NCBI RefSeq assembly: GCF_003432385.1
Contig: NZ_CP031841.1
Span: forward strand, 3,945,579-4,009,578
Reading direction: 5' to 3'
Length of the DNA stretch: 64,000 bases
Origin: Breoghania sp. L-A4
GTDB taxonomy: Bacteria; Pseudomonadota; Alphaproteobacteria; Rhizobiales; Stappiaceae
Shown here: positions 1 to 64,000 of the stretch, piece by piece
Numbering within the stretch: the stretch's first letter is position 1
How the letters are laid out: each line of letters begins with the position of its first letter
Notes under the pieces: model-generated
Databases searched by the model: none
What the model saw: only the letters and a program-made list of their open reading frames with translations
What the model was told of the DNA's origin: nothing
Translations under genes and position numbers: made by a program

Positions 1-75
1 GATGCCGTAGCCGATGCCGCGGCTCGCGCCGGTCACGAGCACCGTCTGCTTTGAGAAATCGAATGTCGCGCCCAT
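1..75 (-). CDS. SDR family oxidoreductase (N-terminal fragment, cut by window edge)
   Basis: Only the first 25 codons are inside the window. They read as the start of a short-chain dehydrogenase/reductase: a beta strand followed by the TGASRGIG nucleotide-binding motif (TGxxxGxG) at residues 15-22, normal for the first Rossmann beta-alpha unit. It lies 6 bp downstream of the creatininase-like gene on the same strand, so it is probably the last gene of that transporter operon. Substrate cannot be told from this piece. Confidence 0.8.
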   Translation of the reverse strand, partial: MGATFDFSKQTVLVTGASRGIGYGI

Positions 76-81
76 ATCGCC

Positions 82-852
82 TCAGCCCAGCTCAAAAAAC
101 TCGCGGCGCACCGCCGCGGTGATATCGCGCCGGTACTGCGCGGCGATCAGCGCGCCCTTTTCCGGGCTCGCCCCCTTGGCGGAGACCAGCGAGCCTTCCG
201 GCGCGACCCATTCACGGCGCGGCGGCCAGACGTCGTAGCACGGCGCATCCGCGGCCGCATTGTCGGGCACCTTGTCGAACCGCACCAGTTCGGGATGGAA
301 GTTCATCATCAGCGAGGTTTCCAGCACCGCGGCATGTTCCAGCTCGATGCCGGGGTAACCGTCCGGGAACACCGCCGTCAGCGTCTCCTCGGTCAGGAAC
401 TCCCAGTGTTGCAGGCACATGACCCGCACACCCCTGTCGCCCACCTCGCGCATGGCGAGATCGATGCCCTCATTGAGGAACCACAGATTCTCGTAGTTCC
501 CGTCGAGCACGCAGATGCGCCGCGCGCCGTGCCGCACAAGCTCGCGGATCACGTCGCGCACCACGGCCGACAGCGTGGCGCCGTCCAGCCCGGTGCTGCC
601 GGGAAAGAACGGCCCGCCGGCAGAGCGCGTCATCGACTTGTAGCCATAGGTCACCGGCGCGGCGACAACGCCGCCAACTTCCGTCGCGATCTCGCGCGCG
701 ATCGCGGAGGGCAGCAGGTAGTCGACCGACATCGGCAGATGCGGGCCATGCTGCTCCAAAGCTCCGGTCGGCAGAAACACCACCGGGTTGGTTTCGAGCG
801 CCGCGGCATATTCCGGCCAGGTCATTTCCGACATCATCACCGTATCGGTCAT
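82..852 (-). CDS. Creatininase (creatinine amidohydrolase) family protein
   Basis: The 256-residue protein matches the whole length of Pseudomonas creatininase as I remember that family: the ALEQHGPHLPMSVD metal-site segment (Glu33, His35, Asp44), the GYKSMTRSAGG and FPGSTGLDGATL blocks, and a C-terminal SAKxASPEKG segment. These enzymes are di-metal amidohydrolases opening cyclic amides such as creatinine. One odd point: the metal-ligand His of the family motif GHYEN is Asn119 here (GNYEN), while Glu121 is kept. Activity on creatinine is therefore uncertain. It sits 27 bp downstream of an ABC transporter operon, suggesting the transporter feeds a cyclic amide or ureide to it. Confidence 0.8.
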   Translation of the reverse strand: MTDTVMMSEMTWPEYAAALETNPVVFLPTGALEQHGPHLPMSVDYLLPSAIAREIATEVGGVVAAPVTYGYKSMTRSAGGPFFPGSTGLDGATLSAVVRDVIRELVRHGARRICVLDGNYENLWFLNEGIDLAMREVGDRGVRVMCLQHWEFLTEETLTAVFPDGYPGIELEHAAVLETSLMMNFHPELVRFDKVPDNAAADAPCYDVWPPRREWVAPEGSLVSAKGASPEKGALIAAQYRRDITAAVRREFFELG

Positions 853-879
853 GAATTTTCCTTGTTCTGTTCAGGCGGT

Positions 880-1689
880 TCAGTCCCGGGCGCCTTCGTC
901 GCGCATCAGGCGCATGATCTGGCGTTCCATATCGCTGTAGCCGGGCAGGCCGATAACCTGTTCCTTGTCGGCGATCCGCCGGCCCTGCTTGAACTCCGGC
1001 ACGATCTCGGTTTTCACGCGGCCCGGGTGGCGCGACATGAAGACGATCTTGTCGGCGAGGAAGATCGCTTCCTCGATGTCGTGGGTGACCATCACGATGG
1101 TGGTCTCCGCGCTCTCGGCGATTTCGACGAGCAGTTCCTGCATGTGCCAGCGGGTTTCCGCGTCCAGCGCGCCAAACGGCTCGTCCATCAGCAGCAGCTC
1201 GGGATCGTTGGCGAGCGTTCGGGCGATGGCGACCCGCTGGCGCATGCCCCCCGAAAGCTGAGACGGATAGGCATCGGCGAATTTCGTCAGCCCGACCAGC
1301 TGAATGTAGTGCGCCGCGCGGTCGCGTCGTTCGGCCGCGGCCACGCCGTTCACCTTCATGCCGAACTCGACATTCCTGCGCACGCTGAGCCAGTCAAAAG
1401 ACGTATAGGCCTGAAACACCATGCCGCGGTCGCGGCCCGGCCCTTCGATACGCCGCCCCTCGAGCACCAGATCCCCTGAGGTGGGCGCCTCGAGACCCGC
1501 GATCATCCGCAAGACCGTCGACTTGCCGCAGCCGGACGGACCCAGGATCACGCAGATCTCGTTGCGACGAACCTCAAAGGACACGCCGGAGATCGCCTCC
1601 ACCGTGCGGCCCTTGCCGATGTCGAAAATCTTGCCGACATCGTCGAGCGTCAGGATCGCGGGGCGCTCGGGCTGGGGCGCGGACGTCAT
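880..1689 (-). CDS. ABC transporter ATP-binding protein (NitT/TauT/SsuB type)
   Basis: A 269-residue ABC ATPase with Walker A GPSGCGKS (about residues 51-58), signature LSGGMRQRVAIARTL, Walker B LLLMDEPFGALD and switch His in VTHDIEEA. The length, the LDAETR segment after Walker B and the partners place it in the nitrate/sulfonate/taurine importer class. It couples ATP hydrolysis to import through the permease encoded just upstream, whose stop overlaps its start by 4 bp. Operon order is binding protein, permease, ATPase, creatininase-like protein, SDR. Confidence 0.92.
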   Translation of the reverse strand: MTSAPQPERPAILTLDDVGKIFDIGKGRTVEAISGVSFEVRRNEICVILGPSGCGKSTVLRMIAGLEAPTSGDLVLEGRRIEGPGRDRGMVFQAYTSFDWLSVRRNVEFGMKVNGVAAAERRDRAAHYIQLVGLTKFADAYPSQLSGGMRQRVAIARTLANDPELLLMDEPFGALDAETRWHMQELLVEIAESAETTIVMVTHDIEEAIFLADKIVFMSRHPGRVKTEIVPEFKQGRRIADKEQVIGLPGYSDMERQIMRLMRDEGARD

Positions 1690-2510
1690 CGCCGCTTCTC
1701 CTCGATGTAGGGGAACAGCCAGCGATGCAGGCGTACGAACAGCAGATCGCAGATCAGGCCCAGCGCGCCGATCACCACGATCCCGGCCATGATCTCGTCT
1801 GTGTGCAGGAAGCGACGCGCGCGCATCATCATCGCGCCGATGCCGGTGGTGGAGGCGACGATTTCCGCGATCACCAGATAGGTCCAGGTGACGGCGAGCA
1901 TCTGCCGCATGGCGACAACGATGTCGGGCAGCACGGCGGGCAGGATCACCCAGCCGACGGTCACACGCCGGCTGGCGCCCAAAGTCATCGCCGTCTCCAC
2001 GAGTTCGTGTCGCACGTTCCTCGTGTGGTCCATCACCAGGGTGATGAGGAAGAACACCACGCCGATGAACAGCAGCGCCAGCTTGGGCGTCTCACCGGTG
2101 CCGAACCACATCAGCAGGATGGGAATGAAGGATGGCACCGGCAGATAGCGCCAGGCGGAGACAAACGGATTGACGATGCCCTCGAAGGCCGGGAACGCGC
2201 CCATCATCACGCCAAGCGGCACGGCGACCAGCGAGGCCGCCAGGAAGCTCGCGAACACCCTTCCGATGCTGATCAGCACGTCGCTTGCGAAACCGCGTTC
2301 GGCGAACAGCTCATAGATCGTGACCAGTACCTTCTGCGGCGCGGGAACCAGCAGGTCGTTGACCATGCCGGCGGCCGACGCGGCCGCCCAGATGCCGAAG
2401 AAAACCGCCCATATGCCGATCGCCGAGACGATCATCTGGGTCTTCGATATCGGCTTGCGGATCTGCAGGAAGCCGGACTGCCGGGATTTTCCTCGAGAAG
2501 GGTCGGACAT
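1686..2510 (-). CDS. ABC transporter permease (NitT/TauT type)
   Basis: Integral membrane permease of the binding-protein-dependent transport class, with about six hydrophobic segments and the EAA-like loop ETAMTLGASRRVTVGWVILP in the C-terminal half that contacts the ATPase. I chose the Met at 2510 because GAGG lies six bases before it; an upstream in-frame Met at 2534 has no ribosome site. The ATPase start overlaps its stop. It moves the ligand delivered by the binding protein encoded at 2579-3643. Confidence 0.9.
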   Translation of the reverse strand: MSDPSRGKSRQSGFLQIRKPISKTQMIVSAIGIWAVFFGIWAAASAAGMVNDLLVPAPQKVLVTIYELFAERGFASDVLISIGRVFASFLAASLVAVPLGVMMGAFPAFEGIVNPFVSAWRYLPVPSFIPILLMWFGTGETPKLALLFIGVVFFLITLVMDHTRNVRHELVETAMTLGASRRVTVGWVILPAVLPDIVVAMRQMLAVTWTYLVIAEIVASTTGIGAMMMRARRFLHTDEIMAGIVVIGALGLICDLLFVRLHRWLFPYIEEKRR

Positions 2511-2548
2511 GGAGGCCTCGAAGGCTGTCGGCATTGCGGGAAAGAGAC

Positions 2549-2569
2549 GCGGCGCATGGCGCGCGCCGC
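2549..2569 (-). promoter_or_regulatory. Intercistronic hairpin after the binding-protein gene
   Basis: GCGGCGC and GCGCCGC arms (7 bp) with a 7-base loop start 10 bases past the stop of the ABC binding-protein gene and before the permease start. Similar hairpins follow the other binding-protein genes in this window. It probably protects or separates the binding-protein part of the transcript; this is inference from position. Confidence 0.45.
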
Positions 2570-2578
2570 GCCGGTATC

Positions 2579-3643
2579 CTAGTTGGCGGTGAAGGACTGG
2601 CGATAGCCACTCTCGACCAGATCACCCATGAGGCTGCAATCGATCCCCTTCGCGGCCTCGACCATGTTGGTCATCAGGCCGAGCTTGATCCACCATTTGT
2701 TGGTCAGCGAGACCACGTCGGCCATGGAATCGTTGGCGAGACCGAACGGCGGGTCGCCATCGAGAACGCCGCACATGCGCGCCGCTTCATCGAAGTCGAA
2801 CATGTAGATGCCGCCCTCGAAGCTCTTGCCGTTGGTGCCGATGACGAAACCCACGTCCTCGGCCGGCCACTTCAGATACTCGGCGATCAGCGCGTTGGTC
2901 TCTTCGGTGTGGTCGTGCCAGTAGCCCAGCCCGTCCCACCGCGCCTTGAGCACGGCGAGCGCGGCCTTGCGGTCGTTGGCGATGAATTTCGTGTTCATGA
3001 ACAGCGAGTCCATGAAGATGCCGGTCTTGAGCATGGCCGGGTCGGAGGTGTTGACGACGCTGCGCGCGCCGTCCATCGCCTCGAGCACCTTGGTAATCCA
3101 GGGCTCGTACATGTAGGCAGCGGATAGATCGCCGGAGAGCATCGGTCCGACCGCCTCGTCGGCGTTGAGGTTCACCCACTCCACCTTGTCCGGCGTGATC
3201 CCCTGGCTGTCGAGCCAAAGGCCCATCAGCAAGTGACCGATATAGGCCTGTGGTGCGGAGACCTTCTTGCCCTCGAGATCCGCGGCCTCGACGTCCGGCG
3301 CCAGGATGATGTGGTCCACGCCGTAGGACGGGTTCATGAAGGCGACGTTCACGACATCCGTGCCGCGGTCCACGGTCAGCGGGATGTAGTCCGCGGTGCA
3401 GCCGTAGACGTCGATCTGGCCGGCGGCGAGCGCGGCGTGGCCGCCCAGCGGGTCCTCGAAGATCGTCAGGTTGAGATCATAGTCCGGGATCAGATCCTTC
3501 TGCCGGGCGACCTCGAGCATCGCGTAACCCGGCCAGGACACGCAGATCCCAACATTGATGGTGTCCTTCGCTTGCGCGGAAGACGTGAGGAGCGACGCCG
3601 CCATGGCGGCCGCACCGATGAAAGACAGGACCTTGTTCGTCAT
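2579..3643 (-). CDS. ABC transporter substrate-binding protein (NMT1/SsuA-like)
   Basis: Periplasmic binding protein of about 354 residues. The start at 3643 is preferred over 3691 because GGAG precedes it and it gives a clean signal peptide (Met-Thr-Asn-Lys, hydrophobic core, cleavage after SSAQA). The mature part opens with INVGICVSWPGY and has the NMT1-type AAGQIDVYG segment found in taurine, nitrate and pyrimidine-precursor binding proteins. It is the first gene of a minus-strand operon with permease, ATPase and a creatininase-like enzyme, and is divergent from a TetR regulator. The ligand is unknown; a nitrogen-rich cyclic amide or ureide would fit the neighbours. Confidence 0.85.
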   Translation of the reverse strand: MTNKVLSFIGAAAMAASLLTSSAQAKDTINVGICVSWPGYAMLEVARQKDLIPDYDLNLTIFEDPLGGHAALAAGQIDVYGCTADYIPLTVDRGTDVVNVAFMNPSYGVDHIILAPDVEAADLEGKKVSAPQAYIGHLLMGLWLDSQGITPDKVEWVNLNADEAVGPMLSGDLSAAYMYEPWITKVLEAMDGARSVVNTSDPAMLKTGIFMDSLFMNTKFIANDRKAALAVLKARWDGLGYWHDHTEETNALIAEYLKWPAEDVGFVIGTNGKSFEGGIYMFDFDEAARMCGVLDGDPPFGLANDSMADVVSLTNKWWIKLGLMTNMVEAAKGIDCSLMGDLVESGYRQSFTAN

Positions 3644-3695
3644 TGTTCGCAGACTCCGGAATGGCTGGCTCATGCAATAAAATTTAGTCACATAA

Positions 3696-3720
3696 AAAAT
3701 TTTTAGTCTACAAAAATTTT
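3696..3720. promoter_or_regulatory. AT-rich inverted repeat, candidate TetR operator
   Basis: In the 141-bp divergent gap between the binding-protein gene and the TetR gene, nine-base arms AAAATTTTT and AAAAATTTT flank the 7-base core AGTCTAC. A partial copy (AAATTTAGTC) lies upstream at 3680-3689. Position and symmetry suit an operator for the adjacent TetR regulator; this is inference. Confidence 0.45.
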
Positions 3721-3784
3721 GGCAACATTAAATTTTTGCTGCTATGACAGACCCACGCCTTTTCGAACCACCGGATCACGCCCC

Positions 3785-4411
3785 ATGTCGAGCCTGCGCG
3801 AACGCCAGAAGGAAAATCGCCGTCGCAACATCCTGCAGGCGGCGCGGGAACAATTCGTGGAAAGCGGTTTCGAGACCACCACGATCGAGACCATTGCGGC
3901 CCAGGCCGAGGTCTCCAGCGTCACCGTCTACAACTACTACGGCACGAAGACGGGATTGCTGTTGGCGTTGGTGGCGGAAAGTGACGCGCTGCTGCGTGAG
4001 CGCATGGATGCGCTGCTATCGGATCCGCCCGACACCATCGGCGAGGCCTTCTCGGCCTTTGCCGCGACCATTCGCGAGCACGCGCTGTCGTTCCTGACCA
4101 AGCCGGTGTGGCGTCAGGTTATCGCGGCGAGCATCGTCGAGGGCGACTCGCAGTTCGGCCGCGCCTACGCGCAACTCGACCGCGAGCTGGCGCGCCTTAT
4201 GGCAAAAATTCTCGAAAAACTGCGCGCCCGCGGGCGTGTCAACGCATTGGTCGATCTCGACATCCTTGGTCAGAGCCTGTTCCATCTGCAGAACGCCCGC
4301 TTCACACAGTTCATCTCGATCGACGGCCTGCAGAACGAGACCGTCGACCGGTATCTGCGCGAGGACATTGCTGCGCTGCTGGCGGCCGCACCGGCCGGAT
4401 CCCCGACATAA
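3785..4411 (+). CDS. TetR family transcriptional regulator
   Basis: About 208 residues. The N-terminal 50 residues form a TetR helix-turn-helix (NILQAAREQFVESGFETTTIETIAAQAEVSSVTVYNYYGTK in two helices plus recognition helix TVYNYY), followed by an all-helical ligand domain. I use the Met at 3785; the longer frame from 3719 runs through the AT-rich operator region. It is divergent from the NitT/TauT-type ABC operon and probably represses it until a ligand binds. It is not recognisably RutR. Confidence 0.85.
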   Translation: MSSLRERQKENRRRNILQAAREQFVESGFETTTIETIAAQAEVSSVTVYNYYGTKTGLLLALVAESDALLRERMDALLSDPPDTIGEAFSAFAATIREHALSFLTKPVWRQVIAASIVEGDSQFGRAYAQLDRELARLMAKILEKLRARGRVNALVDLDILGQSLFHLQNARFTQFISIDGLQNETVDRYLREDIAALLAAAPAGSPT

Positions 4412-4439
4412 CCGGCGACAACCGGTCCGGCACGGCCGT

Positions 4440-4455
4440 CATTGCGGCCGCAATG
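4440..4455. other. Perfect 16-bp palindrome between convergent genes
   Basis: CATTGCGGCCGCAATG is fully self-complementary and lies in the 45-bp gap between the convergent TetR and DUF3830 genes, ending two bases before the DUF3830 stop. It could act as a bidirectional hairpin terminator, although there is no T-run. Confidence 0.35.
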
Positions 4456-4456
4456 T

Positions 4457-4873
4457 TCACGCCAGAGCGATCTCGATGTCCTGGGCGCCTTCCCACAGAA
4501 CCAGCCGGCCGAGCTCGGGCAGGTTTTCAAGACCCGACGTCACCGTGATGAAGTGGTTGCCCGCGAGCTGTCCCATCTTTGAGGAGAAGGCGACGCCGCC
4601 GTAGGCGAGCAGGATCTCGGTCTCGCTGATGCCGCCGGGATAGAAGATGAACTGACCGGGCGCGGGATGACTGGTGTGGTTCTCATATTCGAGGCCGAAA
4701 TCCTTCTCGCCGAGCGGGATCCACACGCCCTCGCCGCTCCAGCGCACATGCACGAGCTGGCTCTTGAACGGCAGATGCTTGCGGAACGTCGTGCAGGTTT
4801 TGGGCGCAAGGCCGCTCTCCAGCCGTGCGGCGAATGTGAACGGGCCCGCGGTGATCTTCAGATCGTCTGACAT
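4457..4873 (-). CDS. DUF3830 family protein
   Basis: A 138-residue soluble protein of the DUF3830 (cyclophilin-like fold) family, recognised from HVRWSGEGVWIPLGE, HPAPGQFIFYPGGISETEIL and the LAGNHFITVTSG block. These proteins are usually encoded beside ABC or hydantoinase-type genes; their chemistry is not established. The start at 4873 sits 44 bp after the permease stop. A much longer frame extends upstream through the permease gene but is a shadow of it. It closes the operon ATPase fragment, permease, DUF3830. Confidence 0.85.
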   Translation of the reverse strand: MSDDLKITAGPFTFAARLESGLAPKTCTTFRKHLPFKSQLVHVRWSGEGVWIPLGEKDFGLEYENHTSHPAPGQFIFYPGGISETEILLAYGGVAFSSKMGQLAGNHFITVTSGLENLPELGRLVLWEGAQDIEIALA

Positions 4874-4917
4874 GGATGGTCTTTCATTCAGGAATGGTGG
4901 AAGGCGGGAGACGGGTA

Positions 4918-5700
4918 TCAGCCCGCGACGGAGAAGTCGTCGCGGCGCTTGGTCCAGCCGGTGACGCGCGCCTCGATCAGCGAGAAGACGAGGTAGAGCG
5001 AAACCCCCAGCGCCGAGAGCACGAACAGCCCGGCGAACACCAGCGGCACGTTGTAGTTGGACGAGGCGATCATCATCAGATTGCCGATGCCCTTGTTGGA
5101 GGCGACCGTCTCGGCGATCACCGTGCCGACGAAGGCCAGCGTCACCGCGACTTTCAGCGAGGCGAAGAAATACGGCATGGTGCGCGGCAGGCTGACGTTC
5201 CAAAGAATCTCCAGCTTGGACGCGCCAAGCGTCTTCATCACGTCCTCCAGCTCTGGTTCCGTGGTGGCCAGACCCGTGGCGACATTCACCACGATGGGGA
5301 ACACCGACATGACCATGGCGGTGAGCACCGCAGGCACGGTTCCCGCGCCGAACCACAGCACCAGGATGGGCACGAGCGCCACCTTGGGGATCGACGAAAA
5401 ACCGACGAGCAGCGGATAACCCACGTCGTAGGCGAGCCGAGACGAGCCGATCAGCATGCCGAGGAACAGCCCGATGAGGATGCCGAAGCCGAACCCCAGC
5501 AGGGTGGTGTAGATGGTCTGCACCGCGTGCGGCAGGATCGCGGGGAACCTGTCGACCAGGGTGACCAGCACCGCGCTTGGGCGCGGCAGCACCAGTTCGC
5601 TGACGGCAAGGCCGACGCACATGAATTCCCAGAAGACGAAAAAGCCGAGGATGCAGAGAAGCGACAGCAATCGGCGGCGGGCGTGCTCGGTCATGGTCAT
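4918..5700 (-). CDS. ABC transporter permease (NitT/TauT type)
   Basis: A 260-residue inner-membrane permease with six predicted hydrophobic segments and the conserved cytoplasmic loop EDVMKTLGASKLEILWNVSLP that docks the ATPase. Its start overlaps the stop of the upstream ATPase remnant by 4 bp (ATGA). Because that ATPase lacks its nucleotide-binding half and no binding protein is adjacent, this transporter is probably not functional from this locus unless it borrows the ATPase of the first ABC set. Confidence 0.9.
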   Translation of the reverse strand: MTMTEHARRRLLSLLCILGFFVFWEFMCVGLAVSELVLPRPSAVLVTLVDRFPAILPHAVQTIYTTLLGFGFGILIGLFLGMLIGSSRLAYDVGYPLLVGFSSIPKVALVPILVLWFGAGTVPAVLTAMVMSVFPIVVNVATGLATTEPELEDVMKTLGASKLEILWNVSLPRTMPYFFASLKVAVTLAFVGTVIAETVASNKGIGNLMMIASSNYNVPLVFAGLFVLSALGVSLYLVFSLIEARVTGWTKRRDDFSVAG

Positions 5701-6020
5701 GCACCAGTTGCCCGCGCGGAGACGATGGCCGTGCGCAGGTTGTCCTTGAGGGTGACGAACTCGGGCGTGGCCGTCATGGAGATCGTGCGCGGCCGGGCGA
5801 AGTCGACCGGCTGATCGTTGATGATCCGTCCCGGGCGGGCCTGCATGATGCAGATGCGCGACGACAGATACGCGGCCTCAGTCAGGTCATGGGTCACCAG
5901 AAGCACGGTGGGCTTCTGCGCCAGCCACAGCTTCTGCATCACCTCCCACAGTTCCTCACGGGTGAACTGGTCGAGCGCGCCGAAGGGCTCGTCGAGCAGC
6001 AGCAGCGTCGGCTCGTGGAT
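5697..6020 (-). pseudogene. Truncated ABC transporter ATPase (C-terminal half only)
   Basis: Homology starts abruptly at IHEPTLLLLDEPFGALD (Walker B) and continues through the switch region VTHDLTEAAYLSSR to the normal C-terminus. Walker A and the LSGG signature are missing. The DNA on the other side of the break at about 6019 encodes, on the opposite strand, the tail of a different gene, so the loss looks like a deletion or rearrangement (or assembly join) rather than a point indel. The open frame continues to 6215 but that part has no ABC character. Confidence 0.8.
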
Positions 6021-6178
6021 TGATGCTGGGGGACGGTTTTGCCTCCCGGCCGATCGATCCGCGCGACATCCGCCCGGGAAATCTCGTGCTCTGCCAGATG
6101 CGCAACCGCAGCCTGCCCGTCGCCGCCGCCATTTTCGCGGAATGGATCGCCCAGGATTTCGGCCGCCAGCAAGCATGA
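6014..6178 (+). pseudogene. C-terminal remnant of an unidentified gene, possibly a LysR-type regulator
   Basis: On the plus strand an open frame of about 54 codons ends at a TGA at 6176-6178 and reads like the tail of a globular protein (MLGDGFASRPIDPRDI, then a closing amphipathic helix with FAEWIAQDF). The closing helix and the run before it recall LysR effector-domain tails, but this is weak. It begins exactly where the minus-strand ABC ATPase breaks off, so it is one half of a rearrangement junction. Confidence 0.35.
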
Positions 6179-6211
6179 AAAGGCCCGCGCCATTCCGGGA
6201 ATGCGCGGGCC
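6178..6211 (-). terminator. Rho-independent terminator of the pyr operon
   Basis: On the minus strand, past the pyrE stop, AGGCCCGCGC and GCGCGGGCCT arms extended by ATTCC/GGAAT form a stem of about 15 bp, followed directly by TTTT. This is a convincing intrinsic terminator for the dctPQM-pyr operon. Confidence 0.7.
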
Positions 6212-6236
6212 TCAACCATCATCAATGTCGCGGAGA

Positions 6237-6932
6237 TCAGGCGGAAATTTCCGTGACCCCACCATGCTCGCCCGACCACTTCAGCGGCTCGTTGAGAAAC
6301 GCCTCGACCTCGCGCAGCGTGTCGGGATCGAAATAGCCGTTGTCCTTGCAGACCTTCAGCACGTCCCACCACGTGGCAAGCGAATGCAGGTTGAGGCCGT
6401 GCTTGCGCAGGTTCTCGCGGGTTTCGGGGAAGATGTCATAGTAGAACACCACCACCGTGTCGGTGACTTCCGCGCCGGCGCGGCGCAACGCCTCGCAGAA
6501 GGTGATCTTGCTGCCGCCGTCCGTCGTCAGATCCTCGACCAGCAGCACGCGCTGGCCCTCGGAAATGTCACCCTCGATCTGCGCGTCGCGGCCAAAACCC
6601 TTCGGCTTCTTGCGCACATACTGCATCGGCAGGTCGAGCCGGTCCGCGATCCAGGCCGCGAAGGGAATGCCCGCCGTCTCACCGCCCGCCACCGCGTCGA
6701 TCTGCTCGAAGCCGATGTCGCGCAGGACGATCGAGGCCGCGAAATCCATCAAGGTGTTGCGGATGCGCGGATAGGAGATCAGCTTGCGGCAGTCGATGTA
6801 GACCGGGCTGGCAAGCCCGGATGTGAACATATACGGCTTGTCGGCACGGAAATGGACGGCCTTGATCTCGAGCAGCATTTTCGCCGTCATCTCGGCGATC
6901 AGCGATTTGTCCGGGAAAGCATTGGAGATCAT
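6237..6932 (-). CDS. pyrE: Orotate phosphoribosyltransferase
   Basis: PyrE converts orotate plus PRPP to orotidine 5'-phosphate. The 231-residue protein has the PRPP-binding motif [13 protein letters not shown] near residue 130, the N-terminal [14 protein letters not shown] segment and the [13 protein letters not shown] block. Family length is about 210-235. It is the last gene of the minus-strand operon, 43 bp after pyrC, and is followed by a strong terminator. In this operon it could salvage imported orotate into UMP while the other enzymes degrade the surplus. Confidence 0.95.
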
Positions 6933-6975
6933 CGGCGGGTCCTCTCAGGGCGGATCGATGCGGGCGTTAAAACGG

Positions 6976-8037
6976 CTAGCCCTTAGCACCTTTCTCCACG
7001 CGCCAAAAGAGCGGGAATCCGGGATCGAACACGGTGACCGGCCCGGCGCCCGTGGAAACCCGTTTCGGCCACTCCAAAGGCGCCTCGCCGCGCACCAGCC
7101 GCAGCCGCTCCTCGTTGACCGGCAATCCGTAATAGGCTGGTCCGTTGAGGGAAACGAAGGCTTCCAGCTTATCCAGCGCATTCTCCTGCTCGAACACATG
7201 CGCCAGACACGACATCGCCGTGGGCGCGGTGAAGATACCCGCGCAGCCGCAGGCCGATTCCTTGGCCGGGTCCGCGTGCGGCGCGGAATCGGTGCCGAGG
7301 AAGAAGCGCGAATCGCCCGAGGTCGCCGCCTCGCGCAGCGCCAGCCGGTGCGTTTCGCGCTTGGCGACCGGCAGGCAATAGAAATGCGGCTTGATGCCGC
7401 CCACCAGATAGGCGTTGCGGTTGATGATCAGGTGATGGACCGTCAGCGTCGCCCCCAGGTTCTTCTCCTGCGAGCGCACGTAGTCCACGCCCTGCCGGCT
7501 GGTGACATGCTCCATGACGATGCGCAGGTCGGGAAAGCGCGCGCGCAGCGGGATCAGCACCCGGTCGATGAACACCGCCTCGCGGTCGAAGATGTCGATG
7601 TCGGGATCTGTGACCTCACCGTGCATGCATAGCGGCAGACCGATCTCGCTCATGCGCTCGAGCACCGGATAGGCGGTCTCGATGTCGCGGATGCCGCTCT
7701 CGGAATTGGTGGTCGCGCCCGCCGGATAGAGCTTCAGCGCCTTGATGAGGCCCGACGCCGCGCCCGCCGCCACATCGTCGGGATCGGTGACCCCGGTCAG
7801 ATAGAGCGTCATCAGCGGCTCGAAAGTATCGCCTTGCGGCACCGCGGCCATGATGCGCGTGCGGTAGGCTTCGGCGTCCGCGGTGGTGACCACCGGCGGC
7901 ACCAGGTTCGGCATGATGATGGCGCGGGCGAAATCCGCGGTCGTCGAAGGGGTGATGCCGTCGAGCATGGCGCCGGCGCGCAGATGCAGGTGCCAGTCGT
8001 CGGGACGGCGGATTTCAAGCTCGGTGACGGCGCTCAT
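6976..8037 (-). CDS. pyrC: Dihydroorotase (PyrC-type)
   Basis: A zinc amidohydrolase-superfamily enzyme interconverting N-carbamoyl-L-aspartate and dihydroorotate. Visible motifs are DDWHLHLR near the N-terminus (metal site), the carboxylated lysine context [13 protein letters not shown], the metal histidines in MHGEV and MEHVTS, and the catalytic Asp in GTDSAPH. The length of 353 residues is that of the class II dihydroorotases such as E. coli PyrC. Its start overlaps the carbamoylase stop by 4 bp, indicating tight translational coupling. Confidence 0.93.
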
Positions 8038-9329
8038 GCGGGGGACTCCAGCAGGTAGTCATAGATGATCGCGGTCGCGGCGAGGAAATCCGAAATCTCC
8101 ATCGCCTCGGCCGGATTGTGCGAACCATTGCGGTTTCGCACGAAGACCATGCCCGTGGGAACCCCGGCGTTGGCGAAAACCGCCGCGTCGTGACCGCCGC
8201 CGGACGGCATGACGAACGGTTCCAGCCCCAGCCGCGTGGCGGCCTGCGTCAAACCCTCCACAACCGCGGGAGCGCACAGCGCCGGTTCGGTGCGCAGAGC
8301 GCCGTCGAGCTCGAAGCGCACCTTGCGCTCGCGCTCGATGGTCCGCATCTCGTGGCGCAGCAACTCGCCCATGTCGTCGAGCACCTGGGCGCTCTGGCTG
8401 CGGATATCCAGACTGAAGTCCACCTTGTCGGGAATGCGCGACAGCGCGTGGCTTTCCACGTCGGTGGCGACCATGCCGGCGGTCAGCACGAGATCGTCGC
8501 CCTTCTGCACGATCGTCAGCCAGCTCTCGTCGAGCCGGGTCAGAAGATCCGCCATGGCGAGCACCGGATCGCGGCGGTAGGAGCGCGGCACGGCGCCGGA
8601 GTGTCCCGCCTCGCCGATGCAGCGCACGCGCTTGTGGCGGAAATTGCCGCGAATGCCGGAGACCACCGCCGCCGGCAGGTTCTTTTCCACCAGTAGCGGC
8701 CCCTGCTCGATGTGCAGCTCGATGTAGGTGAGCACCGACGCTGGATCGATCAGCGCCTCGCCCCGGCGCACCGGCTCCATGTCGATGCCGACGCGTTGCA
8801 TGTGCTCGTCAAGCGTCGCCCCGTCGCCCTTGTGCGGCGCGGACCGTTCCTCCTCGCCGAGCACGCCGAGCAGGGCCTTGGACGCGATGTAGCACGGGCC
8901 GAACCAGGCGCTTTCCTCGCCGCGCATGGCCAGCGCGTGCACGGGTCGGGCGAAGCGCACGCCCTCGCGCCGCGCGCGCACGAGACACAGAAGCCCCGCG
9001 ACGACACCGGCGAGCCCGTCGAAATTGCCGCCCTGCGGCACGCTGTCCACATGCGAGCCAACCAGCACGGATTGCTCCGCGTCGGCATCCTCGGGCAGCG
9101 AGAACACCAGGTTGCGGCCGGCGTCCCAGCGCACGGAAAGTCCCTGCGCGCGGGCGAAATCGGCGAGATACTCCAGCGTCTCGGTCTCGACTTGCGAGAA
9201 CGCAGGGCGGCTGACGCCGGCGACGTCGCGGCTGCGCTCCGCGATTTCGTCAAACAGTCCTGCCGCCATCGTCTCGAACGGCTGCATGCCCGCGTCCATA
9301 GCTTGAGCTTGCGTTGCGACAGCACTCAT
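8034..9329 (-). CDS. M20 family N-carbamoyl-amino-acid hydrolase (hydantoinase/carbamoylase family)
   Basis: A 431-residue metallo-amidase of the L-carbamoylase, allantoate amidohydrolase and beta-ureidopropionase group. Metal-site segments are [15 protein letters not shown], the Glu-Glu of [18 protein letters not shown] and the final GGGHDA. A lid/dimerisation domain lies between. Placed between pyrD and pyrC with 4-bp overlaps at both ends, the best substrate guess is N-carbamoyl-L-aspartate (ureidosuccinase), the dihydroorotase product; this is inference from context. Confidence 0.88.
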
Positions 9330-10270
9330 GGCGCGGCCTCCATGAACACAAGGCCTTCCGCCGCCTCGCCGTCCTGCACGGAGCCGATCAGATCGCTCAC
9401 GGAGCTCAGGCCTTCCGCGGCGAGCCAGGTCTCCAGCTCACGGATAAGGCGGGGCATGACATTCGGCTCGGTGAAGGTGGCGGTTCCGACCTGCACGGCT
9501 GTGGCGCCCGCGATCAGGAACTCGACGACGTCCTCGACGGTGGAGATGCCGCCGCAGCCGATCACCGGAATCGCGACCGAACGGGCGCACTGATAGACCA
9601 TGCGCAGCGCGATGGGCTTGAGCGCCGGACCCGACAGACCGCCCATCAGGTTGCCCAGCTTGGGCCGTCGCGTGCGGATGTCGATGGCCATGGCCAGCAG
9701 CGTGTTGGCGACGACGAGCGCATCGGTGCCGGCGTCCTCCGCCGCGCGCGCCACTTCGCTGGTCTCGCCGGTGTTCGGCGACAGCTTGGCCCACAGCGGC
9801 AGGTTGGTGACGCCGCGCAGCCTCTTCATCACCGCGTGCGTGGTCGACGGCCGCATGGAGAAGGCCTTGCCGTCCTCCTCGATATTGGGACAGGAGATGT
9901 TGACCTCGATGGCGGCAACGCCCGGCAGATCCATCTCCGCGCAGAGGGTCGCGAATTCGTCGACGCTGCCCGCCGATATGCTGACCACCAGCGGCGCCTC
10001 GTAGGCTTCGTAGAACGGCAGGATGTCGCGCTTGAAGGCGTCCACGCCCTTGCTCGGGATGCCGATGGAATTGAGCATCGAGCCGCGCACCTCGCACACG
10101 CGCGGGGTCGGATTGCCGCCGCGCTTCTCGCGGGTCAGCGTCTTGGTCACATGCGCGCCGAGCAGATCGAGATCGAAGACGCGCGCCAGATCCTCGGAGA
10201 ACGTGCCCGAGGCCGGCATGACCGGGTTTTTCAGCGCGAGCGCGCCCAGGCGAACGGAAAGATCTAGCAT
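9326..10270 (-). CDS. pyrD: Dihydroorotate dehydrogenase, class 1B catalytic subunit
   Basis: FMN-dependent TIM-barrel enzyme for dihydroorotate/orotate conversion. The start at 10270 gives the usual class 1 opening LGALALKNPVMPASGTF; a longer frame runs backward into pyrK. Class 1 hallmarks are the NISCPN segment, the KLSPNTG block and the FMN-site PVIGCGGIST; the active-site base of this class is Cys. At 314 residues it matches PyrDB. It overlaps the pyrK 3' end by 7 bp, so the two subunits are co-translated. Confidence 0.93.
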   Translation of the reverse strand: MLDLSVRLGALALKNPVMPASGTFSEDLARVFDLDLLGAHVTKTLTREKRGGNPTPRVCEVRGSMLNSIGIPSKGVDAFKRDILPFYEAYEAPLVVSISAGSVDEFATLCAEMDLPGVAAIEVNISCPNIEEDGKAFSMRPSTTHAVMKRLRGVTNLPLWAKLSPNTGETSEVARAAEDAGTDALVVANTLLAMAIDIRTRRPKLGNLMGGLSGPALKPIALRMVYQCARSVAIPVIGCGGISTVEDVVEFLIAGATAVQVGTATFTEPNVMPRLIRELETWLAAEGLSSVSDLIGSVQDGEAAEGLVFMEAAP

Positions 10271-11109
10271 GCCACGGCCTCCTGCAAATCGAACACCGGG
10301 CCTTCCTTGCACACGCGCTCCTGCACGATGCCGCCGTCGCGGCGGAACGGGCGCACGCAGCACTGGCACATGCCGATGCCGCAGGCCATCTGCTGTTCCA
10401 GGGCGATCTGGCCGGGAATGCCGTGCTCGGCGCCGATCTGCTGCAACAGCCGCAACAGGCGATTGGAGCCGCAGGTGTAGAGCGCATCGACGCCGGGGCC
10501 GGCGATTTCTGCCTCGATGATCGTCCGCAGATTGTCGATGCCCGACGTGCCCTCTCTGTCGGTAACCGGGATGATGCGGGTGCCGAGCGCCTCGAAATAG
10601 TCGATCGACATCAGCAGCTCCGGTGTGCGCGCGCTGCAGATGGCGGTCAGTCCGCGGCTCAACCGGCGCGCTTCCTGCGCCAGCGGCGCCAGCGTCGCAA
10701 GCCCCACGCCGCGCGCCACCAGCAGAAGGTTTTTCCAGTCATCAGCGATCTCGAACCCATGACCGAGCGGGCCGAGCACATTCAGCGTCTCGCCGGGTGC
10801 AAGCGTCGCCAGGGCGCCGGTGCCCTCGCCCGCGACCTTGTAGAGAAACTGCAGCTCGCCGGCTTCCGCGTCGTAGCCGTAGATGCTCATCGGCCGGCGC
10901 AGGAAAGGCTGCAGCGCGCCGCGCGTCGGGCACAGAAGGTGGAAGAACTGGCCCGGCTTGCAGTCGAGGATCTCGGCCGGCGCGTCGAGCACCATCAGCC
11001 GGTACTCGCCGTTGACCGGCGTGTTGCTTTTGACCCGGCAGTCGGTTTCGAAAATACGAGGGCGTTCCGCGTCCGGTCGGGAGGCGCGGTCGAGGACGGC
11101 GAGCGTCAT
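10264..11109 (-). CDS. pyrK: Dihydroorotate dehydrogenase electron-transfer subunit
   Basis: PyrK-type flavoprotein of the ferredoxin-NADP reductase superfamily that links the PyrD FMN to NAD through FAD and a [2Fe-2S] cluster. An N-terminal FAD barrel (RRPMSIYGYD) is followed by an NAD-binding domain and the C-terminal cluster motif Cys-X4-Cys-X2-Cys in MACGIGMCQCC plus the fourth Cys in ERVCKEGPVF. The PyrDK type is NAD-linked and known in both biosynthetic and degradative (Clostridium oroticum) settings. It begins 11 bp after dctM. Confidence 0.92.
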   Translation of the reverse strand: MTLAVLDRASRPDAERPRIFETDCRVKSNTPVNGEYRLMVLDAPAEILDCKPGQFFHLLCPTRGALQPFLRRPMSIYGYDAEAGELQFLYKVAGEGTGALATLAPGETLNVLGPLGHGFEIADDWKNLLLVARGVGLATLAPLAQEARRLSRGLTAICSARTPELLMSIDYFEALGTRIIPVTDREGTSGIDNLRTIIEAEIAGPGVDALYTCGSNRLLRLLQQIGAEHGIPGQIALEQQMACGIGMCQCCVRPFRRDGGIVQERVCKEGPVFDLQEAVAC

Positions 11110-11119
11110 GCTGTGCTTC

Positions 11120-12400
11120 CTATCCGAAGATGAGATTCGGGATGAACAGGGAGATTTCGGGCACGTAGGTGACGATCAGCAGCACCACGAGATTGGCGCC
11201 GATGAAGGGCCACACGCCCTGGATGATCGACATCACCGGTTTGCCCAGCGTCGAGGAGGCGACGAAGATGTCGAGCCCGAAGGGCGGCGTGATCATGCCC
11301 AGCGAGATGTTGAGCGTGACGATCATGCCGAAGTGGATCGGGTCGATGCCCAGCGCGGTCGCCACGGGAAACAGCGGCGGCACCAGGATCAGCAGCGCCG
11401 AGTTGGGATCGATGAACATGCCGGCGATCAGGAAACAGACGTTGACCACCAGCAGGAAGGTGATCGGCCCCGCGTCGATCAGCGCCAGGAACTGGCTGAT
11501 CTGGGTGGGTACCTGCGCCAGCGTGACGAAGAATGATAGCAGCCCGCCGAAGGCCAGAAGGATGAAGATGATTGCGGTGGAGACCGCCGCCTGCTCGGTG
11601 ACCTCGCAGAGCTTGCCGAAACCGAGATCGCGATAGACCACCGTCTCCACGAAGATGGCGTAGACGACGCTGACCACGGCGGCCTCCGTCGGCGTGAAGG
11701 TGCCCGAGTAGATACCGCCGATGATGATCGCCGGCATGCCAAGCGCCCAGCCCGCGGCGATCAGCGCCTGCAGCCGCTCGCGCGACGAGGTGCGCTCGGT
11801 GGCGCGAATGCCGCTGCGCTTGGCCTCGATCATCACCAGAACGGCGAAGGCCAGCCCCAGCACGAGGCCCACCGCAAGACCGCCGGCGAACAGCCGCGCT
11901 ATCGACGAGCCGGTCATCCAGCCGTAGACGATGAAGGTGATGGACGGCGGGATCAGCAAGGCGGTCTCGGCACTGGAGACGATCAGCCCGAGGCTGAATT
12001 TCTGCGAAAAGCCGCTGGCGCGCATTTCCGGATAGATCATCCGGCCAAGCGCCGCAACGGTGGCCGGCGCCGAGCCCGAGACCGATCCGAAGGCCATCGC
12101 GCCGCCGATGGCCGTGTGACCGATGCCGCCCGATGTGTGGCCGACGAACGCGCGCGCCAGACCGACGAGACGGCTGGCGATCTGGCCGGAGCCCATCAGT
12201 TGTGCCGCGAAGATGAAAAACGGAATCGCCAGCAGCGTCGTGTGATTGATGCCGCCGATCAGCTTCTGCACCAGCGCCGGATCCGGAATCGCCGCGTAGA
12301 AGGCTTCCTTGGTGGCGATCGCCGAGACGCCGAGCACCAGGAACATCTCGAAACCAAGCACGAGCAGCAATATGGCAAGCCCGATAACCAGGACAATCAT
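11120..12400 (-). CDS. dctM: TRAP transporter large permease (DctM)
   Basis: A 426-residue, roughly twelve-helix membrane protein of the DctM family with IPFFIFAAQLM, GSVSGSAPATVAALG and the GMITPPFGLDIFV motif near the C-terminus. It is the Na+-coupled transport subunit of a tripartite TRAP importer. The 4-bp overlap with dctQ and the 10-bp gap to pyrK place it in one transcript with dihydroorotate/orotate enzymes, which hints at the ligand. Confidence 0.93.
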   Translation of the reverse strand: MIVLVIGLAILLLVLGFEMFLVLGVSAIATKEAFYAAIPDPALVQKLIGGINHTTLLAIPFFIFAAQLMGSGQIASRLVGLARAFVGHTSGGIGHTAIGGAMAFGSVSGSAPATVAALGRMIYPEMRASGFSQKFSLGLIVSSAETALLIPPSITFIVYGWMTGSSIARLFAGGLAVGLVLGLAFAVLVMIEAKRSGIRATERTSSRERLQALIAAGWALGMPAIIIGGIYSGTFTPTEAAVVSVVYAIFVETVVYRDLGFGKLCEVTEQAAVSTAIIFILLAFGGLLSFFVTLAQVPTQISQFLALIDAGPITFLLVVNVCFLIAGMFIDPNSALLILVPPLFPVATALGIDPIHFGMIVTLNISLGMITPPFGLDIFVASSTLGKPVMSIIQGVWPFIGANLVVLLIVTYVPEISLFIPNLIFG

Positions 12401-12924
12401 GAGTGTGACTCCCCGGCGGTCGCCTGATCGTCAACATTATCCGGTGCGGAGAAGCGGTCGATGATGCCGAACAGCGACAGGCCATGGCGCAGGGCCAGCA
12501 GGGCGAAGCCGCCAAGCGGCGCCACGTAGATCCAGCCCATGGGAATGTCGAGCGTCGGGCTGCGCTGACCCGTGCCGAGTACAAAGACCACCATGCGCCA
12601 TGCCAGCACGGTGAGATAAAGCGCGAAGACGAGCCCCACCAGGTCGATCAGCTTGAGCACCAGCCGGCGCGCTCCCGTGGGCAGCGCGTTGCGCAGCGTG
12701 TCGATGCCCACATGCCGGCCGCGTTCGAGCGCCAGACCCAGCGCGCCGAACACCAGGAAAATGTTCATCAGACGCACGGCTTCCTCGATCCAGGCGAAAT
12801 CACTGGCGTAGCTGCCGCCCGCCTCGCGCACGACGACATTGAGAAAGAACAGCACGACCATCAACAAAAAGACGGTGACGAGAAAGACGCGCTCGGCCGT
12901 TCTCAGGATCGCTAGCGGCGTCAT
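12397..12924 (-). CDS. dctQ: TRAP transporter small permease (DctQ)
   Basis: About 175 residues with four hydrophobic segments and the DctQ-family pattern (FLNVVVREAGG near the first helix, GRHVGIDTL after the second). The Met at 12924 has AGGTGG upstream and is preferred over an in-frame Met at 12969. It bridges the periplasmic binding protein and DctM. Confidence 0.9.
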   Translation of the reverse strand: MTPLAILRTAERVFLVTVFLLMVVLFFLNVVVREAGGSYASDFAWIEEAVRLMNIFLVFGALGLALERGRHVGIDTLRNALPTGARRLVLKLIDLVGLVFALYLTVLAWRMVVFVLGTGQRSPTLDIPMGWIYVAPLGGFALLALRHGLSLFGIIDRFSAPDNVDDQATAGESHS

Positions 12925-12989
12925 GATGTCCACCTGGTTGCCAGACCGGCCGGAATGACCGGGCCGCACGCGCGGCGTAAAACGAAAAC

Positions 12990-13015
12990 GGCGGCGGGAG
13001 ATGGCTCCCGCCGCC
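12990..13015 (-). promoter_or_regulatory. Strong intercistronic hairpin between dctP and dctQ
   Basis: GGCGGCGGGAG and CTCCCGCCGCC form a perfect 11-bp stem with a 4-base loop, 15 bases past the dctP stop; on the minus strand it is followed by TTTTCGTTTT. It could be a partial terminator or a 3' stability element giving an excess of binding protein over permeases. Confidence 0.6.
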
Positions 13016-13030
13016 GCAAGAAACAGCAGC

Positions 13031-14053
13031 TTACTTAGAAGCGAGCTCGGAATAGGCCGTCTCGTAGGCCTCGATCAGGGCCTTGCCCTCATCGCCGGCG
13101 CGTTCGATGTAGGCAGCGCGTGCCGGGCCGTACATCAACTCGCGCATCTTGACCTTCTCATCGGCGGACAGCTCACGGATGTCGATGCCGCTTTCGGTGA
13201 TGACCTTCAGCGCCTCGGCGACGGCCGCCGCCTTGTGGGCGCGCAGCTCCGGCACGACTTCATTGAAGGTGTCGGCGATCACCGCACGGTACTCTTCCGG
13301 CAGGCTCTTCCACCACGTCGGGTTGAACAGGATCACGTCTTCCATCGCGCCATGATCGGACAGCACCAGGTACTTCTGGACTTCGTAGAACTTCATCCGC
13401 TGGATGGTGTCGAGCGGATTTTCCTCGCCGTCGACGAGACCGGTCTGCAGCGAGGTGTAGAGCTCGCCGAAGGGCAGCGGAATGGCGGAGGCGCCCAGCG
13501 CGTTGAACTGCTCGACGAGGATCTTGGAATCCATCACCCGGAACTTCTGGCCGGCGAAGGCCGCGATGTCATCAAGCGGCTTGTTGGAGGTGAAATTCTT
13601 GCGGCCGTTCGGCCACAGGCCGACACCGACGACGCCGCGCGAGTCGAACGTCTTGAGCAGCGCCTTGCCGAAGTCGCCTTCGCGCAGCTTGGCGGCGACT
13701 TCTTCGTCTTCGGGCAGCAGGAACGGAATGTCGAGCACGGAGACGGCCGGATCGAACCCGCCGAGGAAGGCGGCCGGAGAAACGGTCGCCTGGATAACGC
13801 CGAGCTGAACGCCCTCGGTCATCTCGCGCTGGTTGCCGAGCTGGCCCTGCGGAAAGAGCTGGAACTCGACGGCTCCCTTGGTGCGCTCGGAAACCAGCGC
13901 GGCGACCTTCTCGAGGAAGACGTGGCGCGACTGCTGAGCGGACTCAAGATGACCGATCTTGGCGGTGAATTCGGCGGCGTGCGCAGGCAGACCCGCAAGG
14001 GCGGTCAATCCGGCGACGGCGAGGGCGGCGAGAGGACGGCTGATGCTGTTCAT
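13031..14053 (-). CDS. dctP: TRAP transporter substrate-binding protein (DctP)
   Basis: Periplasmic binding protein of about 340 residues with signal peptide (cleavage after LPAHA) and the DctP pattern: KIGHLESAQQSRHVF, FRVMDSKILVEQFNALGASAIPLPFGELYTSL in pieces, and GLVDGEENPLDTI. The start could be the Met at 14053 or 14065; 14053 has a better-spaced GAGA. It is the first gene of an operon that continues through dctQM to pyrKD, the carbamoylase, pyrC and pyrE, so I infer a ligand such as orotate, dihydroorotate or carbamoyl-aspartate. Confidence 0.9.
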   Translation of the reverse strand: MNSISRPLAALAVAGLTALAGLPAHAAEFTAKIGHLESAQQSRHVFLEKVAALVSERTKGAVEFQLFPQGQLGNQREMTEGVQLGVIQATVSPAAFLGGFDPAVSVLDIPFLLPEDEEVAAKLREGDFGKALLKTFDSRGVVGVGLWPNGRKNFTSNKPLDDIAAFAGQKFRVMDSKILVEQFNALGASAIPLPFGELYTSLQTGLVDGEENPLDTIQRMKFYEVQKYLVLSDHGAMEDVILFNPTWWKSLPEEYRAVIADTFNEVVPELRAHKAAAVAEALKVITESGIDIRELSADEKVKMRELMYGPARAAYIERAGDEGKALIEAYETAYSELASK

Positions 14054-14143
14054 GGGAAATCTCATGTTTCCTGAGGCTCTGGAGCTGGGTCACGACCCAA
14101 GTGAAGCAGCGAAGCTAGCGCCGCTGAAACAGGGGAGTCAACG

Positions 14144-14165
14144 AAAATCTCAAAAATGAGATTTT
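14144..14165. promoter_or_regulatory. Inverted repeat, candidate operator of the XRE regulator
   Basis: AAAATCTC and GAGATTTT arms are separated by 6 bases in the divergent region between dctP and the XRE regulator. A second, weaker dyad (ATTAT-N4-ATAAT) lies at 14179-14192. Both suit a dimeric helix-turn-helix repressor controlling the TRAP-pyr operon. Confidence 0.45.
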
Positions 14166-14276
14166 TTGCATTTCCATATCATTATTGTGATAATCTGCCG
14201 CGGCATCCGCGATCCGCATGCGTTGGAAACACGCGGAGCGGACGCCGCCCCACACCGCAGAGGCCGAACGACACCA

Positions 14277-15221
14277 GTGGATATTCTTCGCGACCGGACA
14301 GCCGCCGCAGACGGGCAGGCCGACGACATCAACTATTCGGATATCGGCGCCCGGCTCAACGCGTACCGGATGGGACGGAATATCTCGCCCGAAGAACTGG
14401 CCGCGCGGCTGGGCATTTCGCGCGCCGCGTTGTACCGGGTGGAAAAAGGCGATATCCGCAAGATCGACACGTTGACCAGCATCGCGCGGGTGCTCGGCGT
14501 CTCGCTGCCGAACCTGCTCGGCGTGGGTGTCGAATACGTCGACAACGCGGTGGCGTTCTTCGAGCGCATGCGTCAGATCGAGGAGGACAGCGAGCAGATC
14601 ATCGGCCTGTTCGGCCCCGTCTCCTACCTGCTGACATCCGACGACTACGACGAGATGCTGCAGCAGGTGTTCCAGGATCTGGAGCGCGATGCCGGCGGCG
14701 CCAACACCGAGACATCGCAACAGATCGCCCGGCTGCTGGATATCCTGCGGCAACGCAAGCAAGCCTACCGGCGCCGGCGGCAACTGCTCGTCAGCCTGAT
14801 CACCTCGGCCGACTTCGAACGCTTCCTGCAGCACGGACTTGTGGCCGGCGGCGCCATGCCGCATGCCTTGCAGCGCGACCGCCGCGCGATGGCCTGCCGC
14901 GAGGCGCGCCACATCACCGCCCTGCTGCGCAAGCAGCCGATCGGCGTGCAGATCGGCATCGTGCAGCAGTCGACGCCCGCGATCGGCTTCCAGATTTTCC
15001 GCCAGCCCAATCGCTCGGTGCTCGCCATCAGCCCGTTCCGGCTGGGCGAGCAGCCCAATGTGCACGTGGGCGTCGGCCTGATCACCTCCGCGCCGGAGGC
15101 CTTGACCCTGCACGAGGACATCGCGCGCACGCTGTGGGACAAATCGCTGAAGGGCGACGACGCCGCGGACTATCTCGACGGGCTGATCGCCCAACATTGC
15201 GAAGCCACGTCTGGCGACTGA
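14277..15221 (+). CDS. XRE family transcriptional regulator
   Basis: A helix-turn-helix of the Cro/CI type (RLNAYRMGRNISPEELAARL, then GISRAALYRVEKGDI) lies near residues 20-75, followed by about 240 residues of unassigned, mostly helical then alpha/beta sequence. The start is uncertain: a GTG at 14277 is used here, while the frame is open back to an ATG at 14166. It is divergent from the dctPQM-pyr operon and likely regulates it. I do not recognise the C-terminal domain; it may bind the imported ligand. Confidence 0.75.
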   Translation: MDILRDRTAAADGQADDINYSDIGARLNAYRMGRNISPEELAARLGISRAALYRVEKGDIRKIDTLTSIARVLGVSLPNLLGVGVEYVDNAVAFFERMRQIEEDSEQIIGLFGPVSYLLTSDDYDEMLQQVFQDLERDAGGANTETSQQIARLLDILRQRKQAYRRRRQLLVSLITSADFERFLQHGLVAGGAMPHALQRDRRAMACREARHITALLRKQPIGVQIGIVQQSTPAIGFQIFRQPNRSVLAISPFRLGEQPNVHVGVGLITSAPEALTLHEDIARTLWDKSLKGDDAADYLDGLIAQHCEATSGD

Positions 15222-15375
15222 AAGGCCCCTGAGGGTCGATACGCAATTTTTGGTTGCCGAACCGCCGCAACACATCGAATTATTGATATGTGAAATACCG
15301 ATGGTAAGCGTATCCGGCGAGGTCGCGCGGCAGACATCGGTTTCCAGCATATCGCGGCTCCGACCCAATAAAGGA

Positions 15376-15930
15376 ATGGTGCCGGAGAATTGGTATCGCG
15401 CCGCTGCCCGCCCCGTGCGCGCACCAACGGAAGTGGTACCCTCGCGAGGGTTGTCTGTTGGGGCATTGATTGTTTTTGGCCTGTGCGTGATCGCCACGCT
15501 GCTGTCGGTTCCCGCCGCCAGCCATACGGGCCTGCCAACGTGGATTTCGCTCGCGGCCTCCTCGACCGCGTTTGTCGCCATGGCCCTGAACCAGTTCCTG
15601 GCGACGCGGCCGACGCCTCCATCCGCTTCGCCATCAAGCCGGTCGGCGATTTCACCCGGCGGCTGCGCGATCGACTCAAGCAAGGCGACCGGATCCAGAT
15701 CGAGGGCGGTCACGGGCGCTTCAACTTCGAGCGCGGCGGTGACACCCAGCTCTGAGTCGCCGGCGACATCGGCATCACGCCGTTCCTCGCCATGGCCGAG
15801 CGCCTGCGCGAGATGCCGAGCGCCGCGTGCACCTGGTCCACTGCGTGCGCGATGAAGATGAAGCGGTCGGCACCGCGGCACTTGACCGGCTGGCGGGTGA
15901 ACTCGCCAATTTCGACGTCACATCGTTGAA
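15376..15930 (+). pseudogene. Ferric reductase-like / flavoprotein reductase remnant
   Basis: An N-terminal part with two hydrophobic segments ending in ALNQFLATRP resembles ferric-reductase-like membrane domains. At about 15608 it jumps, in another frame, to a ferredoxin-reductase-type FAD domain (FAIKPVGDFTRRLRDRL, GRFNFERGGD), hits an in-frame TGA where a Trp is expected at about 15752, continues as VAGDIGITPFLAMAERL, then shifts frame again to VHLVHCVRDEDEA. The middle transmembrane helices and the C-terminus are missing, so it cannot make a working reductase. Confidence 0.65.
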
Positions 15931-16577
15931 CACGACTATCGCGGCGGCGGCGCATTTCGCCAAAGCGGCCCCCGCGATTCTGGCCGGCGTCCTGGCACTT
16001 GCCGCGCAGTCCGCTCCCGCCGCGGCCCGCGATCTGTTTGAGCCCGAAGCGTTTGCCACCTATCAGGCCGATGTCGGGAACGGCCGCTACATGGCCAACG
16101 CCACCGGGTGCCTCGCCTGCCACGCCGCGGGCAATGATCTCGCGCTTCCCGCCGGCGGTCTCAAGCTCGACACCTACATCGGCACCTTCCATGTCCCCAA
16201 CAGCACCGCCCATCCGAGCGCCACGGGCGGCTGGAGCAACGCCGACTACCTCAACGCGGTGATCAACGGCGTCACGCCCGACGGCCGCAACTACTATCCC
16301 GTGTTTCCCTACGCCGCCTATGCGGGGATGACGCCGCAGGACGTGCTCGACATCAAGGCCTACACCGAGACGCTGACGCCGTCCGACAACACGGCGCCGC
16401 GGCACGAGATCTCCTTCCCCTATAACCTCAACGCCACGATCTCGCTGTGGAAGCGCAACAATTTCGACACCCCCGCCTTCCAGCCCGGCGATAGCTCGCA
16501 GATGAGCCGCGGCCGCTATCTAGTGGAGAACGTCGGCGCCTGCGGCGAATGCCACACCCCGCGCACGCTGACCTGGG
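15931..16577 (+). pseudogene. Truncated di-heme c-type cytochrome
   Basis: A signal-peptide-like stretch (ILAGVLALAAQSAPAAA) leads into a cytochrome c domain with heme motif CLACH, then a second domain beginning with CGECH, as in the multi-heme cytochrome subunits of periplasmic dehydrogenases. The frame runs in from the reductase remnant without its own clear start, and homology stops just after CGECHTPRTL at about 16565, where unrelated sequence follows. The remaining heme domain is lost. Confidence 0.65.
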
Positions 16578-17283
16578 GCTGGACACGGACGCCGACATGC
16601 TGGCGGCGGAGTTCGAAATGACGCTCGAGGAGTTCGAAACCGCGGTGCAGCGGGTGCAGGATGCGACGGTCGCAGCTTCGCGATTGACTGGACCAACCAG
16701 CTCAAGGGCGGCTCCCGCGTGCCGCGTTTCGAGGTCGAGCAGCAGTTCGCGCGGCTGATCAAGCCGATCCTCAACCTCGATCCGCTCGATGCGGACGTGG
16801 AGATGGCCTGCGCTCACGCTGTGCCCGACTACAAGGACGCCGGCTACCGCGACGACGCCTACCGCACCGATCCCGACAGCGGCGGCGCGCTGAAGCTGTC
16901 CATCGACGTGCGCAACACCGACGTCTTCGTCGACGAGAGCGTGAGCTTCGATGTCACCGCCAACCACGCCTGCGAGCTGCAGATCTTCTATGTGGAGGCG
17001 GACGGCAACGTCGAGGTGATCCCGCAACAGATGATCGGCCAGCCGTTCCTGGAGGCGGGCATACCGCGCACGATCCCGGACTCCTCAGTCGGCGCGCTGG
17101 TGTTCGACACCCCGGCACACAATGAGACGCTGCTGCTCAACTGCAAGGAGCACGGGCTAGGCAAGGGTCGACTTTCGGCCAAACAGGCCCGCGCGCTGGT
17201 CAAGAGGTCGCACCAGCCGCCGTCGCGCGGCCTGGCGATCATGCTGCACGAGAACAACGCCAGGGAAGCCAAGAGGAAGATCC
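16578..17283 (+). pseudogene. DUF4384-containing protein, truncated and frameshifted
   Basis: Starting without an initiation site, the sequence encodes FEMTLEEFETAVQRVQDAT, shifts frame near 16668 (a G appears missing), and continues as FEVEQQFARLIKPILNLDPL and a beta-rich domain (LSIDVRNTDVFVDESVSF, ELQIFYVEADGNVEVIPQQ) typical of DUF4384, often the C-terminal part of caspase-like or envelope proteins. The 5' part is missing at the junction with the cytochrome remnant. Confidence 0.55.
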
Positions 17284-17903
17284 ATGCCGCAACGCCCGAC
17301 CATCCGCAGACGCATCAGCGCCCTCAGTGTCCTCGCTCTTTGTCTTTGCGCCGCAAATGGTCCCGCGCTCGCCGCAGGCGCCAGCACCGAAGAGATTCTG
17401 CGCTCGCTGACACCGAAGCCCGCGGCCAAGACACGATCCCTGGCGCCGCCGCCCGCCCGCATAACAGATGAGGACTCCCACTTCTTGCGCACGCTGCCCA
17501 CACGCGGGCTGCGCATCGAGATGAAGCAGAAGGCGCACGCGATTGTCACCGACAACGATCTGCCGCGCATCGATATCGAGATTAACTTCGCCTATGATTC
17601 CGCCGACATCGAACGGGCCTCGCATGCCGATCTCTCAGCCCTTGGAACCGCCTTGTCGGATCCGATGCTGGCGCACGTCCGTGTCGCGCTGAACGGCCCA
17701 CACGGATGCCGTGGACAGCGACGCCTATAACGCCGATCTGTCGGAGCGGCGCGCGCTGGCGGTGCGCGACTACCTGCTGTCGCATTTCAACATCGACGAA
17801 CACCGGCTGATCGCCATCGGCTTCGGCGAAACCCATCTGAAGAGCCCCAGCACCCCGACGCGGCCGAGAACCGGCGCGTCGAGATCGTCAATCTCGGCGA
17901 GTG
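17284..17903 (+). pseudogene. OmpA family protein, frameshifted
   Basis: The start has a signal peptide (Met-Pro-Gln-Arg, hydrophobic core, cleavage near GPALA) and the C-terminal half is an OmpA peptidoglycan-binding domain: NFAYDSADIERAS, then after a one-base insertion near 17699 DLSERRALAVRDYLL and IAIGFGE, and after a one-base deletion near 17857 AENRRVEIVNLGE before a stop at 17901. Correcting two indels restores a full-length protein, so this may be an intact gene with sequencing errors. Confidence 0.65.
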
Positions 17904-18112
17904 AAGCACTCCCGCGGCGCCCTGGAGCCGCCCAAATATTGGTCACCCGGAGCGACTTTTCTTAAATATAATCTTCAGAACAACATGTGATGATTTTCAT
18001 AAATACATATATATTTCTATATAGATACTTCACTAGGCAATAATTTCCGGCCAATAGGCATAAATTTCCCAGAAGAAATTCAATAAAAATCTCAACGTTA
18101 TTAATTTTTACA
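17904..18112. other. AT-rich intergenic region upstream of the sigma factor
   Basis: About 200 bp with far lower GC than its surroundings (runs such as ATACATATATATTTC). No convincing gene is seen. The minus-strand frame crossing it is AT-rich sequence without family resemblance. It separates the broken-gene stretch from the flagellar cassette and ends at the ECF-type promoter at 18113. Confidence 0.6.
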
Positions 18113-18141
18113 GCCTGATTTCCAAATATCCCCCGTTGAAG
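18113..18141 (+). promoter_or_regulatory. ECF-type promoter P1 upstream of the sigma factor gene
   Basis: GCCTGATTTC at 18113-18122, an 11-base spacer, then CGTT at 18134-18137 (CGTTGAAG). The identical block and spacing recur before the flagellin gene (18899) and, with two changes, before flgD (24200). CGTT is a common -10 element of ECF sigma promoters. The sigma start codon is 57 bp downstream, implying autoregulation. Confidence 0.75.
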
Positions 18142-18198
18142 AGGGGAAGTCCGATCCAGCGAGTCGGATGAAATTGCGAATGGCGGGAGAAAGCGATA

Positions 18199-18867
18199 AT
18201 GGCTTTCGCGGAAACGTCCTCGGCGCAGCCTCTTTCGACCGACCTCGACGAGGCCACAACGGCTGCCCGCACACGGGCCAGCAGGACGGAAGGCGCCATG
18301 GCTGCGGCGAGCGACGACGAACTGCTCCATCGTATCGGCCTCGATGACGAGCAGGCCTTCCGCACGCTCACCGAGCGCCACATCGATCGTGGCTATGCGG
18401 TGGCCCTGCGCATCCTGCGCAGCCCCGCGGACGCCGAGGACGTGGTGCAGGACGCGTTTCTGCAGGTCTGGACCAAGCGCGGTCGTTGGCAGCCCGGCAA
18501 GGCCCAGTTCTCCACCTGGCTCTACCGCGTGGTGACAAACCGCTGCATCGACCTACTGCGCAAGCCGCGCACCGAGACCATTGAGCTCCTGCCCGAGATC
18601 GGGGATGGCCGGAGCGACCAGATGCAGACGCTGCTTCGGCACGAGGCGAGCGCCCTGCTGACCGCGGCGATCGCCAAGCTGCCGGACCAGCAGCGCATCG
18701 CGCTGATCCTGTCCTACACCGAGAACATGAGCAACACCGACATCGCCGCGGTGATGGAGACCTCCGTCTATGCGGTTGAGTCCCTGCTCAAGCGCGGCCG
18801 CCAGAAATTGCGCCATATTCTGCGCAACGCGCAAGTCGACGTCTTGTCATTATTAACAGATGATTAA
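18199..18867 (+). CDS. ECF-family RNA polymerase sigma factor
   Basis: A 222-residue sigma-70 family protein with only regions 2 and 4. Region 2 is seen in DDEQAFRTLTERHIDRGY, SPADAEDVVQDAFLQVWT and FSTWLYRVVTNRCIDLLRK; region 4 in IAKLPDQQRIALILSYTENM and the HTH NTDIAAVMETSVYAVESLLKR. An extra 35 residues precede region 2. GGGAGA sits 8 bases before the ATG. It is followed by flagellin, FliD and FliS, then by an anti-sigma-like protein and a CnrX-like sensor, so it looks like the sigma of a split CnrYXH-type cassette that drives flagellar genes. Confidence 0.92.
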   Translation: MAFAETSSAQPLSTDLDEATTAARTRASRTEGAMAAASDDELLHRIGLDDEQAFRTLTERHIDRGYAVALRILRSPADAEDVVQDAFLQVWTKRGRWQPGKAQFSTWLYRVVTNRCIDLLRKPRTETIELLPEIGDGRSDQMQTLLRHEASALLTAAIAKLPDQQRIALILSYTENMSNTDIAAVMETSVYAVESLLKRGRQKLRHILRNAQVDVLSLLTDD

Positions 18868-18898
18868 TCATATGAGTTATTACACATAAGAATACTTC

Positions 18899-18927
18899 GC
18901 CTGATTTCTCTTTTTCTTTCGTTGAAG
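18899..18927 (+). promoter_or_regulatory. ECF-type promoter P2 upstream of flagellin
   Basis: GCCTGATTTC at 18899-18908, an 11-base spacer, CGTT at 18920-18923 followed by GAAGG. Ten plus eight bases match P1 exactly while the spacer differs. The flagellin ATG is at 19005, leaving a leader of about 75 bases that contains a GC-rich hairpin at 18933-18951. Confidence 0.78.
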
Positions 18928-19004
18928 GAACAGGCCCGCAGAACGCGGGTCTTTACCGCGCCGAAAAACCGGGCGTGGGGTCCCAGAGAAAGCAGGAGTC
19001 ATCT

Positions 19005-20567
19005 ATGCCCGTCATTTCAACCAATACCGCCGCCAACACGGCCGTGCGTTACCTCAACATCAACTCCTCCGACCAGTCTGAATCCCTGGCCAAGCTGGCC
19101 AGCGGCTCGCGCATCACCAAGGCATCCGACGACGCGGCCGGCCTCGCCATCTCCACGAAGATCTCATCCGACGTCTCCGCGCTCGAACAGGCGTCCACCA
19201 ACGCCTCGCACGGCATCTCGATCCTGCAGACCGCGGATGGCGGCGCATCCAATGTCAGCGACATTCTCGAGCGCATGAAGACCCTTGCCTCGCAGTCCGC
19301 CTCCGGCACGGTGACGGACACCGAGCGCGCCTACATCGAGGCCGAGTTCGAACAACTCGTGGAAGAAGTCGACGGCATCGCCACATCGACCCGTTACAAC
19401 GGCCAGAGCCTGCTCGACGGTACCAGCACCTTCTCCGATGACACGGCGACGACGGCGGCCACGGCAACCTCGACGATCACCGGCGCGACGGCGGCGACGA
19501 CGGCGCTCAGCGCCAGCATCGCCGGTGCCGACGGCGACACACTGAGCTTCGACATCAACGGCACGGCCATCGACCTGACCGTCGGCGCCACCACCACCGG
19601 CGAGATCACCGTCGACGACATCGTCACCGCGGTGAACGCGGAAAGCGCCACCACTGGCGTGACGGCCAGCACCGACGGCTCCGGCAATCTCGTGCTGGGC
19701 GCCGCTGACGGCGCAGACATCACCGTCGACAACGTCACCGTCGGCGGCTCGAACACCACGCTGACCTCCGCAGATCTGTCGACGCTCGGCATCACCGACA
19801 CCGACAGCGACGACACGGAGACGTTCAGCGCCGCCGCCGCCTTGACGGTCACCGCGGGCGAGGAAGCAAGCTTCGACGTCAACGGCACGACCGTCACACT
19901 TTCCAACGACACCGCCGAAGACGTCGCCTATTCGGCGGCCGACCTGGTCGACGCCGTCAATGCCGCCCTGATCGACGACGGCAACTACGACGTCACCGCC
20001 AGCCTCGACGAGGATACCGGCGAGCTGACCTTCACCAGCCGCGCAACCGGCAGCAAGGCCTCGGTGACGGTCGACAATCTGACCGGCAGCCTGGACGGGT
20101 CGACCGACTTCGCCCTGTCCGATCTCGGCCTGACCACGGGGACCGCCACGGGCACGAGCACGGCGGCCGACACCACCGGCGCGAAAGTCGTCGTCGGCTC
20201 CGATGCCTCCGATACGATCACGCTGACGATCAAGTCGCTGACGTCTTCCGACCTCGGGATCGCGGACCTCGACGTATCGACGCAGGCAGGCGCCGAAGAG
20301 GCTCTCGCCCTCCTCGACAGCGCCATCGACACCGTTTCCAACGCCCGCGCGGAAATGGGTGCGACCATGTCGCGGTTCGAATTCCGCTCGGCCCAGATCG
20401 ATACCAGCATCGAGAATCTGGAAGCCGCGGAATCCGCCATCGCCGATGTCGATATCGCCTCGGAACAGGCAAAGCTCTCCGCCGCCTCGGTGAAGGTTCA
20501 GGCGGCCGTCGCCGCCGCATCGCAGGCCAACGAGATGCCCGAGAACCTGCTGTCGCTGCTGCGATAG
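19005..20567 (+). CDS. Flagellin (lateral-flagellin-like)
   Basis: A 520-residue filament protein. AGGAG lies six bases before the ATG at 19005. The N-terminal D0/D1 part (SLAKLASGSRITKASDDAAG, HGISILQTADGG) and C-terminal D1/D0 part (ISNLEAAESAIADVDIAS-like, ending NLLSLLR) are typical and recall the Azospirillum lateral flagellin. Between them lie two related Ser/Thr/Asp-rich insert domains, each opening with FDxNGT (residues about 180 and 285), of the flagellin hook-IN kind. The protein has no Cys. A partly terminating hairpin region follows, then fliD. Confidence 0.95.
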   Translation: MPVISTNTAANTAVRYLNINSSDQSESLAKLASGSRITKASDDAAGLAISTKISSDVSALEQASTNASHGISILQTADGGASNVSDILERMKTLASQSASGTVTDTERAYIEAEFEQLVEEVDGIATSTRYNGQSLLDGTSTFSDDTATTAATATSTITGATAATTALSASIAGADGDTLSFDINGTAIDLTVGATTTGEITVDDIVTAVNAESATTGVTASTDGSGNLVLGAADGADITVDNVTVGGSNTTLTSADLSTLGITDTDSDDTETFSAAAALTVTAGEEASFDVNGTTVTLSNDTAEDVAYSAADLVDAVNAALIDDGNYDVTASLDEDTGELTFTSRATGSKASVTVDNLTGSLDGSTDFALSDLGLTTGTATGTSTAADTTGAKVVVGSDASDTITLTIKSLTSSDLGIADLDVSTQAGAEEALALLDSAIDTVSNARAEMGATMSRFEFRSAQIDTSIENLEAAESAIADVDIASEQAKLSAASVKVQAAVAAASQANEMPENLLSLLR

Positions 20568-20578
20568 CAGCACTGCGG

Positions 20579-20643
20579 CCGGAGCGCTCCGGAGGGCATC
20601 GCTTGTTCTCGATGTCCCCGGACGGGCTCCAGCCGCCTTTTTC
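20579..20643 (+). terminator. Hairpins between flagellin and fliD (possible attenuating terminator)
   Basis: A perfect palindrome CCGGAGCGCTCCGG at 20579-20592 is followed by a weaker GGCT/AGCC stem ending in CCTTTTT at 20636-20642. It could limit read-through so that flagellin greatly exceeds FliD; strength is uncertain. Confidence 0.35.
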
Positions 20644-20670
20644 AGCATCTTGCCAGCACCACGGTGATCC

Positions 20671-22362
20671 ATGGCCGACGTCTCCGCCACGACCTCCACA
20701 ACCGCGACCGCCGCCACGAACTCGGCGAGCTACACCTATTCGTCGAGCTCCTCCGACATCGACTGGACGGCGCTCGTCGATTCGATGGTTCTCGCCAAGG
20801 AACTCCCGGCCGATACCATCGACGTCAAGATCACCGAGAACGAAACGAAGATCGCCGCCTACCAGGAAATGCAGTCGCTGCTCCAGGCCGTGGCCGACGC
20901 CGCCGACACCATTCGCGGCACCGACAACAGCCTGACGGCAAACGACGATGCGTTTTCGACGCGCGAAGCCTATCTGACCGCGCAGGGCGACGTGGATGCC
21001 GCATCCGCCGTCGTCATAACCGTCGCCAATGATGCCGATATCGCAACCTACGACCTGCAGATCATTCAAATCGCCACGGTCCAGAAGGTCTCCAGCGCCG
21101 CCTACGAGGAAAGCGCGGCCGAACTGGCGCTGGAGGGCACCTTCACGCTGGCCCTGGAGGGCATGGAAAGCGTCGACATCACCGTGACCGCAGACATGTC
21201 GCTGCGCGAGATCGCCGAGCGGATCAACGACAGCACCGACACCACCGGCGTCCAGGCATCGGTGATCAAGGTGTCGGAGAGCGACTATCAGCTGATCCTG
21301 TCGGGCACAGACACCGGCCGCGCAATCTCGATCACCGCCGCCTCGGGCACCGACGTCGCCACGGCGCTCGGCATAACCACGTCCGACGGCGCGTTCGCCA
21401 ACGAGCTGCAGGCCTCACAAGACGCCATCATCCGCCTGGACGGCGTCGAGATCACCCGGGATTCCAACGACATCGACGACGTGATCGACGGCGTGACCTT
21501 CAACCTCTATCAGCCCACGGGCGAAGATGCCTCGATCACGATCGAGGTGTCGCCGGATCTCAACACGATCAAGACGTCGATCACCACCCTCGTGGACGCC
21601 TACAACGCCTATCGCGAATGGGCGATCACCCAGCAGGCAACGGCCTCGGGCGGTGGCGCGAGCGACGACGCGGCCCTGTTCGCCAACGGCACGCTGCGCA
21701 TGGCCAACAGCGCCATCGCCGACGCCCTCAGCACCATCATCGACTCGGAATCGATGGCCCTGCTCGGCCTTACCTACGACAACAACAACATGCTGGAACT
21801 CGACGACAGCACCCTGAACACGGCCCTGCTGAACGATCTCGATCAGGTCGAGAACCTGCTCAACTTCCAGATGACCTCCTCCTCGAGCGACGTCGCCTTG
21901 CTATCGCGCTCGGACTCCATGCCCAGCGAACTGACACTGGACATCGAGGTCGACGAAACCGGCGCCGTGACATCGGTCTCCGTGGACGGTGACGCGTCGC
22001 TGTTCACCATCAACGACGCGCGCATCATCGGCGCTGCGGGCAGCGCCTACGAGGGCATCACTTTTGTTTTCACCGGCGATACGTCGCAGAGCGCCACCTT
22101 GGCGTTCACCGCCGGCATCGTCGAGCGGCTGTTCAACGCCGCGGACGGCTACGCCAACGCCGACGACAGCATCCTGACAAGCGTCATCACGGACCTGTCG
22201 GAGACCAACGAGGATCTCGACGAGCGGGCCAGCGACATCCGAAGCCGTGCCGAAGATTACCGCGATACGCTGACCACCCGCTACGCCGCGTATCAGGCGG
22301 CGATAGAAGAAGCGCAGTCGACGCTCGACTATCTGGAAGCCTATCTCAACCTCGGAGACTGA
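20671..22362 (+). CDS. fliD: Flagellar filament cap protein FliD (HAP2)
   Basis: A 563-residue acidic protein with FliD architecture. An N-terminal segment DIDWTALVDSMV and a coiled stretch (VKITENETKIAAYQEMQSLL) come first. Insert domains with the FliD-typical LREIAERINDSTD and LRLDGVEITRDSNDIDDVI-like region follow, and the C-terminal coiled coil (SDIRSRAEDYRDTLTTRYAA) ends in LDYLEAYLNLGD. It caps the filament and folds exported flagellin. fliS follows after 3 bp. Confidence 0.92.
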   Translation: MADVSATTSTTATAATNSASYTYSSSSSDIDWTALVDSMVLAKELPADTIDVKITENETKIAAYQEMQSLLQAVADAADTIRGTDNSLTANDDAFSTREAYLTAQGDVDAASAVVITVANDADIATYDLQIIQIATVQKVSSAAYEESAAELALEGTFTLALEGMESVDITVTADMSLREIAERINDSTDTTGVQASVIKVSESDYQLILSGTDTGRAISITAASGTDVATALGITTSDGAFANELQASQDAIIRLDGVEITRDSNDIDDVIDGVTFNLYQPTGEDASITIEVSPDLNTIKTSITTLVDAYNAYREWAITQQATASGGGASDDAALFANGTLRMANSAIADALSTIIDSESMALLGLTYDNNNMLELDDSTLNTALLNDLDQVENLLNFQMTSSSSDVALLSRSDSMPSELTLDIEVDETGAVTSVSVDGDASLFTINDARIIGAAGSAYEGITFVFTGDTSQSATLAFTAGIVERLFNAADGYANADDSILTSVITDLSETNEDLDERASDIRSRAEDYRDTLTTRYAAYQAAIEEAQSTLDYLEAYLNLGD

Positions 22363-22365
22363 CCA

Positions 22366-22803
22366 ATGACCTGCGCAATGACCCATGCCATTTCCGCCTA
22401 TCGGCAGGCCGCCACGGCGGTGCCGCCGGTGACCGCCGTGGTGCGTCTGTACGACGAAGCCATCAATGCCATCCACCGCACGATCAAAGCGCACGAGGCC
22501 GGCCGTTTCGATGAGGCCTATGCCAACGTTCAGCACGCGGTAGCCATTCTGCGCGGCTTGCGCCAGGCGCTTGACCTCGAAAGAAGCGGCCTGGTCGGAC
22601 GGCAGTTGAATCAGATGTACTCAAGCAACATATTAGCGCTGACCAACAGCATCGGCAAAGCGAATGCCGCAGCGCGTCTTCGCAAACTCATCGAGGGCCT
22701 CATCGATGTGCGCGACGCGTGGGCGAGCATGACGCCGATCAAGCCGCGGGCCGAGGAAAGCGGCGCCGACTATTCGGATTTCGATAGGCCAACCGCCGCA
22801 TGA
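22366..22803 (+). CDS. fliS: Flagellar export chaperone FliS
   Basis: A 145-residue helical protein matching FliS: ISAYRQAATAV at the start, VVRLYDEAINAIHRTI in helix 2, and LNQMYSSNILALTNSIGKAN further on. FliS binds the flagellin C-terminus and prevents early polymerisation. It starts 3 bp after fliD and 62 bp before the anti-sigma-like gene. A Met at 22378 is an alternative start. Many Alphaproteobacteria rely on FlbT/FlaF instead, so its presence marks a separate filament system. Confidence 0.85.
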   Translation: MTCAMTHAISAYRQAATAVPPVTAVVRLYDEAINAIHRTIKAHEAGRFDEAYANVQHAVAILRGLRQALDLERSGLVGRQLNQMYSSNILALTNSIGKANAAARLRKLIEGLIDVRDAWASMTPIKPRAEESGADYSDFDRPTAA

Positions 22804-22886
22804 TCCACGGCGTCACATAGACACCCGCCGCGAAGGCATGTAATTTCCACCGCAGGCGCCACACCGTGGCGACCGTCATTAACACC

Positions 22887-23402
22887 ATGAAAACCATGAG
22901 AATCGAAGACTTCGAAGATATTCTCGATCGTCGAGGAAGCGATCTCGACACATGGTCGAAGAAGGAGGCCGCGGCGGCCAGGGCTTTGCTCGAGCACTCG
23001 CGCGAGGCCCGTGCGCTGCTTGAGGAATCGCATGCCCTGCAACAGGCGTTCGCCCCCCAGGCGCCCGTGCGCGCGCCCGCCGGCCTCGCCGATCGCATCG
23101 TTCGCGAGGCGCTTGCCTCCTCGCGCGCACGCGAACCGATAACGCAAACCGCGGCAACGCCGCCGCAGCCGGCCCGTTTCACCGCCGGATCGCTTGTGCG
23201 GTCGCTTGCCCGGTCACTTGAATCGCTTCGGGACGGCGGGGCGGCGGTTTTTCAAACCGACACGATGCTGCGGCCGGCCGCCGTTCTGATGGTCTGCTTC
23301 GTCTCAGGCATGATCGCCAGCTATGCGAACGTCGATGAGACAAGCAATGTTCTTTCTGAAGTATCCCTGCCGACGTTTTTCACATACTTCGATCTGTCAT
23401 AG
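22887..23402 (+). CDS. Putative membrane-anchored anti-sigma factor (CnrY-position protein)
   Basis: About 171 residues. The N-terminal helical region (FEDILDRRGSDLDTW, ARALLEHSREARALLEES) has the pattern I associate with alphaproteobacterial proteins encoded between an ECF sigma and a periplasmic heavy-metal-sensor-like gene. A Pro/Ala linker follows, and one transmembrane helix (PAAVLMVCFVSGMIAS) lies near residues 135-155 with a short periplasmic tail. This layout suits sequestration of the sigma factor at 18199. The start is uncertain (GTG 22866, ATG 22887 or 22896). The assignment is by architecture and context, not a family hit. Confidence 0.6.
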   Translation: MKTMRIEDFEDILDRRGSDLDTWSKKEAAAARALLEHSREARALLEESHALQQAFAPQAPVRAPAGLADRIVREALASSRAREPITQTAATPPQPARFTAGSLVRSLARSLESLRDGGAAVFQTDTMLRPAAVLMVCFVSGMIASYANVDETSNVLSEVSLPTFFTYFDLS

Positions 23403-23413
23403 CGGATACAAGA

Positions 23414-23905
23414 ATGCCCCTTAAGACCGCAAGCCGCCGCTTCATCGTTCTCGCGAACGTCCTGTTCCTGTCGCTCGGCGTGAATTTGTTCCTGGCGGGC
23501 TGGCTTGTCGGCGGGTCGTTCGACCGGCCGCCCCCTGGACCGCCGAACTTCTTCCGCGACTTCGAAACCCGCCTCAAGGGCCAGCTTTCCGAGCGTGGCC
23601 AGGTCTTGCTGCAGGAAGGAATCGACGATCTTCGCGCCGAGTTTGAACGATTCAGGCCCGCGGCCGACGTCAGCCGCAAGAATCTGGCGAAACTGATCGC
23701 GGCCCCGGCGTTCGACCCTGACACGTTGCGGGCAACCCTTCAGGCGGCGATCGACAGCCGCAACCAGCTTGACGCCAGGTCGCTGAACCGGATCACCGCG
23801 CTGCTGGTACAATTCGACGCCAAGGACAGGGCGGCCATCGCGGACTTCATCCGGCGCACGCCGGGACCCGGACCGCAGCATTCCCAAGACACCGACCCGA
23901 AATAA
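23414..23905 (+). CDS. Periplasmic sensor of the CnrX/ZraP/CpxP-like type
   Basis: A 163-residue protein with a short cytoplasmic start, one N-terminal transmembrane anchor (IVLANVLFLSLGVNLFLAGW), a Pro-rich stretch, and a helical periplasmic hairpin (LKGQLSERGQVLLQEGIDDL, ALLVQFDAKDRAAIADFIRR) as in periplasmic heavy-metal sensors. The metal-binding His/Met/Cys residues of CnrX or ZraP are absent; the only His is in the C-terminal tail, so it probably senses something else. It follows the anti-sigma-like gene by 11 bp, which supports a Y-X pair regulating the ECF sigma. Confidence 0.65.
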   Translation: MPLKTASRRFIVLANVLFLSLGVNLFLAGWLVGGSFDRPPPGPPNFFRDFETRLKGQLSERGQVLLQEGIDDLRAEFERFRPAADVSRKNLAKLIAAPAFDPDTLRATLQAAIDSRNQLDARSLNRITALLVQFDAKDRAAIADFIRRTPGPGPQHSQDTDPK

Positions 23906-24199
23906 ACGCGCCTCGCCGCCACCGCGTGAAAACCGGACGCACCGCCGCAAGCGCTGCCCGCGCCGCCGACGCGAGCGAACGCCTGACACCGTGCGCGGGC
24001 CAAGTCCGAGGACTGGCGCGCGCCTGCCGCGCCGCCATATATTCGCGCGACACAGGCCTGCACGAGGAAGCCGCCCCGATATCAGTGCGGCCGGCCGCAA
24101 ACACTTCGCGCCAACTGCGATAGTCTTGCGTGCGTTCCATGAATGTAGAAATATTTGCCTATGGGAAATATTTACCTAGTATTTATTTTAAATTAATCC
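23906..24199. other. Intergenic region before the flgD operon
   Basis: No gene is seen in this stretch. The first half is GC-rich with no recognised motif. The last 70 bp are AT-rich (GGGAAATATTTACC and an A/T run) and lead into the ECF-type promoter at 24200. Confidence 0.5.
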
Positions 24200-24224
24200 G
24201 CCTGATCTGAGCTTGCCGTCCGTT
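24200..24224 (+). promoter_or_regulatory. ECF-type promoter P3 upstream of flgD
   Basis: GCCTGATCTG at 24200-24209, 11-base spacer, CGTT at 24221-24224. It matches P1 and P2 in 8 of 10 upstream bases, in the CGTT and in spacing. The flgD start is 88 bp downstream. It makes flgD-flgL a likely second operon of the same sigma factor. Confidence 0.72.
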
Positions 24225-24312
24225 TCTTATTCACAAGGGACGACCGCACGCCAGTAATGGCCAAACAAGTCGCCCCACCCAATTCGCTCATTCGACGCAA
24301 GGTGGGAAGCCG

Positions 24313-24975
24313 ATGACCATATCAACTGTTAGCAGTGCCGCGGCGACCGCGACCACCACGAGCAGCACCAGCACTTCATCGCTCGGACTGACCAGCAACG
24401 ACTTTCTGACGCTGATGCTGGAGCAGATCCAGAACCAGAACCCGCTCGACCCGACCGACACCGACTCCTACATGGAGCAACTGGTTTCCTATGGCAGCTA
24501 CGACACGCTCAACAGCATCAACGACCAGATCACCAGCCTGACGACATCGATGGAGTCGATGATCTCCAACACCGGGCTGGGATATGTCGGCAAGACGGTG
24601 GAGGCCAACGGCAACACCAACACGCTGACCGACGGATCCGCCACCTACGGCTATTCGCTGGACGAAGACGCCAGCAGCGTTTCCATCTCGATCCTCGACG
24701 AAAGCGGCGCCACGGTCTGGACCGGCAGCGGCGAGACCGAGGCCGGCTCCCACAGCTTCGTCTGGGACGGCACGACCACCGACGGCACTCAGCTTGAAGA
24801 CGGCGGCAACTACACCATCGCGGTCGAGGCGCTCGACGCGAATGGCGATTCCATAACCGGCAGCACGACGGTGACCGGCGTGGTGACCGGCATCGACGTG
24901 GAGAACGACGAGTCTGTCCTGACTCTCGGCGACAGCACCATTTCCATCGACGACGTCATCAGCATCAAGGCATAG
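24313..24975 (+). CDS. flgD: Flagellar hook capping protein FlgD
   Basis: A 220-residue hook-assembly scaffold. The conserved N-terminal FlgD block is clear (LTSNDFLTLMLEQIQNQNPL, then DTDSYMEQLVSY), followed by the FLIPR-like beta domain (VWTGSGETEAGSHSFVWDG). It heads the second flagellar operon, with the ECF-type promoter upstream and flgE 10 bp after its stop. Confidence 0.93.
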   Translation: MTISTVSSAAATATTTSSTSTSSLGLTSNDFLTLMLEQIQNQNPLDPTDTDSYMEQLVSYGSYDTLNSINDQITSLTTSMESMISNTGLGYVGKTVEANGNTNTLTDGSATYGYSLDEDASSVSISILDESGATVWTGSGETEAGSHSFVWDGTTTDGTQLEDGGNYTIAVEALDANGDSITGSTTVTGVVTGIDVENDESVLTLGDSTISIDDVISIKA

Positions 24976-24985
24976 GGAGCGTACC

Positions 24986-26245
24986 ATGAGTCTGACTGGA
25001 GCCCTGAATTCAGCCGTTTCCTCTCTTTATGCCCAGAGCCAGGCGTTGGCGACGGTCGCCGACAATCTGGCGAACTCGGGCACCACCGCCTACAAGGCGA
25101 ACTCCACGTCCTTTGAAAGTCTTGTCGCCAGCGCATCGAGTTCGGGAAGCAGCGGCGGCGTTTCCGCGACAACGCGCGCCAACAACACGGCGCAAGGCCT
25201 GCTCGTATCCTCAAGCAGCGACACCTCGCTGGCCATCGACGGAAGCGGCTACTTCGTTGTCTCCTCGGATATCGACGGCAGCGACGCGAACTACACGCGC
25301 AATGGCGAATTCTCCGTCGATAGCGACGGATATCTGGTCAACAACGGCAACTATCTGCTGGGCTGGGAAACCGACGCCGACGGCAATGTGATCGGCGGCA
25401 CAAGCGAGACATCCCTGGTCGCCATCGACACCGATGCGATCCAGAGCTCGGTCGGCGCCACGACCGAAATCGATATCCAGGCCAACCTGCCCGCCGATGC
25501 CGAGATCGGCAGCACCTATGAGACAACCCTCGAGGTCTACGACTCGCTCGGATCCGGCAGCACCGTAACGGCCACCTGGGAAAAGACCGCCGAGAACACC
25601 TGGGAACTGAGTTTGGCGGATCCCGTGTTGTCCTCCACCGGCGTCGCCAGCGGAACCACATCCAGCGACCCCATCGAGATCACATTCAACTCTGACGGAA
25701 CCCTTGCCAGCACCAATCCGGCGGCGGCGGAACTGACGATCAGCGGCTGGACCACGGGCGCCGCCGCCAGTACGATTTCACTGTCATTGGGCACCACCGG
25801 AAAGACCGATGGGCTGACGCAATACGCATCCGACAGCAGCACTCCCAGCATCACCGGCCAGACCGTCACCCAGAACGGTATCGCTTACGGCAACCTGACC
25901 GGCATCGAAATTTCGGACAACGGATCGGTGATCGCCAACTTCGACAATGGCGAAGCCCAGACCATCTACAAGATCCCCATCGCCACCTTCGCCAATGCCA
26001 ACGGCCTGACGGAAATGAGCAACGGCGTCTATGCCCGCAGCACGACGTCCGGCAGCAGCGTCCTGCAATTCGCCGGCGCCGGAGGCGCGGGCGAGATCAA
26101 CGGCGGATGGCTTGAATCGAGCACCACCGATACCAGCAACGAATTTTCCAGCATGCTCGCCGCGCAGCAGGCTTATTCCGCCTCCTCGCAGATCATGTCG
26201 ACCGCTAGCGACATGTTCGACACGCTGATCAACTCGGTCCGCTGA
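24986..26245 (+). CDS. flgE: Flagellar hook protein FlgE
   Basis: A 419-residue rod/hook-family protein: N-terminal LYAQSQALATVADNLANSGT, FlgE-type centre (IDGSGYFVV, YTRNGEFSVDSDGYLVN) and C-terminal EFSSMLAAQQAYSASSQIM, TASDMFDTLINSVR. Its length is normal for a short FlgE. It lies between flgD and a small gene, in the expected order for an accessory hook/filament operon. Confidence 0.93.
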   Translation: MSLTGALNSAVSSLYAQSQALATVADNLANSGTTAYKANSTSFESLVASASSSGSSGGVSATTRANNTAQGLLVSSSSDTSLAIDGSGYFVVSSDIDGSDANYTRNGEFSVDSDGYLVNNGNYLLGWETDADGNVIGGTSETSLVAIDTDAIQSSVGATTEIDIQANLPADAEIGSTYETTLEVYDSLGSGSTVTATWEKTAENTWELSLADPVLSSTGVASGTTSSDPIEITFNSDGTLASTNPAAAELTISGWTTGAAASTISLSLGTTGKTDGLTQYASDSSTPSITGQTVTQNGIAYGNLTGIEISDNGSVIANFDNGEAQTIYKIPIATFANANGLTEMSNGVYARSTTSGSSVLQFAGAGGAGEINGGWLESSTTDTSNEFSSMLAAQQAYSASSQIMSTASDMFDTLINSVR

Positions 26246-26247
26246 CA

Positions 26248-26520
26248 ATGACCCAACCTGACCCTGATCCGAGATTTCACAAACTGAAGCGGCTCTGCGC
26301 CGAGGCCAGAGCCAATTCTTCCGACGGCGCCGCCGGCCGGCTCAAGGCTCTGGCACTGCACGATGAAGTGAACCGTCTCGCGGCCGAACTTGCCGCGCGG
26401 CGCGCGGACATCGGCCGGCAATTGTTCGGCTCGTTCAACGCCTCACGCGCCGCATCCAGCTACGCCCACGTGCAGGCCCTGCCGCTGCCCGCCCAGACGC
26501 GCAGAGGACCGAAACAATGA
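26248..26520 (+). CDS. Small uncharacterised protein in the flagellar operon
   Basis: A 90-residue, basic, mainly helical protein that I do not recognise. It starts 2 bp after flgE and overlaps the next gene by 4 bp (ATGA), so it is co-translated with the hook genes. It has no signal peptide or transmembrane helix. The helical LALHDEVNRLAAELAARRAD stretch could be a chaperone-type or regulatory surface; a FlgM-like or export-chaperone role is possible but unsupported. Confidence 0.7.
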   Translation: MTQPDPDPRFHKLKRLCAEARANSSDGAAGRLKALALHDEVNRLAAELAARRADIGRQLFGSFNASRAASSYAHVQALPLPAQTRRGPKQ

Positions 26521-26972
26521 CCCCCGTCCCGCCGATCGAAACCGTGGACGAAACCGTCGCGCGCATGATCGATGTCGCCGACAGGCTTCTGGCGCTGGCG
26601 CATGACGAAAACCGGCGCCTGGCCGCCGGAATGACCATGCCGCTTGATGATATTGTCGCCCAGAAGCATGAACTCGCCGAGCAATTCAGCCGCTGGATGC
26701 GACAGATCAAGACGCAGCAGCTGCTGCTGATCCAGGCGTCCCCGGAACTGGCGACCCAATTGCTGGAACGCGGCCGCCGGCTTGGACAGGCTCTGTCGGA
26801 AAACGCCGCGGAACTGAACAAGGCCATGGCCGCGAGCCAGCGCCGCGTGGATGCGATCATGCGGGTGGTGCGCGAGGAGTCAAAGCCGCCGCCGGTGTAT
26901 GGCGTCAACGGACGCTACGCGTCGCCTGTCGTCAACCGGACGGTCTCCCTGCATCCCGGATGCAAGGCGTAA
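26517..26972 (+). CDS. flgN: FlgN-like flagellar export chaperone
   Basis: A 151-residue helical protein: a long first helix (ETVARMIDVADRLLALAHDE) and second helix (VAQKHELAEQFSRWMRQIK) with the spaced Leu/Lys pattern of FlgN-type chaperones, and a Pro-rich, basic C-terminal tail ending near VNRTVSLHPGC. FlgN chaperones the hook-filament junction proteins FlgK and FlgL, which are encoded immediately downstream. Similarity is by pattern and position. Confidence 0.65.
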   Translation: MTPVPPIETVDETVARMIDVADRLLALAHDENRRLAAGMTMPLDDIVAQKHELAEQFSRWMRQIKTQQLLLIQASPELATQLLERGRRLGQALSENAAELNKAMAASQRRVDAIMRVVREESKPPPVYGVNGRYASPVVNRTVSLHPGCKA

Positions 26973-26990
26973 TCCGGTGAAGGGAGCAAC

Positions 26991-28370
26991 ATGACCTCGC
27001 TCAGCGTCGCCAGCCAGATCGCCACGAGTTCACTGACCGCGACCCAGGTCCAGTTGTCGGTTGCCTCCGCCAACATCGCCAACGCGGACACCGAAGGCTA
27101 CACACGCAAATCCGCGACCCAGACGTCCCAGACCACGGCGGGCGTTGGCACCGGTGTCTCCATCTCCGGCATCACCTCCAAGGTGGACGCCATCCTGCTG
27201 GCCAACCTGAACGAGGCGACGTCGAAACAGGCCGCCGCATCGACGACTGCCGACTATCTCGACCGTCTGCAATCCCTGTTCGGTTCCACATCAGGTGACG
27301 ACGGCACTGGCAGCGCGCTCTCCAACACGCTTGCGGATGTGGAAAGCGCGCTGTCGGAACTTGCCTCGACGCCCGAAAGCACGAGCGCGGCCGCCAGCGC
27401 CCTCAGCGAGCTCGACACACTGAGCGCCCAGTTGCGCGAGTTGTCGTCGGATATCCAGGACCTGCGCGCGGAGGCTGACGCGGCAATCGCCGCATCCGTC
27501 GACAGCGCCAATGAAGCCATCACCACGATCGATGCGCTCAACGAGCAGATTGTCGCCGGCAAGGCGCGCGGCGAATCCACCGCGGATCTGGAAGACCAGC
27601 GCAATCAGGCGCTTCAGACGCTTTCGGAATCGCTCGGCGTTTCAAGCCTCGTTTCCGACAATGGATCGATGAAGGTCTACACGACCTCGGGTCAGGTCCT
27701 GGTTGACGGCTCCGCGCACTATCTGTCCTTCGACAGCGCAAGCGTCATGACGTCCGAACGGAGCTACGACGGCACGGACGCCGGACTCAGCGGAATCACG
27801 CTCAACGGCACCGATATCGCCGCCAGCATCTCCAACGGCGAGATCAAGGCGCTTCTGAGCGTGCGCGACGAAACCCTGCCGGCCGCGCAGGACATGATCG
27901 ACACGCTGGCGAGCACCGTGATTGAAACCGTCAACGCCGTGCGCCCCGATCTGCTGACCGGGACGGATGCGTCGGACATCGCGGTCTCCGCCGACCTCCT
28001 CGCCGATCCCGGCAGCCTGCTCGACGACACGGATGCCGCGGCGATCGCCACGGCCCTTCTCGCGGCGCTGCAAGAGGACAGCAGCTTCGAGGCCTCGGGA
28101 AGCCTCGCGGCGACGCAGGGCAGCATGGCGGACTACGCCACCGACATTCTCTCCGTGGTCGTCGGCCAGGCAAACAGCGCCGCGGCCCGTCTGGAAACGG
28201 CCGACAGCCGGCTGACGTCCATATCCGACGCCATCACCTCGGACTACGGCGTGAACCTCGACGAGGAAACCGCGCGGCTGTCTGAACTCTCACAACTCTA
28301 TTCAACCTCGGCGCAGGTTCTCAGCACCATCCAGGAGATGTTCGATGCCCTGCTGGCGGCGGTAAGTTGA
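26991..28370 (+). CDS. flgK: Flagellar hook-associated protein FlgK
   Basis: A 459-residue HAP1. The N-terminus (ATQVQLSVASANIANADTEGY) and C-terminus (LDEETARLSELSQLYSTSAQ, IQEMFDALLAAV) are characteristic, and the central helical region with NEAITTIDALNEQIVAGKA and DLEDQRNQALQTLSE is the usual FlgK D1. It is preceded by GAAGGGAG and follows the FlgN-like gene by 18 bp. It forms the first junction ring between hook and filament. Confidence 0.93.
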   Translation: MTSLSVASQIATSSLTATQVQLSVASANIANADTEGYTRKSATQTSQTTAGVGTGVSISGITSKVDAILLANLNEATSKQAAASTTADYLDRLQSLFGSTSGDDGTGSALSNTLADVESALSELASTPESTSAAASALSELDTLSAQLRELSSDIQDLRAEADAAIAASVDSANEAITTIDALNEQIVAGKARGESTADLEDQRNQALQTLSESLGVSSLVSDNGSMKVYTTSGQVLVDGSAHYLSFDSASVMTSERSYDGTDAGLSGITLNGTDIAASISNGEIKALLSVRDETLPAAQDMIDTLASTVIETVNAVRPDLLTGTDASDIAVSADLLADPGSLLDDTDAAAIATALLAALQEDSSFEASGSLAATQGSMADYATDILSVVVGQANSAAARLETADSRLTSISDAITSDYGVNLDEETARLSELSQLYSTSAQVLSTIQEMFDALLAAVS

Positions 28371-28381
28371 GGTAACCAACC

Positions 28382-29278
28382 ATGGTGATGCGTGTCGCAA
28401 CCTTCGGGCTGACCTCCAGCCTGCTCTCGCAATCGCTCGCGACCCAGGCGAAGCTCGCGGAGAAGACCAACCAGCAGGTCTCCGGCGTCAATTCGACCGA
28501 CTATGCGGGGCTGGGAACCGACGCCACCCGGATGGTCGGGCTCGAGGTCGCGGTCACGCGCTCGGAGGCTTATCAGTCGGCCGGCACGCTGGCCAACACG
28601 CGTATCGAGGCCATGTATTCCGCCACCGATTCCATGGTCGACCTGTTGACCCAAATGCGCGCGGAGGTGTCGGCGGCGTCCCTGGGCGAGGACAGCACCA
28701 CCCTGCAGTCGACCGCCGCGAGCCTGCTTGAGGAATTCACCGCGCTGATCAACACCCAAAGCCAGGGCCGCTATCTGTTCGCGGGCAGCATGACCGGCGA
28801 GCCGCCCGCCTCAACAGAAGGATACGAGGCGACGTCGCTGACCGACGTCAACACCGGCTACTACTCCGGCGACGAGAACACGGCTTCGGTCGCCGTCAGC
28901 GAAAGCTGGACAATTGACTACGGCATCAGCGGCGGCAACGACGCCCTGGAGAAGGCGATGCGGGCGCTGTCCTACCTCGCCAACGCGGATACGCTCGACA
29001 GCCAGAGCCTGACGGCCGCCGCCGACCTGCTTGTCGAGGCCCAGGACGGCATTTCGTCGCTGCAGGTCGGCCTCAGCCTCGCCGCCTCCTCGATAGAACG
29101 CGCCATCACCTCCGAAGAGGAGTTCACCGCCACGGCGGAAGAGCTGATCGCCGAGATAAACACCAGCGACACCGCGGTGCTCGCGGTGATGATCACCAGC
29201 TACAACACTCAGCTGGAAGCCAGCTATTCCGCCCTTGGAACGCTGTCGAGCCTCAGCCTGATGGACTATCTGCGATAG
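28382..29278 (+). CDS. flgL: Flagellar hook-associated protein FlgL
   Basis: A 298-residue flagellin-like junction protein: an N-terminal helix with KTNQQVSGVNSTDYAGL, the FlgL-type QSQGRYLFAGSMTGEPP followed by YYSGDENTASVAVSESWTID, and a C-terminal helix ending LGTLSSLSLMDYLR. It is shorter than the flagellin and lacks the large variable domain. It is the last gene of the flgD operon and converges on udh with a 12-bp gap. Confidence 0.9.
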   Translation: MVMRVATFGLTSSLLSQSLATQAKLAEKTNQQVSGVNSTDYAGLGTDATRMVGLEVAVTRSEAYQSAGTLANTRIEAMYSATDSMVDLLTQMRAEVSAASLGEDSTTLQSTAASLLEEFTALINTQSQGRYLFAGSMTGEPPASTEGYEATSLTDVNTGYYSGDENTASVAVSESWTIDYGISGGNDALEKAMRALSYLANADTLDSQSLTAAADLLVEAQDGISSLQVGLSLAASSIERAITSEEEFTATAEELIAEINTSDTAVLAVMITSYNTQLEASYSALGTLSSLSLMDYLR

Positions 29279-29290
29279 CAGCAGGAGCCG

Positions 29291-30088
29291 TCAGTCCTGG
29301 TGGATCGGCTCGGCGACAAACTTGCCGCCCTGATAGACCGCGTCGACCGCGTCCGCCGGCGGCGGCGTCATGGCGGCGTCGAGCTTAGCGCGAAACACTT
29401 CCGAGTTGTCCTTGGGCCGCCAGCCGAGGAAGCGTGCGCCGGAGTTGTCCCACCACGTGGCGTCGTTGTCCGAGACGCCCCAGACGATTGGACGGCCGAT
29501 GCGCGGCACGCGGAAGATGCACTCGACCAGCGACACGAAATCATCCGGGCTGAGCCACGTCGACAGCATGCGGTGATCGCGCGGCTCGGGGAAACACGAG
29601 CCGATGCGCACCAGCGCTGTCTCCTGGCCGAACTTGTCGTGGTAGAGGCTGGACACCGCCTCGCCGAAACACTTGGAAACGCCGTAGAGCCCGTCCGGCC
29701 GCATCGGCATCTCCGTGTCCAGCCGGACGTCCTGGGTGTAGTAGCCAATCGTGTGGTTGGAGCTGGCGAAGATGATGCGCGGCAGACCGTTCAGCCGCGC
29801 CGCCTCATAGAGATTATAGACGCCGACGATGTTCGCCTCGCAGATCCTGTCGAACGTGTCTTCCACCGACACCCCGCCCAGATGCAGGATCCCGTCGCAG
29901 CCCGCGACGAGCTCGGCCACCGCCGCCCGGTCACCGAGATTGCACGGCACCAGTTCCTCATTCGCCGCGGCCTCGCCGAGATTGGCGACATCGGACAGGC
30001 GCAGGACCTCGGCCACATGCTTGAGCCGGTTGCGCGCCACGGTGCCAAGGCCGCCAGCGGCGCCGGTGATCAGAAGTCGTTTCAGCAT
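29291..30088 (-). CDS. udh: Uronate dehydrogenase
   Basis: NAD-dependent SDR that oxidises D-galacturonate or D-glucuronate to the aldarolactone. The 265-residue protein closely follows Agrobacterium Udh: TGAAGGLG at residues 9-16, ILHLGGVSVE, FASSNHTIGYY, the catalytic Tyr135 and Lys139 in YGVSK, and RIGSCFPEP. It is the last gene of the minus-strand operon dctPQM-udh, and the enzymes for the following steps (gci, gli, kdgD) are encoded divergently a few kilobases away. Confidence 0.94.
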   Translation of the reverse strand: MLKRLLITGAAGGLGTVARNRLKHVAEVLRLSDVANLGEAAANEELVPCNLGDRAAVAELVAGCDGILHLGGVSVEDTFDRICEANIVGVYNLYEAARLNGLPRIIFASSNHTIGYYTQDVRLDTEMPMRPDGLYGVSKCFGEAVSSLYHDKFGQETALVRIGSCFPEPRDHRMLSTWLSPDDFVSLVECIFRVPRIGRPIVWGVSDNDATWWDNSGARFLGWRPKDNSEVFRAKLDAAMTPPPADAVDAVYQGGKFVAEPIHQD

Positions 30089-30095
30089 GGTATCC

Positions 30096-31376
30096 TCATT
30101 CGAATAGAGCGGGCAGCGTCAGCGAGATCGCCGGCACATAGGTGGTCAGCATCAGCGCCACCAGAATCGCCAGGTAGAACGGCCAGATGGTCTTCACCGC
30201 ATGTTCGATCTTGACCCCGCCGATGACGCAGCCGACGAACAGACAGGCGCCGACAGGCGGCGTGCACAGGCCCAGCCCCAGGTTCATCATCATGATGATG
30301 CCGAACTGGATCGGGTCCATGCCGAGATCGCGGACTACCGGCAGGAAGATCGGCGTGCAGATCAGGATCAGCGCCGCCATGTCCATGATCATGCCGAGCA
30401 CCAGCAGGATGACGTTGAGCATCAGCAGAATCAGGATCGGGTTGTCGGAGATCGCGGTCAGCGAATGCGCCAGCATGTCCGGCACCCGGTACAGCGTCAA
30501 CAGATAGGCGAAGGCCGAGGCGCAGCCGACCAGGATCATCACCATGGCGGTGGTGCGCACCGCGCTGAGCACCGCCGTCTTGAAGCCCGTCCAGGAGAGT
30601 TCCCGGTAGACGAAAATTGTGACGAGGAAGGCGTAGATGGCGCCCAGCGCGCCCGACTCGGTCACCGTCATGACGCCGGAGAGCACGCCGCCGACGATGA
30701 TCACCGCCGTGAACAGGCCCGGCAGCGCGACGACCAGGCTGCGCAGCAGCGTCCCCCAGCCGGGAAACGTCTCGGCGGGGTAGCCGCGCCGCACCGCGAC
30801 CAGATAAGCGACGACGCCCAGGCACAGGCACATCAGCACGCCGGGCACGACGCCGGCGATGAACAGTTTCGACACCGAGATACCGCCGCCGGCGGCGACC
30901 GCGAACAGGATCATGTTGTGGCTCGGCGGAATCACCACGCCGGCGATCGACGAGCACACGGTGACGTTGACCGCGTAGTCGGCGTCGTAGCTCTTTTCCT
31001 TCATCACCGGCATCAGGATCGAGCCAAGCGCGGAGGTGTCGGCGACGGCGGACCCGGAAATGCCGCCAAACAGCATGGAGGAGGCCACATTGACCACCCC
31101 GAGTCCGCCACGCATGGACCCAACGGCGGCGGCGGCCAGACGCACCAGACGTGCGGCGATGCCGCCCTGCATCATCAGTTCACCGGCAAAGATGAAGAAG
31201 GGGATCGCCAGCAGCGAGAACACCGAAATGCCCGACATGATGCGCTGGAAGGCGACGAACAGAGGAAAGCCCTCGTAGAGAAAGCCCGCAACCGCGGCGA
31301 TGCCGAGGGCGAAGGCGACCGGGACGCCGACGATCATGCCGCCGAAAAACAGCCCGAACAGAATGATGAGGCCCAT
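30096..31376 (-). CDS. dctM: TRAP transporter large permease (DctM), uronate-type
   Basis: A 426-residue DctM with about twelve hydrophobic segments, IPFFIFAGELMMQGG, GGISGSAVADTSALGSI, IPPSHNMIL and GLCTPPVGACLFVGC. The Met at 31376 (GGAAAC upstream) is used; the frame extends back into dctQ. It follows dctQ by 4 bp and precedes udh by 7 bp. By context it imports galacturonate or glucuronate. Confidence 0.93.
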   Translation of the reverse strand: MGLIILFGLFFGGMIVGVPVAFALGIAAVAGFLYEGFPLFVAFQRIMSGISVFSLLAIPFFIFAGELMMQGGIAARLVRLAAAAVGSMRGGLGVVNVASSMLFGGISGSAVADTSALGSILMPVMKEKSYDADYAVNVTVCSSIAGVVIPPSHNMILFAVAAGGGISVSKLFIAGVVPGVLMCLCLGVVAYLVAVRRGYPAETFPGWGTLLRSLVVALPGLFTAVIIVGGVLSGVMTVTESGALGAIYAFLVTIFVYRELSWTGFKTAVLSAVRTTAMVMILVGCASAFAYLLTLYRVPDMLAHSLTAISDNPILILLMLNVILLVLGMIMDMAALILICTPIFLPVVRDLGMDPIQFGIIMMMNLGLGLCTPPVGACLFVGCVIGGVKIEHAVKTIWPFYLAILVALMLTTYVPAISLTLPALFE

Positions 31377-31380
31377 GATG

Positions 31381-31926
31381 TCAGTTTCCGGCCGGCGTGC
31401 GGCGTAGCAGGCGTGTGAGGATATCCGCTCCGGCGAACAGAATAAGGAAGACACCGCAGATCACCATCGGCGCGGCGCGCCAGCCTTCCGACAGGCCGAT
31501 CATCGGGATCATCCGATTCAACATCTTGTCCACCAGAGCCGCGCCTTGCCAGGCCATGAAGCCGCCGAAAAGGATCAGCAGGACATCGCTGATGTAGTAG
31601 GTCGCCACCCGGATGGGTCCGGGCATCGCCTCACGCACGAAATCGATGCTGAGATGGGTCTTCTGGCGGATGCCGACCGGCGCGCCGAGAAAGGTGATGA
31701 AAACGACGATCAGAAGCGACGCCTGCTCGACCCAGGTGGGCGTGTTGTTAAGCACATAGCGGCCGAACACCAGCCAGCCGAAGATCACGATCAGGAACAC
31801 CAGCATGACACCGGCAACCGTCATGCAAAGCCGGGCGATACGGTCGAGTACCCGGTCGACGCCCGCAAGCCAGGCGGGCCCATCGTCCCCCGCGCCCTCC
31901 GCACCGGGGCTTTCCGTCAAACGCAT
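31381..31926 (-). CDS. dctQ: TRAP transporter small permease (DctQ), uronate-type
   Basis: A 181-residue DctQ with four hydrophobic segments and the typical FGWLVFGRYVLNNTPTWVEQ and IRQKTHLSIDF motifs. The start at 31926 is supported by GAGGGG seven bases upstream; the 58 codons open before it lack protein-like character. It connects DctP to DctM. Confidence 0.9.
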   Translation of the reverse strand: MRLTESPGAEGAGDDGPAWLAGVDRVLDRIARLCMTVAGVMLVFLIVIFGWLVFGRYVLNNTPTWVEQASLLIVVFITFLGAPVGIRQKTHLSIDFVREAMPGPIRVATYYISDVLLILFGGFMAWQGAALVDKMLNRMIPMIGLSEGWRAAPMVICGVFLILFAGADILTRLLRRTPAGN

Positions 31927-32100
31927 CTCAGTGCCCCTCGTGGCCGATGGCGCGGCGCATGGCCCCGCTGGCGCGCACGCGCTCCGCTTCTGGTTCCCGG
32001 ATTGCGGCCGTCCGGAGCCGCGATCCATGATCATGATATCAGGTGTGGTGTCGTCGCACGACGACGCCGCGTCATGCGGAGCATCCAGGATCCGGCGCAC

Positions 32101-32129
32101 GGCCCGGGCGCATGTGCCGCGCCCGGGCC
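32101..32129 (-). promoter_or_regulatory. Strong intercistronic hairpin between dctP and dctQ
   Basis: GGCCCGGGCGC and GCGCCCGGGCC form a perfect 11-bp stem with a 7-base loop, 24 bases past the dctP stop. There is no T-run, so an mRNA stabilising role for the dctP segment is likelier than termination. The gap down to the dctQ start (31927-32100) holds nothing else recognised. Confidence 0.55.
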
Positions 32130-32153
32130 GTTCTTGCGCAGGATCTCCTGGAT

Positions 32154-33137
32154 CTACTTGGTCGACTGAATTTCCGTGATCCAGTCAGCCAGATCAGGGT
32201 TCTGCTCGATGAACGTGGCGTAGACAGGCTTCATCTTTTCCTGGAAAGCAGACTTGTCCTTGACCTCGTTGACCTTCACGCCGCCGGCCTCGACCTTCTT
32301 GCGGCTTTCGTCGGAGCGCTTGGCCCACAGATCACGCTGCGTCTTGGCTGCGGATACAGCCGCGGCGCTGACGATCGCCTGATCCTCGGCCGACAGCTTG
32401 TCCCAGCTCGCCTTGGCGATGCAGACGCACTCCGGAATGATCAGGTGGTCGGTGATCGAATAATAGGGCGCCACTTCGTAGTGGTTGGTCGATTCGAACG
32501 ACGGGTAATTGTTCTCCGCGCCGTCGATGACGCCGGTCTTGAGCGACTGAAACACCTCGCCAAAGGCCATCGGCGTGGCGTTGCCGCCGAGCTGCGCGAC
32601 CATGTCGACATAGAGATCGTTGTTCATGACGCGGATCTTCATGCCGGCGACATCCTCGGGCGTCTCGATCGGATGCTTGGTGTTGTAGAAGCTGCGCGAA
32701 CCTGAATCGAACCAGGCGAGACTGACCAGACCTTCCTTTTCCATGGCGGCGGAAAACTTCTTGCCGATCGGCCCGTCCATCACCTTGTGCATCTGGTCGA
32801 CGCCGTTGAACAGGAACGGCAGCGACAGCACGTTGGTCTCCGGAATGATGGGGCCCATCGGACCCATGTTGAAATTAGCGAAATCGAGCGCGCCGTTGCG
32901 CGTCTGCTCGATGGCGTCGGGCTGCGATCCCAGCACGCCGCCATTGTAGACTGTGGCGGTCACCCGGCCGTCGGTCTTCTCGGTGACGTCCTTGGCGAAC
33001 TGCTCCAGGGCCACCGTGTTCGGATAGCCTTCCGGATGGATGTTCCAGCCGCGCCAGTCGGCGGCCTGCGCGGCGGTCGCGGAAAGGGTGAGCGCACCGG
33101 CCAGCAAGCACCGGCGCAACAGAGCAGAGTGTTTCAC
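32154..33137 (-). CDS. dctP: TRAP transporter substrate-binding protein (DctP), uronate-type
   Basis: A 327-residue periplasmic binding protein with signal peptide (LLRRCLLAG core, cleavage after AAQA). DctP landmarks are VYNGGVLGSQPDAIEQTRNG, KIRVMNNDLYVDMVAQLGG and GVIDGAENNYPSF, which contains the ligand-contacting Asn. The start is a GTG at 33137 preceded by GGGAGG eight bases upstream. Adjacent genes for uronate oxidation make galacturonate/glucuronate the likely ligand. Confidence 0.92.
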   Translation of the reverse strand: MKHSALLRRCLLAGALTLSATAAQAADWRGWNIHPEGYPNTVALEQFAKDVTEKTDGRVTATVYNGGVLGSQPDAIEQTRNGALDFANFNMGPMGPIIPETNVLSLPFLFNGVDQMHKVMDGPIGKKFSAAMEKEGLVSLAWFDSGSRSFYNTKHPIETPEDVAGMKIRVMNNDLYVDMVAQLGGNATPMAFGEVFQSLKTGVIDGAENNYPSFESTNHYEVAPYYSITDHLIIPECVCIAKASWDKLSAEDQAIVSAAAVSAAKTQRDLWAKRSDESRKKVEAGGVKVNEVKDKSAFQEKMKPVYATFIEQNPDLADWITEIQSTK

Positions 33138-33191
33138 GATTTTGTCCTCCCAGACGCTGAAGACATATTGTCATATGCCTTTTCACCAATC

Positions 33192-33212
33192 ATGATACAT
33201 TCATCATACAAC
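33192..33212. promoter_or_regulatory. Candidate operator of the FadR-type regulator (dctP side)
   Basis: ATGAT and ATCAT arms separated by 6 bases (33192-33207) run into ATACAAC, giving the 10-mer ATCATACAAC at 33203-33212. The same 10-mer lies just upstream of the kdgD promoter at 34136-34145. Shared motif at the two operons flanking the regulator suggests its binding site. Confidence 0.55.
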
Positions 33213-33350
33213 CTGTCAAGCGGGTCGCCGACGTATTGTCCAAACCGACGACGCACCAGTGGCCAGAACGCCAGAGTCACGATACACCCGGTAGCGGCCG
33301 ATACGAGCGGCAAGCGTCCGCGAACGGACAGCAGAAGGAAGCATGATACC

Positions 33351-34112
33351 GTGAGCGACGTGCAGATCGGACAAAAGAAACCCAGCCGGCGCATCGGCGG
33401 CGAGCCCGCCCGGGTCAACCTGGTCGCCCGCGTCGGCGGCGACCTGCGCCAGGCCATCGCATCCGGCAGCGTCGCGGTTGGCACGAAACTGCCGAGCGAA
33501 GCCGCGCTGACGGAGCAATACGAGGTGAGCCGCACAGTCGTGCGCGAAGCCGTCGCCGCCCTGCGCGCCGACGGCCTTGTCGAAGCGCGGCAAGGGTCGG
33601 GCGTCTATGTGGTTGCCCGCGAACCCGCGGGAACGCAGAATTTTCACACCATGGATCCCACGCGCATCTCGTCGGTCATCGAGTTTCTGGAGCTGCGCGC
33701 GGCTGTGGAAATCGAGGCCGCGGGCCTTGCGAGCCAGCGCCGGTCTCCTGCCCAGGAAGAGGCGGTGATCGAGGGCTGCGAGGAAATCGAACGGCTGATG
33801 AAGGCCGGCGCGCCGACATCGGACGCGGATTTCGCGCTGCACCTGACGATCGCCGATGCGACCAACAACATGCGCTTTCGCGAATTCCTGGAAATGATCG
33901 GGCCGAAGCTGATTCCCCGCCGCGCACTTCAGGAAGGCGCCCGGGAAGCGACCCCTGCCAACTATCTCGAGCAGATCCAGACGGAGCACCGGACCATCGC
34001 CGACGCCATCTCCAATCGCGACGAAGTGGCGGCCCGCGATGCCATGCGCCATCACCTCAAGGGAAGCCAGGATCGCTACCGCCAGATGCTGCGCCGGCCG
34101 GAGCCGGCATGA
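33351..34112 (+). CDS. GntR/FadR family transcriptional regulator of uronate genes
   Basis: A winged-helix GntR domain at the N-terminus (RQAIASGSVAVGTKLPSEAAL, VSRTVVREAVAALRADGLVEARQGSGVYV) is followed by an FCD ligand domain (FLELRAAVEIEAAGLASQRR, DFALHLTIADATNN, EHRTIADAISNRDEVAARDA) with the usual Asp and His metal or ligand residues. The start at GTG 33351 is preceded by AAGGA; the much longer open frame upstream is not coding. It is divergent from the TRAP-udh operon and upstream of kdgD-gci-gli, so it likely represses both until a sugar acid is present. Confidence 0.88.
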   Translation: MSDVQIGQKKPSRRIGGEPARVNLVARVGGDLRQAIASGSVAVGTKLPSEAALTEQYEVSRTVVREAVAALRADGLVEARQGSGVYVVAREPAGTQNFHTMDPTRISSVIEFLELRAAVEIEAAGLASQRRSPAQEEAVIEGCEEIERLMKAGAPTSDADFALHLTIADATNNMRFREFLEMIGPKLIPRRALQEGAREATPANYLEQIQTEHRTIADAISNRDEVAARDAMRHHLKGSQDRYRQMLRRPEPA

Positions 34113-34135
34113 CGGGAGCCTGAAAATGCAAAGTT

Positions 34136-36264
<2,129 letters not shown>

Positions 36265-36268
<4 letters not shown>

Positions 36269-37134
36269 TCGAGCGCAGCTACACCGGCGCAAGGCCCGCC
36301 ATCCGCCTGCCCAGGGGCGCGATCGACACCCAGACGCACATGTTCCTGCCCGGCTACCCGGCGATCGAGCCCGGCCCGCCGCTGCCCGAGGGCCTGCCGG
36401 GGCCGGCGGAATACCGCCGGCTCATGGACTGGCTCGGCATCGATCGCGTTGTGGTCACCCAGGGCAACGCGCATCAGCGCGACAACAAAAATCTCATTGC
36501 CTGCCTTGCCGAGATGGGGCCCGTCGCCCGCGGCGTCGCCGTGATCGATGCCACCACATCGCAGGTCGAACTCGACCGGCTGCACGCGGCGGGCATTCGC
36601 GGCGCGCGGATCATGGACCTGCCCGGCGGCGCGGTTGGACTGGAGGCGCTGGAAGCGGTCGACGTCAGGGCCGCGGCCATGGGCTGGGTGACGGCGGTGC
36701 AGTTCGACGGCAACCGGATCCTGGAGCACGAGGCCCGGCTCGCGGCGCTCCAGAGCCGCTTCATCATCGACCATCACGGCAAATTCTTCGCCGGCGCCGC
36801 GCCGGACTCTCCCGAGATCGACGCGGTCAGGCGGCTGATCGACACGGGCAACTGCTGGTTCAAGTTCGCCGGCTGCTACGAGTCCTCGCGCTCCGGCGAA
36901 CCCGCCTATGAAGACATCGCCGCCACCGCGCGCGCGCTCGCGGCCCATGCGCCGGACCGCATCGTCTGGGGCACCAACTGGCCGCACAATCTGGCCAAGA
37001 CCACCGCCGACTATCCGAACGACGCGGCGCTGACCGACACGGTGCTGGGCTGGTTCCCGGATGAAGACGGCCGCCGCCTGGCGCTGGTTGACACACCGCA
37101 GGCGCTGTTCGGCTTTCCGCCGCTCGCACCGTAG
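36265..37134 (+). CDS. gli: D-galactarolactone isomerase (amidohydrolase superfamily)
   Basis: A 289-residue TIM-barrel amidohydrolase of the 2-pyrone-4,6-dicarboxylate lactonase group, which includes Agrobacterium Gli that converts galactaro-1,5-lactone to the 1,4-lactone. Visible landmarks are AIDTQTHMFLPGYP (the HxH-like first strand as TQTHMF), VVTQGNAHQRDN, FIIDHHGKF, WFKFAGCYE and WGTNWPHN with the terminal Asp-type site. The start at 36265 overlaps the true gci stop. It completes the udh-gli-gci-kdgD oxidative galacturonate route. Confidence 0.88.
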
Positions 37135-37184
37135 CGCATCTTTTCGGCGTCCTTCCTCCCCACCGCGAAACAATTGCGGGAATA

Positions 37185-37198
37185 TTGTTCTGGCGCAA
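37185..37198 (+). promoter_or_regulatory. NnrR/FNR-type box upstream of nirK
   Basis: TTGTTCTGGCGCAA fits TTG-N8-CAA. It ends 59 bp before the nirK ATG, nearly the same distance as the box before norC (61 bp). The nnrR gene lies in the same cluster, so NO-dependent activation is likely. Confidence 0.6.
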
Positions 37199-37256
37199 AG
37201 TCTGCGCGACTGCCGTTCGCTAGTTTCTTTTCGACACAACTCGAAAGGACAGACCG

Positions 37257-38405
37257 ATGCTCACACGCAGAGCCGCCTTGATGGGAGCCGCCAGCCTCGC
37301 CGCCGCTCCCTTCGTCATCCAAGCCGCGCAAGGCGAGGAAATCATGGACACGTCGATGGCCCCGCCGGCCGATCTGTCCACGCTGAAACGCGTCAAGCGC
37401 AAGCTGGTGAAGCCGCCCTTCGTGCACGAGCACGAGCAGGTCGCAACCGCCGAGCCGCAGATCGTCGAATTCGAGATGAGGATCGTGGAAAAGGAAGTGC
37501 AGGTCGCCGACGACGCCTACCTGCAGGCCATGACCTTCAACGGGTCGATCCCCGGCCCGCTGATGGTGGTGCATGAAGGCGATTACGTGGAGCTGACTCT
37601 CTACAACTCGCCCGAGAACCTGTTGCAGCACAACATCGACTTCCACGCCGCCACCGGCGCGCTGGGCGGCGGTTCACTGACACTGATCAACCCGGGTGAG
37701 AAAACCGTTCTGCGCTTCAAGGCGACCCGGCCCGGCACCTTTGTGTATCACTGCGCGCCCGGCGGCCCGATGATCCCCTGGCACGTCGTCTCCGGCATGT
37801 CAGGCGCCATCATGGTCCTGCCGCGCAAGGGCCTCACCGACCATACGGGCGCACCGGTCAGCTATGACCGCGTCTACTACATCGGCGAGAACGACTTCTA
37901 CATCCCCAAGGACGACAGTGGCGAATACAAGCGCTTCGACGACGCCGGCGACAGCTATGCCGATACGCTCGAAGTGATGAACGGACTGATCCCCACGCAT
38001 GTCGTCTTCAACGGCAAGGTCGGGGCGCTCACCGGCGACAACGCGCTGCAGGCCAGCCAGGGCGAACGCGTCCTGTTCGTCCACAGCCAGGCGAACCGCG
38101 ACAGCCGGCCCCATCTGATCGGCGGCCACGGCGATCTGGTCTGGGAGCACGGCAAGTTCAACAACCCGCCCGACCGGGACTTTGAAACCTGGTTCATCCG
38201 CGGCGGTTCGGCGGGAGCAGCGCTCTACGAGTTCCTGCAGCCCGGCGTCTACGCCTACGTGAACCACAATCTGATCGAGGCGGTGAACCTCGGCGCGACG
38301 GCGCATGTGCTCGTGGAGGGCAAATGGAACAACGATCTGATGGAACAGGTCGTCGCCCCCACCGAATACAACGCCGCGTTCGAAGGCAAGACGGCTCTGC
38401 CCTGA
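37257..38405 (+). CDS. nirK: Copper-containing nitrite reductase
   Basis: NirK reduces nitrite to nitric oxide in the periplasm. The 382-residue precursor has a twin-arginine signal (TRRAALMG) and two cupredoxin domains. Type 1 copper ligands appear in LQHNIDFH and [21 protein letters not shown], type 2 ligands in DFHAATG, YHC and [10 protein letters not shown]. The catalytic Asp is in NIDFHA and the catalytic His in [10 protein letters not shown] hairpin terminator separates it from nirV. Confidence 0.96.
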
Positions 38406-38432
38406 GCAGGATCGACAGCAGTGCGCATGATG

Positions 38433-38462
38433 GGGGCGGCCGATTTCTCGGCTGCCCCTTTT
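38433..38462 (+). terminator. Rho-independent terminator after nirK
   Basis: GGGGCGGCCGA and TCGGCTGCCCC form an 11-bp stem (one G-T pair) with loop TTTC, followed by TTTT. Located between nirK and nirV, it should reduce nirV expression relative to nirK. Confidence 0.7.
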
Positions 38463-38483
38463 GTCAATTGGAAGGGGCTTGAA

Positions 38484-39308
38484 ATGTCATCCCAACGCCT
38501 GGCTGGTGCCGCCCTGGCGGTCGTCGCGACAGCCGCCGCCCTCACCGTATGGAGCGCGACGCGGCCCGCCATCACCGAGCTGCCGGAAACCGTCGTGATC
38601 GAGCCCGGCCCGTACACCTACCGGCCGGCCGGAACCTACCGCTATTATGGAAAGCTGGTCGACGCGCCTTTGCAGACCGAGGTCGCGGACCAGCCGCTCG
38701 AGATCATGACGTTTCAGGTCAGCCGCGCGGAATACGCCGCCTGCGTGGCCGATGGCGCGTGCGAGGCGTCGCGTGTCTCGCAAGGCGGCAGCCCCACGAG
38801 CGCGGACCTGCCGCAAACCGAGGTCAACTGGTACGACGCGACCGCCTATGCGGCGTGGTTTTCGCGCCAGACCCGGCAGCACTGGCGTCTTCCCGATGAC
38901 CGCGAGTGGCAACGCGCGGCGGCCGAGCGGTTTTTCGAGGAGAAGATCGTCGCCGAGGACGAGGACGATCCCGCGCAACGCTGGCTCGCCGCCTATGAAC
39001 GCAACGTCGCCACCCGCGGCACCACCACGCCCGAGCCGCAACCGCGCGGAACCTTTGGGACGAACTCGCACGGCGTCGCCGATATCGCCGGCAACGTCTG
39101 GGAGTGGACCACGACGTGTGTGGCGAACTCGATCGTGACGGGCGACGGAGCGCCGCCGGTCAAGCAGCAGGAATACTGCGGAGCCCACATCGCGGAAGGA
39201 AAACACCGTGCGATCATTATCGATCTGGTGCGCAACCCCAAGGTCGGCGGCTGCGCTGCCGGCCTGCCCGCGGACTACGTCGGCTTCCGGCTCGTACGCG
39301 CCAGATAG
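38484..39308 (+). CDS. nirV: NirV, formylglycine-generating-enzyme-like protein
   Basis: A 274-residue protein with an N-terminal signal or anchor (LAGAALAVVATAAALTVW) and an FGE-sulfatase/ergothioneine-synthase-like domain: RAEYAACVADGACE, VNWYDATAYAAWFSRQT, WRLPDDREWQRAAAERF, GVADIAGNVWEWT and VGFRLVRAR. This is the usual nirK partner NirV, whose role is not established. The start at 38484 has GGAAGGGG upstream. Its 3' end overlaps the convergent nnrS gene by 34 bp. Confidence 0.9.
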   Translation: MSSQRLAGAALAVVATAAALTVWSATRPAITELPETVVIEPGPYTYRPAGTYRYYGKLVDAPLQTEVADQPLEIMTFQVSRAEYAACVADGACEASRVSQGGSPTSADLPQTEVNWYDATAYAAWFSRQTRQHWRLPDDREWQRAAAERFFEEKIVAEDEDDPAQRWLAAYERNVATRGTTTPEPQPRGTFGTNSHGVADIAGNVWEWTTTCVANSIVTGDGAPPVKQQEYCGAHIAEGKHRAIIIDLVRNPKVGGCAAGLPADYVGFRLVRAR

Positions 39309-40454
39309 GGACCGATGCGCAGCGCGAAGACCGAGAAGCCCGCGACCCACAGAAGCGCCGCGAGCCACAGCCCGGAGACCCCTGCAAGCACCAGCTCCGG
39401 AAAGCAGACCCGGACCAGCGCGGCCAGAAACACCATGGCGGCGGCGGCCGTCAGAGCCGGCCCCGCCACCAGGGCCCGTCCGGTATGTCCCAGCGACGCG
39501 CGCATCATCACCGCGACGGTCATGCCGCCGATGGCGCCGATACCGAGCAGATGAACGCCAACGGCGGCGGCGGCCAGACCGAAGGCCGCGGCCGCGTTCG
39601 CCGCAAGGCCGAGCGGCACGAATCCATAGGCGACATGCAACATCAGCAGCAGCGGCGACGGTCCTGTCCGGCCGCCCTGCCAGCGGCTCAGACGAATCGC
39701 ATGCAGCACGGCGGCAACAAGCAACAGCCCGCCGACGGCTCCGCCTTCGGGATGAAACGCCCAGGCCAGCAGCGCAACGCCGCCCGCGACCAGACAGGCC
39801 GCGTCGAAGCGGCCGACCGGGGCGGGCAGATGCTCGGGTGTGCGTTTCGCCAGCCAGTTGCGGGTGAAACTCGGGATGATCCGTCCGCCGATCAGCGTGA
39901 TCAGGAAGACGACAACCGCCAGCCCCAGCCTGCGGCCGGTATCGGCGGAACCAAAGGTCATCGCCTCCAGATGAAACAGCAGATTGGCGCCCAGCAGCAG
40001 CCCACCGGCACCACCACCATCAGGTTTCGCCAATTGCGCCCGGCCACGATCTCCACCAGCACCATTGCGACAATCGCGGCCAGAAAACCCACATCGATCA
40101 GCATCACCGCGAAGGGCCCAAGTCCGAAGACGCCCGCGACCGCCAGCCGCCCGCGATCCAAAGCGACAGCAGCAGGACCAAAGGCCAGCCGCGCTTGGGC
40201 ATCCGTCCCGTCCAGTTGGGAATGGCCGTGAACAGGAACCCGGCGATCACGGCCGAGGCGTAGCCGAAGATCATTTCATGGCTGTGCCAGTCGGTCGCAC
40301 TCAGGGGACCGGACAGCGTCAGTACGCCGTCGAGCACCAGCATCCAGATGACAATGGCGGCGATCGCAAAGAGCGCCGCGGCGAGAAAAAACGGCCGAAA
40401 ACCATAGCTGAACAATACCGGACCGCGATAAGGCTTCTGTCTCTCGCTCGCCAT
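39275..40454 (-). pseudogene. nnrS: NnrS family protein, frameshifted twice
   Basis: NnrS is a polytopic heme/copper membrane protein linked to NO metabolism. Three frames together encode a full-length NnrS: the N-terminal FSYGFRPFFLAAALFA and WHSHEMIFGYASAVIAGFL with IPNWTGR, a middle part (LAVAGVFGLGPFAV), and a C-terminal part from NLLFHLEAM to RIGPYLAR. The frame changes near 40150 and 40015 each look like one G lost from a GGGG run. Restoring both gives about 394 residues. The start at 40454 has AGGAG six bases upstream. Confidence 0.8.
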
Positions 40455-40547
40455 GTGCATCTCCTGTTTTCAAAGACAGCGGGCGACGCCCGCTCCGGCG
40501 CCGCCCCGTTTCAGTCCGTTTAATCGTCGGCGGTCCGACCGCTGGTC

Positions 40548-40979
40548 CTACTTGACCTCGGCGAAGATCGCCTCAAACCGTTTCTTGGCCTTGCCCGTCT
40601 GCTTGACGGCCTTGGCGGCGTCGAGATTGGAGGCGTCGCCGACCTGGATCAGGGCGACCATACCCATGCCGTAGTGGGGCGTGCACTTGAGGCCATACAG
40701 GCCTTCCGTGTCGACGGTGAGCTCGAAGTCCTTGCTCATCTTGCTCTTGAACGCGGCGACGCCGTCCGGGAGCATATCCTTGATGCCTTCGACATTGTGG
40801 CCCTTGTCAACCGAGACGAAATGGATCGTGTCGCCGGGCTGAGCCGCAACATAGGCAGGCTCGAACACCATCGAACCGGCTTCGCCCTTGTTGAGCATCT
40901 GTACTTCATGGGTTTCGGCGAATGCCACCCCGGTCATCAGGGCAAGAGCGGCGGCCACGGCGAGAGTTCTGCTAAGCAT
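40548..40979 (-). CDS. Pseudoazurin
   Basis: A periplasmic blue copper protein that donates electrons to NirK. The 143-residue precursor has a signal peptide cleaved after FAFAE-like VAFA, and a cupredoxin fold with ligands His61 (DKGHNVE), Cys99 and His102 (KCTPHYG) and Met107, spaced exactly as His40/Cys78/His81/Met86 of mature pseudoazurins. It is divergent from nnrR with a TTG-N8-CAA box between them. Confidence 0.95.
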
Positions 40980-41050
40980 CGGAAATCCCTTTCTTTGCTT
41001 CCGGTGTATGTTGTGTGCAGCCGTTATGCTCTACTAATGGGCGGAACACA

Positions 41051-41064
41051 TTGCGCTGCAACAA
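41051..41064. promoter_or_regulatory. NnrR/FNR-type box between pseudoazurin and nnrR genes
   Basis: TTGCGCTGCAACAA fits TTG-N8-CAA. It lies 72 bp upstream of the pseudoazurin start and 16 bp upstream of the nnrR start, so it could activate the first and modulate the second. Confidence 0.5.
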
Positions 41065-41079
41065 ACTCTGGACGGGAAT

Positions 41080-41775
41080 GTGAACAAGATCGACGAAAGC
41101 CTTCTGACCGGGATCCCGCCATTCCGGCGCCTCGAGCGCGCCCAGATCCGCGAAATCCTGGACCTCGCGGCGATCAAGCGCTTCGACGAGGGTGCGACGG
41201 TGTTTTCCGAAGGCATGACCGCCGACCGGTTCTACCTGCTGCTTGACGGCTACATTCGCGTCGTCCGCACCACCCAGGGCGGCGAGCACATCATCGCCAT
41301 GCACATCGCGCCGGGCCAGTTGTTCGGCATCGCGCCGGCGCTCGGGCGCGAGACGTATCCCGCCACGGCAATAGCCGCGGCGGAAACCCTGGCATTGTCG
41401 TGGCCCGTGCGCTTGTGGCACGAATTCGTCGGCAAGTATGACGGCTTCGCCTCGGAGACCTACAAGGTGGTCGGCGAGCGGATGAATGAAATCCACACGC
41501 AACTGGCCGAACTCGCGACCCAGGCGGTGGAACAGCGTCTGGCGTCGGCCCTGCTGAGAATGGTCAATCAGTCCGGGCGCAAGGTGGACAATGGCATCGA
41601 GATCGCCTTCCCGGTCACCCGTCAGAACATCTCAGAAATGACCGGAACAACCCTGCATACGGTCAGCCGATTGCTGAGCGCCTGGCAGAAGCAGGGGATC
41701 GTCGAAAGCACCCGGCGCCACATCGTGGTGACCCAACCGCATCAACTGGTGCTGCTCAGCGGCGCGGCGGGTTGA
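41080..41775 (+). CDS. nnrR: Crp/Fnr family regulator NnrR (NO-responsive)
   Basis: A 231-residue Crp/Fnr protein: cyclic-nucleotide-type sensor barrel (EGMTADRFYLLLDGYIRVVR), dimer helix, and a C-terminal winged helix with PVTRQNISEMTG and recognition helix TLHTVSRLLSAW. It contains no Cys, so it lacks the FNR iron-sulfur cluster and belongs with the NnrR/Dnr regulators of nir and nor genes. The start is GTG 41080. Its 3' end overlaps the convergent DUF1858 gene by 20 bp. Confidence 0.9.
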   Translation: MNKIDESLLTGIPPFRRLERAQIREILDLAAIKRFDEGATVFSEGMTADRFYLLLDGYIRVVRTTQGGEHIIAMHIAPGQLFGIAPALGRETYPATAIAAAETLALSWPVRLWHEFVGKYDGFASETYKVVGERMNEIHTQLAELATQAVEQRLASALLRMVNQSGRKVDNGIEIAFPVTRQNISEMTGTTLHTVSRLLSAWQKQGIVESTRRHIVVTQPHQLVLLSGAAG

Positions 41776-41980
41776 GTCCAGCGGCCGCGCGCAACTCGGC
41801 GCGAAACGCCTCTTCATCAAGTTCGTATTCCTCACACGCGTCGATGATCGTGTGAAAGGGAGCAATCGGGCAGCCGAAGCACAGCATTCTGTGCCGGATG
41901 AACACCGCCGGCGTCTCGGGCCAAACCTTGAAGAGCCGCGTTAGCGGCAGGTCCGGGTCATCGATGTTGGATACAGTCAT
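41756..41980 (-). CDS. DUF1858 domain protein (hybrid-cluster-associated redox disulfide type)
   Basis: A 74-residue protein with the DUF1858 core: LTRLFKVWPETPAVF, then MLCFGCPIAPFHTI carrying the Cys-X2-Cys pair, then ACEEYELDEEAFRAEL. Such proteins accompany NO and nitrogen-oxide genes; function is unproven, a redox-active disulfide is likely. AAGGAGG five bases before the ATG at 41980 fixes the start. Confidence 0.85.
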   Translation of the reverse strand: MTVSNIDDPDLPLTRLFKVWPETPAVFIRHRMLCFGCPIAPFHTIIDACEEYELDEEAFRAELRAAAGLNPPRR

Positions 41981-42192
41981 CGCGCCCTCCTTTGCACAAT
42001 TACGCGCCACCCAGTGGACATCCAGAAAAAGTGAGAAACGGAGTTCGTCCGGCCCCGCATCGTGTCCGTGAGCCTACCCGCGGCTTGATCGGCAGTGAAG
42101 GCGCTCGCGAACCTCGTATCGCGACCGGACGCCGTGCCATCGGCTGCGTCTGCGGTCATCTGCGTGTATGGCACGAAGTTTCGTCCGCCTCT

Positions 42193-42206
42193 TTGTGCTG
42201 CGACAA
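42193..42206 (+). promoter_or_regulatory. NnrR/FNR-type box upstream of norC
   Basis: TTGTGCTGCGACAA fits TTG-N8-CAA and ends 61 bp before the norC ATG, matching the nirK arrangement. Confidence 0.6.
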
Positions 42207-42266
42207 CCTTCGGGCTGCCATCCATGGTAGCTTGACGGATCCGCAACAACGATCAGGTCCGGCACC

Positions 42267-44076
<1,810 letters not shown>

Positions 44077-44080
<4 letters not shown>

Positions 44081-44901
44081 ACGCGCTCCCGCAAAACCTC
44101 GAAATCGCGCGCGCGCACGAAGACCCAGGCGTCCCGTTCTACCGTCCTGTCGGCGATGAATGCTCGCTTTTCGAAACGGCCCACGCCAACGGTTTGCCCC
44201 TTCTACTGAAGGGGCCGACCGGCTGCGGCAAGACGCGGTTCGTGGAGCATATGGCGGCCAGGCTTGGCCGTCCGCTCTACACCGTCGCCTGCCATGATGA
44301 CCTGTCGGCGGCCGATCTGATCGGCCGCTACCTGTTGCGCGGCGGCGAAACGGAGTGGGTTGACGGACCGCTGACCCGCGCGGTGCGCGAAGGCGCCATC
44401 TGCTATCTCGACGAGGTGGTGGAAGCGCGCAAGGACGTCACCGTGGTGCTGCATCCGCTGACCGACAACCGGCGCAGGCTGCTGATCGACCGCACCGGCG
44501 AGGAACTCTCCGCCCCGCCGGGCTTCATGCTGGTGGCGAGCTACAACCCCGGCTACCAGAACATTCTCAAGCGCCTCAAACCCTCGACTCGCCAGCGGTT
44601 CCTGTCGATCGGCTTCGGCTTCCCCGACGCACCGACCGAGATCGCTGTCGTGACGCGTGAAAGCGGCCTGAGCGAAAGCCGCGTCGCCCCTCTTGTGCGG
44701 CTGGCCGGGCATGTGCGGGCGCTGTCGGGGATGGATCTCGAGGAAGGCGTCTCGACACGCCTGCTCATCTATGCGGCGTCGCTGATCGCCGGAGGGATGC
44801 CGCTCGAGCGGGCACTGGAAGCTGCGGTGATCGAGCCGCTGACCGACGAGCCCGACGTGCAACAGGCGCTGCGCGACCTGATCGCCGTCGTCTACGGTTA
44901 G
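44077..44901 (+). CDS. norQ: NorQ, MoxR-type AAA+ ATPase
   Basis: A 274-residue CbbQ/NorQ AAA+ ATPase needed for nitric oxide reductase maturation, probably iron insertion. Walker A GPTGCGKT is at residues 46-53, Walker B is in ICYLDEVVEARKD, sensor 1 in VASYNPGYQN and the arginine-finger region in LKPSTRQRF. It overlaps norB by 4 bp and is followed by its partner norD after 11 bp. Confidence 0.94.
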
Positions 44902-44912
44902 GGAGACCCGCG

Positions 44913-46850
44913 ATGATCCGTCCGCTGGACCTGATGGAGCCGGAGGAAACCGTCGGCAATATCTGGCACGACTGGGCAAGCCATATGGCCGCGCAGAACG
45001 GCCACGCCGAGAGCGCGGTGACGCTGGAGACAATACGCTCCAGCGTCGCGGTGCTGTTTCGCGCGCTCGGTGGCGCCGGCGGCGTGGAGATTGTGGCCGC
45101 GCCCACGAGCACAGCCCGCCATCGCCGCGGCGTCTTGCGCACGCTGGGGGATAGCCGGCAGCTGGAGCACGTGGCAAGCTTTGACGGCGAGCAGTTGCGG
45201 CTGCCGGCGGTCATGGATGCCTTTCCCGCGACAGACCTCAACCGCGCGGCCTACCTGTGGCTGACCGCGATCGCGGCCTGCGGCGGCGACGCGGTGCCGT
45301 CGGCCGCTCAGCAAGCCGATCCGCTGGCCATGGATCTGCGGCATCTCTTGACGATGGAAATGCTCACCGCGCGAACCCTCGCCGCCTGCCCCGGACTGGC
45401 GGTCCCTCACGCCGCCCTTCGCCAGCACGTGCTCGCCGCGCGCGCGGTCCATGTGAACTCGCGGGCCGAGGCCATGGTGGAGGCGCTCACCCGCTGGTAT
45501 CTCGGCGATCCGGCGGCCCTGCACGACGACGCGCGGGCGCTAATGCATCAGTGCGCCGCCGGCACGCTCACGGCGCCGCGCGGATATGCGCCCGCGGCCC
45601 CGGTTCCCCTGTGGCCGCGCCTTGAACACCGTGCCGCCGGCAAGGGCGCGGCCACGGACACGCCCGACACCACGGAGAGAGCCGTCCCGCCGGGCGCGGC
45701 GATGACGAAGCGCAAGCTCGGCATACGTGAGGACCGCGAACAGGCGAACCGCAAGGACAGCTTCATCATCCACCGGTTCGAAGCGATTCTCAGCTGGGTC
45801 GAGAGCATGAACCTCAACCGCGCGGTGGATGACGACGATCAGGAGAACGCCGCGAAAGCGGCCGAGGACCAGGACCATATCTCCCTGTCGCACAACGACA
45901 AGCGCGCGGCGACGCGCCTGCGTCTGCATCTCGACCTGGCGCCGCAGGATGCCGACCACGAGCGTCTGGCCGACACCTGCACCTATCCCGAATGGAACCA
46001 CCGCGCGCGCGACTACATGCCCGACCATTGCCGCGTCCTGGAGGCCGAGGCCGTTCCGGTTCCCGGGCAGGACATGAGCGCGGACCCGCGCATGATCGCC
46101 CGGGTCCGCCGGCAGTTCGAGACGCTGCATCCGCGCCGCATCCTGCGGCCGCGACAGATCGAGGGAGCGGATCTCGACCTCGACGCGCTGATTGCGGCGC
46201 AGGTCTCGATCCGCGCGACCGGCACGGGAAGCGACCGGATCTACCAGAGCCTGCGGGTCACCGAACGCGATCTGACGGTCGCGGTCCTGATGGATTGCTC
46301 GCGCTCGACGGAAGCCGTCATCGGCGACCGCTCCGTCATCGATACGGCCCGCGAGGCCTTGATCGCGCTGGCCGGCGGCATCGACGCGGCCGGCGACCGC
46401 TTCGGCATCTGGGGCTTCTCTTCGCTGCGCCGCGACAGGGTCTTTGTGACCCGCTGCAAGGATTTCGACACGGCGATGTCGGACCGCGTCCTGGACCGGA
46501 TCGCCAGCCTCAGGCCGGGACACTACACGCGGCTTGGCGCCGCCATCCGCCACGTCACCGCGAAGCTGGCCAAGGAGCCAAGCGCGCGCAAGCTGCTGCT
46601 CGTGCTCACCGACGGCAAGCCCAACGATCTCGATCACTATGAAGGCGTGCACGGGATCGAGGACAGCCGCAAGGCCGTGCGCGAGGCGAAAAACCTGGGC
46701 CAGGCGGTGCACGGCATCGTCATCGACGCCGACGGCCAGGACTGGTTCGCGCGGATTTTCAGCCGCTCGGGCTTCACCTTGCTGCCGGATCCCGCGCGCC
46801 TGACGCGCGCGCTCCCCGAAATCTACCGATCCCTGATACAGGAGACCTGA
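44913..46850 (+). CDS. norD: NorD, von Willebrand factor A domain protein
   Basis: A 645-residue protein with a long helical N-terminal region and a C-terminal vWA domain. The MIDAS motif Asp-x-Ser-x-Ser appears in VLMDCSRSTEAV, with the later metal residues in GHYTRLGAAIRH and VLTDGKPND. NorD works with the NorQ ATPase in cNor maturation. The end YRSLIQET is complete, and a small membrane-protein gene follows after 1 bp. Confidence 0.93.
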   Translation: MIRPLDLMEPEETVGNIWHDWASHMAAQNGHAESAVTLETIRSSVAVLFRALGGAGGVEIVAAPTSTARHRRGVLRTLGDSRQLEHVASFDGEQLRLPAVMDAFPATDLNRAAYLWLTAIAACGGDAVPSAAQQADPLAMDLRHLLTMEMLTARTLAACPGLAVPHAALRQHVLAARAVHVNSRAEAMVEALTRWYLGDPAALHDDARALMHQCAAGTLTAPRGYAPAAPVPLWPRLEHRAAGKGAATDTPDTTERAVPPGAAMTKRKLGIREDREQANRKDSFIIHRFEAILSWVESMNLNRAVDDDDQENAAKAAEDQDHISLSHNDKRAATRLRLHLDLAPQDADHERLADTCTYPEWNHRARDYMPDHCRVLEAEAVPVPGQDMSADPRMIARVRRQFETLHPRRILRPRQIEGADLDLDALIAAQVSIRATGTGSDRIYQSLRVTERDLTVAVLMDCSRSTEAVIGDRSVIDTAREALIALAGGIDAAGDRFGIWGFSSLRRDRVFVTRCKDFDTAMSDRVLDRIASLRPGHYTRLGAAIRHVTAKLAKEPSARKLLLVLTDGKPNDLDHYEGVHGIEDSRKAVREAKNLGQAVHGIVIDADGQDWFARIFSRSGFTLLPDPARLTRALPEIYRSLIQET

Positions 46851-46851
46851 C

Positions 46852-47028
46852 ATGCGATCTCTTCTGACACTCGCGATTTTTCTTGTTCCGGCATGGGCCT
46901 ATGCGGCCGGGTTCCAGCGGCCCATTCCCAATCCCCAGAGCGCCACGGCGGAACTCTGGTTCCTTGCCGCGTCAGTCGGGCTGTTGCTGGCGCTTGGCGC
47001 GGTGCACTGGCTAGTGGCGCGGCGATGA
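46852..47028 (+). CDS. Small membrane protein of the nor operon (58 aa)
   Basis: This short gene starts two bases after the norD stop, with GGAG upstream, and ends in ATGA overlap with the next gene. It encodes a signal-peptide-like N-terminus (SLLTLAIFLVPAWAYA), a short periplasmic stretch and one C-terminal transmembrane helix (AASVGLLLALGAVHWLVAR). I do not recognise a family. Tight coupling to norD suggests a role in Nor assembly or anchoring, perhaps like NorF-type small proteins. Confidence 0.65.
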   Translation: MRSLLTLAIFLVPAWAYAAGFQRPIPNPQSATAELWFLAASVGLLLALGAVHWLVARR

Positions 47029-47252
47029 CCCGACGGCCGGGATGGAAGCTGCTGGCCGCGCTGTATCCCTTCGGCGCCGGCGCCGCGGCGGGAAACCTTT
47101 TCTTCGCCTCACTTATTTTCAGCTGGATCGGCTGGCCGGTGCTCACTCCCCATGCGGCGATCGGCGGCGGCCTGCTCATCGGCCTGCCGGCGACCTGGGC
47201 CTTCGCCTGGCACATCACGCGGCTCATGGACCGCGCGGAACCGCCCGCATGA
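47025..47252 (+). CDS. Small two-helix membrane protein of the nor operon (75 aa)
   Basis: The start at 47025 overlaps the preceding small gene (ATGA). The protein has a basic N-terminus and two transmembrane helices (LYPFGAGAAAGNLFFASLIF and a second around IGGGLLIGLPATWAFAW) and ends RLMDRAEPPA. Not recognised as a named family; it is the last gene of norCBQD-orf-orf. Confidence 0.65.
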   Translation: MTRRPGWKLLAALYPFGAGAAAGNLFFASLIFSWIGWPVLTPHAAIGGGLLIGLPATWAFAWHITRLMDRAEPPA

Positions 47253-47450
47253 GCGCGGCGTCAACGCCTCCGACGCGCCCCGGATCGTCGCCCGGTGAAT
47301 AACCGACTACCGCAAATCTGGTCAAATTCAATTCAAATCGCTGTCAAAATTCATCGGTTTTGCGAGAAATTTGATAGGAATTTGAATAAAATTTGAATGG
47401 TTTTAGACTCACATTCGAAAGCACGTTTCGGTGCCGGCAGGACCGGCGGA
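47253..47450. other. AT-rich intergenic region between the nor operon and the LysR gene
   Basis: No gene is seen. About 47310-47405 is AT-rich with repeated ATTCAA/TTGAAT words: AAATTCAATTCAAAT at 47326-47340 and GGAATTTGAATAAAATTTG further on, partly inverted. It may act as a weak bidirectional terminator or a protein-binding site; nothing firmer can be said. Confidence 0.4.
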
Positions 47451-48431
47451 TCAATCAGTCGCCATCCCGCGCCCCTCCAGACCGGCCTCCGCGGCGATGG
47501 TCGAGAACAGCACCATCGAGGCTGGCGACAGCGCCCGCTCGGACAAGCTCACCAGCGAATAGGGAGGGATGGCGAAGGCGCTGTCCATGAGAGAGACAAC
47601 GCGCGCGCCGAGCCCCTGCTCCTGGATACAGAAATCGGCGACCGCCTTGGCCACCGGCGCGATCGCGTTGGTCTGGGTGACCGCGGCCAGCGTCAGCATC
47701 AGGGACGCGGTGCTCAGCACCTTTTGCGGCAGCGGCAATCCCTGCGCCATCAGATGGCTTTCGACCGTGCGCCGCTGCAAGCCACCGTGCGGCTGCAGCA
47801 CCCAGTCGTAGGCGACGCAATCGCGCAAGGTAGCCTCGGGGCCGCGGGTCAGCGGATGATCGACCCGGACGATCAGGCTCATCGGTTCCAGCCCGATGGA
47901 CAGCGCCTGGAACTTGCTGCGGTCGACGTCGCCCAGAATGCGGCCGATGTAGAAATCCACGCCCGAGGCCAGCAGCGCTTCGGCCAGCCGGTCGCTGGTA
48001 TCCACTGTCACGGTGACCGATATCCTCGGGTGAGTCACCCGCGCCTTGCGCACGGTGGGCAGCACCAGATCGAGCGCCGGTCCCGTCACGGCGCCGATGG
48101 AGACGGTGCCGCGCATGCCGCGCTCCATCTCGACAATCTCCCGCGCCGTATCATCGAGCCCCTGCAACATTCCTTGCGCGCGCACCGCAAGCCGCTCGCC
48201 ATAGCGGGTCAGGGTCACGCCGCGCGCGTGCCGGGTGTAGAGCGACACGCCGAGGATATCCTCCATCTCAGCCACCATGCGCGAGGCGGCGGGCTGCGAA
48301 ATCGCCATGCGCGCGGCCGCCGCGCTGATCTGGCCGCTCTCCTTGAGCGCCGCGATCAGCCGCAGATGCGAAAACCGCAAGCCCCGACGGACCAGGTAGT
48401 CCCGATCCGGCATCTCAGGCGCCTCTGACAT
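47451..48431 (-). CDS. LysR family regulator (GbpR-like) of chvE-gguABC
   Basis: A 326-residue LysR protein: N-terminal HTH (SHLRLIAALKESGQISAAAA, ISQPAASRMVAEME) and a periplasmic-binding-like effector domain (GTVSIGAVTGPALDLVLP, VDFYIGRILGDVD). It is divergent from chvE, the position of GbpR in Agrobacterium, which regulates chvE in response to sugars. The start at 48431 is preferred because GGGAGG lies five bases upstream. Confidence 0.87.
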   Translation of the reverse strand: MSEAPEMPDRDYLVRRGLRFSHLRLIAALKESGQISAAAARMAISQPAASRMVAEMEDILGVSLYTRHARGVTLTRYGERLAVRAQGMLQGLDDTAREIVEMERGMRGTVSIGAVTGPALDLVLPTVRKARVTHPRISVTVTVDTSDRLAEALLASGVDFYIGRILGDVDRSKFQALSIGLEPMSLIVRVDHPLTRGPEATLRDCVAYDWVLQPHGGLQRRTVESHLMAQGLPLPQKVLSTASLMLTLAAVTQTNAIAPVAKAVADFCIQEQGLGARVVSLMDSAFAIPPYSLVSLSERALSPASMVLFSTIAAEAGLEGRGMATD

Positions 48432-48443
48432 GAGATCCTCCCA

Positions 48444-48500
48444 GATCAACCATCATACCAATTATATCATATCATACGCATAGTAATAGAATTTGACTGT
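48444..48500. promoter_or_regulatory. Divergent control region between the LysR gene and chvE
   Basis: This AT-rich stretch carries repeated ATCAT/ATAC words (ATCATACC at 48452, ATATCATATCATAC further on), suited to LysR or GntR binding. The chvE start is at 48641 with GGAGGGAAC upstream. The remaining 140 bp hold no other recognised element. Confidence 0.4.
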
Positions 48501-48640
48501 TATAATGCGGGTTTTTACGACTCTTGGCTGAGGCGCACCCGCTTCCGGCCCCGTGCGGCACCGACGCCGCGCGGGACCAGAGGCAGAAATGAGACGGCCG
48601 GAGGCATTCTCCGGGCCGCGCGCCAGTTCTGGAGGGAACA

Positions 48641-49705
48641 ATGAAAAGCATTTTGAACGTCGTCGCGGCAGCCGTCCTGGCGACCGCCTTCACCACCCCT
48701 GTCCTCGCGCAGGACAAGGGAACCGTCGGCATCGCCATGCCGACCAAGTCGTCGGCGCGCTGGATTTCCGACGGCAACTCGATGGTCGAGCAGTTCAACG
48801 CCGCAGGCTACGCCACCGATCTTCAATACGCCGAGGACGACATCCCCAACCAGTTGGCGCAGATCGAGAACATGATCACCAAGGGCGCCGACGCGCTGGT
48901 GATCGCGGCGATCGACGGCACGACCCTGTCCAACGTGCTGGCCAACGCCAATGCCGCCGGCATCAAGGTCATCGCCTATGACCGGCTGATCCGCGAAAGC
49001 GAGCATGTCGATTATTACGCCACCTTCGACAACTTCAAGGTCGGCGTTCAGCAGGCCAACACGCTGGTCGCCGGGCTGGAAGAGCGCTTTCCCGACGTGA
49101 GCCCGTGGAACGTCGAGCTGTTCGGCGGCTCGCCGGACGACAACAACGCCTACTTCTTCTACAACGGCGCCATGTCGGTGCTGCAGCCGCTGATCGACAG
49201 TGGCAAGGTCAACATCGCATCGGGCCAGATGGGCATGGACACGGTCGGCACCCTGCGCTGGGACGGTTCGGTCGCTCAGGCGCGCATGGATAACCTGCTG
49301 TCGGCCAACTACACCGACGACCGGGTGCACGGCGTGCTCTCGCCCTATGACGGGCTTTCCATCGGCATCATCTCCTCGCTGAAGGGCGTCGGCTACGGCT
49401 CGGGCGATCTGAAGATGCCGATCGTTTCCGGCCAGGACGCGGAAATTCCCTCGGTCAAGGCGATGCTGCGCGGCGAACAGTATTCCACCATCTTCAAGGA
49501 CACCCGCGAACTCGCGCGCGTGACCGTGGGCATGGTCGATGCGGTGCTGGGCGGAGCCGAGCCGGAGATCAACGACACCACGACCTACGACAACGGCGTG
49601 AAGATCGTGCCGTCCTACCTGCTCGAGCCGATCCCGGTGACCAGCGCGAACTGGGAAAAGGCGCTGATCGACAGCGGCTACTACACCATGGACCAGATCA
49701 AGTAG
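48641..49705 (+). CDS. chvE: Sugar ABC transporter substrate-binding protein ChvE
   Basis: A 354-residue periplasmic galactose/glucose/arabinose/xylose-type binding protein (signal peptide cleaved after VLAQ). It matches Agrobacterium ChvE in family landmarks: [57 protein letters not shown] and ending GYYTMDQIK. It delivers sugars to GguAB and in Agrobacterium also signals to VirA. gguA follows after 28 bp. Confidence 0.94.
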
Positions 49706-49710
49706 GCAGC

Positions 49711-49724
49711 CCGACCGAGGTCGG
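49711..49724 (+). promoter_or_regulatory. Small hairpin between chvE and gguA
   Basis: CCGAC and GTCGG arms with a 4-base loop begin 6 bases past the chvE stop. It parallels the hairpins after the other binding-protein genes in the window, though weaker. Confidence 0.35.
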
Positions 49725-49733
49725 AGCAGGCAC

Positions 49734-51341
49734 ATGACCCTGAGCCATACGCACAGCGTTCCGGACGGCGGCGACGCCGCCTTCCGGGCGCCCGCGCAGG
49801 ATGACACGATCCTGGAAATGCGGCACATCACCAAAGCGTTCCCGGGCGTGCTCGCGCTTGATGATGTCAGCCTGAAGGTGAAGCGCGGAGAGATCCATGC
49901 GCTGGTCGGCGAGAACGGCGCCGGCAAGTCGACCCTGATGAAGGTGCTGTCGGGCGTCTATCCGCACGGCGCCTACGAGGGCGAGATCGTTTACGACGGA
50001 GAGGCGAAGGCGTTTCGCGGCATTGCCGACAGCGAGCGCTGCGGCATCATCATCATCCATCAGGAACTGGCGCTGGTGCCGCTTCTCTCGATCGCCGAGA
50101 ACATCTTTCTCGGCAACGAATGCGCGCGCCTCGGCGTCATCGACCGGCACGAGACCCACAGCCGCACCGCGGCACTGCTCGCCCGGGTCGGCCTGCGCGA
50201 GAACCCGGCGACCAAGGTCACCGATCTCGGCCTGGGCAAGCAGCAGCTTGTAGAGATCGCCAAGGCGCTGTCGAAACAGGTGAAGCTGCTGATCCTCGAC
50301 GAGCCGACGTCCTCGCTCAACGAGACCGACAGCGACGCGCTGCTGGAGCTGCTCAAGGAATTCCGCGCACGCGGTATTTCCTCGATCCTGATCTCGCACA
50401 AGCTCAACGAGGTCGCCAAGGTCGCCGATACGATCACGGTGCTGCGCGACGGCGCCGCCGTCAGCTCGCTCGATTGCACCGGACAGGCGATCCCCGAAGG
50501 CGACATCATCCGCGACATGGTCGGACGCTCGCTGTCCGACCGGTATCCCGCGCGAGACCCGAAAATCGGCGAGACGGTGCTGGAGGTCAGCAACTGGACC
50601 GTGCACCATCCGATCCACGACGACCGCGCGGTGGTGCGCGACGTGTCCTTGCACTTGCGCCGCGGCGAGGTGCTGGGCATCGCCGGGCTGATGGGCGCGG
50701 GCCGCACGGAACTGGCCATGAGCCTGTTCGGCCGCGCCTACGGGCAGGGCATTTCCGGCGAGGTGCGGATCAACGGCGCGCCGGCGAATGTCTCCACCAT
50801 CCCGCAGGCGATCGCCGCCGGACTCGCCTATGCGACCGAGGACCGCAAGACCTACGGACTGATCCTCGACGACACGATCGCCCGCAACGTGACGCTGGCC
50901 AACCTTGGCGGCGTCTCGGCCAACGGCGTGGTCGACGAACACCGCCAGACCGCGGTGGCGGAGGAATACCGCCGCAAGATCAATATCAAGTGCAGTTCGG
51001 TCGCCCAGAAGACGCTCAACCTCTCGGGCGGCAACCAGCAGAAAGTCGTGCTGGCCAAATGGCTTTACGCCGATCCCAGCATCCTCATTCTCGATGAACC
51101 GACGCGCGGCATCGACGTGGGCGCGAAATTCGAAATCTACACCGTGATCCGCGACCTCGCCGCCTCCGGCAAGTCCATCATCGTCATCTCGTCGGAACTG
51201 CCGGAACTGCTCGGCATCTGCGACCGGCTTTACGTGATGAACGAGGGGCGGCTCATTGGCGAACTGACGGCAGGCGAAGCCAGCCAGGAACGCATCATGT
51301 CGATGATCATCAAGTCCGCGGGCCAGGACACGACGGGATAA
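49734..51341 (+). CDS. gguA: Sugar ABC transporter ATPase (two ABC domains)
   Basis: A 535-residue duplicated ABC ATPase of the MglA/XylG/GguA type. Domain 1 has Walker [10 protein letters not shown], Walker [12 protein letters not shown] and the LSKQ-type signature. Domain 2 has the degenerate loop [10 protein letters not shown], signature [16 protein letters not shown] and Walker [15 protein letters not shown]. It powers sugar uptake through GguB. gguB begins 3 bp after its stop. Confidence 0.94.
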
Positions 51342-51344
51342 ACC

Positions 51345-52544
51345 ATGGAACAAAGCGTCACTTCACACCGCGAGCAGACGGCGGCACCGGGGTATCTCGG
51401 GTTCATCCGCAGCCACATCCGCGAATACGGCATCCTGATCGCGCTGGTCGTGATCATGGCGTTCTTTCAGGTCGCCACCGGCGGCATCCTGCTCAAACCC
51501 GTCAATCTCACCAACCTGATCCTGCAGAACAGCTACATCGTGATCATGGCGATCGGCATGCTGCTGGTCATTGTCAGCGGCCATATCGATCTGTCGGTGG
51601 GCTCGGTGCTCGGCTTCATCGGCGCGCTGGCCGCCGTGATGATCGTCAACTGGGACATGAACTATGTGCTCACCGGGGTGATCTGCCTGGGCGTGGGGGC
51701 GATCATCGGCGCGGCGCAGGGCTTCTGGGTCGCCTATTTCAAGATCCCCTCCTTCATCGTCACGCTGGCCGGCATGCTGGTGTTCAAGGGGCTGACGCTG
51801 TGGCTGCTGGCTGGGCAGTCCGTGGGGCCCTTCCCGCGCCAGTTCCAGCTGATCTCCTCGGGTTTTGTGCCGGACTTCATCGGCGGCGGAAAGCCCAACC
51901 TCACCTCGATCGCCCTGGGCATCATCGTCGCCACCACCCTGCTGGCGCTGGCCGCGCGCGGACGCCGCCAACGCCAGGCGACCGGCGCGGACGACGAGCC
52001 GTTTCCGTTCTTCGCCGCCAAGCACGCGCTCATCGCCTTCGCGATCATCGCCATGTGCTATCTGATGGCGACGTTCCGGGGCCTGCCCAACGTGTTCATC
52101 ATCATGGCGCTGCTGATCGCCATCTACAGCTTCGTCGCCAACCGCACCACGGTGGGGCGCCGGCTCTACGCCATCGGCGGCAACGAGAAGGCGGCCAAGC
52201 TCTCGGGCATCAACACCGAGAAGCTGACCTTCCTCACCTTCGCCAACATGGGCATGCTGGCGGCGCTTGCCGGTCTCGTCTTCGCCGCCCGGCTGAATAC
52301 GGCGACGCCCAAGGCCGGGCAGGCCTTCGAGCTTGACGTGATCGCCGCGGTGTTCATCGGCGGGGCGTCGATGTCCGGCGGCGTGGGCACCGTCATCGGA
52401 GCGGTGGTGGGCGCCTTCATCATGGGCGTCATGAACAACGGCATGTCGATCCTCGGAATCGGCATCGACTGGCAGCAAGTGATCAAGGGGCTGGTGCTGC
52501 TCAGCGCCGTCATCTTCGACGTCTACAACAAGAACAAGGCGTGA
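51345..52544 (+). CDS. gguB: Sugar ABC transporter permease
   Basis: A 399-residue membrane permease of the MglC/XylH family with about ten hydrophobic segments: VSGHIDLSVGSVLGFIGALA, VTLAGMLVFKGLTLWL, RLYAIGGNEKAAKLSGI and FIGGASMSGGVGTVIGAVVG. It forms the sugar channel energised by GguA and supplied by ChvE. Confidence 0.94.
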   Translation: MEQSVTSHREQTAAPGYLGFIRSHIREYGILIALVVIMAFFQVATGGILLKPVNLTNLILQNSYIVIMAIGMLLVIVSGHIDLSVGSVLGFIGALAAVMIVNWDMNYVLTGVICLGVGAIIGAAQGFWVAYFKIPSFIVTLAGMLVFKGLTLWLLAGQSVGPFPRQFQLISSGFVPDFIGGGKPNLTSIALGIIVATTLLALAARGRRQRQATGADDEPFPFFAAKHALIAFAIIAMCYLMATFRGLPNVFIIMALLIAIYSFVANRTTVGRRLYAIGGNEKAAKLSGINTEKLTFLTFANMGMLAALAGLVFAARLNTATPKAGQAFELDVIAAVFIGGASMSGGVGTVIGAVVGAFIMGVMNNGMSILGIGIDWQQVIKGLVLLSAVIFDVYNKNKA

Positions 52545-52563
52545 GAGCGCAAAGGACCCCCTC

Positions 52564-53499
52564 ATGTTGATTTCACAGATCGAGACGACTCCCGGCAAGG
52601 CGCAAGTGATCGCGCGCGAGGGCACGGAAGCTTACGAGGTGCGCGGCGCCGACAGCGTCTACGCGCTGGCCATGGACTGCGCGCGCGCCGGCGAGACGCT
52701 GGCGATGCGCATCGCGCGGCTCGGCTTCGGTCCCGCGGTGGATCTGGCCCGCGCCTATGACGAGGGCCGGTTGCTGCCGCCGATCCATCATCCCGACCCG
52801 GCGCATCTGCATCTCACCGGAACGGGGCTGACGCATCTGGGCTCGGCCGCGACGCGCGATTCCATGCACCACAAGGCGATGGAGGACGAGGAGACCCTGT
52901 CGGATTCCATGCGCATGTTCCGCATGGGGCTGGAAGGCGGCAAACCGCAGGGCGGCGGCGTCGGCGTGCAGCCGGAATGGTTCTACAAGGGCAACGGCAA
53001 CGCGGTGGCGCGGCCCGGCGCGCCGCTGGTCTCCCCCGCCTTCGCCCAGGACGGCGGCGAGGAGCCGGAGCTGGCCGGCATCTATGTGATCGGCGACGAC
53101 GGCGGTGTCTTTCGCGTCGGCTTCGCGCTGTCCAACGAATTCTCCGACCACGTGATGGAGCGGGTGAACTATCTCTATCTGGCGCACTCCAAGCTGCGCC
53201 CGGCGTCCTTTGGCCCGGAAATCCTGATCGGCGAGCTGCCGGCCGACATCCAGGGCACCTCACGGGTGCTGCGCAATGGCGAGGCGATCTTCGAGCAGCC
53301 GTTCCTGACCGGCGAGGCGAACATGTCGCATACCATCGCCAACCTGGAGCATCACCACTTCAAGTACGGGCTGTTCCGCGAGCCCGGCGACGTGCATGTG
53401 CATATGTTCGGCACCGCCACGCTGTCGTTCGCGCAAGGAATCACCGCGCAGGCGGGCGACGTCTTCGAGATCGAGGCGGCCCCTTCGGCCTGCCGCTGA
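52564..53499 (+). CDS. gguC: GguC/AraD1 family protein (FAH-like)
   Basis: A 311-residue protein of the fumarylacetoacetate-hydrolase-related AraD1/GguC family: HHPDPAHLHLTGTGLTHLGS, VGVQPEWFYKGNGNAVARPG, VIGDDGGVFRVGFALSNEF and LEHHHFKYGLFREPGD. Close relatives act in sugar-acid (for example L-2-keto-3-deoxyarabonate) breakdown; in Agrobacterium gguC follows gguAB. It ends the chvE-gguABC operon. Confidence 0.9.
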   Translation: MLISQIETTPGKAQVIAREGTEAYEVRGADSVYALAMDCARAGETLAMRIARLGFGPAVDLARAYDEGRLLPPIHHPDPAHLHLTGTGLTHLGSAATRDSMHHKAMEDEETLSDSMRMFRMGLEGGKPQGGGVGVQPEWFYKGNGNAVARPGAPLVSPAFAQDGGEEPELAGIYVIGDDGGVFRVGFALSNEFSDHVMERVNYLYLAHSKLRPASFGPEILIGELPADIQGTSRVLRNGEAIFEQPFLTGEANMSHTIANLEHHHFKYGLFREPGDVHVHMFGTATLSFAQGITAQAGDVFEIEAAPSACR

Positions 53500-53630
53500 G
53501 AAACCCACTGGCCTTGAGCGACGCGCCGGCGCGGGACGAACCGATGGCGGTCAGGGCGCTGTGAGGGGTCGATGGGGGGTGCGCGGATCGCGCTCTCGCT
53601 GTCATCAACGCTGTTGCTCCACCCTGGAAT

Positions 53631-53788
53631 GTCATCCTGGGCGAGCATCGCGAGACCCGGGACCCAGTAGCCGACGGCGCCCGCGATTGCGCCAGACCAT
53701 TGCCACAGCGGTTGAGCCCCTTCGGCAAACGCCGGGAATTCAATGATTACTGGGTCCCGGCTTTCCGCTGCGCTGCAGCCGGGATGAC
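53631..53788. repeat. Dispersed palindromic intergenic element, copy 1
   Basis: The element is bounded by GTCATCCTGG and GGGATGAC and contains inverted GGGACCCAGTA/TACTGGGTCCC segments. The same outer and inner palindromes occur at 62513-62626, in another gap. It is a REP/RIME-like non-coding repeat. The rest of the 358-bp gap between gguC and the GntR gene shows no gene. Confidence 0.75.
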
Positions 53789-53857
53789 AATCCGGGGGTC
53801 GGCGCGAAACGACGCAGCGCATCCGCGAAAACGGCGCCTCAACATCCCCCGCCCGGG

Positions 53858-54586
53858 TCAGCCCATGGTTTTGGCGACCCGGTCGAGACCCTCGATGATC
53901 ACGCGTTCCGTGGCCTTGGCCGCCGCGTCCGGATCACCCGCCTCGATGGCCTCGACGATGGCGCGGTGGGCCAACGCCGCGCCGCGCTGGCGCGCGGGGT
54001 CGCCGAACGGCGAACTCAGCTGGAAACTGGTGACCAGCGCCGCCTCGATCAGGTTGCCGACGGAATACATGAAGGGATTCCGGGAGGCGTCGAGCACGGC
54101 CATGTGCAGCGCCAGGTCCGCCAGCGCGACGGCCTCCGTGGAGCTCGCCGTGCGCATGGCCTCGGCGTGCTCATACATGCGCGCGATGTCTTCGGAGGTG
54201 GCGTGCCGGGCGGCCAGGCGGGCGGCGTAGGGCTCGAACGCCAGACGCATTTCCGACAGATGGGTCAGGAAGTCGCTGTCCAGCCCGTATTCCAGATGCC
54301 AGGTCAGCACGTCGGCATCGAAGAAATTCCACGCGGTGCGCTCGGTGACCCGCGTGCCGATGCGCGCGCGGGCGAATACCAGCCCCTTGGCCGCCAGCGT
54401 CTTCATCGCCTCGCGCAACACCGTGCGCGACACCGAAAAGCGTTCCGCTAGTTCCGCGTCGCCGGGCAGCAGGGTGCCGACCTTCAGCTCGCCGTTGACG
54501 ATCGCCTTGCCCAGTTCATGGACGACGAAGGCATGGCTGTTGCGCGACACGCGCCCCGCAATCGCCGATTTGAGCATGTCCACCAT
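53858..54586 (-). CDS. GntR/FadR family transcriptional regulator
   Basis: A 242-residue regulator: wHTH (FVVHELGKAIVNGELKVGTL, LAERFSVSRTVLREAMKTLAAKGLV) and FCD domain (LSEMRLAFEPYAARLAARHA, LALHMAVLDASRNPF, HRAIVEAIEAGDPDAAAKAT). It is the last gene of the ytfQRT-yjfF operon, 13 bp after yjfF, and likely controls that sugar transporter. Confidence 0.9.
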   Translation of the reverse strand: MVDMLKSAIAGRVSRNSHAFVVHELGKAIVNGELKVGTLLPGDAELAERFSVSRTVLREAMKTLAAKGLVFARARIGTRVTERTAWNFFDADVLTWHLEYGLDSDFLTHLSEMRLAFEPYAARLAARHATSEDIARMYEHAEAMRTASSTEAVALADLALHMAVLDASRNPFMYSVGNLIEAALVTSFQLSSPFGDPARQRGAALAHRAIVEAIEAGDPDAAAKATERVIIEGLDRVAKTMG

Positions 54587-54599
54587 TGTCTTCTGGGCG

Positions 54600-55613
54600 T
54601 CATGTGACGCCCGCCTCGTTGTGCGCGCGCCGAAGCGGCGACCGCGCGGTCTTCAGCGACTCCCGGCTGGTGATCCAGACGAGACCCTTCTGCAGTCCGA
54701 TGAAGGCGAACAGCAGGACGCCGATGACGATCTTGGTCCACCAGCTCGACAGCGTGCCGTCGAAGATGATGTAGGTCTGGATGAGCCCCATGATCAACAC
54801 CCCGATCAGCGTTCCGGCGACAAAACCGCTGCCGCCGGTGAGCAGGGTGCCGCCGATCACCACCGCGGCGATGGCGTCGAGCTCCACGCCGACGGTGGCG
54901 AGCGAATAGCCCGCCGAGGTGTATATCGAGAAGACGATGCCCGCCAGCCCGGCAAGGAATCCCGACAGGGCGTAGATCTGCACGGTGGTGCGCGCCACCG
55001 GCACGCCCATCAGCCGGGCGGTCTGCACGCCGCCGCCCAGCGCGTAGACATTGGTGCCAAAGCGGGTGCGGTGGGCCAGGATCGCGCCCAGCGCGAAGAC
55101 CGCCAGCATGGCGCCGCCGATCAGCGTCAGCCGCCCCTTGCCCGGCATCAGCCAGTAGGTCTTCTGCAGCGTGTCGTAGAAGTCGTGGTCGATGGGGACG
55201 GAATCGATGGTCAGCACATAGGCCATGCCGCGGGCCAGGAACATGCCCGCCAGCGTGACGATGAAGGGCGGCATCTCCAGCACGTGGATCAGCCCGCCCA
55301 TGGCCGCGCCGAACAGGGTCGTGACGATCAGCAGCAGCGCAAACACGGTGAGCGGATGCAGGCTCGTGTCGCGCAGCACGACGGCGATGAAGACACCGGA
55401 AAAGGCGATCACCGAGCCGATCGACAGATCGATGCCGCCGGACAGGATCACGAAGGTCATGCCGACGGCGGCGATGCCGAGGAAGGCGTTGTCGGTCAGC
55501 AGGTTGCCGATGACGCGGGTCGACAGCATGGCCGGGAACTGCAGATAGCACACGGCGTAGGCTGCGAGAAAGATCGCCAGGGTCGCCAGAAGCGGCAGGC
55601 TGCGCGCGGTCAT
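54600..55613 (-). CDS. yjfF: Sugar ABC transporter permease (YjfF, galactofuranose type)
   Basis: A 337-residue permease of the YjfF/RbsC family: FVILSGGIDLSIGSVIAFSG, FIVTLAGMFLARGMAYVLTI, FGTNVYALGGGVQTARLMGV and VVIGGTLLTGGSGFVAGTLI. In E. coli YtfQRT-YjfF imports galactofuranose. Its start overlaps the ytfT stop by 4 bp. Confidence 0.9.
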   Translation of the reverse strand: MTARSLPLLATLAIFLAAYAVCYLQFPAMLSTRVIGNLLTDNAFLGIAAVGMTFVILSGGIDLSIGSVIAFSGVFIAVVLRDTSLHPLTVFALLLIVTTLFGAAMGGLIHVLEMPPFIVTLAGMFLARGMAYVLTIDSVPIDHDFYDTLQKTYWLMPGKGRLTLIGGAMLAVFALGAILAHRTRFGTNVYALGGGVQTARLMGVPVARTTVQIYALSGFLAGLAGIVFSIYTSAGYSLATVGVELDAIAAVVIGGTLLTGGSGFVAGTLIGVLIMGLIQTYIIFDGTLSSWWTKIVIGVLLFAFIGLQKGLVWITSRESLKTARSPLRRAHNEAGVT

Positions 55614-56628
55614 TGGGTCACGGTCTCCGGCTTGGGGTGCGGCGTATCGCGCCGGAGGAACGACAGGCTGGCGCGCACCGCGGGCGACTGCAGCACCAGG
55701 ATGATGAGAATGATCACCGCCTTGATGATCAGGTTGAATTCCGGCGGATAGCCCGACAGCAGGATGCCGGTGTTGACCGCCTGGATGATCAGCGCGCCGA
55801 TCAGCGAGGCGACAATGGAAAACCGCCCGCCCAGCAGCGAGGTGCCGCCGACCACGACGGCGAGAATCGCGTCGAGCTCGAGCCAGAGGCCCGCGTTGTT
55901 GGCATCCGCCCCCGAATATCGGCGGCCGCGATGACGCCGGCCAGCGCGGCGCAGAAGCCCGAGGTCATGTAGACCGCGATCAGCAGCACGCGGGTGTTGA
56001 CGCCGGCCAGCGTGCTGGCGCGCCGGTTGATGCCCAGCGCCTCGATCAGCAGCCCCAGCGCCGACAGCCGCACGCCGAGCGTGACGATGAGGCCGGCGGC
56101 GAGAAAGATCACGATCGGGGTGGGAATGGTGAAAAACGCGCCGCCGCCGAGAAAGATGAGGCCGGGATCGTTGAAGGTCAGGATGGTGCCCTCGGTGATG
56201 AGCTGGGCGATGCCGCGGCCCGCCACCATCAGGATCAGGGTCGCGACGATCGGCTGGATGCCGAAGACCGCGACCAGGAATCCGTTCCACAGCCCGCAGA
56301 CGAGACCGGCGGCGAGCGCCAGAAGCAGCGTCGCGGGCAGACCGAACCCCTGCTCGATGGAGGATGCCGCGACCGCGCCGCAAATCGCCATCACCGCGCC
56401 GACCGACAGATCGATGCCGCGCGTGGCGATGACCAGCGTCATGCCGATGGCCAGAAGCGCCACCGGCGCGCCGCGGTTGAGAATGTCGATCGTCGAGCCA
56501 TAGAGCCGGCCGTTGGCGATCGAGACGTCGAAGAAGCCGGGGAACACCGCGGCGATGACGATCATCACCACACACAGGGTGCCGAGCTGCGGCGCGATGC
56601 GAAAGGCGAAAGCGCGGACGCCGCTCAT
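55610..56628 (-). CDS. ytfT: Sugar ABC transporter permease (YtfT), frameshifted
   Basis: The N-terminal two thirds (ATRGIDLSVGAVMAICGAVA, NGFLVAVFGIQPIVATLILM, LGINRRASTLAGVNTR) and the C-terminal third (LWLELDAILAVVVGGTSLLG) are in different frames, joined near 55915 where a G6 run appears as G5. Restoring one base gives about 340 residues, normal for YtfT. Probably a sequencing error, because the neighbours are intact and coupled. Confidence 0.85.
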
Positions 56629-58171
56629 GACGGTGCCTCCGGAGACGGCTCGGCGCCGCCGGGCGGCGCCGCGGCGATCACCGCGACCATGGTGTCGGTG
56701 GTGATGTCCTCGCCCACCAGTTCCGCCACATGGTGCCGGTCGCGCACCACGATGACGCGGTGACTGTAGGCGACCAGTTCATCGAGTTCCGAGGAGATCA
56801 CCATCAAGGCCATGCCCTGCGCGCAGAGATCCTCGATCAGCCGGATGATTTCCGCGTGCGCTCCCACATCGATGCCGCGCGTCGGCTCGTCGAGAATGAG
56901 AAACCGCGGATTGGTCGCCAGCCAGCGCGCCAAAAGCACCTTCTGCTGGTTGCCGCCCGAGAGCTGGCCGACCTGCTTTTCCGCGTTCGGCGTGCGGATG
57001 TCGAGCCGCCGGATGAAATCATCGGCCATGGCCGCCTGCGCGCGCAGCGGCAGAGGCCGGCTCCAGCCCAGCCGCGCCTGCAGCGCCAGAATGATGTTCT
57101 CGCGCACGCTCAGATCGCCGATGATGCCGTCGCTCTTGCGGTCCTCGGAGAAAAGCCGAAGCCCTGCGCGATCGCCTCGCGCGGCGAGCGCAGCGGCAGG
57201 GGCTTGCCGTCCGCCTCCTCGGCCTGTCCCCGGTCATGCGGCCGCGCGCCGAACAGCACCTCCGCGGTTTCCGTCCGTCCCGAGCCCAGCAGACCCGCGA
57301 CGCCGACGACCTCGCCGGCGCGGATGTCCAGATCGAACGGCGCGATGTGGCCGCCGCGCCCGAAGCCGCGGAAGCGCAGCATCAACGGCCCCGCCGCCGC
57401 GCTGCGGCCCGTCTCGCGGGTTTCCTGCTCGAGCTCGCGGCCCAGCATCAGGTTGACCAGCCGCACCCGGTCGAGGCCTTGCGTGGGCCGCGTGTCGACC
57501 ATCGCGCCGTTGCGCAGCACGGTGATGCGGTCCGAGATCTCGAACACCTGATCGAGAAAATGGGAAATGAAGACGATGCCCAGGCCGCGCTCACGCAATC
57601 CGCGCACCACGTCGAACACCAGCCGCACCTCCTGCGCGTCGAGGCTGGCGGTCGGCTCGTCGAGAATCAGCACCTTGCCCGACAGCGCCACCGCGCGGGC
57701 GATGGCGATGACCTGCTGCACAGCGACGGAATAGCTTTCCAACGCACGGCCCACATCGATCTGCAGGCCATAGCCGGCCAGCATCGCGCGCGCCTCGCGG
57801 TTCATCGCCCGGCTCGAGATCATGCCGAAACGCGTGGGCTGATGACCCAGCAGCAGGTTCTCCGCCACCGTCAGGTTGGGCAGCAGATTGACTTCCTGGT
57901 AAACGGTGCCGATGCCGAACCCCTGCGCCTCCAGGGTGTCGCGTGGATCGATCGGGCGGCCGTCGAGCAGAATGTCGCCGGAGTCGCGGCGGTAGGCGCC
58001 GGTCAGACACTTGATCAGCGTCGACTTGCCGGCCCCGTTCTCACCGAGCAGCGCATGGACCTCGCCCGCCTGGAGCGTGAAATCCACCGCATCAAGTGCG
58101 ATCGTTCCGGGGAAGGTCTTCGTGACCTTCCTGGCGTGCAAGAGCGGTTGAGACACCCGTACCCCCGTCAA
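56625..58171 (-). CDS. ytfR: Sugar ABC transporter ATPase (YtfR), frameshifted
   Basis: A duplicated ABC ATPase. The first part has Walker [23 protein letters not shown] and the second-domain loop GLLGSGRTE. After GFGFSP near 57155 the frame changes (one base lost), and the rest ([46 protein letters not shown]) continues in the next frame to 56625. Together they make about 515 residues, the family length. It overlaps ytfT by 4 bp. Confidence 0.85.
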
Positions 58172-58250
58172 TACCTGTGGGATTGTACCCTGAAAGGGCG
58201 ATCCGAATCCGGGTCCTGCGATTTCAGCAGCCCGATTTCAGGACGCGGCT

Positions 58251-58281
58251 GCGGTCCGGTGGACAATGCCCACCGAACCGC
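58251..58281 (-). promoter_or_regulatory. Intercistronic hairpin between ytfQ and ytfR
   Basis: GCGGTCCGGTGG and CCACCGAACCGC form a 12-bp stem with one mismatch and a 7-base loop, 20 bases past the ytfQ stop. A second GTCCTG/CAGGAC dyad lies at 58213-58244. Likely a stability element for the binding-protein mRNA. Confidence 0.5.
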
Positions 58282-58301
58282 TTCGCGCGAGGCAGGCTGT
58301 C

Positions 58302-59264
58302 CTAGTAGCCGAGGTTCTTCTTTTCCTCGTAGACGGCCATCGGGTCATCGGCCTGGGTGTAGAGCTTGGATTCGGTCTGGATGAACTTCGGCGGAACCGT
58401 GCCGTCCTTGAGATAGGCGTCCAGCGCGTCGAAGGCCGGCCCCGCCATGTTCGGCGTCAGCTCGACGGTGGCGTTCGCCTCGCCCGCCGCCATGGCCTGG
58501 AAAATATCCGGCACGGCGTCGATCGACACCACGAGGATATCCGATCCCGGCTTCAGCCCGGCTTCCTTGATCGCCTGGATGGCGCCGACGGCCATGTCGT
58601 CGTTGTGCGCATAAAGCGCGCAGATGGTCTTGCCGCCGTCTTCCGCCTTCAGGAAGCTTTCCATGACTTCCTTGCCCTTGGTGCGGGTGAAGTCGCCGGT
58701 CTGGCTGCGGATGATCGAGATGTTCTCGTGACCCTTGATCGCCTGCTCGAAACCGTTCTTGCGGTCGATGGCGGGCGAGGACCCGGTCGTGCCCTGCAGT
58801 TCCACGACATTGCACTGCTTGCCGCCGACGGCGTCGACGAGCCACTGGCCCGCGACATTGCCTTCATGGACAAGATCCGAGCCGACAGCGGTGAGATAGA
58901 GATCCTTGGAGGAATCCACCTGACGGTCGAGCAGCACCACCGGGATCTCGGCTTCCCTGGCTTCATCGAGCACCGAATCCCAGCCGGTGGCCACGACGGG
59001 CGCCAGCAGGATGGCGTCAACGCCCTGCGCGATGAACGAGCGCAGCGCCTTGATCTGGTTTTCCTGTTTCTGCTGGGCGTCGGCGAATTTCAACGTGATG
59101 CCGCGCGCCTCGGCCTGCTGCTTGGTCAGCGTCGTCTCCGCCGCGCGCCAGCCCGATTCCGAGCCGATCTGCGAAAAGCCGATCGTCTGGCTCATCGCGG
59201 CCGATGCCATGAGCGTCATGGACGCGAGCACGCCCGCGCCGATCCAAGTCCTGGTTGTCATCAT
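58302..59264 (-). CDS. ytfQ: Sugar ABC transporter substrate-binding protein (YtfQ, galactofuranose type)
   Basis: A periplasmic binding protein of about 320 residues with a signal peptide ending SAAMS. YtfQ-family landmarks are GFSQIGSESGWRAAET, KFADAQQKQENQIKALRSFI, LDRQVD, LQGTTGSSPAIDRKNGF and LYAHNDDMAVGAIQAIKEA. GGGAGG precedes three consecutive Met codons; 59264 is used, and the longer frame to 59318 is unlikely. It is the first gene of the operon; GntR control is suggested by the dyad upstream. Confidence 0.92.
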   Translation of the reverse strand: MMTTRTWIGAGVLASMTLMASAAMSQTIGFSQIGSESGWRAAETTLTKQQAEARGITLKFADAQQKQENQIKALRSFIAQGVDAILLAPVVATGWDSVLDEAREAEIPVVLLDRQVDSSKDLYLTAVGSDLVHEGNVAGQWLVDAVGGKQCNVVELQGTTGSSPAIDRKNGFEQAIKGHENISIIRSQTGDFTRTKGKEVMESFLKAEDGGKTICALYAHNDDMAVGAIQAIKEAGLKPGSDILVVSIDAVPDIFQAMAAGEANATVELTPNMAGPAFDALDAYLKDGTVPPKFIQTESKLYTQADDPMAVYEEKKNLGY

Positions 59265-59327
59265 CATCTTCCTCCCTGGGTTCACGCCATCATGCCGCCG
59301 CGGCGGCTTCGGCTTCATTATTAAAAG

Positions 59328-59340
59328 TCATACTATATGA
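59328..59340. promoter_or_regulatory. Dyad upstream of ytfQ, candidate GntR operator
   Basis: TCATA-CTA-TATGA, a 13-bp dyad about 65 bp upstream of the ytfQ start in an AT-rich patch. Its size suits a FadR-type dimer such as the regulator at the operon's end. Confidence 0.4.
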
Positions 59341-59490
59341 TTTTTACCCTGCGTCTATTCACCAAATGACGCATAGAAGGTTTTGAACCGTCGCCGGATT
59401 TCTGGTGGGCATCGATGGGAAAACAAGAGTTATGACAAAGGCATAGCGCATCGGCGCAGGCCGAGCAGGGCCATCCGGGTGCGCCGCCGG

Positions 59491-59700
59491 CCCTTCGAGA
59501 CGCGCGCGGTGCGCGCTCCTCAGGGTGAGGTCATCGTGTTGAGAGTCTTGAAAAGCCAGCCTCACGCGCACGCACCTCATGCTGAGAAGGTGCGCCACAC
59601 CGTCTCGAAGGATGAGGTTGAGCGGGTGGTGATTTTAAAAGGCATCAACGCGATGACCTCATCCTGAGGAAGCCGCAAAGCGGCTGTCTCGAAGGACGGG
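59491..59700. repeat. Dispersed Hyphomicrobiales-type intergenic repeat
   Basis: Ends are CCCTTCGAGACGCGCGC and GGCTGTCTCGAAGGACGGG, and the inside holds CTCAGGGTGAGG/CCTCATCCTGAGGA inverted segments plus an internal copy (CACCTCATGCTGAGAAGG, TCTCGAAGGATGAGG). This CTTCGAGACG...CTCAGGATGAGG family is widespread in intergenic DNA of this order. No gene is seen between 59341 and 59824. Confidence 0.7.
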
Positions 59701-59824
59701 CGACACGCGCGAAGCTGACCACGGCCCTTCGCCGCCGGACGCGTGGCCCGCCCCGGGTCCGCGAAGCATCATGTCGTTGTCCGCCGCGCCCGGACTGGCG
59801 ACCGGGGCGGCTGACCCTCTCCCC

Positions 59825-60616
59825 TCACGCGATGCCGATGAACGCGCGCATGAGGGCGGCCTGGAAAGCGGCCATGTCGGAGCCGGGGACGGTGCGCAGG
59901 CCCGCGGCCTTCGCCGCCGCGAGCCAGGGCGTGGGCGATGGATCTGTCACGGCATCGGCGATCACGGTCTCCGCGCCAACCGCCTCCAGCGGCCAGGGAT
60001 GCGGATCGCCGGGCGCGTTGCCCAGCGGCGAGGCGTTGACGATCGCCGCGAAGGGGCCGGCGGCATCAGCCTGCGTGATCACCTCCCGCTCCGGGAACCG
60101 CGCGCGCAACAGGCCTGCGATCCTGTCCGCCTGAGCCTGGACATGATCCAGGATCACAATCCGCGTCGCACCCCGGGTCAGAGCCTCATGCGCGATGGCG
60201 CCGCCCGCAGCCCCCGCCCCAATGATCAGAATCGCGCCTTGCGCGATGACCGCGCCCCGCGCCTCGATCGCCGCGATCATGCCGACGCCGTCGAACATGG
60301 CGCACTCGAGCCGGCCGTCGGCGTTGCGCCGCACCGTGTTGGCGACGCCGAGCATGGCGACCTCGTCGCGGCAGGTGTCGCACAGCGCAGGCAACGCCGC
60401 CTTGTGCGGAATGGTGGTGAGGAAGCCGGGCACATTGGGCGCGTGGCGCATCCACTCGACAAACGCTTCCAGACCCGCCGCCTTGAGATGGATGGGCACG
60501 CAGACGGCATCCGCCCCGATGCTTGCGAAATGCGCGTTCCACAGCGGCGGCGTGGCCACCTGCGCCACCGGGTCGCCAAGAATGGGAATGACGGTCTGAG
60601 CCGGCCGTTCGATCAT
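59825..60616 (-). CDS. Shikimate/quinate dehydrogenase-like protein (AroE family)
   Basis: A 263-residue AroE-family protein: N-terminal substrate domain (ILGDPVAQVATPPLWNAHF, GFLTTIPHKAALPAL with the catalytic Lys), and a Rossmann domain with GAGAAGGAIA as the NADP loop and VNASPLGNAPGD. Several shikimate-site residues differ (the Ser-x-Ser pair of true AroE appears as ATPP), so it is more likely a catabolic or secondary paralogue. It is divergent from a GntR regulator next to a NitT/TauT-type transporter. Confidence 0.82.
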   Translation of the reverse strand: MIERPAQTVIPILGDPVAQVATPPLWNAHFASIGADAVCVPIHLKAAGLEAFVEWMRHAPNVPGFLTTIPHKAALPALCDTCRDEVAMLGVANTVRRNADGRLECAMFDGVGMIAAIEARGAVIAQGAILIIGAGAAGGAIAHEALTRGATRIVILDHVQAQADRIAGLLRARFPEREVITQADAAGPFAAIVNASPLGNAPGDPHPWPLEAVGAETVIADAVTDPSPTPWLAAAKAAGLRTVPGSDMAAFQAALMRAFIGIA

Positions 60617-60692
60617 TGTTATGTTTCCCGATTGACTCGTTTGCCTACACAGTCGTAAAAATCTTACACATTTTGGGTTTCAGTGAAAGATC

Positions 60693-61390
60693 ATGATTTT
60701 CTCGCGTGGAAATGACGACAGTCAGACAGTGGTGGGCCTGATCGCCAGCGCCGTGCGCCGCGACATCTCCTTTGGAGCGCTGCCGCCGGACAAGCGGCTG
60801 AAGATCGAGGAGCTGCGCGCCAAGTATGGCGGATCGAGCCATTCGATGCGCGAGGCGCTGACACTGCTGAGCTCGGAAGGGCTGGTGGAAGCCAACGCCC
60901 AGCGGGGTTTTCGCGTCTCCTCGGCCACCGAGGACGATCTCAAGGACATCACCCGGCTGCGCAGCGAGATCGAGCGGCTGGGCCTCACCTGGTCGATGGA
61001 GCATGGCGACGTGAGCTGGGAAGGCCAGATCATCGCCGCCCATCACGCGCTGTCGCGGGTCCGCCGGGATGTCATCGCCGCGCCACTGGAGGCGGCGCTG
61101 GCCTGGGACGAGGCCAAGCGCGCGTTCCATGTCTGCCTGGTGTCGGCGTGCCGATCGCCGCGGCTGATCGCCTTCCAGGCGCAGCTTTACGATGAATCGC
61201 GCCGCTTCCGCCTCGCCGCCCTGCGCGAGGGCCAGATCGACCTGGAAGCCTCCGCCGCCAATCACGTCACGCTTGTTGACGCCATCCTCAAGCGCGACGT
61301 CGCGGCAGCCTTGCGCTGCCTCAAGACCGATATCGAAGACAGCCTCAACCGCGGCATCGCGATCGGGGGCCTTCGAGCGTTTCCAAGTAA
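60693..61390 (+). CDS. GntR family transcriptional regulator, frameshifted at its 3' end
   Basis: A wHTH domain (IASAVRRDISFGALPPDKRL, SSHSMREALTLLSSEGLVEA) and an FCD domain (LRSEIERLGLTWSMEHGD, FHVCLVSACRSPRLIAFQAQ, VTLVDAILKRDVAAALRCL). At about 61367 a G6 run seems read as G5: in the next frame the protein ends PSSVSK with a TAA at 61388, whereas the written frame runs on into the binding-protein gene. A GntR-binding-protein fusion is therefore not credible. It likely controls the divergent AroE-like gene and the ABC genes downstream. Confidence 0.85.
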
Positions 61391-61433
61391 CAGGCTGCGG
61401 AACGAAATCCGCCGCCACCAAGGGAGGACTACC

Positions 61434-62450
61434 ATGCTGACAATTAACAGACGCCACGCGCTTGGTCTGATGGGCGGCGTCGCCGCCACATCGATGTTCG
61501 GCCTGCCGGCCCGCGCCGCGAACACCAAGGTGAACGTGGGCGCGCTGCGCTTCACCAGCCACGCGGCCAGCTTCGTCGCCTTCGAGCGCGGCTATTTCGC
61601 CGACGCCGGGCTCGACGTTGAGTTCAAGTACTTCCAGGCGGCCCAGCCGATGGCGGTCGCGGTCGCCTCCAAGGACGTCGACTACGCCGTCACCGCCATT
61701 TCCGGCGGCCTGATCTCGCTGGCCGAGAAGGGCGCGGCGAAGGTCATCGGCGGCGCCTTGTCCGAGGAGAAGGGCGTCGACGGGCAGAAGATCCTGGCAT
61801 CGGACGCCGCCTTCATGGCCGGGCTCACCGATCCCTCCAAGCTGGACGGCAAGTCCTGGGGCATCACCCAGGCGGGATCCTCGTTCCATTACATGGGCGC
61901 GAAGATCGCGGCGAAGGAAGGCGTCGAGATGCACTTCAAGCCGCTGCAGAAGACCGGCGCGATCATCGGCGCCATCAAGTCCGGCCAGATCGACGCCTGG
62001 TCGATCGTGCCGCACATCGCCAAGCCGCTGGCCGGCTCGGGCGCGGTGCACATCATCGGCGATGTCGCGGACTACATCCCCGACTACCAGGTGACCACCG
62101 TGTTCACCTCGCCGGAGAACGCCGACAACGAGCGCGCCAAGACCGAAGCCTTCCTCGCCGCCTTCGCCAGGGGCGCGGCGGACTTCAACGCGGCGCTGGT
62201 GGACAAGACCGCGGGCGACGCGGCGGCCGACGACATGGTCAAGCTGATCCACAAGTACGTCTACACCGACCGCCCGTTTGAGAAGGCAGCCCCCAGCATC
62301 ATCAACGGCGCCATGCGCATCAACGAGGGCGCCGCGATCAACAAGGCGTCGGTGACCGATCAACTCGACTGGTTCAAGTCCGAAGGCCTGGTCAAGGACA
62401 CGATCACCTACGACATGCTGGTGGACAGCTCCTACGTGCGGACGCTGTAA
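61434..62450 (+). CDS. ABC transporter substrate-binding protein (NitT/TauT, NMT1-like)
   Basis: A 338-residue periplasmic protein with a twin-arginine-like signal (INRRHALGLMGG, cleavage near PARA) and an NMT1 domain: NVGALRFTSHAASFVAFERG, KDVDYAVTAISGGLISLAEK, GKSWGITQAGSSFHYMGAK and KSGQIDAWSIVPH. GGGAGG six bases before the ATG at 61434 defines its own start. It serves the ATPase and permease encoded from 62898. The ligand is unknown. Confidence 0.88.
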   Translation: MLTINRRHALGLMGGVAATSMFGLPARAANTKVNVGALRFTSHAASFVAFERGYFADAGLDVEFKYFQAAQPMAVAVASKDVDYAVTAISGGLISLAEKGAAKVIGGALSEEKGVDGQKILASDAAFMAGLTDPSKLDGKSWGITQAGSSFHYMGAKIAAKEGVEMHFKPLQKTGAIIGAIKSGQIDAWSIVPHIAKPLAGSGAVHIIGDVADYIPDYQVTTVFTSPENADNERAKTEAFLAAFARGAADFNAALVDKTAGDAAADDMVKLIHKYVYTDRPFEKAAPSIINGAMRINEGAAINKASVTDQLDWFKSEGLVKDTITYDMLVDSSYVRTL

Positions 62451-62512
62451 GCGGCGTTGACAATTGAATCTGGAGCAAGTGAGGCTATCTCAGGATTCTC
62501 CAAAATGGCGAT

Positions 62513-62626
62513 GTCATCCCGGCCCCAGAGCCGGGACCCAGTAAACGCCGACGCCAGGTTTGGCGCGCTGCAACCGGCGACAACGGCTACTGGGTCCCGG
62601 GTCTCGCTTTGCTCGCCCGGGATGAC
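62513..62626. repeat. Dispersed palindromic intergenic element, copy 2
   Basis: Bounded by GTCATCCCGG and CCCGGGATGAC, with inner GGGACCCAGTA and TACTGGGTCCC. Same architecture as the copy at 53631-53788, with a shorter centre. It lies in the 447-bp gap between the binding-protein and ATPase genes, where no gene is seen. Confidence 0.75.
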
Positions 62627-62840
62627 ATTGAATGATGTTTGGGAAAACACACTGATACTCACAGGCTCTGGATCGGATCCGTTTCTTTCAGAAACAGATC
62701 GTGACTTTCGCGCTTTGCCTGGCGCAAATCCGGACGGACAACCGGCGTCCACTTGTCCTGGACTTGCTCCAGACCGACCGGCGCCCAGCCCTCAGGGCCG
62801 GGACACAAAAGCCGGCGGCCCCACGCTTTTGGCCCCATCC

Positions 62841-62865
62841 GCGGGACGGGAACTTCCCGTCCCGC
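62841..62865. promoter_or_regulatory. Long perfect palindrome upstream of the ABC ATPase
   Basis: GCGGGACGGGA and TCCCGTCCCGC arms (11 bp, extendable) around a 3-base centre lie 32 bp before the ATPase ATG. It can form a strong hairpin over the leader; whether it is a regulatory element or part of a repeat is unclear. Confidence 0.4.
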
Positions 62866-62897
62866 GACCCAGCCGTTTCTGAACACACGGATATCCC

Positions 62898-63665
62898 ATG
62901 GACCTGCGCCTGGAAAATATCAGCCATTCCTATGGAAGCATGGAGGTCATGCGGGATATCGACCTTGAGATTCCCGCCGGCAAGATCGTGTGCATCGTCG
63001 GCCCCTCGGGCTGCGGAAAATCGACGCTGCTGCGGCTGATCGGCGGGCTGGAACGGCCCACATCGGGCCGCGTCGTGCAGGTCGGCGCGCCGCCCGCCGA
63101 CAGCATCAATCCGCTGACCTACGTTTTTCAGGATTTCGCGCTGCTGCCCTGGCGCACGGTGGAAGGCAACATTTCGCTGGTGCTGGAAGATCACGGCATC
63201 AAGGCGCGCGAAGCCGAGGAGATCATCGCCGACGTGCTCGCGCGCACCAAGCTGAGCGAATTCCGCAAGGCGCTGCCCAAGCAGCTGTCCGGCGGCATGA
63301 AGCAGCGCGTGGCGATCTCGCGCGCCCTCGCCGTCCGCCCCGCGGTATTGCTGATGGACGAGCCGCTCTCCGCACTCGACAGCCAGACCCGCGAGCTGCT
63401 GATGGACGACCTCGTCAGCCTGTGGACCCGCGAACCCTTCACCGCCGTCTATGTGACGCACAATCTCAACGAGGCCGTGCGGCTCGGCCACTCCATCGTG
63501 GTGCTGTCGCGCCGTCCCGGCCGCATCCGCGAAATCGTCGAAATCGACAAGCCCCTGTCCGACCGCGCGCTCGGCGACACCGATCTCGAGCTGCAGCAAA
63601 AGCACCTGTGGAACCTGATGCGCGACGAGGCCGTGGCGGCCGACAAGGAGTTGCTTGATGTCTGA
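62898..63665 (+). CDS. ABC transporter ATP-binding protein (NitT/TauT type)
   Basis: A 255-residue ABC ATPase: Walker A GPSGCGKST, the TYVFQDFALLPWRTV Q-loop, signature LSGGMKQRVAISRAL, Walker B LLMDEPLSALD and the switch His in VTHNLNEAV. It overlaps the permease start by 8 bp and follows the binding-protein gene after a repeat-containing gap. Confidence 0.93.
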   Translation: MDLRLENISHSYGSMEVMRDIDLEIPAGKIVCIVGPSGCGKSTLLRLIGGLERPTSGRVVQVGAPPADSINPLTYVFQDFALLPWRTVEGNISLVLEDHGIKAREAEEIIADVLARTKLSEFRKALPKQLSGGMKQRVAISRALAVRPAVLLMDEPLSALDSQTRELLMDDLVSLWTREPFTAVYVTHNLNEAVRLGHSIVVLSRRPGRIREIVEIDKPLSDRALGDTDLELQQKHLWNLMRDEAVAADKELLDV

Positions 63666-64000
63666 TGTCTCTCAGGCCGCAACGCCGGCACAACCAACAG
63701 AGCCCGCGCAGCGCACGGTCGACTTCCGCGGCGGCGGCTTCGTGCCGCAGTCCAAGCGCTGGGTCGGACTGGTGGTGTTCGTGGTTCTCATCGCGTTCGC
63801 CGAAGTGGGCACGCGCTCGGGCTTCATCTCCAACCTGACGCTGCCGCGCCCGTCCGCAGTCTTCGCCACCTTCGTCGATCTGTGGCAGAGCGGCCTTTTG
63901 TGGAAGCACCTCGTCCCCTCGCTCAGCCGGCTCGTGGTGGGCGCCAGCATCGGCGCCTCGGCGGGCATCGGCGTCGGCGTGCTGATCGGGCTGTTCTCCT
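63658..64000 (+). CDS. ABC transporter permease (NitT/TauT type), N-terminal part
   Basis: The first 114 codons are in the window. A 35-residue cytoplasmic start leads to the first transmembrane helix (WVGLVVFVVLIAFAEVG), the family block LTLPRPSAVFATFVDLW and LVPSLSRLVVGASIGASAG entering the second helix. It is the membrane partner of the ATPase with which it overlaps; the rest lies beyond the window end. Confidence 0.88.
   Translation, partial: MSDVSQAATPAQPTEPAQRTVDFRGGGFVPQSKRWVGLVVFVVLIAFAEVGTRSGFISNLTLPRPSAVFATFVDLWQSGLLWKHLVPSLSRLVVGASIGASAGIGVGVLIGLFS

Follow-up and report, generated by a model that had tools for sequence, protein, structure and literature searches.

An RpoE6-type accessory flagellar cassette with a predicted membrane-bound anti-sigma factor and a putative second hook and filament set in Breoghania sp. 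L-A4

The region 18113..29278 of the window (the whole 64,000-nucleotide stretch of the Breoghania sp. L-A4 genome analysed here) was interpreted, with a probability of roughly 60%, as an RpoE6-type accessory flagellar cassette of Alphaproteobacteria, present in a membrane-wired variant and supplying a second hook and filament set that would be mounted on housekeeping basal bodies. The genes follow the order ECF sigma, fliC, fliD, fliS, Y (a predicted anti-sigma factor), X (a predicted membrane-anchored periplasmic protein), flgD, flgE, orf90, flgN, flgK and flgL. The open reading frame coordinates and the Pfam and NCBIfam matches bore out the original prediction of this order on a single strand (+ for all features below) with small gaps.

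The sigma gene (18199..18867, 222 aa) is followed by the flagellin gene fliC (19005..20567; Flagellin_N 130.7 bits, Flagellin_C 67.4 bits), encoding 520 aa from the likelier ATG start at 19005, with a GTG at 18975 also open. The filament cap gene fliD (20671..22362) has FliD_N and FliD_C domains in Pfam and is the sole FliD_C match of the genome, and fliS (22366..22803; PF02561, 66.4 bits) encodes a flagellin chaperone. Y (22866..23402, 178 aa) begins about 4 kb after the end of the sigma gene and the genes around it are flagellar. X (23414..23905) is separated by 407 bp, a gap containing a promoter-like site, from the hook cap gene flgD (24313..24975; FlgD domains in Pfam), after which the hook gene flgE (24986..26245; FlgE domains in Pfam and NCBIfam) and orf90 (26248..26520; no Pfam or NCBIfam family above cut-off) are located. 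A small hypothetical protein is encoded at the orf90 position in two Azospirillum loci, the likeness being one of position alone. The flgN-like chaperone gene (26517..26972) matched PF05130 with 29.2 bits, slightly below the cut-off of 30.5, and the junction protein gene flgK (26991..28370) matched TIGR02492 with 304 bits. The second junction protein gene, flgL (28382..29278), was assigned from its position and from NF006489, a 'flagellin' model (245 bits, cut-off 217), the score for the flgL model TIGR02550 being 67 bits (cut-off 127). The cassette therefore includes clustered fliC, fliD, fliS, flgD, flgE, flgK and flgL.

The sigma factor contains Sigma70_r2 and Sigma70_r4_2 domains (Pfam) and scored 292 bits with NF009190 (cut-off 303) and 217 bits with NF004113 (cut-off 208). 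A sigma encoded on an A. brasilense plasmid is 49% identical to it over 80% of the length, and both Azospirillum sigmas were placed inside the cassette sigma clade with a support of 100/97, an identity and a tree position that identify the window sigma as an RpoE6 orthologue. A survey of 385 genomes of the class revealed a sigma match at 1e-45 in 8, one of these being Breoghania sp. L-A4 itself, a count of sigma matches and not of neighbourhoods.

Sequence stretches from 16 other genomes were compared for gene order and 15 of them contained the flagellar cassette, which was colinear in 14 and had flgD-flgK inverted and placed on the other side of sigma in one (G084), while G106 carried the sigma-Y pair alone. 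Sigma and fliC were neighbours in 13 of these 15 genomes; in one of the others the locus was split at contig ends and in the second the sigma was beyond the fetched stretch. Since the cassette recurs with its synteny in many genera, the order is not a product of chance, and the search for its conservation, proposed with the original prediction, showed that it is not unique to the window. Among named loci with a sigma identity of at least 52% (n = 29), fliC adjoined the sigma in 28, flgD-flgE-flgK were additionally present in 23 and flgL as well in 22; fliC adjoined the sigma in none of the 51 named loci with an identity of at most 47%. Distant sigma homologues were found in plain sigma-Y-X trios.

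In two Rhodopseudomonas loci the filament half was kept and the hook half was not detected. The lack of the hook half in some loci and the further flagellar systems of several relatives could be explained if the cassette were left over from a second (lateral) flagellum that had been deprived of its basal-body genes. Such an origin was considered very improbable, as gene set, order and promoter-like sites are alike in many families, frames broken throughout were seen in draft G001 only among the carriers whose cassette was compared, and the cassette is separate, with its own FlgE, even in genomes with two or three FlhA.

Promoter-like sites were identified upstream of sigma (P1, 18113..18141, GCCTGA-N15-CGTTGAAG), fliC (P2, 18899..18927) and flgD (P3, 24200..24228), with scores of 26.1, 26.1 and 20.9, respectively, for a weight matrix trained without the own genus. 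Sites above the threshold preceded sigma in 31 of 39 carriers, fliC in 32 of 40 and flgD in 33 of 37, and internal genes in 1 of 190 cases, the counts taking in close relatives. In 580 shuffles, the 99% level was 11.3 and the highest score 17.1, with 16.1 for the highest control, and some of the positive sites scored under one or other of these maxima. The flgD motif was also present before the inverted flgD of G084, and a motif scan of the Hyphomicrobiales UR115 cassette gave best scores of 15.3 and 12.8.

The RpoE6 promoter of A. brasilense, mapped by 5' RACE and deletion, was reported as CGCCAG-N16-CGTGAG (PMC12826043). The window fliC site, CGCCTG-N16-CGTT, fits the core CGCC[AT]G-N16-CGT[GT] and occupies the same position relative to fliC as the published promoter; the motif as a whole (CGCC[AT]G-N16 or 17-CGT[GT]) shares core and spacing with the A. 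brasilense promoter, an element that is also present upstream of flgD in that species. The agreement concerns core and spacing only, none of the Azospirillum promoter sites reaching 10.5 with the weight matrix. Conservation of the motif ahead of the sigma, fliC and flgD genes, together with the published RpoE6 data, makes the predicted control of the flagellin gene and the flgD operon by the cassette sigma very probable.

Single sites are not proof, since one site with a score of 26.0 falls inside a coding gene. A site scoring 23.7 is located 360 bp upstream of the main flgE, but it is not conserved: in 12 other genomes, of which 10 are carriers and 2 non-carriers, the 1.1 kb preceding the main flgE contained no site of at least 9. 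A role of the cassette sigma in controlling the main hook operon is therefore not claimed. The pattern GCCTGAT-N14/15-CGTT occurred at 16 sites in the own genome against 2 for the reversed control; elsewhere the control was nearly equal (e.g., 5 sites versus 4 in G061). A genome-wide regulon based on the motif was dropped because of these close controls and the high-scoring coding site.

The Y protein matched no Pfam family (best 0.19, below the cut-off), and its profile recovered the Asf6 proteins of two Azospirillum with 70 and 75 bits. This homology of its N-terminal domain to Asf6, a published RpoE6 binder (PMC12826043), is in line with the anti-sigma function predicted for Y. One transmembrane (TM) segment was predicted (hydropathy 1.82 at residue 138). 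By hydropathy, Y is TM-bearing in 10 of 40 carriers and apparently soluble and Asf6-like in 30. A search of the PDB with the Y profile gave five hits at E up to 10, CnrY not among them and none of them usable; the strongest (5e-4) covered 37 residues of an engineered cytochrome trimer. Scattered weak Pfam hits were obtained for 39 Y-type proteins, with DUF3379 in four (best 0.0013), RseA_N in one (0.034) and ABATE in one.

X matched PF13801 (Metal_resist) with 52.5 bits (cut-off 29.2), and a profile built from 22 X proteins, 5 of them cassette-borne, hit the Spy, CnrX and NccX structures with E from 6e-6 to 2e-4, which supports the assignment of the predicted CnrX-like protein to the Spy/CnrX superfamily. 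An N-terminal TM segment was predicted (hydropathy 2.30 at residue 10). A TM-bearing Y followed by X was detected in only 6 of 40 carriers, with X at 6 of the 10 loci with TM-bearing Y and at none of the 30 with soluble Y, these genomes being related and not independent. With the X profile, no X was detected in 34 of 40 carriers or in the examined Bradyrhizobium, Rhodopseudomonas and Magnetospirillum loci; X is therefore not essential to the system. Hydropathy and co-occurrence suggest that Y and X may be coupled at the membrane. The predicted envelope signal is plausible for the variant with TM-bearing Y and X but not as a general property, X not having been found in those 34 carriers. This variant and the soluble Asf6 provide a natural comparison for the signal of flagellar ECF sigmas.

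In CnrYXH, the genes form a contiguous Y-X-H order upstream of efflux genes. Such an arrangement was not found in the window, and a Pfam/NCBIfam scan detected no metal-efflux family among 32 window proteins. Its ECF sigma, its TM-bearing Y and the match of X to the CnrX and NccX structures would fit a CnrYXH-type metal-responsive system that captured flagellar genes, as would the plain trios around distant sigma homologues. The X core of four other cassettes contains 0–4 His and 2–6 Met, making metal binding possible there. However, the core of the window X is devoid of His, Met and Cys, and CnrX signalling was reported to require Met123 (PMC7689651). CnrX-type metal sensing is thus unlikely for the window X, and the capture of flagellar genes by a metal-responsive system was given the least weight of all readings. 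The superfamily predicted for X was borne out; order, targets and the ligand-free X core set the cassette apart from a true CnrYXH.

FlhA, FliF, a FlgF-like and a FlgG-like protein are each encoded once in the genome, whereas FlgE is encoded twice. The genes of the first four are all more than 100 kb away from the cassette, which comprises a hook and filament set without basal-body genes. The lateral-type part of the predicted accessory filament was consequently rejected, no separate rod, ring and export apparatus having been found, and its accessory character was retained. With single FlhA, FliF, FlgF-like and FlgG-like proteins and two FlgE, a second hook, if assembled, must use the shared basal body. 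FliD was confined to the cassette in all seven single-FlhA genomes tested, non-carrier G006 having none, and the FliD_C search revealed no FliD for the main propeller of the Breoghania genome.

The cassette might instead contribute no more than a minor flagellin and some spare parts to the ordinary filament, with extra hook genes that are redundant or rarely built. Speaking against the preferred reading, Gupta et al. interpret FliC2 of A. brasilense as a minor constituent of its polar flagellum, the loss of FliC2 did not affect plate swimming, and filaments were thinner in ΔrpoE6 cells as well as in cells without Asf6 (PMC12826043); the two Rhodopseudomonas loci without a detected hook half agree with this. 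On the other hand, the cassette of this genome has retained separate FlgD, FlgE and FlgK proteins, only 32–34% identical to the other copies found in the genome (FlgD 34%, copy at ~3.838 Mb; FlgE 34%, ~3.461 Mb; FlgK 32%, near 3.46 Mb), and the hook operon has a conserved separate promoter-like site. Moreover, A. brasilense without Asf6 produced thinner filaments lacking the main flagellin band, which the authors think consist almost only of FliC2 (PMC12826043). A minor-flagellin role was hence judged unlikely, though the least so of the alternatives.

In the preferred reading, that of a second hook and filament set, Y would keep the sigma at the membrane and X would tune Y from the periplasm according to the envelope state. 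Release of the sigma may fire three promoters, its own and those of fliC-fliD-fliS-Y-X and flgD-flgL. The products would leave via the single housekeeping export apparatus. Built onto housekeeping basal bodies, a hook, junction and filament of the second type with a FliD cap would take the place of the main propeller, with the second hook seated on the shared rod. More tentatively, the propeller as a whole may be exchangeable, one basal body accepting two hook-junction-filament sets, only one of them FliD-capped, with an envelope-sensing sigma/anti-sigma/periplasmic module making the choice; its sensing arm, formed by the TM segment of Y and by X, may have been repeatedly lost or gained between relatives, so that in most carriers the switch is soluble and under internal control. 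Among the entries listed by a literature search for a second or alternative hook none matched, which is not proof of absence. A second hook assembled on the shared basal body would mean that not only the flagellin but also the hook can be swapped under regulation; the joining of rod and hook, the control of hook length and the specificity of export would then have to accept two sets.

Among the known systems, CnrYXH of Cupriavidus metallidurans shares with the window an ECF sigma, a membrane anti-sigma and a periplasmic helical partner of the CnrX/Spy superfamily (PMC7689651). RpoE10 (ECF41) is likewise an ECF sigma acting on flagellar genes in Azospirillum, but it belongs to another ECF group, lacks a canonical anti-sigma and controls lateral flagella (as cited in PMC12826043). 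Sigma-28/FlgM also combines a sigma and an anti-sigma over filament genes; the window sigma, however, matches ECF models instead of being FliA-type with an exported FlgM, and none of the families that Y and its relatives matched was a FlgM model. The TM segment of Y and the presence of X would suggest an envelope cue in place of FlgM export.

The closest system is the RpoE6-Asf6 cluster of A. brasilense Sp7, with an orthologous sigma, a homologous anti-sigma domain, the flagellar gene set and the promoter core and spacing in common. For A. brasilense, RpoE6 was shown to drive fliC2 and to bind Asf6, and the available text of Gupta et al. (J Bacteriol, December 2025; PMC12826043) leaves open the signal read by such flagellar ECF sigmas. 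The layout had been thought to be undescribed, but the same source gives this order for Rhodopseudomonas, Bradyrhizobium and Magnetospirillum, naming syntenic clusters in R. palustris BisA53, Bradyrhizobium and M. gryphiswaldense, with 'hp, hp' at the places of Y and X. In Azospirillum, sigma and the 98-aa Asf6 come last with no X after them, and rpoE6 of A. brasilense is described as having no promoter of its own (PMC12826043), whereas in the window the sigma comes first with its own motif. A soluble anti-sigma of ~98 aa without X is an Azospirillum trait, not known as defining for RpoE6-Asf6 cassettes; with a TM-bearing Y of 178 aa and X present, the window cassette is a variant of the RpoE6-Asf6 cassette. 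What goes beyond the available text of PMC12826043 is the hook-plus-filament set without a basal body and the pairing, in few carriers, of a predicted TM-bearing Y with X.

The cassette consisted of 12 genes located on the + strand between 18199 and 29278 of the window, in the predicted order (sigma, fliC, fliD, fliS, Y, X, flgD, flgE, orf90, flgN, flgK and flgL), and the observation was confirmed. The window itself is a piece of one 5.03-Mb contig. Pfam and NCBIfam models backed the identities of the sigma, flagellin, FliD, FliS, FlgD, FlgE and FlgK, whereas FlgL was assigned from NF006489 and position, and the FlgN match lay slightly under its cut-off. X, a predicted periplasmic protein, matched PF13801 (Metal_resist), and the family search of window proteins gave nothing above cut-off for orf90 or Y, the predicted anti-sigma. 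Elsewhere in the window, a putative denitrification cluster is suggested at 37257–46850: nirK, for a copper nitrite reductase (TIGR02376, 528 bits), is accompanied there by a regulator of the Fnr/Crp type, for which every model scored under its cut-off, and by a weakly matching ATPase of the GvpN/MoxR type (72 bits vs. a cut-off of 267).

The own genome was searched together with 120 relatives using Y and with 60 relatives using sigma. Sigma orthologues of 54–68% identity, with Y about 4.0–4.8 kb off, were found in eight genomes (G001, G002, G004, G005, G019, G023, G084 and G091), and the Y search gave additional matches beyond these. The predicted order proved conserved: 15 of the 16 genomes whose stretches were fetched carried the cassette, the sixteenth (G106) having a plain sigma-Y pair without it, and in G084 the flgD–flgK part was inverted. 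From a named collection, the top 80 loci among the sigma matches listed were split by identity into those of at least 52% (n = 29) and at most 47% (n = 51). The former came from Pannonibacter, Roseibium, Bradyrhizobium, Rhodopseudomonas, Rhodoplanes, Bosea, Pleomorphomonas, Magnetospirillum, Telmatospirillum and MAGs named at a higher rank. In this group fliC adjoined sigma in 28 loci; the cassette occurred in none of the 51 others. In 23 of the 29, flgD-flgE-flgK lay downstream, with flgL as well in 22 (in the other, L114, the stretch ends first), and contig ends cut two more (L088 and L109).

Three loci, L089 and L094 (both Rhodopseudomonas) and L115 (Telmatospirillum), kept sigma-fliC-fliD-fliS-Y with no flgD–flgL detected downstream by tblastn at 1e-2; the hook half of the cassette may have relocated in these loci or may not be needed. 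The last locus, in Rhodoplanes tepidamans (L110:9977-10558), had a cassette-clade sigma of 56% identity alone; no Y, X or flagellar genes were found beside it, and on visual reading the gene upstream resembles one for an RND efflux pump. In a same-genus draft (G001, locus L067), frame breaks were present in sigma, fliC, fliD, fliS, flgE and flgK and FlhA was also interrupted by stops, reflecting either sequencing error or decay. A tandem pair of flagellin copies was located within the G054 cassette (L076, 16565-19918).

In the own genome FlhA, FliF, an FlgF-like and an FlgG-like protein were each found once and FlgE twice, the FlgF, FlgG and FlgE types being distinguished by us from length and match pattern, and its basal-body genes were more than 100 kb from the cassette. 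Main flagellar genes were scattered over at least two places (3.44–3.46 Mb and 3.83 Mb), and at G000:C1:3449408-3456192 several flagellins stand in tandem (roughly four, judging by matches). At least one FlhA was detected in all genomes of two sets (16/16 and 23/23, the latter including the non-carrier R. tepidamans). A single FlhA characterized 17 of 38 carriers, each with exactly one FliF. Of these 17, 12 had two FlgE but a single FlgF and a single FlgG (plus a short additional fragment in G121); G122, G139 and G142 had additional FlgE-like matches, no FlgE was found within the G143 cassette stretch, and G005 had an extra FlgF and FlgG and may therefore hold more of a second flagellar system. 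FliD was confined to the cassette in all seven single-FlhA genomes tested, and none was found in the non-carrier G006. Cells without other detected FliD thus gain from the cassette a hook-filament set capped by FliD; if assembled, this set would have to be exported through the shared apparatus and built on the shared rod.

The same bipartite site occurred at 18113, 18899 and 24200 of the window. A weight matrix was built from 36 exact sites, each genome being omitted from its own training, with a threshold of 11.3 (99th percentile of 580 shuffles). Sites above it were present upstream of sigma in 31/39, fliC in 32/40 and flgD in 33/37 carriers (median scores 16.7, 19.0 and 17.6), counts that include non-independent close relatives, many of them Bradyrhizobium; among control upstream regions (fliD, fliS, flgE, flgK and flgL) it was one in 190. 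Weak positives are less sure because the top control scored 16.1 and the top shuffle 17.1. Using a matrix trained without the own genus, the window sites scored 26.1, 26.1 and 20.9, and the next best score among 144 kb of the own genome scanned was 17.1. In further own-genome stretches, mostly picked for containing pattern matches, one 26.0-scoring site lay inside a coding gene. A 23.7-scoring site (G000:C1:3463013-3463037, − strand; about L171:3010-3038) preceded the main flgE by ~360 bp; it was not conserved in 12 other genomes checked and represents either chance or a species-specific link between two hook operons.

Read in the form CGCC[AT]G-N16 or 17-CGT[GT], the motif agrees in core and spacing with the promoter reported as mapped in A. 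brasilense by 5' RACE and deletion (PMC12826043). This element was also present upstream of flgD in both Azospirillum loci, A. brasilense (L167) and A. lipoferum (L168), where agreement lies in core and spacing, the weight matrix not scoring these sites, and where + strand matches to the loose pattern fell away from cassette promoters in 2/4 and 1/4 cases, respectively. An extra promoter-like site in A. lipoferum (L168:4154) directly preceded the small gene upstream of flgK. The conserved motif upstream of sigma, fliC and flgD, with the A. brasilense match, indicates that the hook operon is very likely part of the sigma regulon and that sigma is probably self-activating in this lineage. The regulatory role originally proposed for this sigma was right in outline.

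Every one of the 40 cassettes examined contained Y. A transmembrane (TM) segment was called from hydropathy (19-residue mean of at least 1.6) in ten (the window, G001, G002, G004, L089, L090, L092, L102, L104 and L107), G001 being exactly at the threshold (1.60). The other 30 had a soluble-looking Y of 83–189 aa, the upper lengths hinging on uncertain starts. X was found in six cassettes (the window, G001 with a broken frame, G002, G004, L092 and L107), all among those ten. The TM-plus-X state appeared in three separate places on the midpoint-rooted sigma tree, from which G001 was left out. Because plain sigma-Y(TM)-X trios adjoin distant sigma homologues, an ancestral trio with repeated loss, TM-only forms being intermediates, is favoured over gains.

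A profile of 22 X proteins, 17 from outside cassettes and mostly from plain sigma-Y(TM)-X trios, matched the structures of Spy, CnrX and NccX (E of 6e-6 to 2e-4). The window X core contains no His, Met or Cys, making metal sensing of the CnrX kind unlikely there. Four other cassette X proteins have 0–4 His and 2–6 Met in the core, and on this account the metal-sensing alternative was rated slightly higher than before, though still highly improbable. X may instead read the envelope state in a Spy/CpxP-like manner.

The belief that no described system had this layout did not survive: Gupta et al. 2025 described RpoE6 and Asf6, an ECF sigma and its anti-sigma, in A. brasilense, and stated the window's gene order for clusters of R. 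palustris BisA53, Bradyrhizobium and M. gryphiswaldense (PMC12826043). In the same study the fliC2 promoter was shown to be driven by RpoE6, Asf6 and RpoE6 interacted in a two-hybrid assay, and Δasf6 cells had thinner filaments, likely almost only FliC2 (PMC12826043). As far as the literature searched shows, three things are new: the membrane-wired variant (TM-Y plus X), the promoter-like sites that precede flgD and sigma, and the recognition that the cassette supplies a hook and filament but no basal body. Both Azospirillum sigmas fell inside the window sigma's clade (support 100/97), and the Asf6 proteins of A. brasilense and A. lipoferum matched the Y profile (70 and 75 bits). Thirty of the 40 cassette Y proteins look soluble, like the 98-aa Asf6 of A. 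brasilense. There, rpoE6 is described as lacking a promoter of its own (PMC12826043), unlike sigma in this lineage with its promoter-like site.
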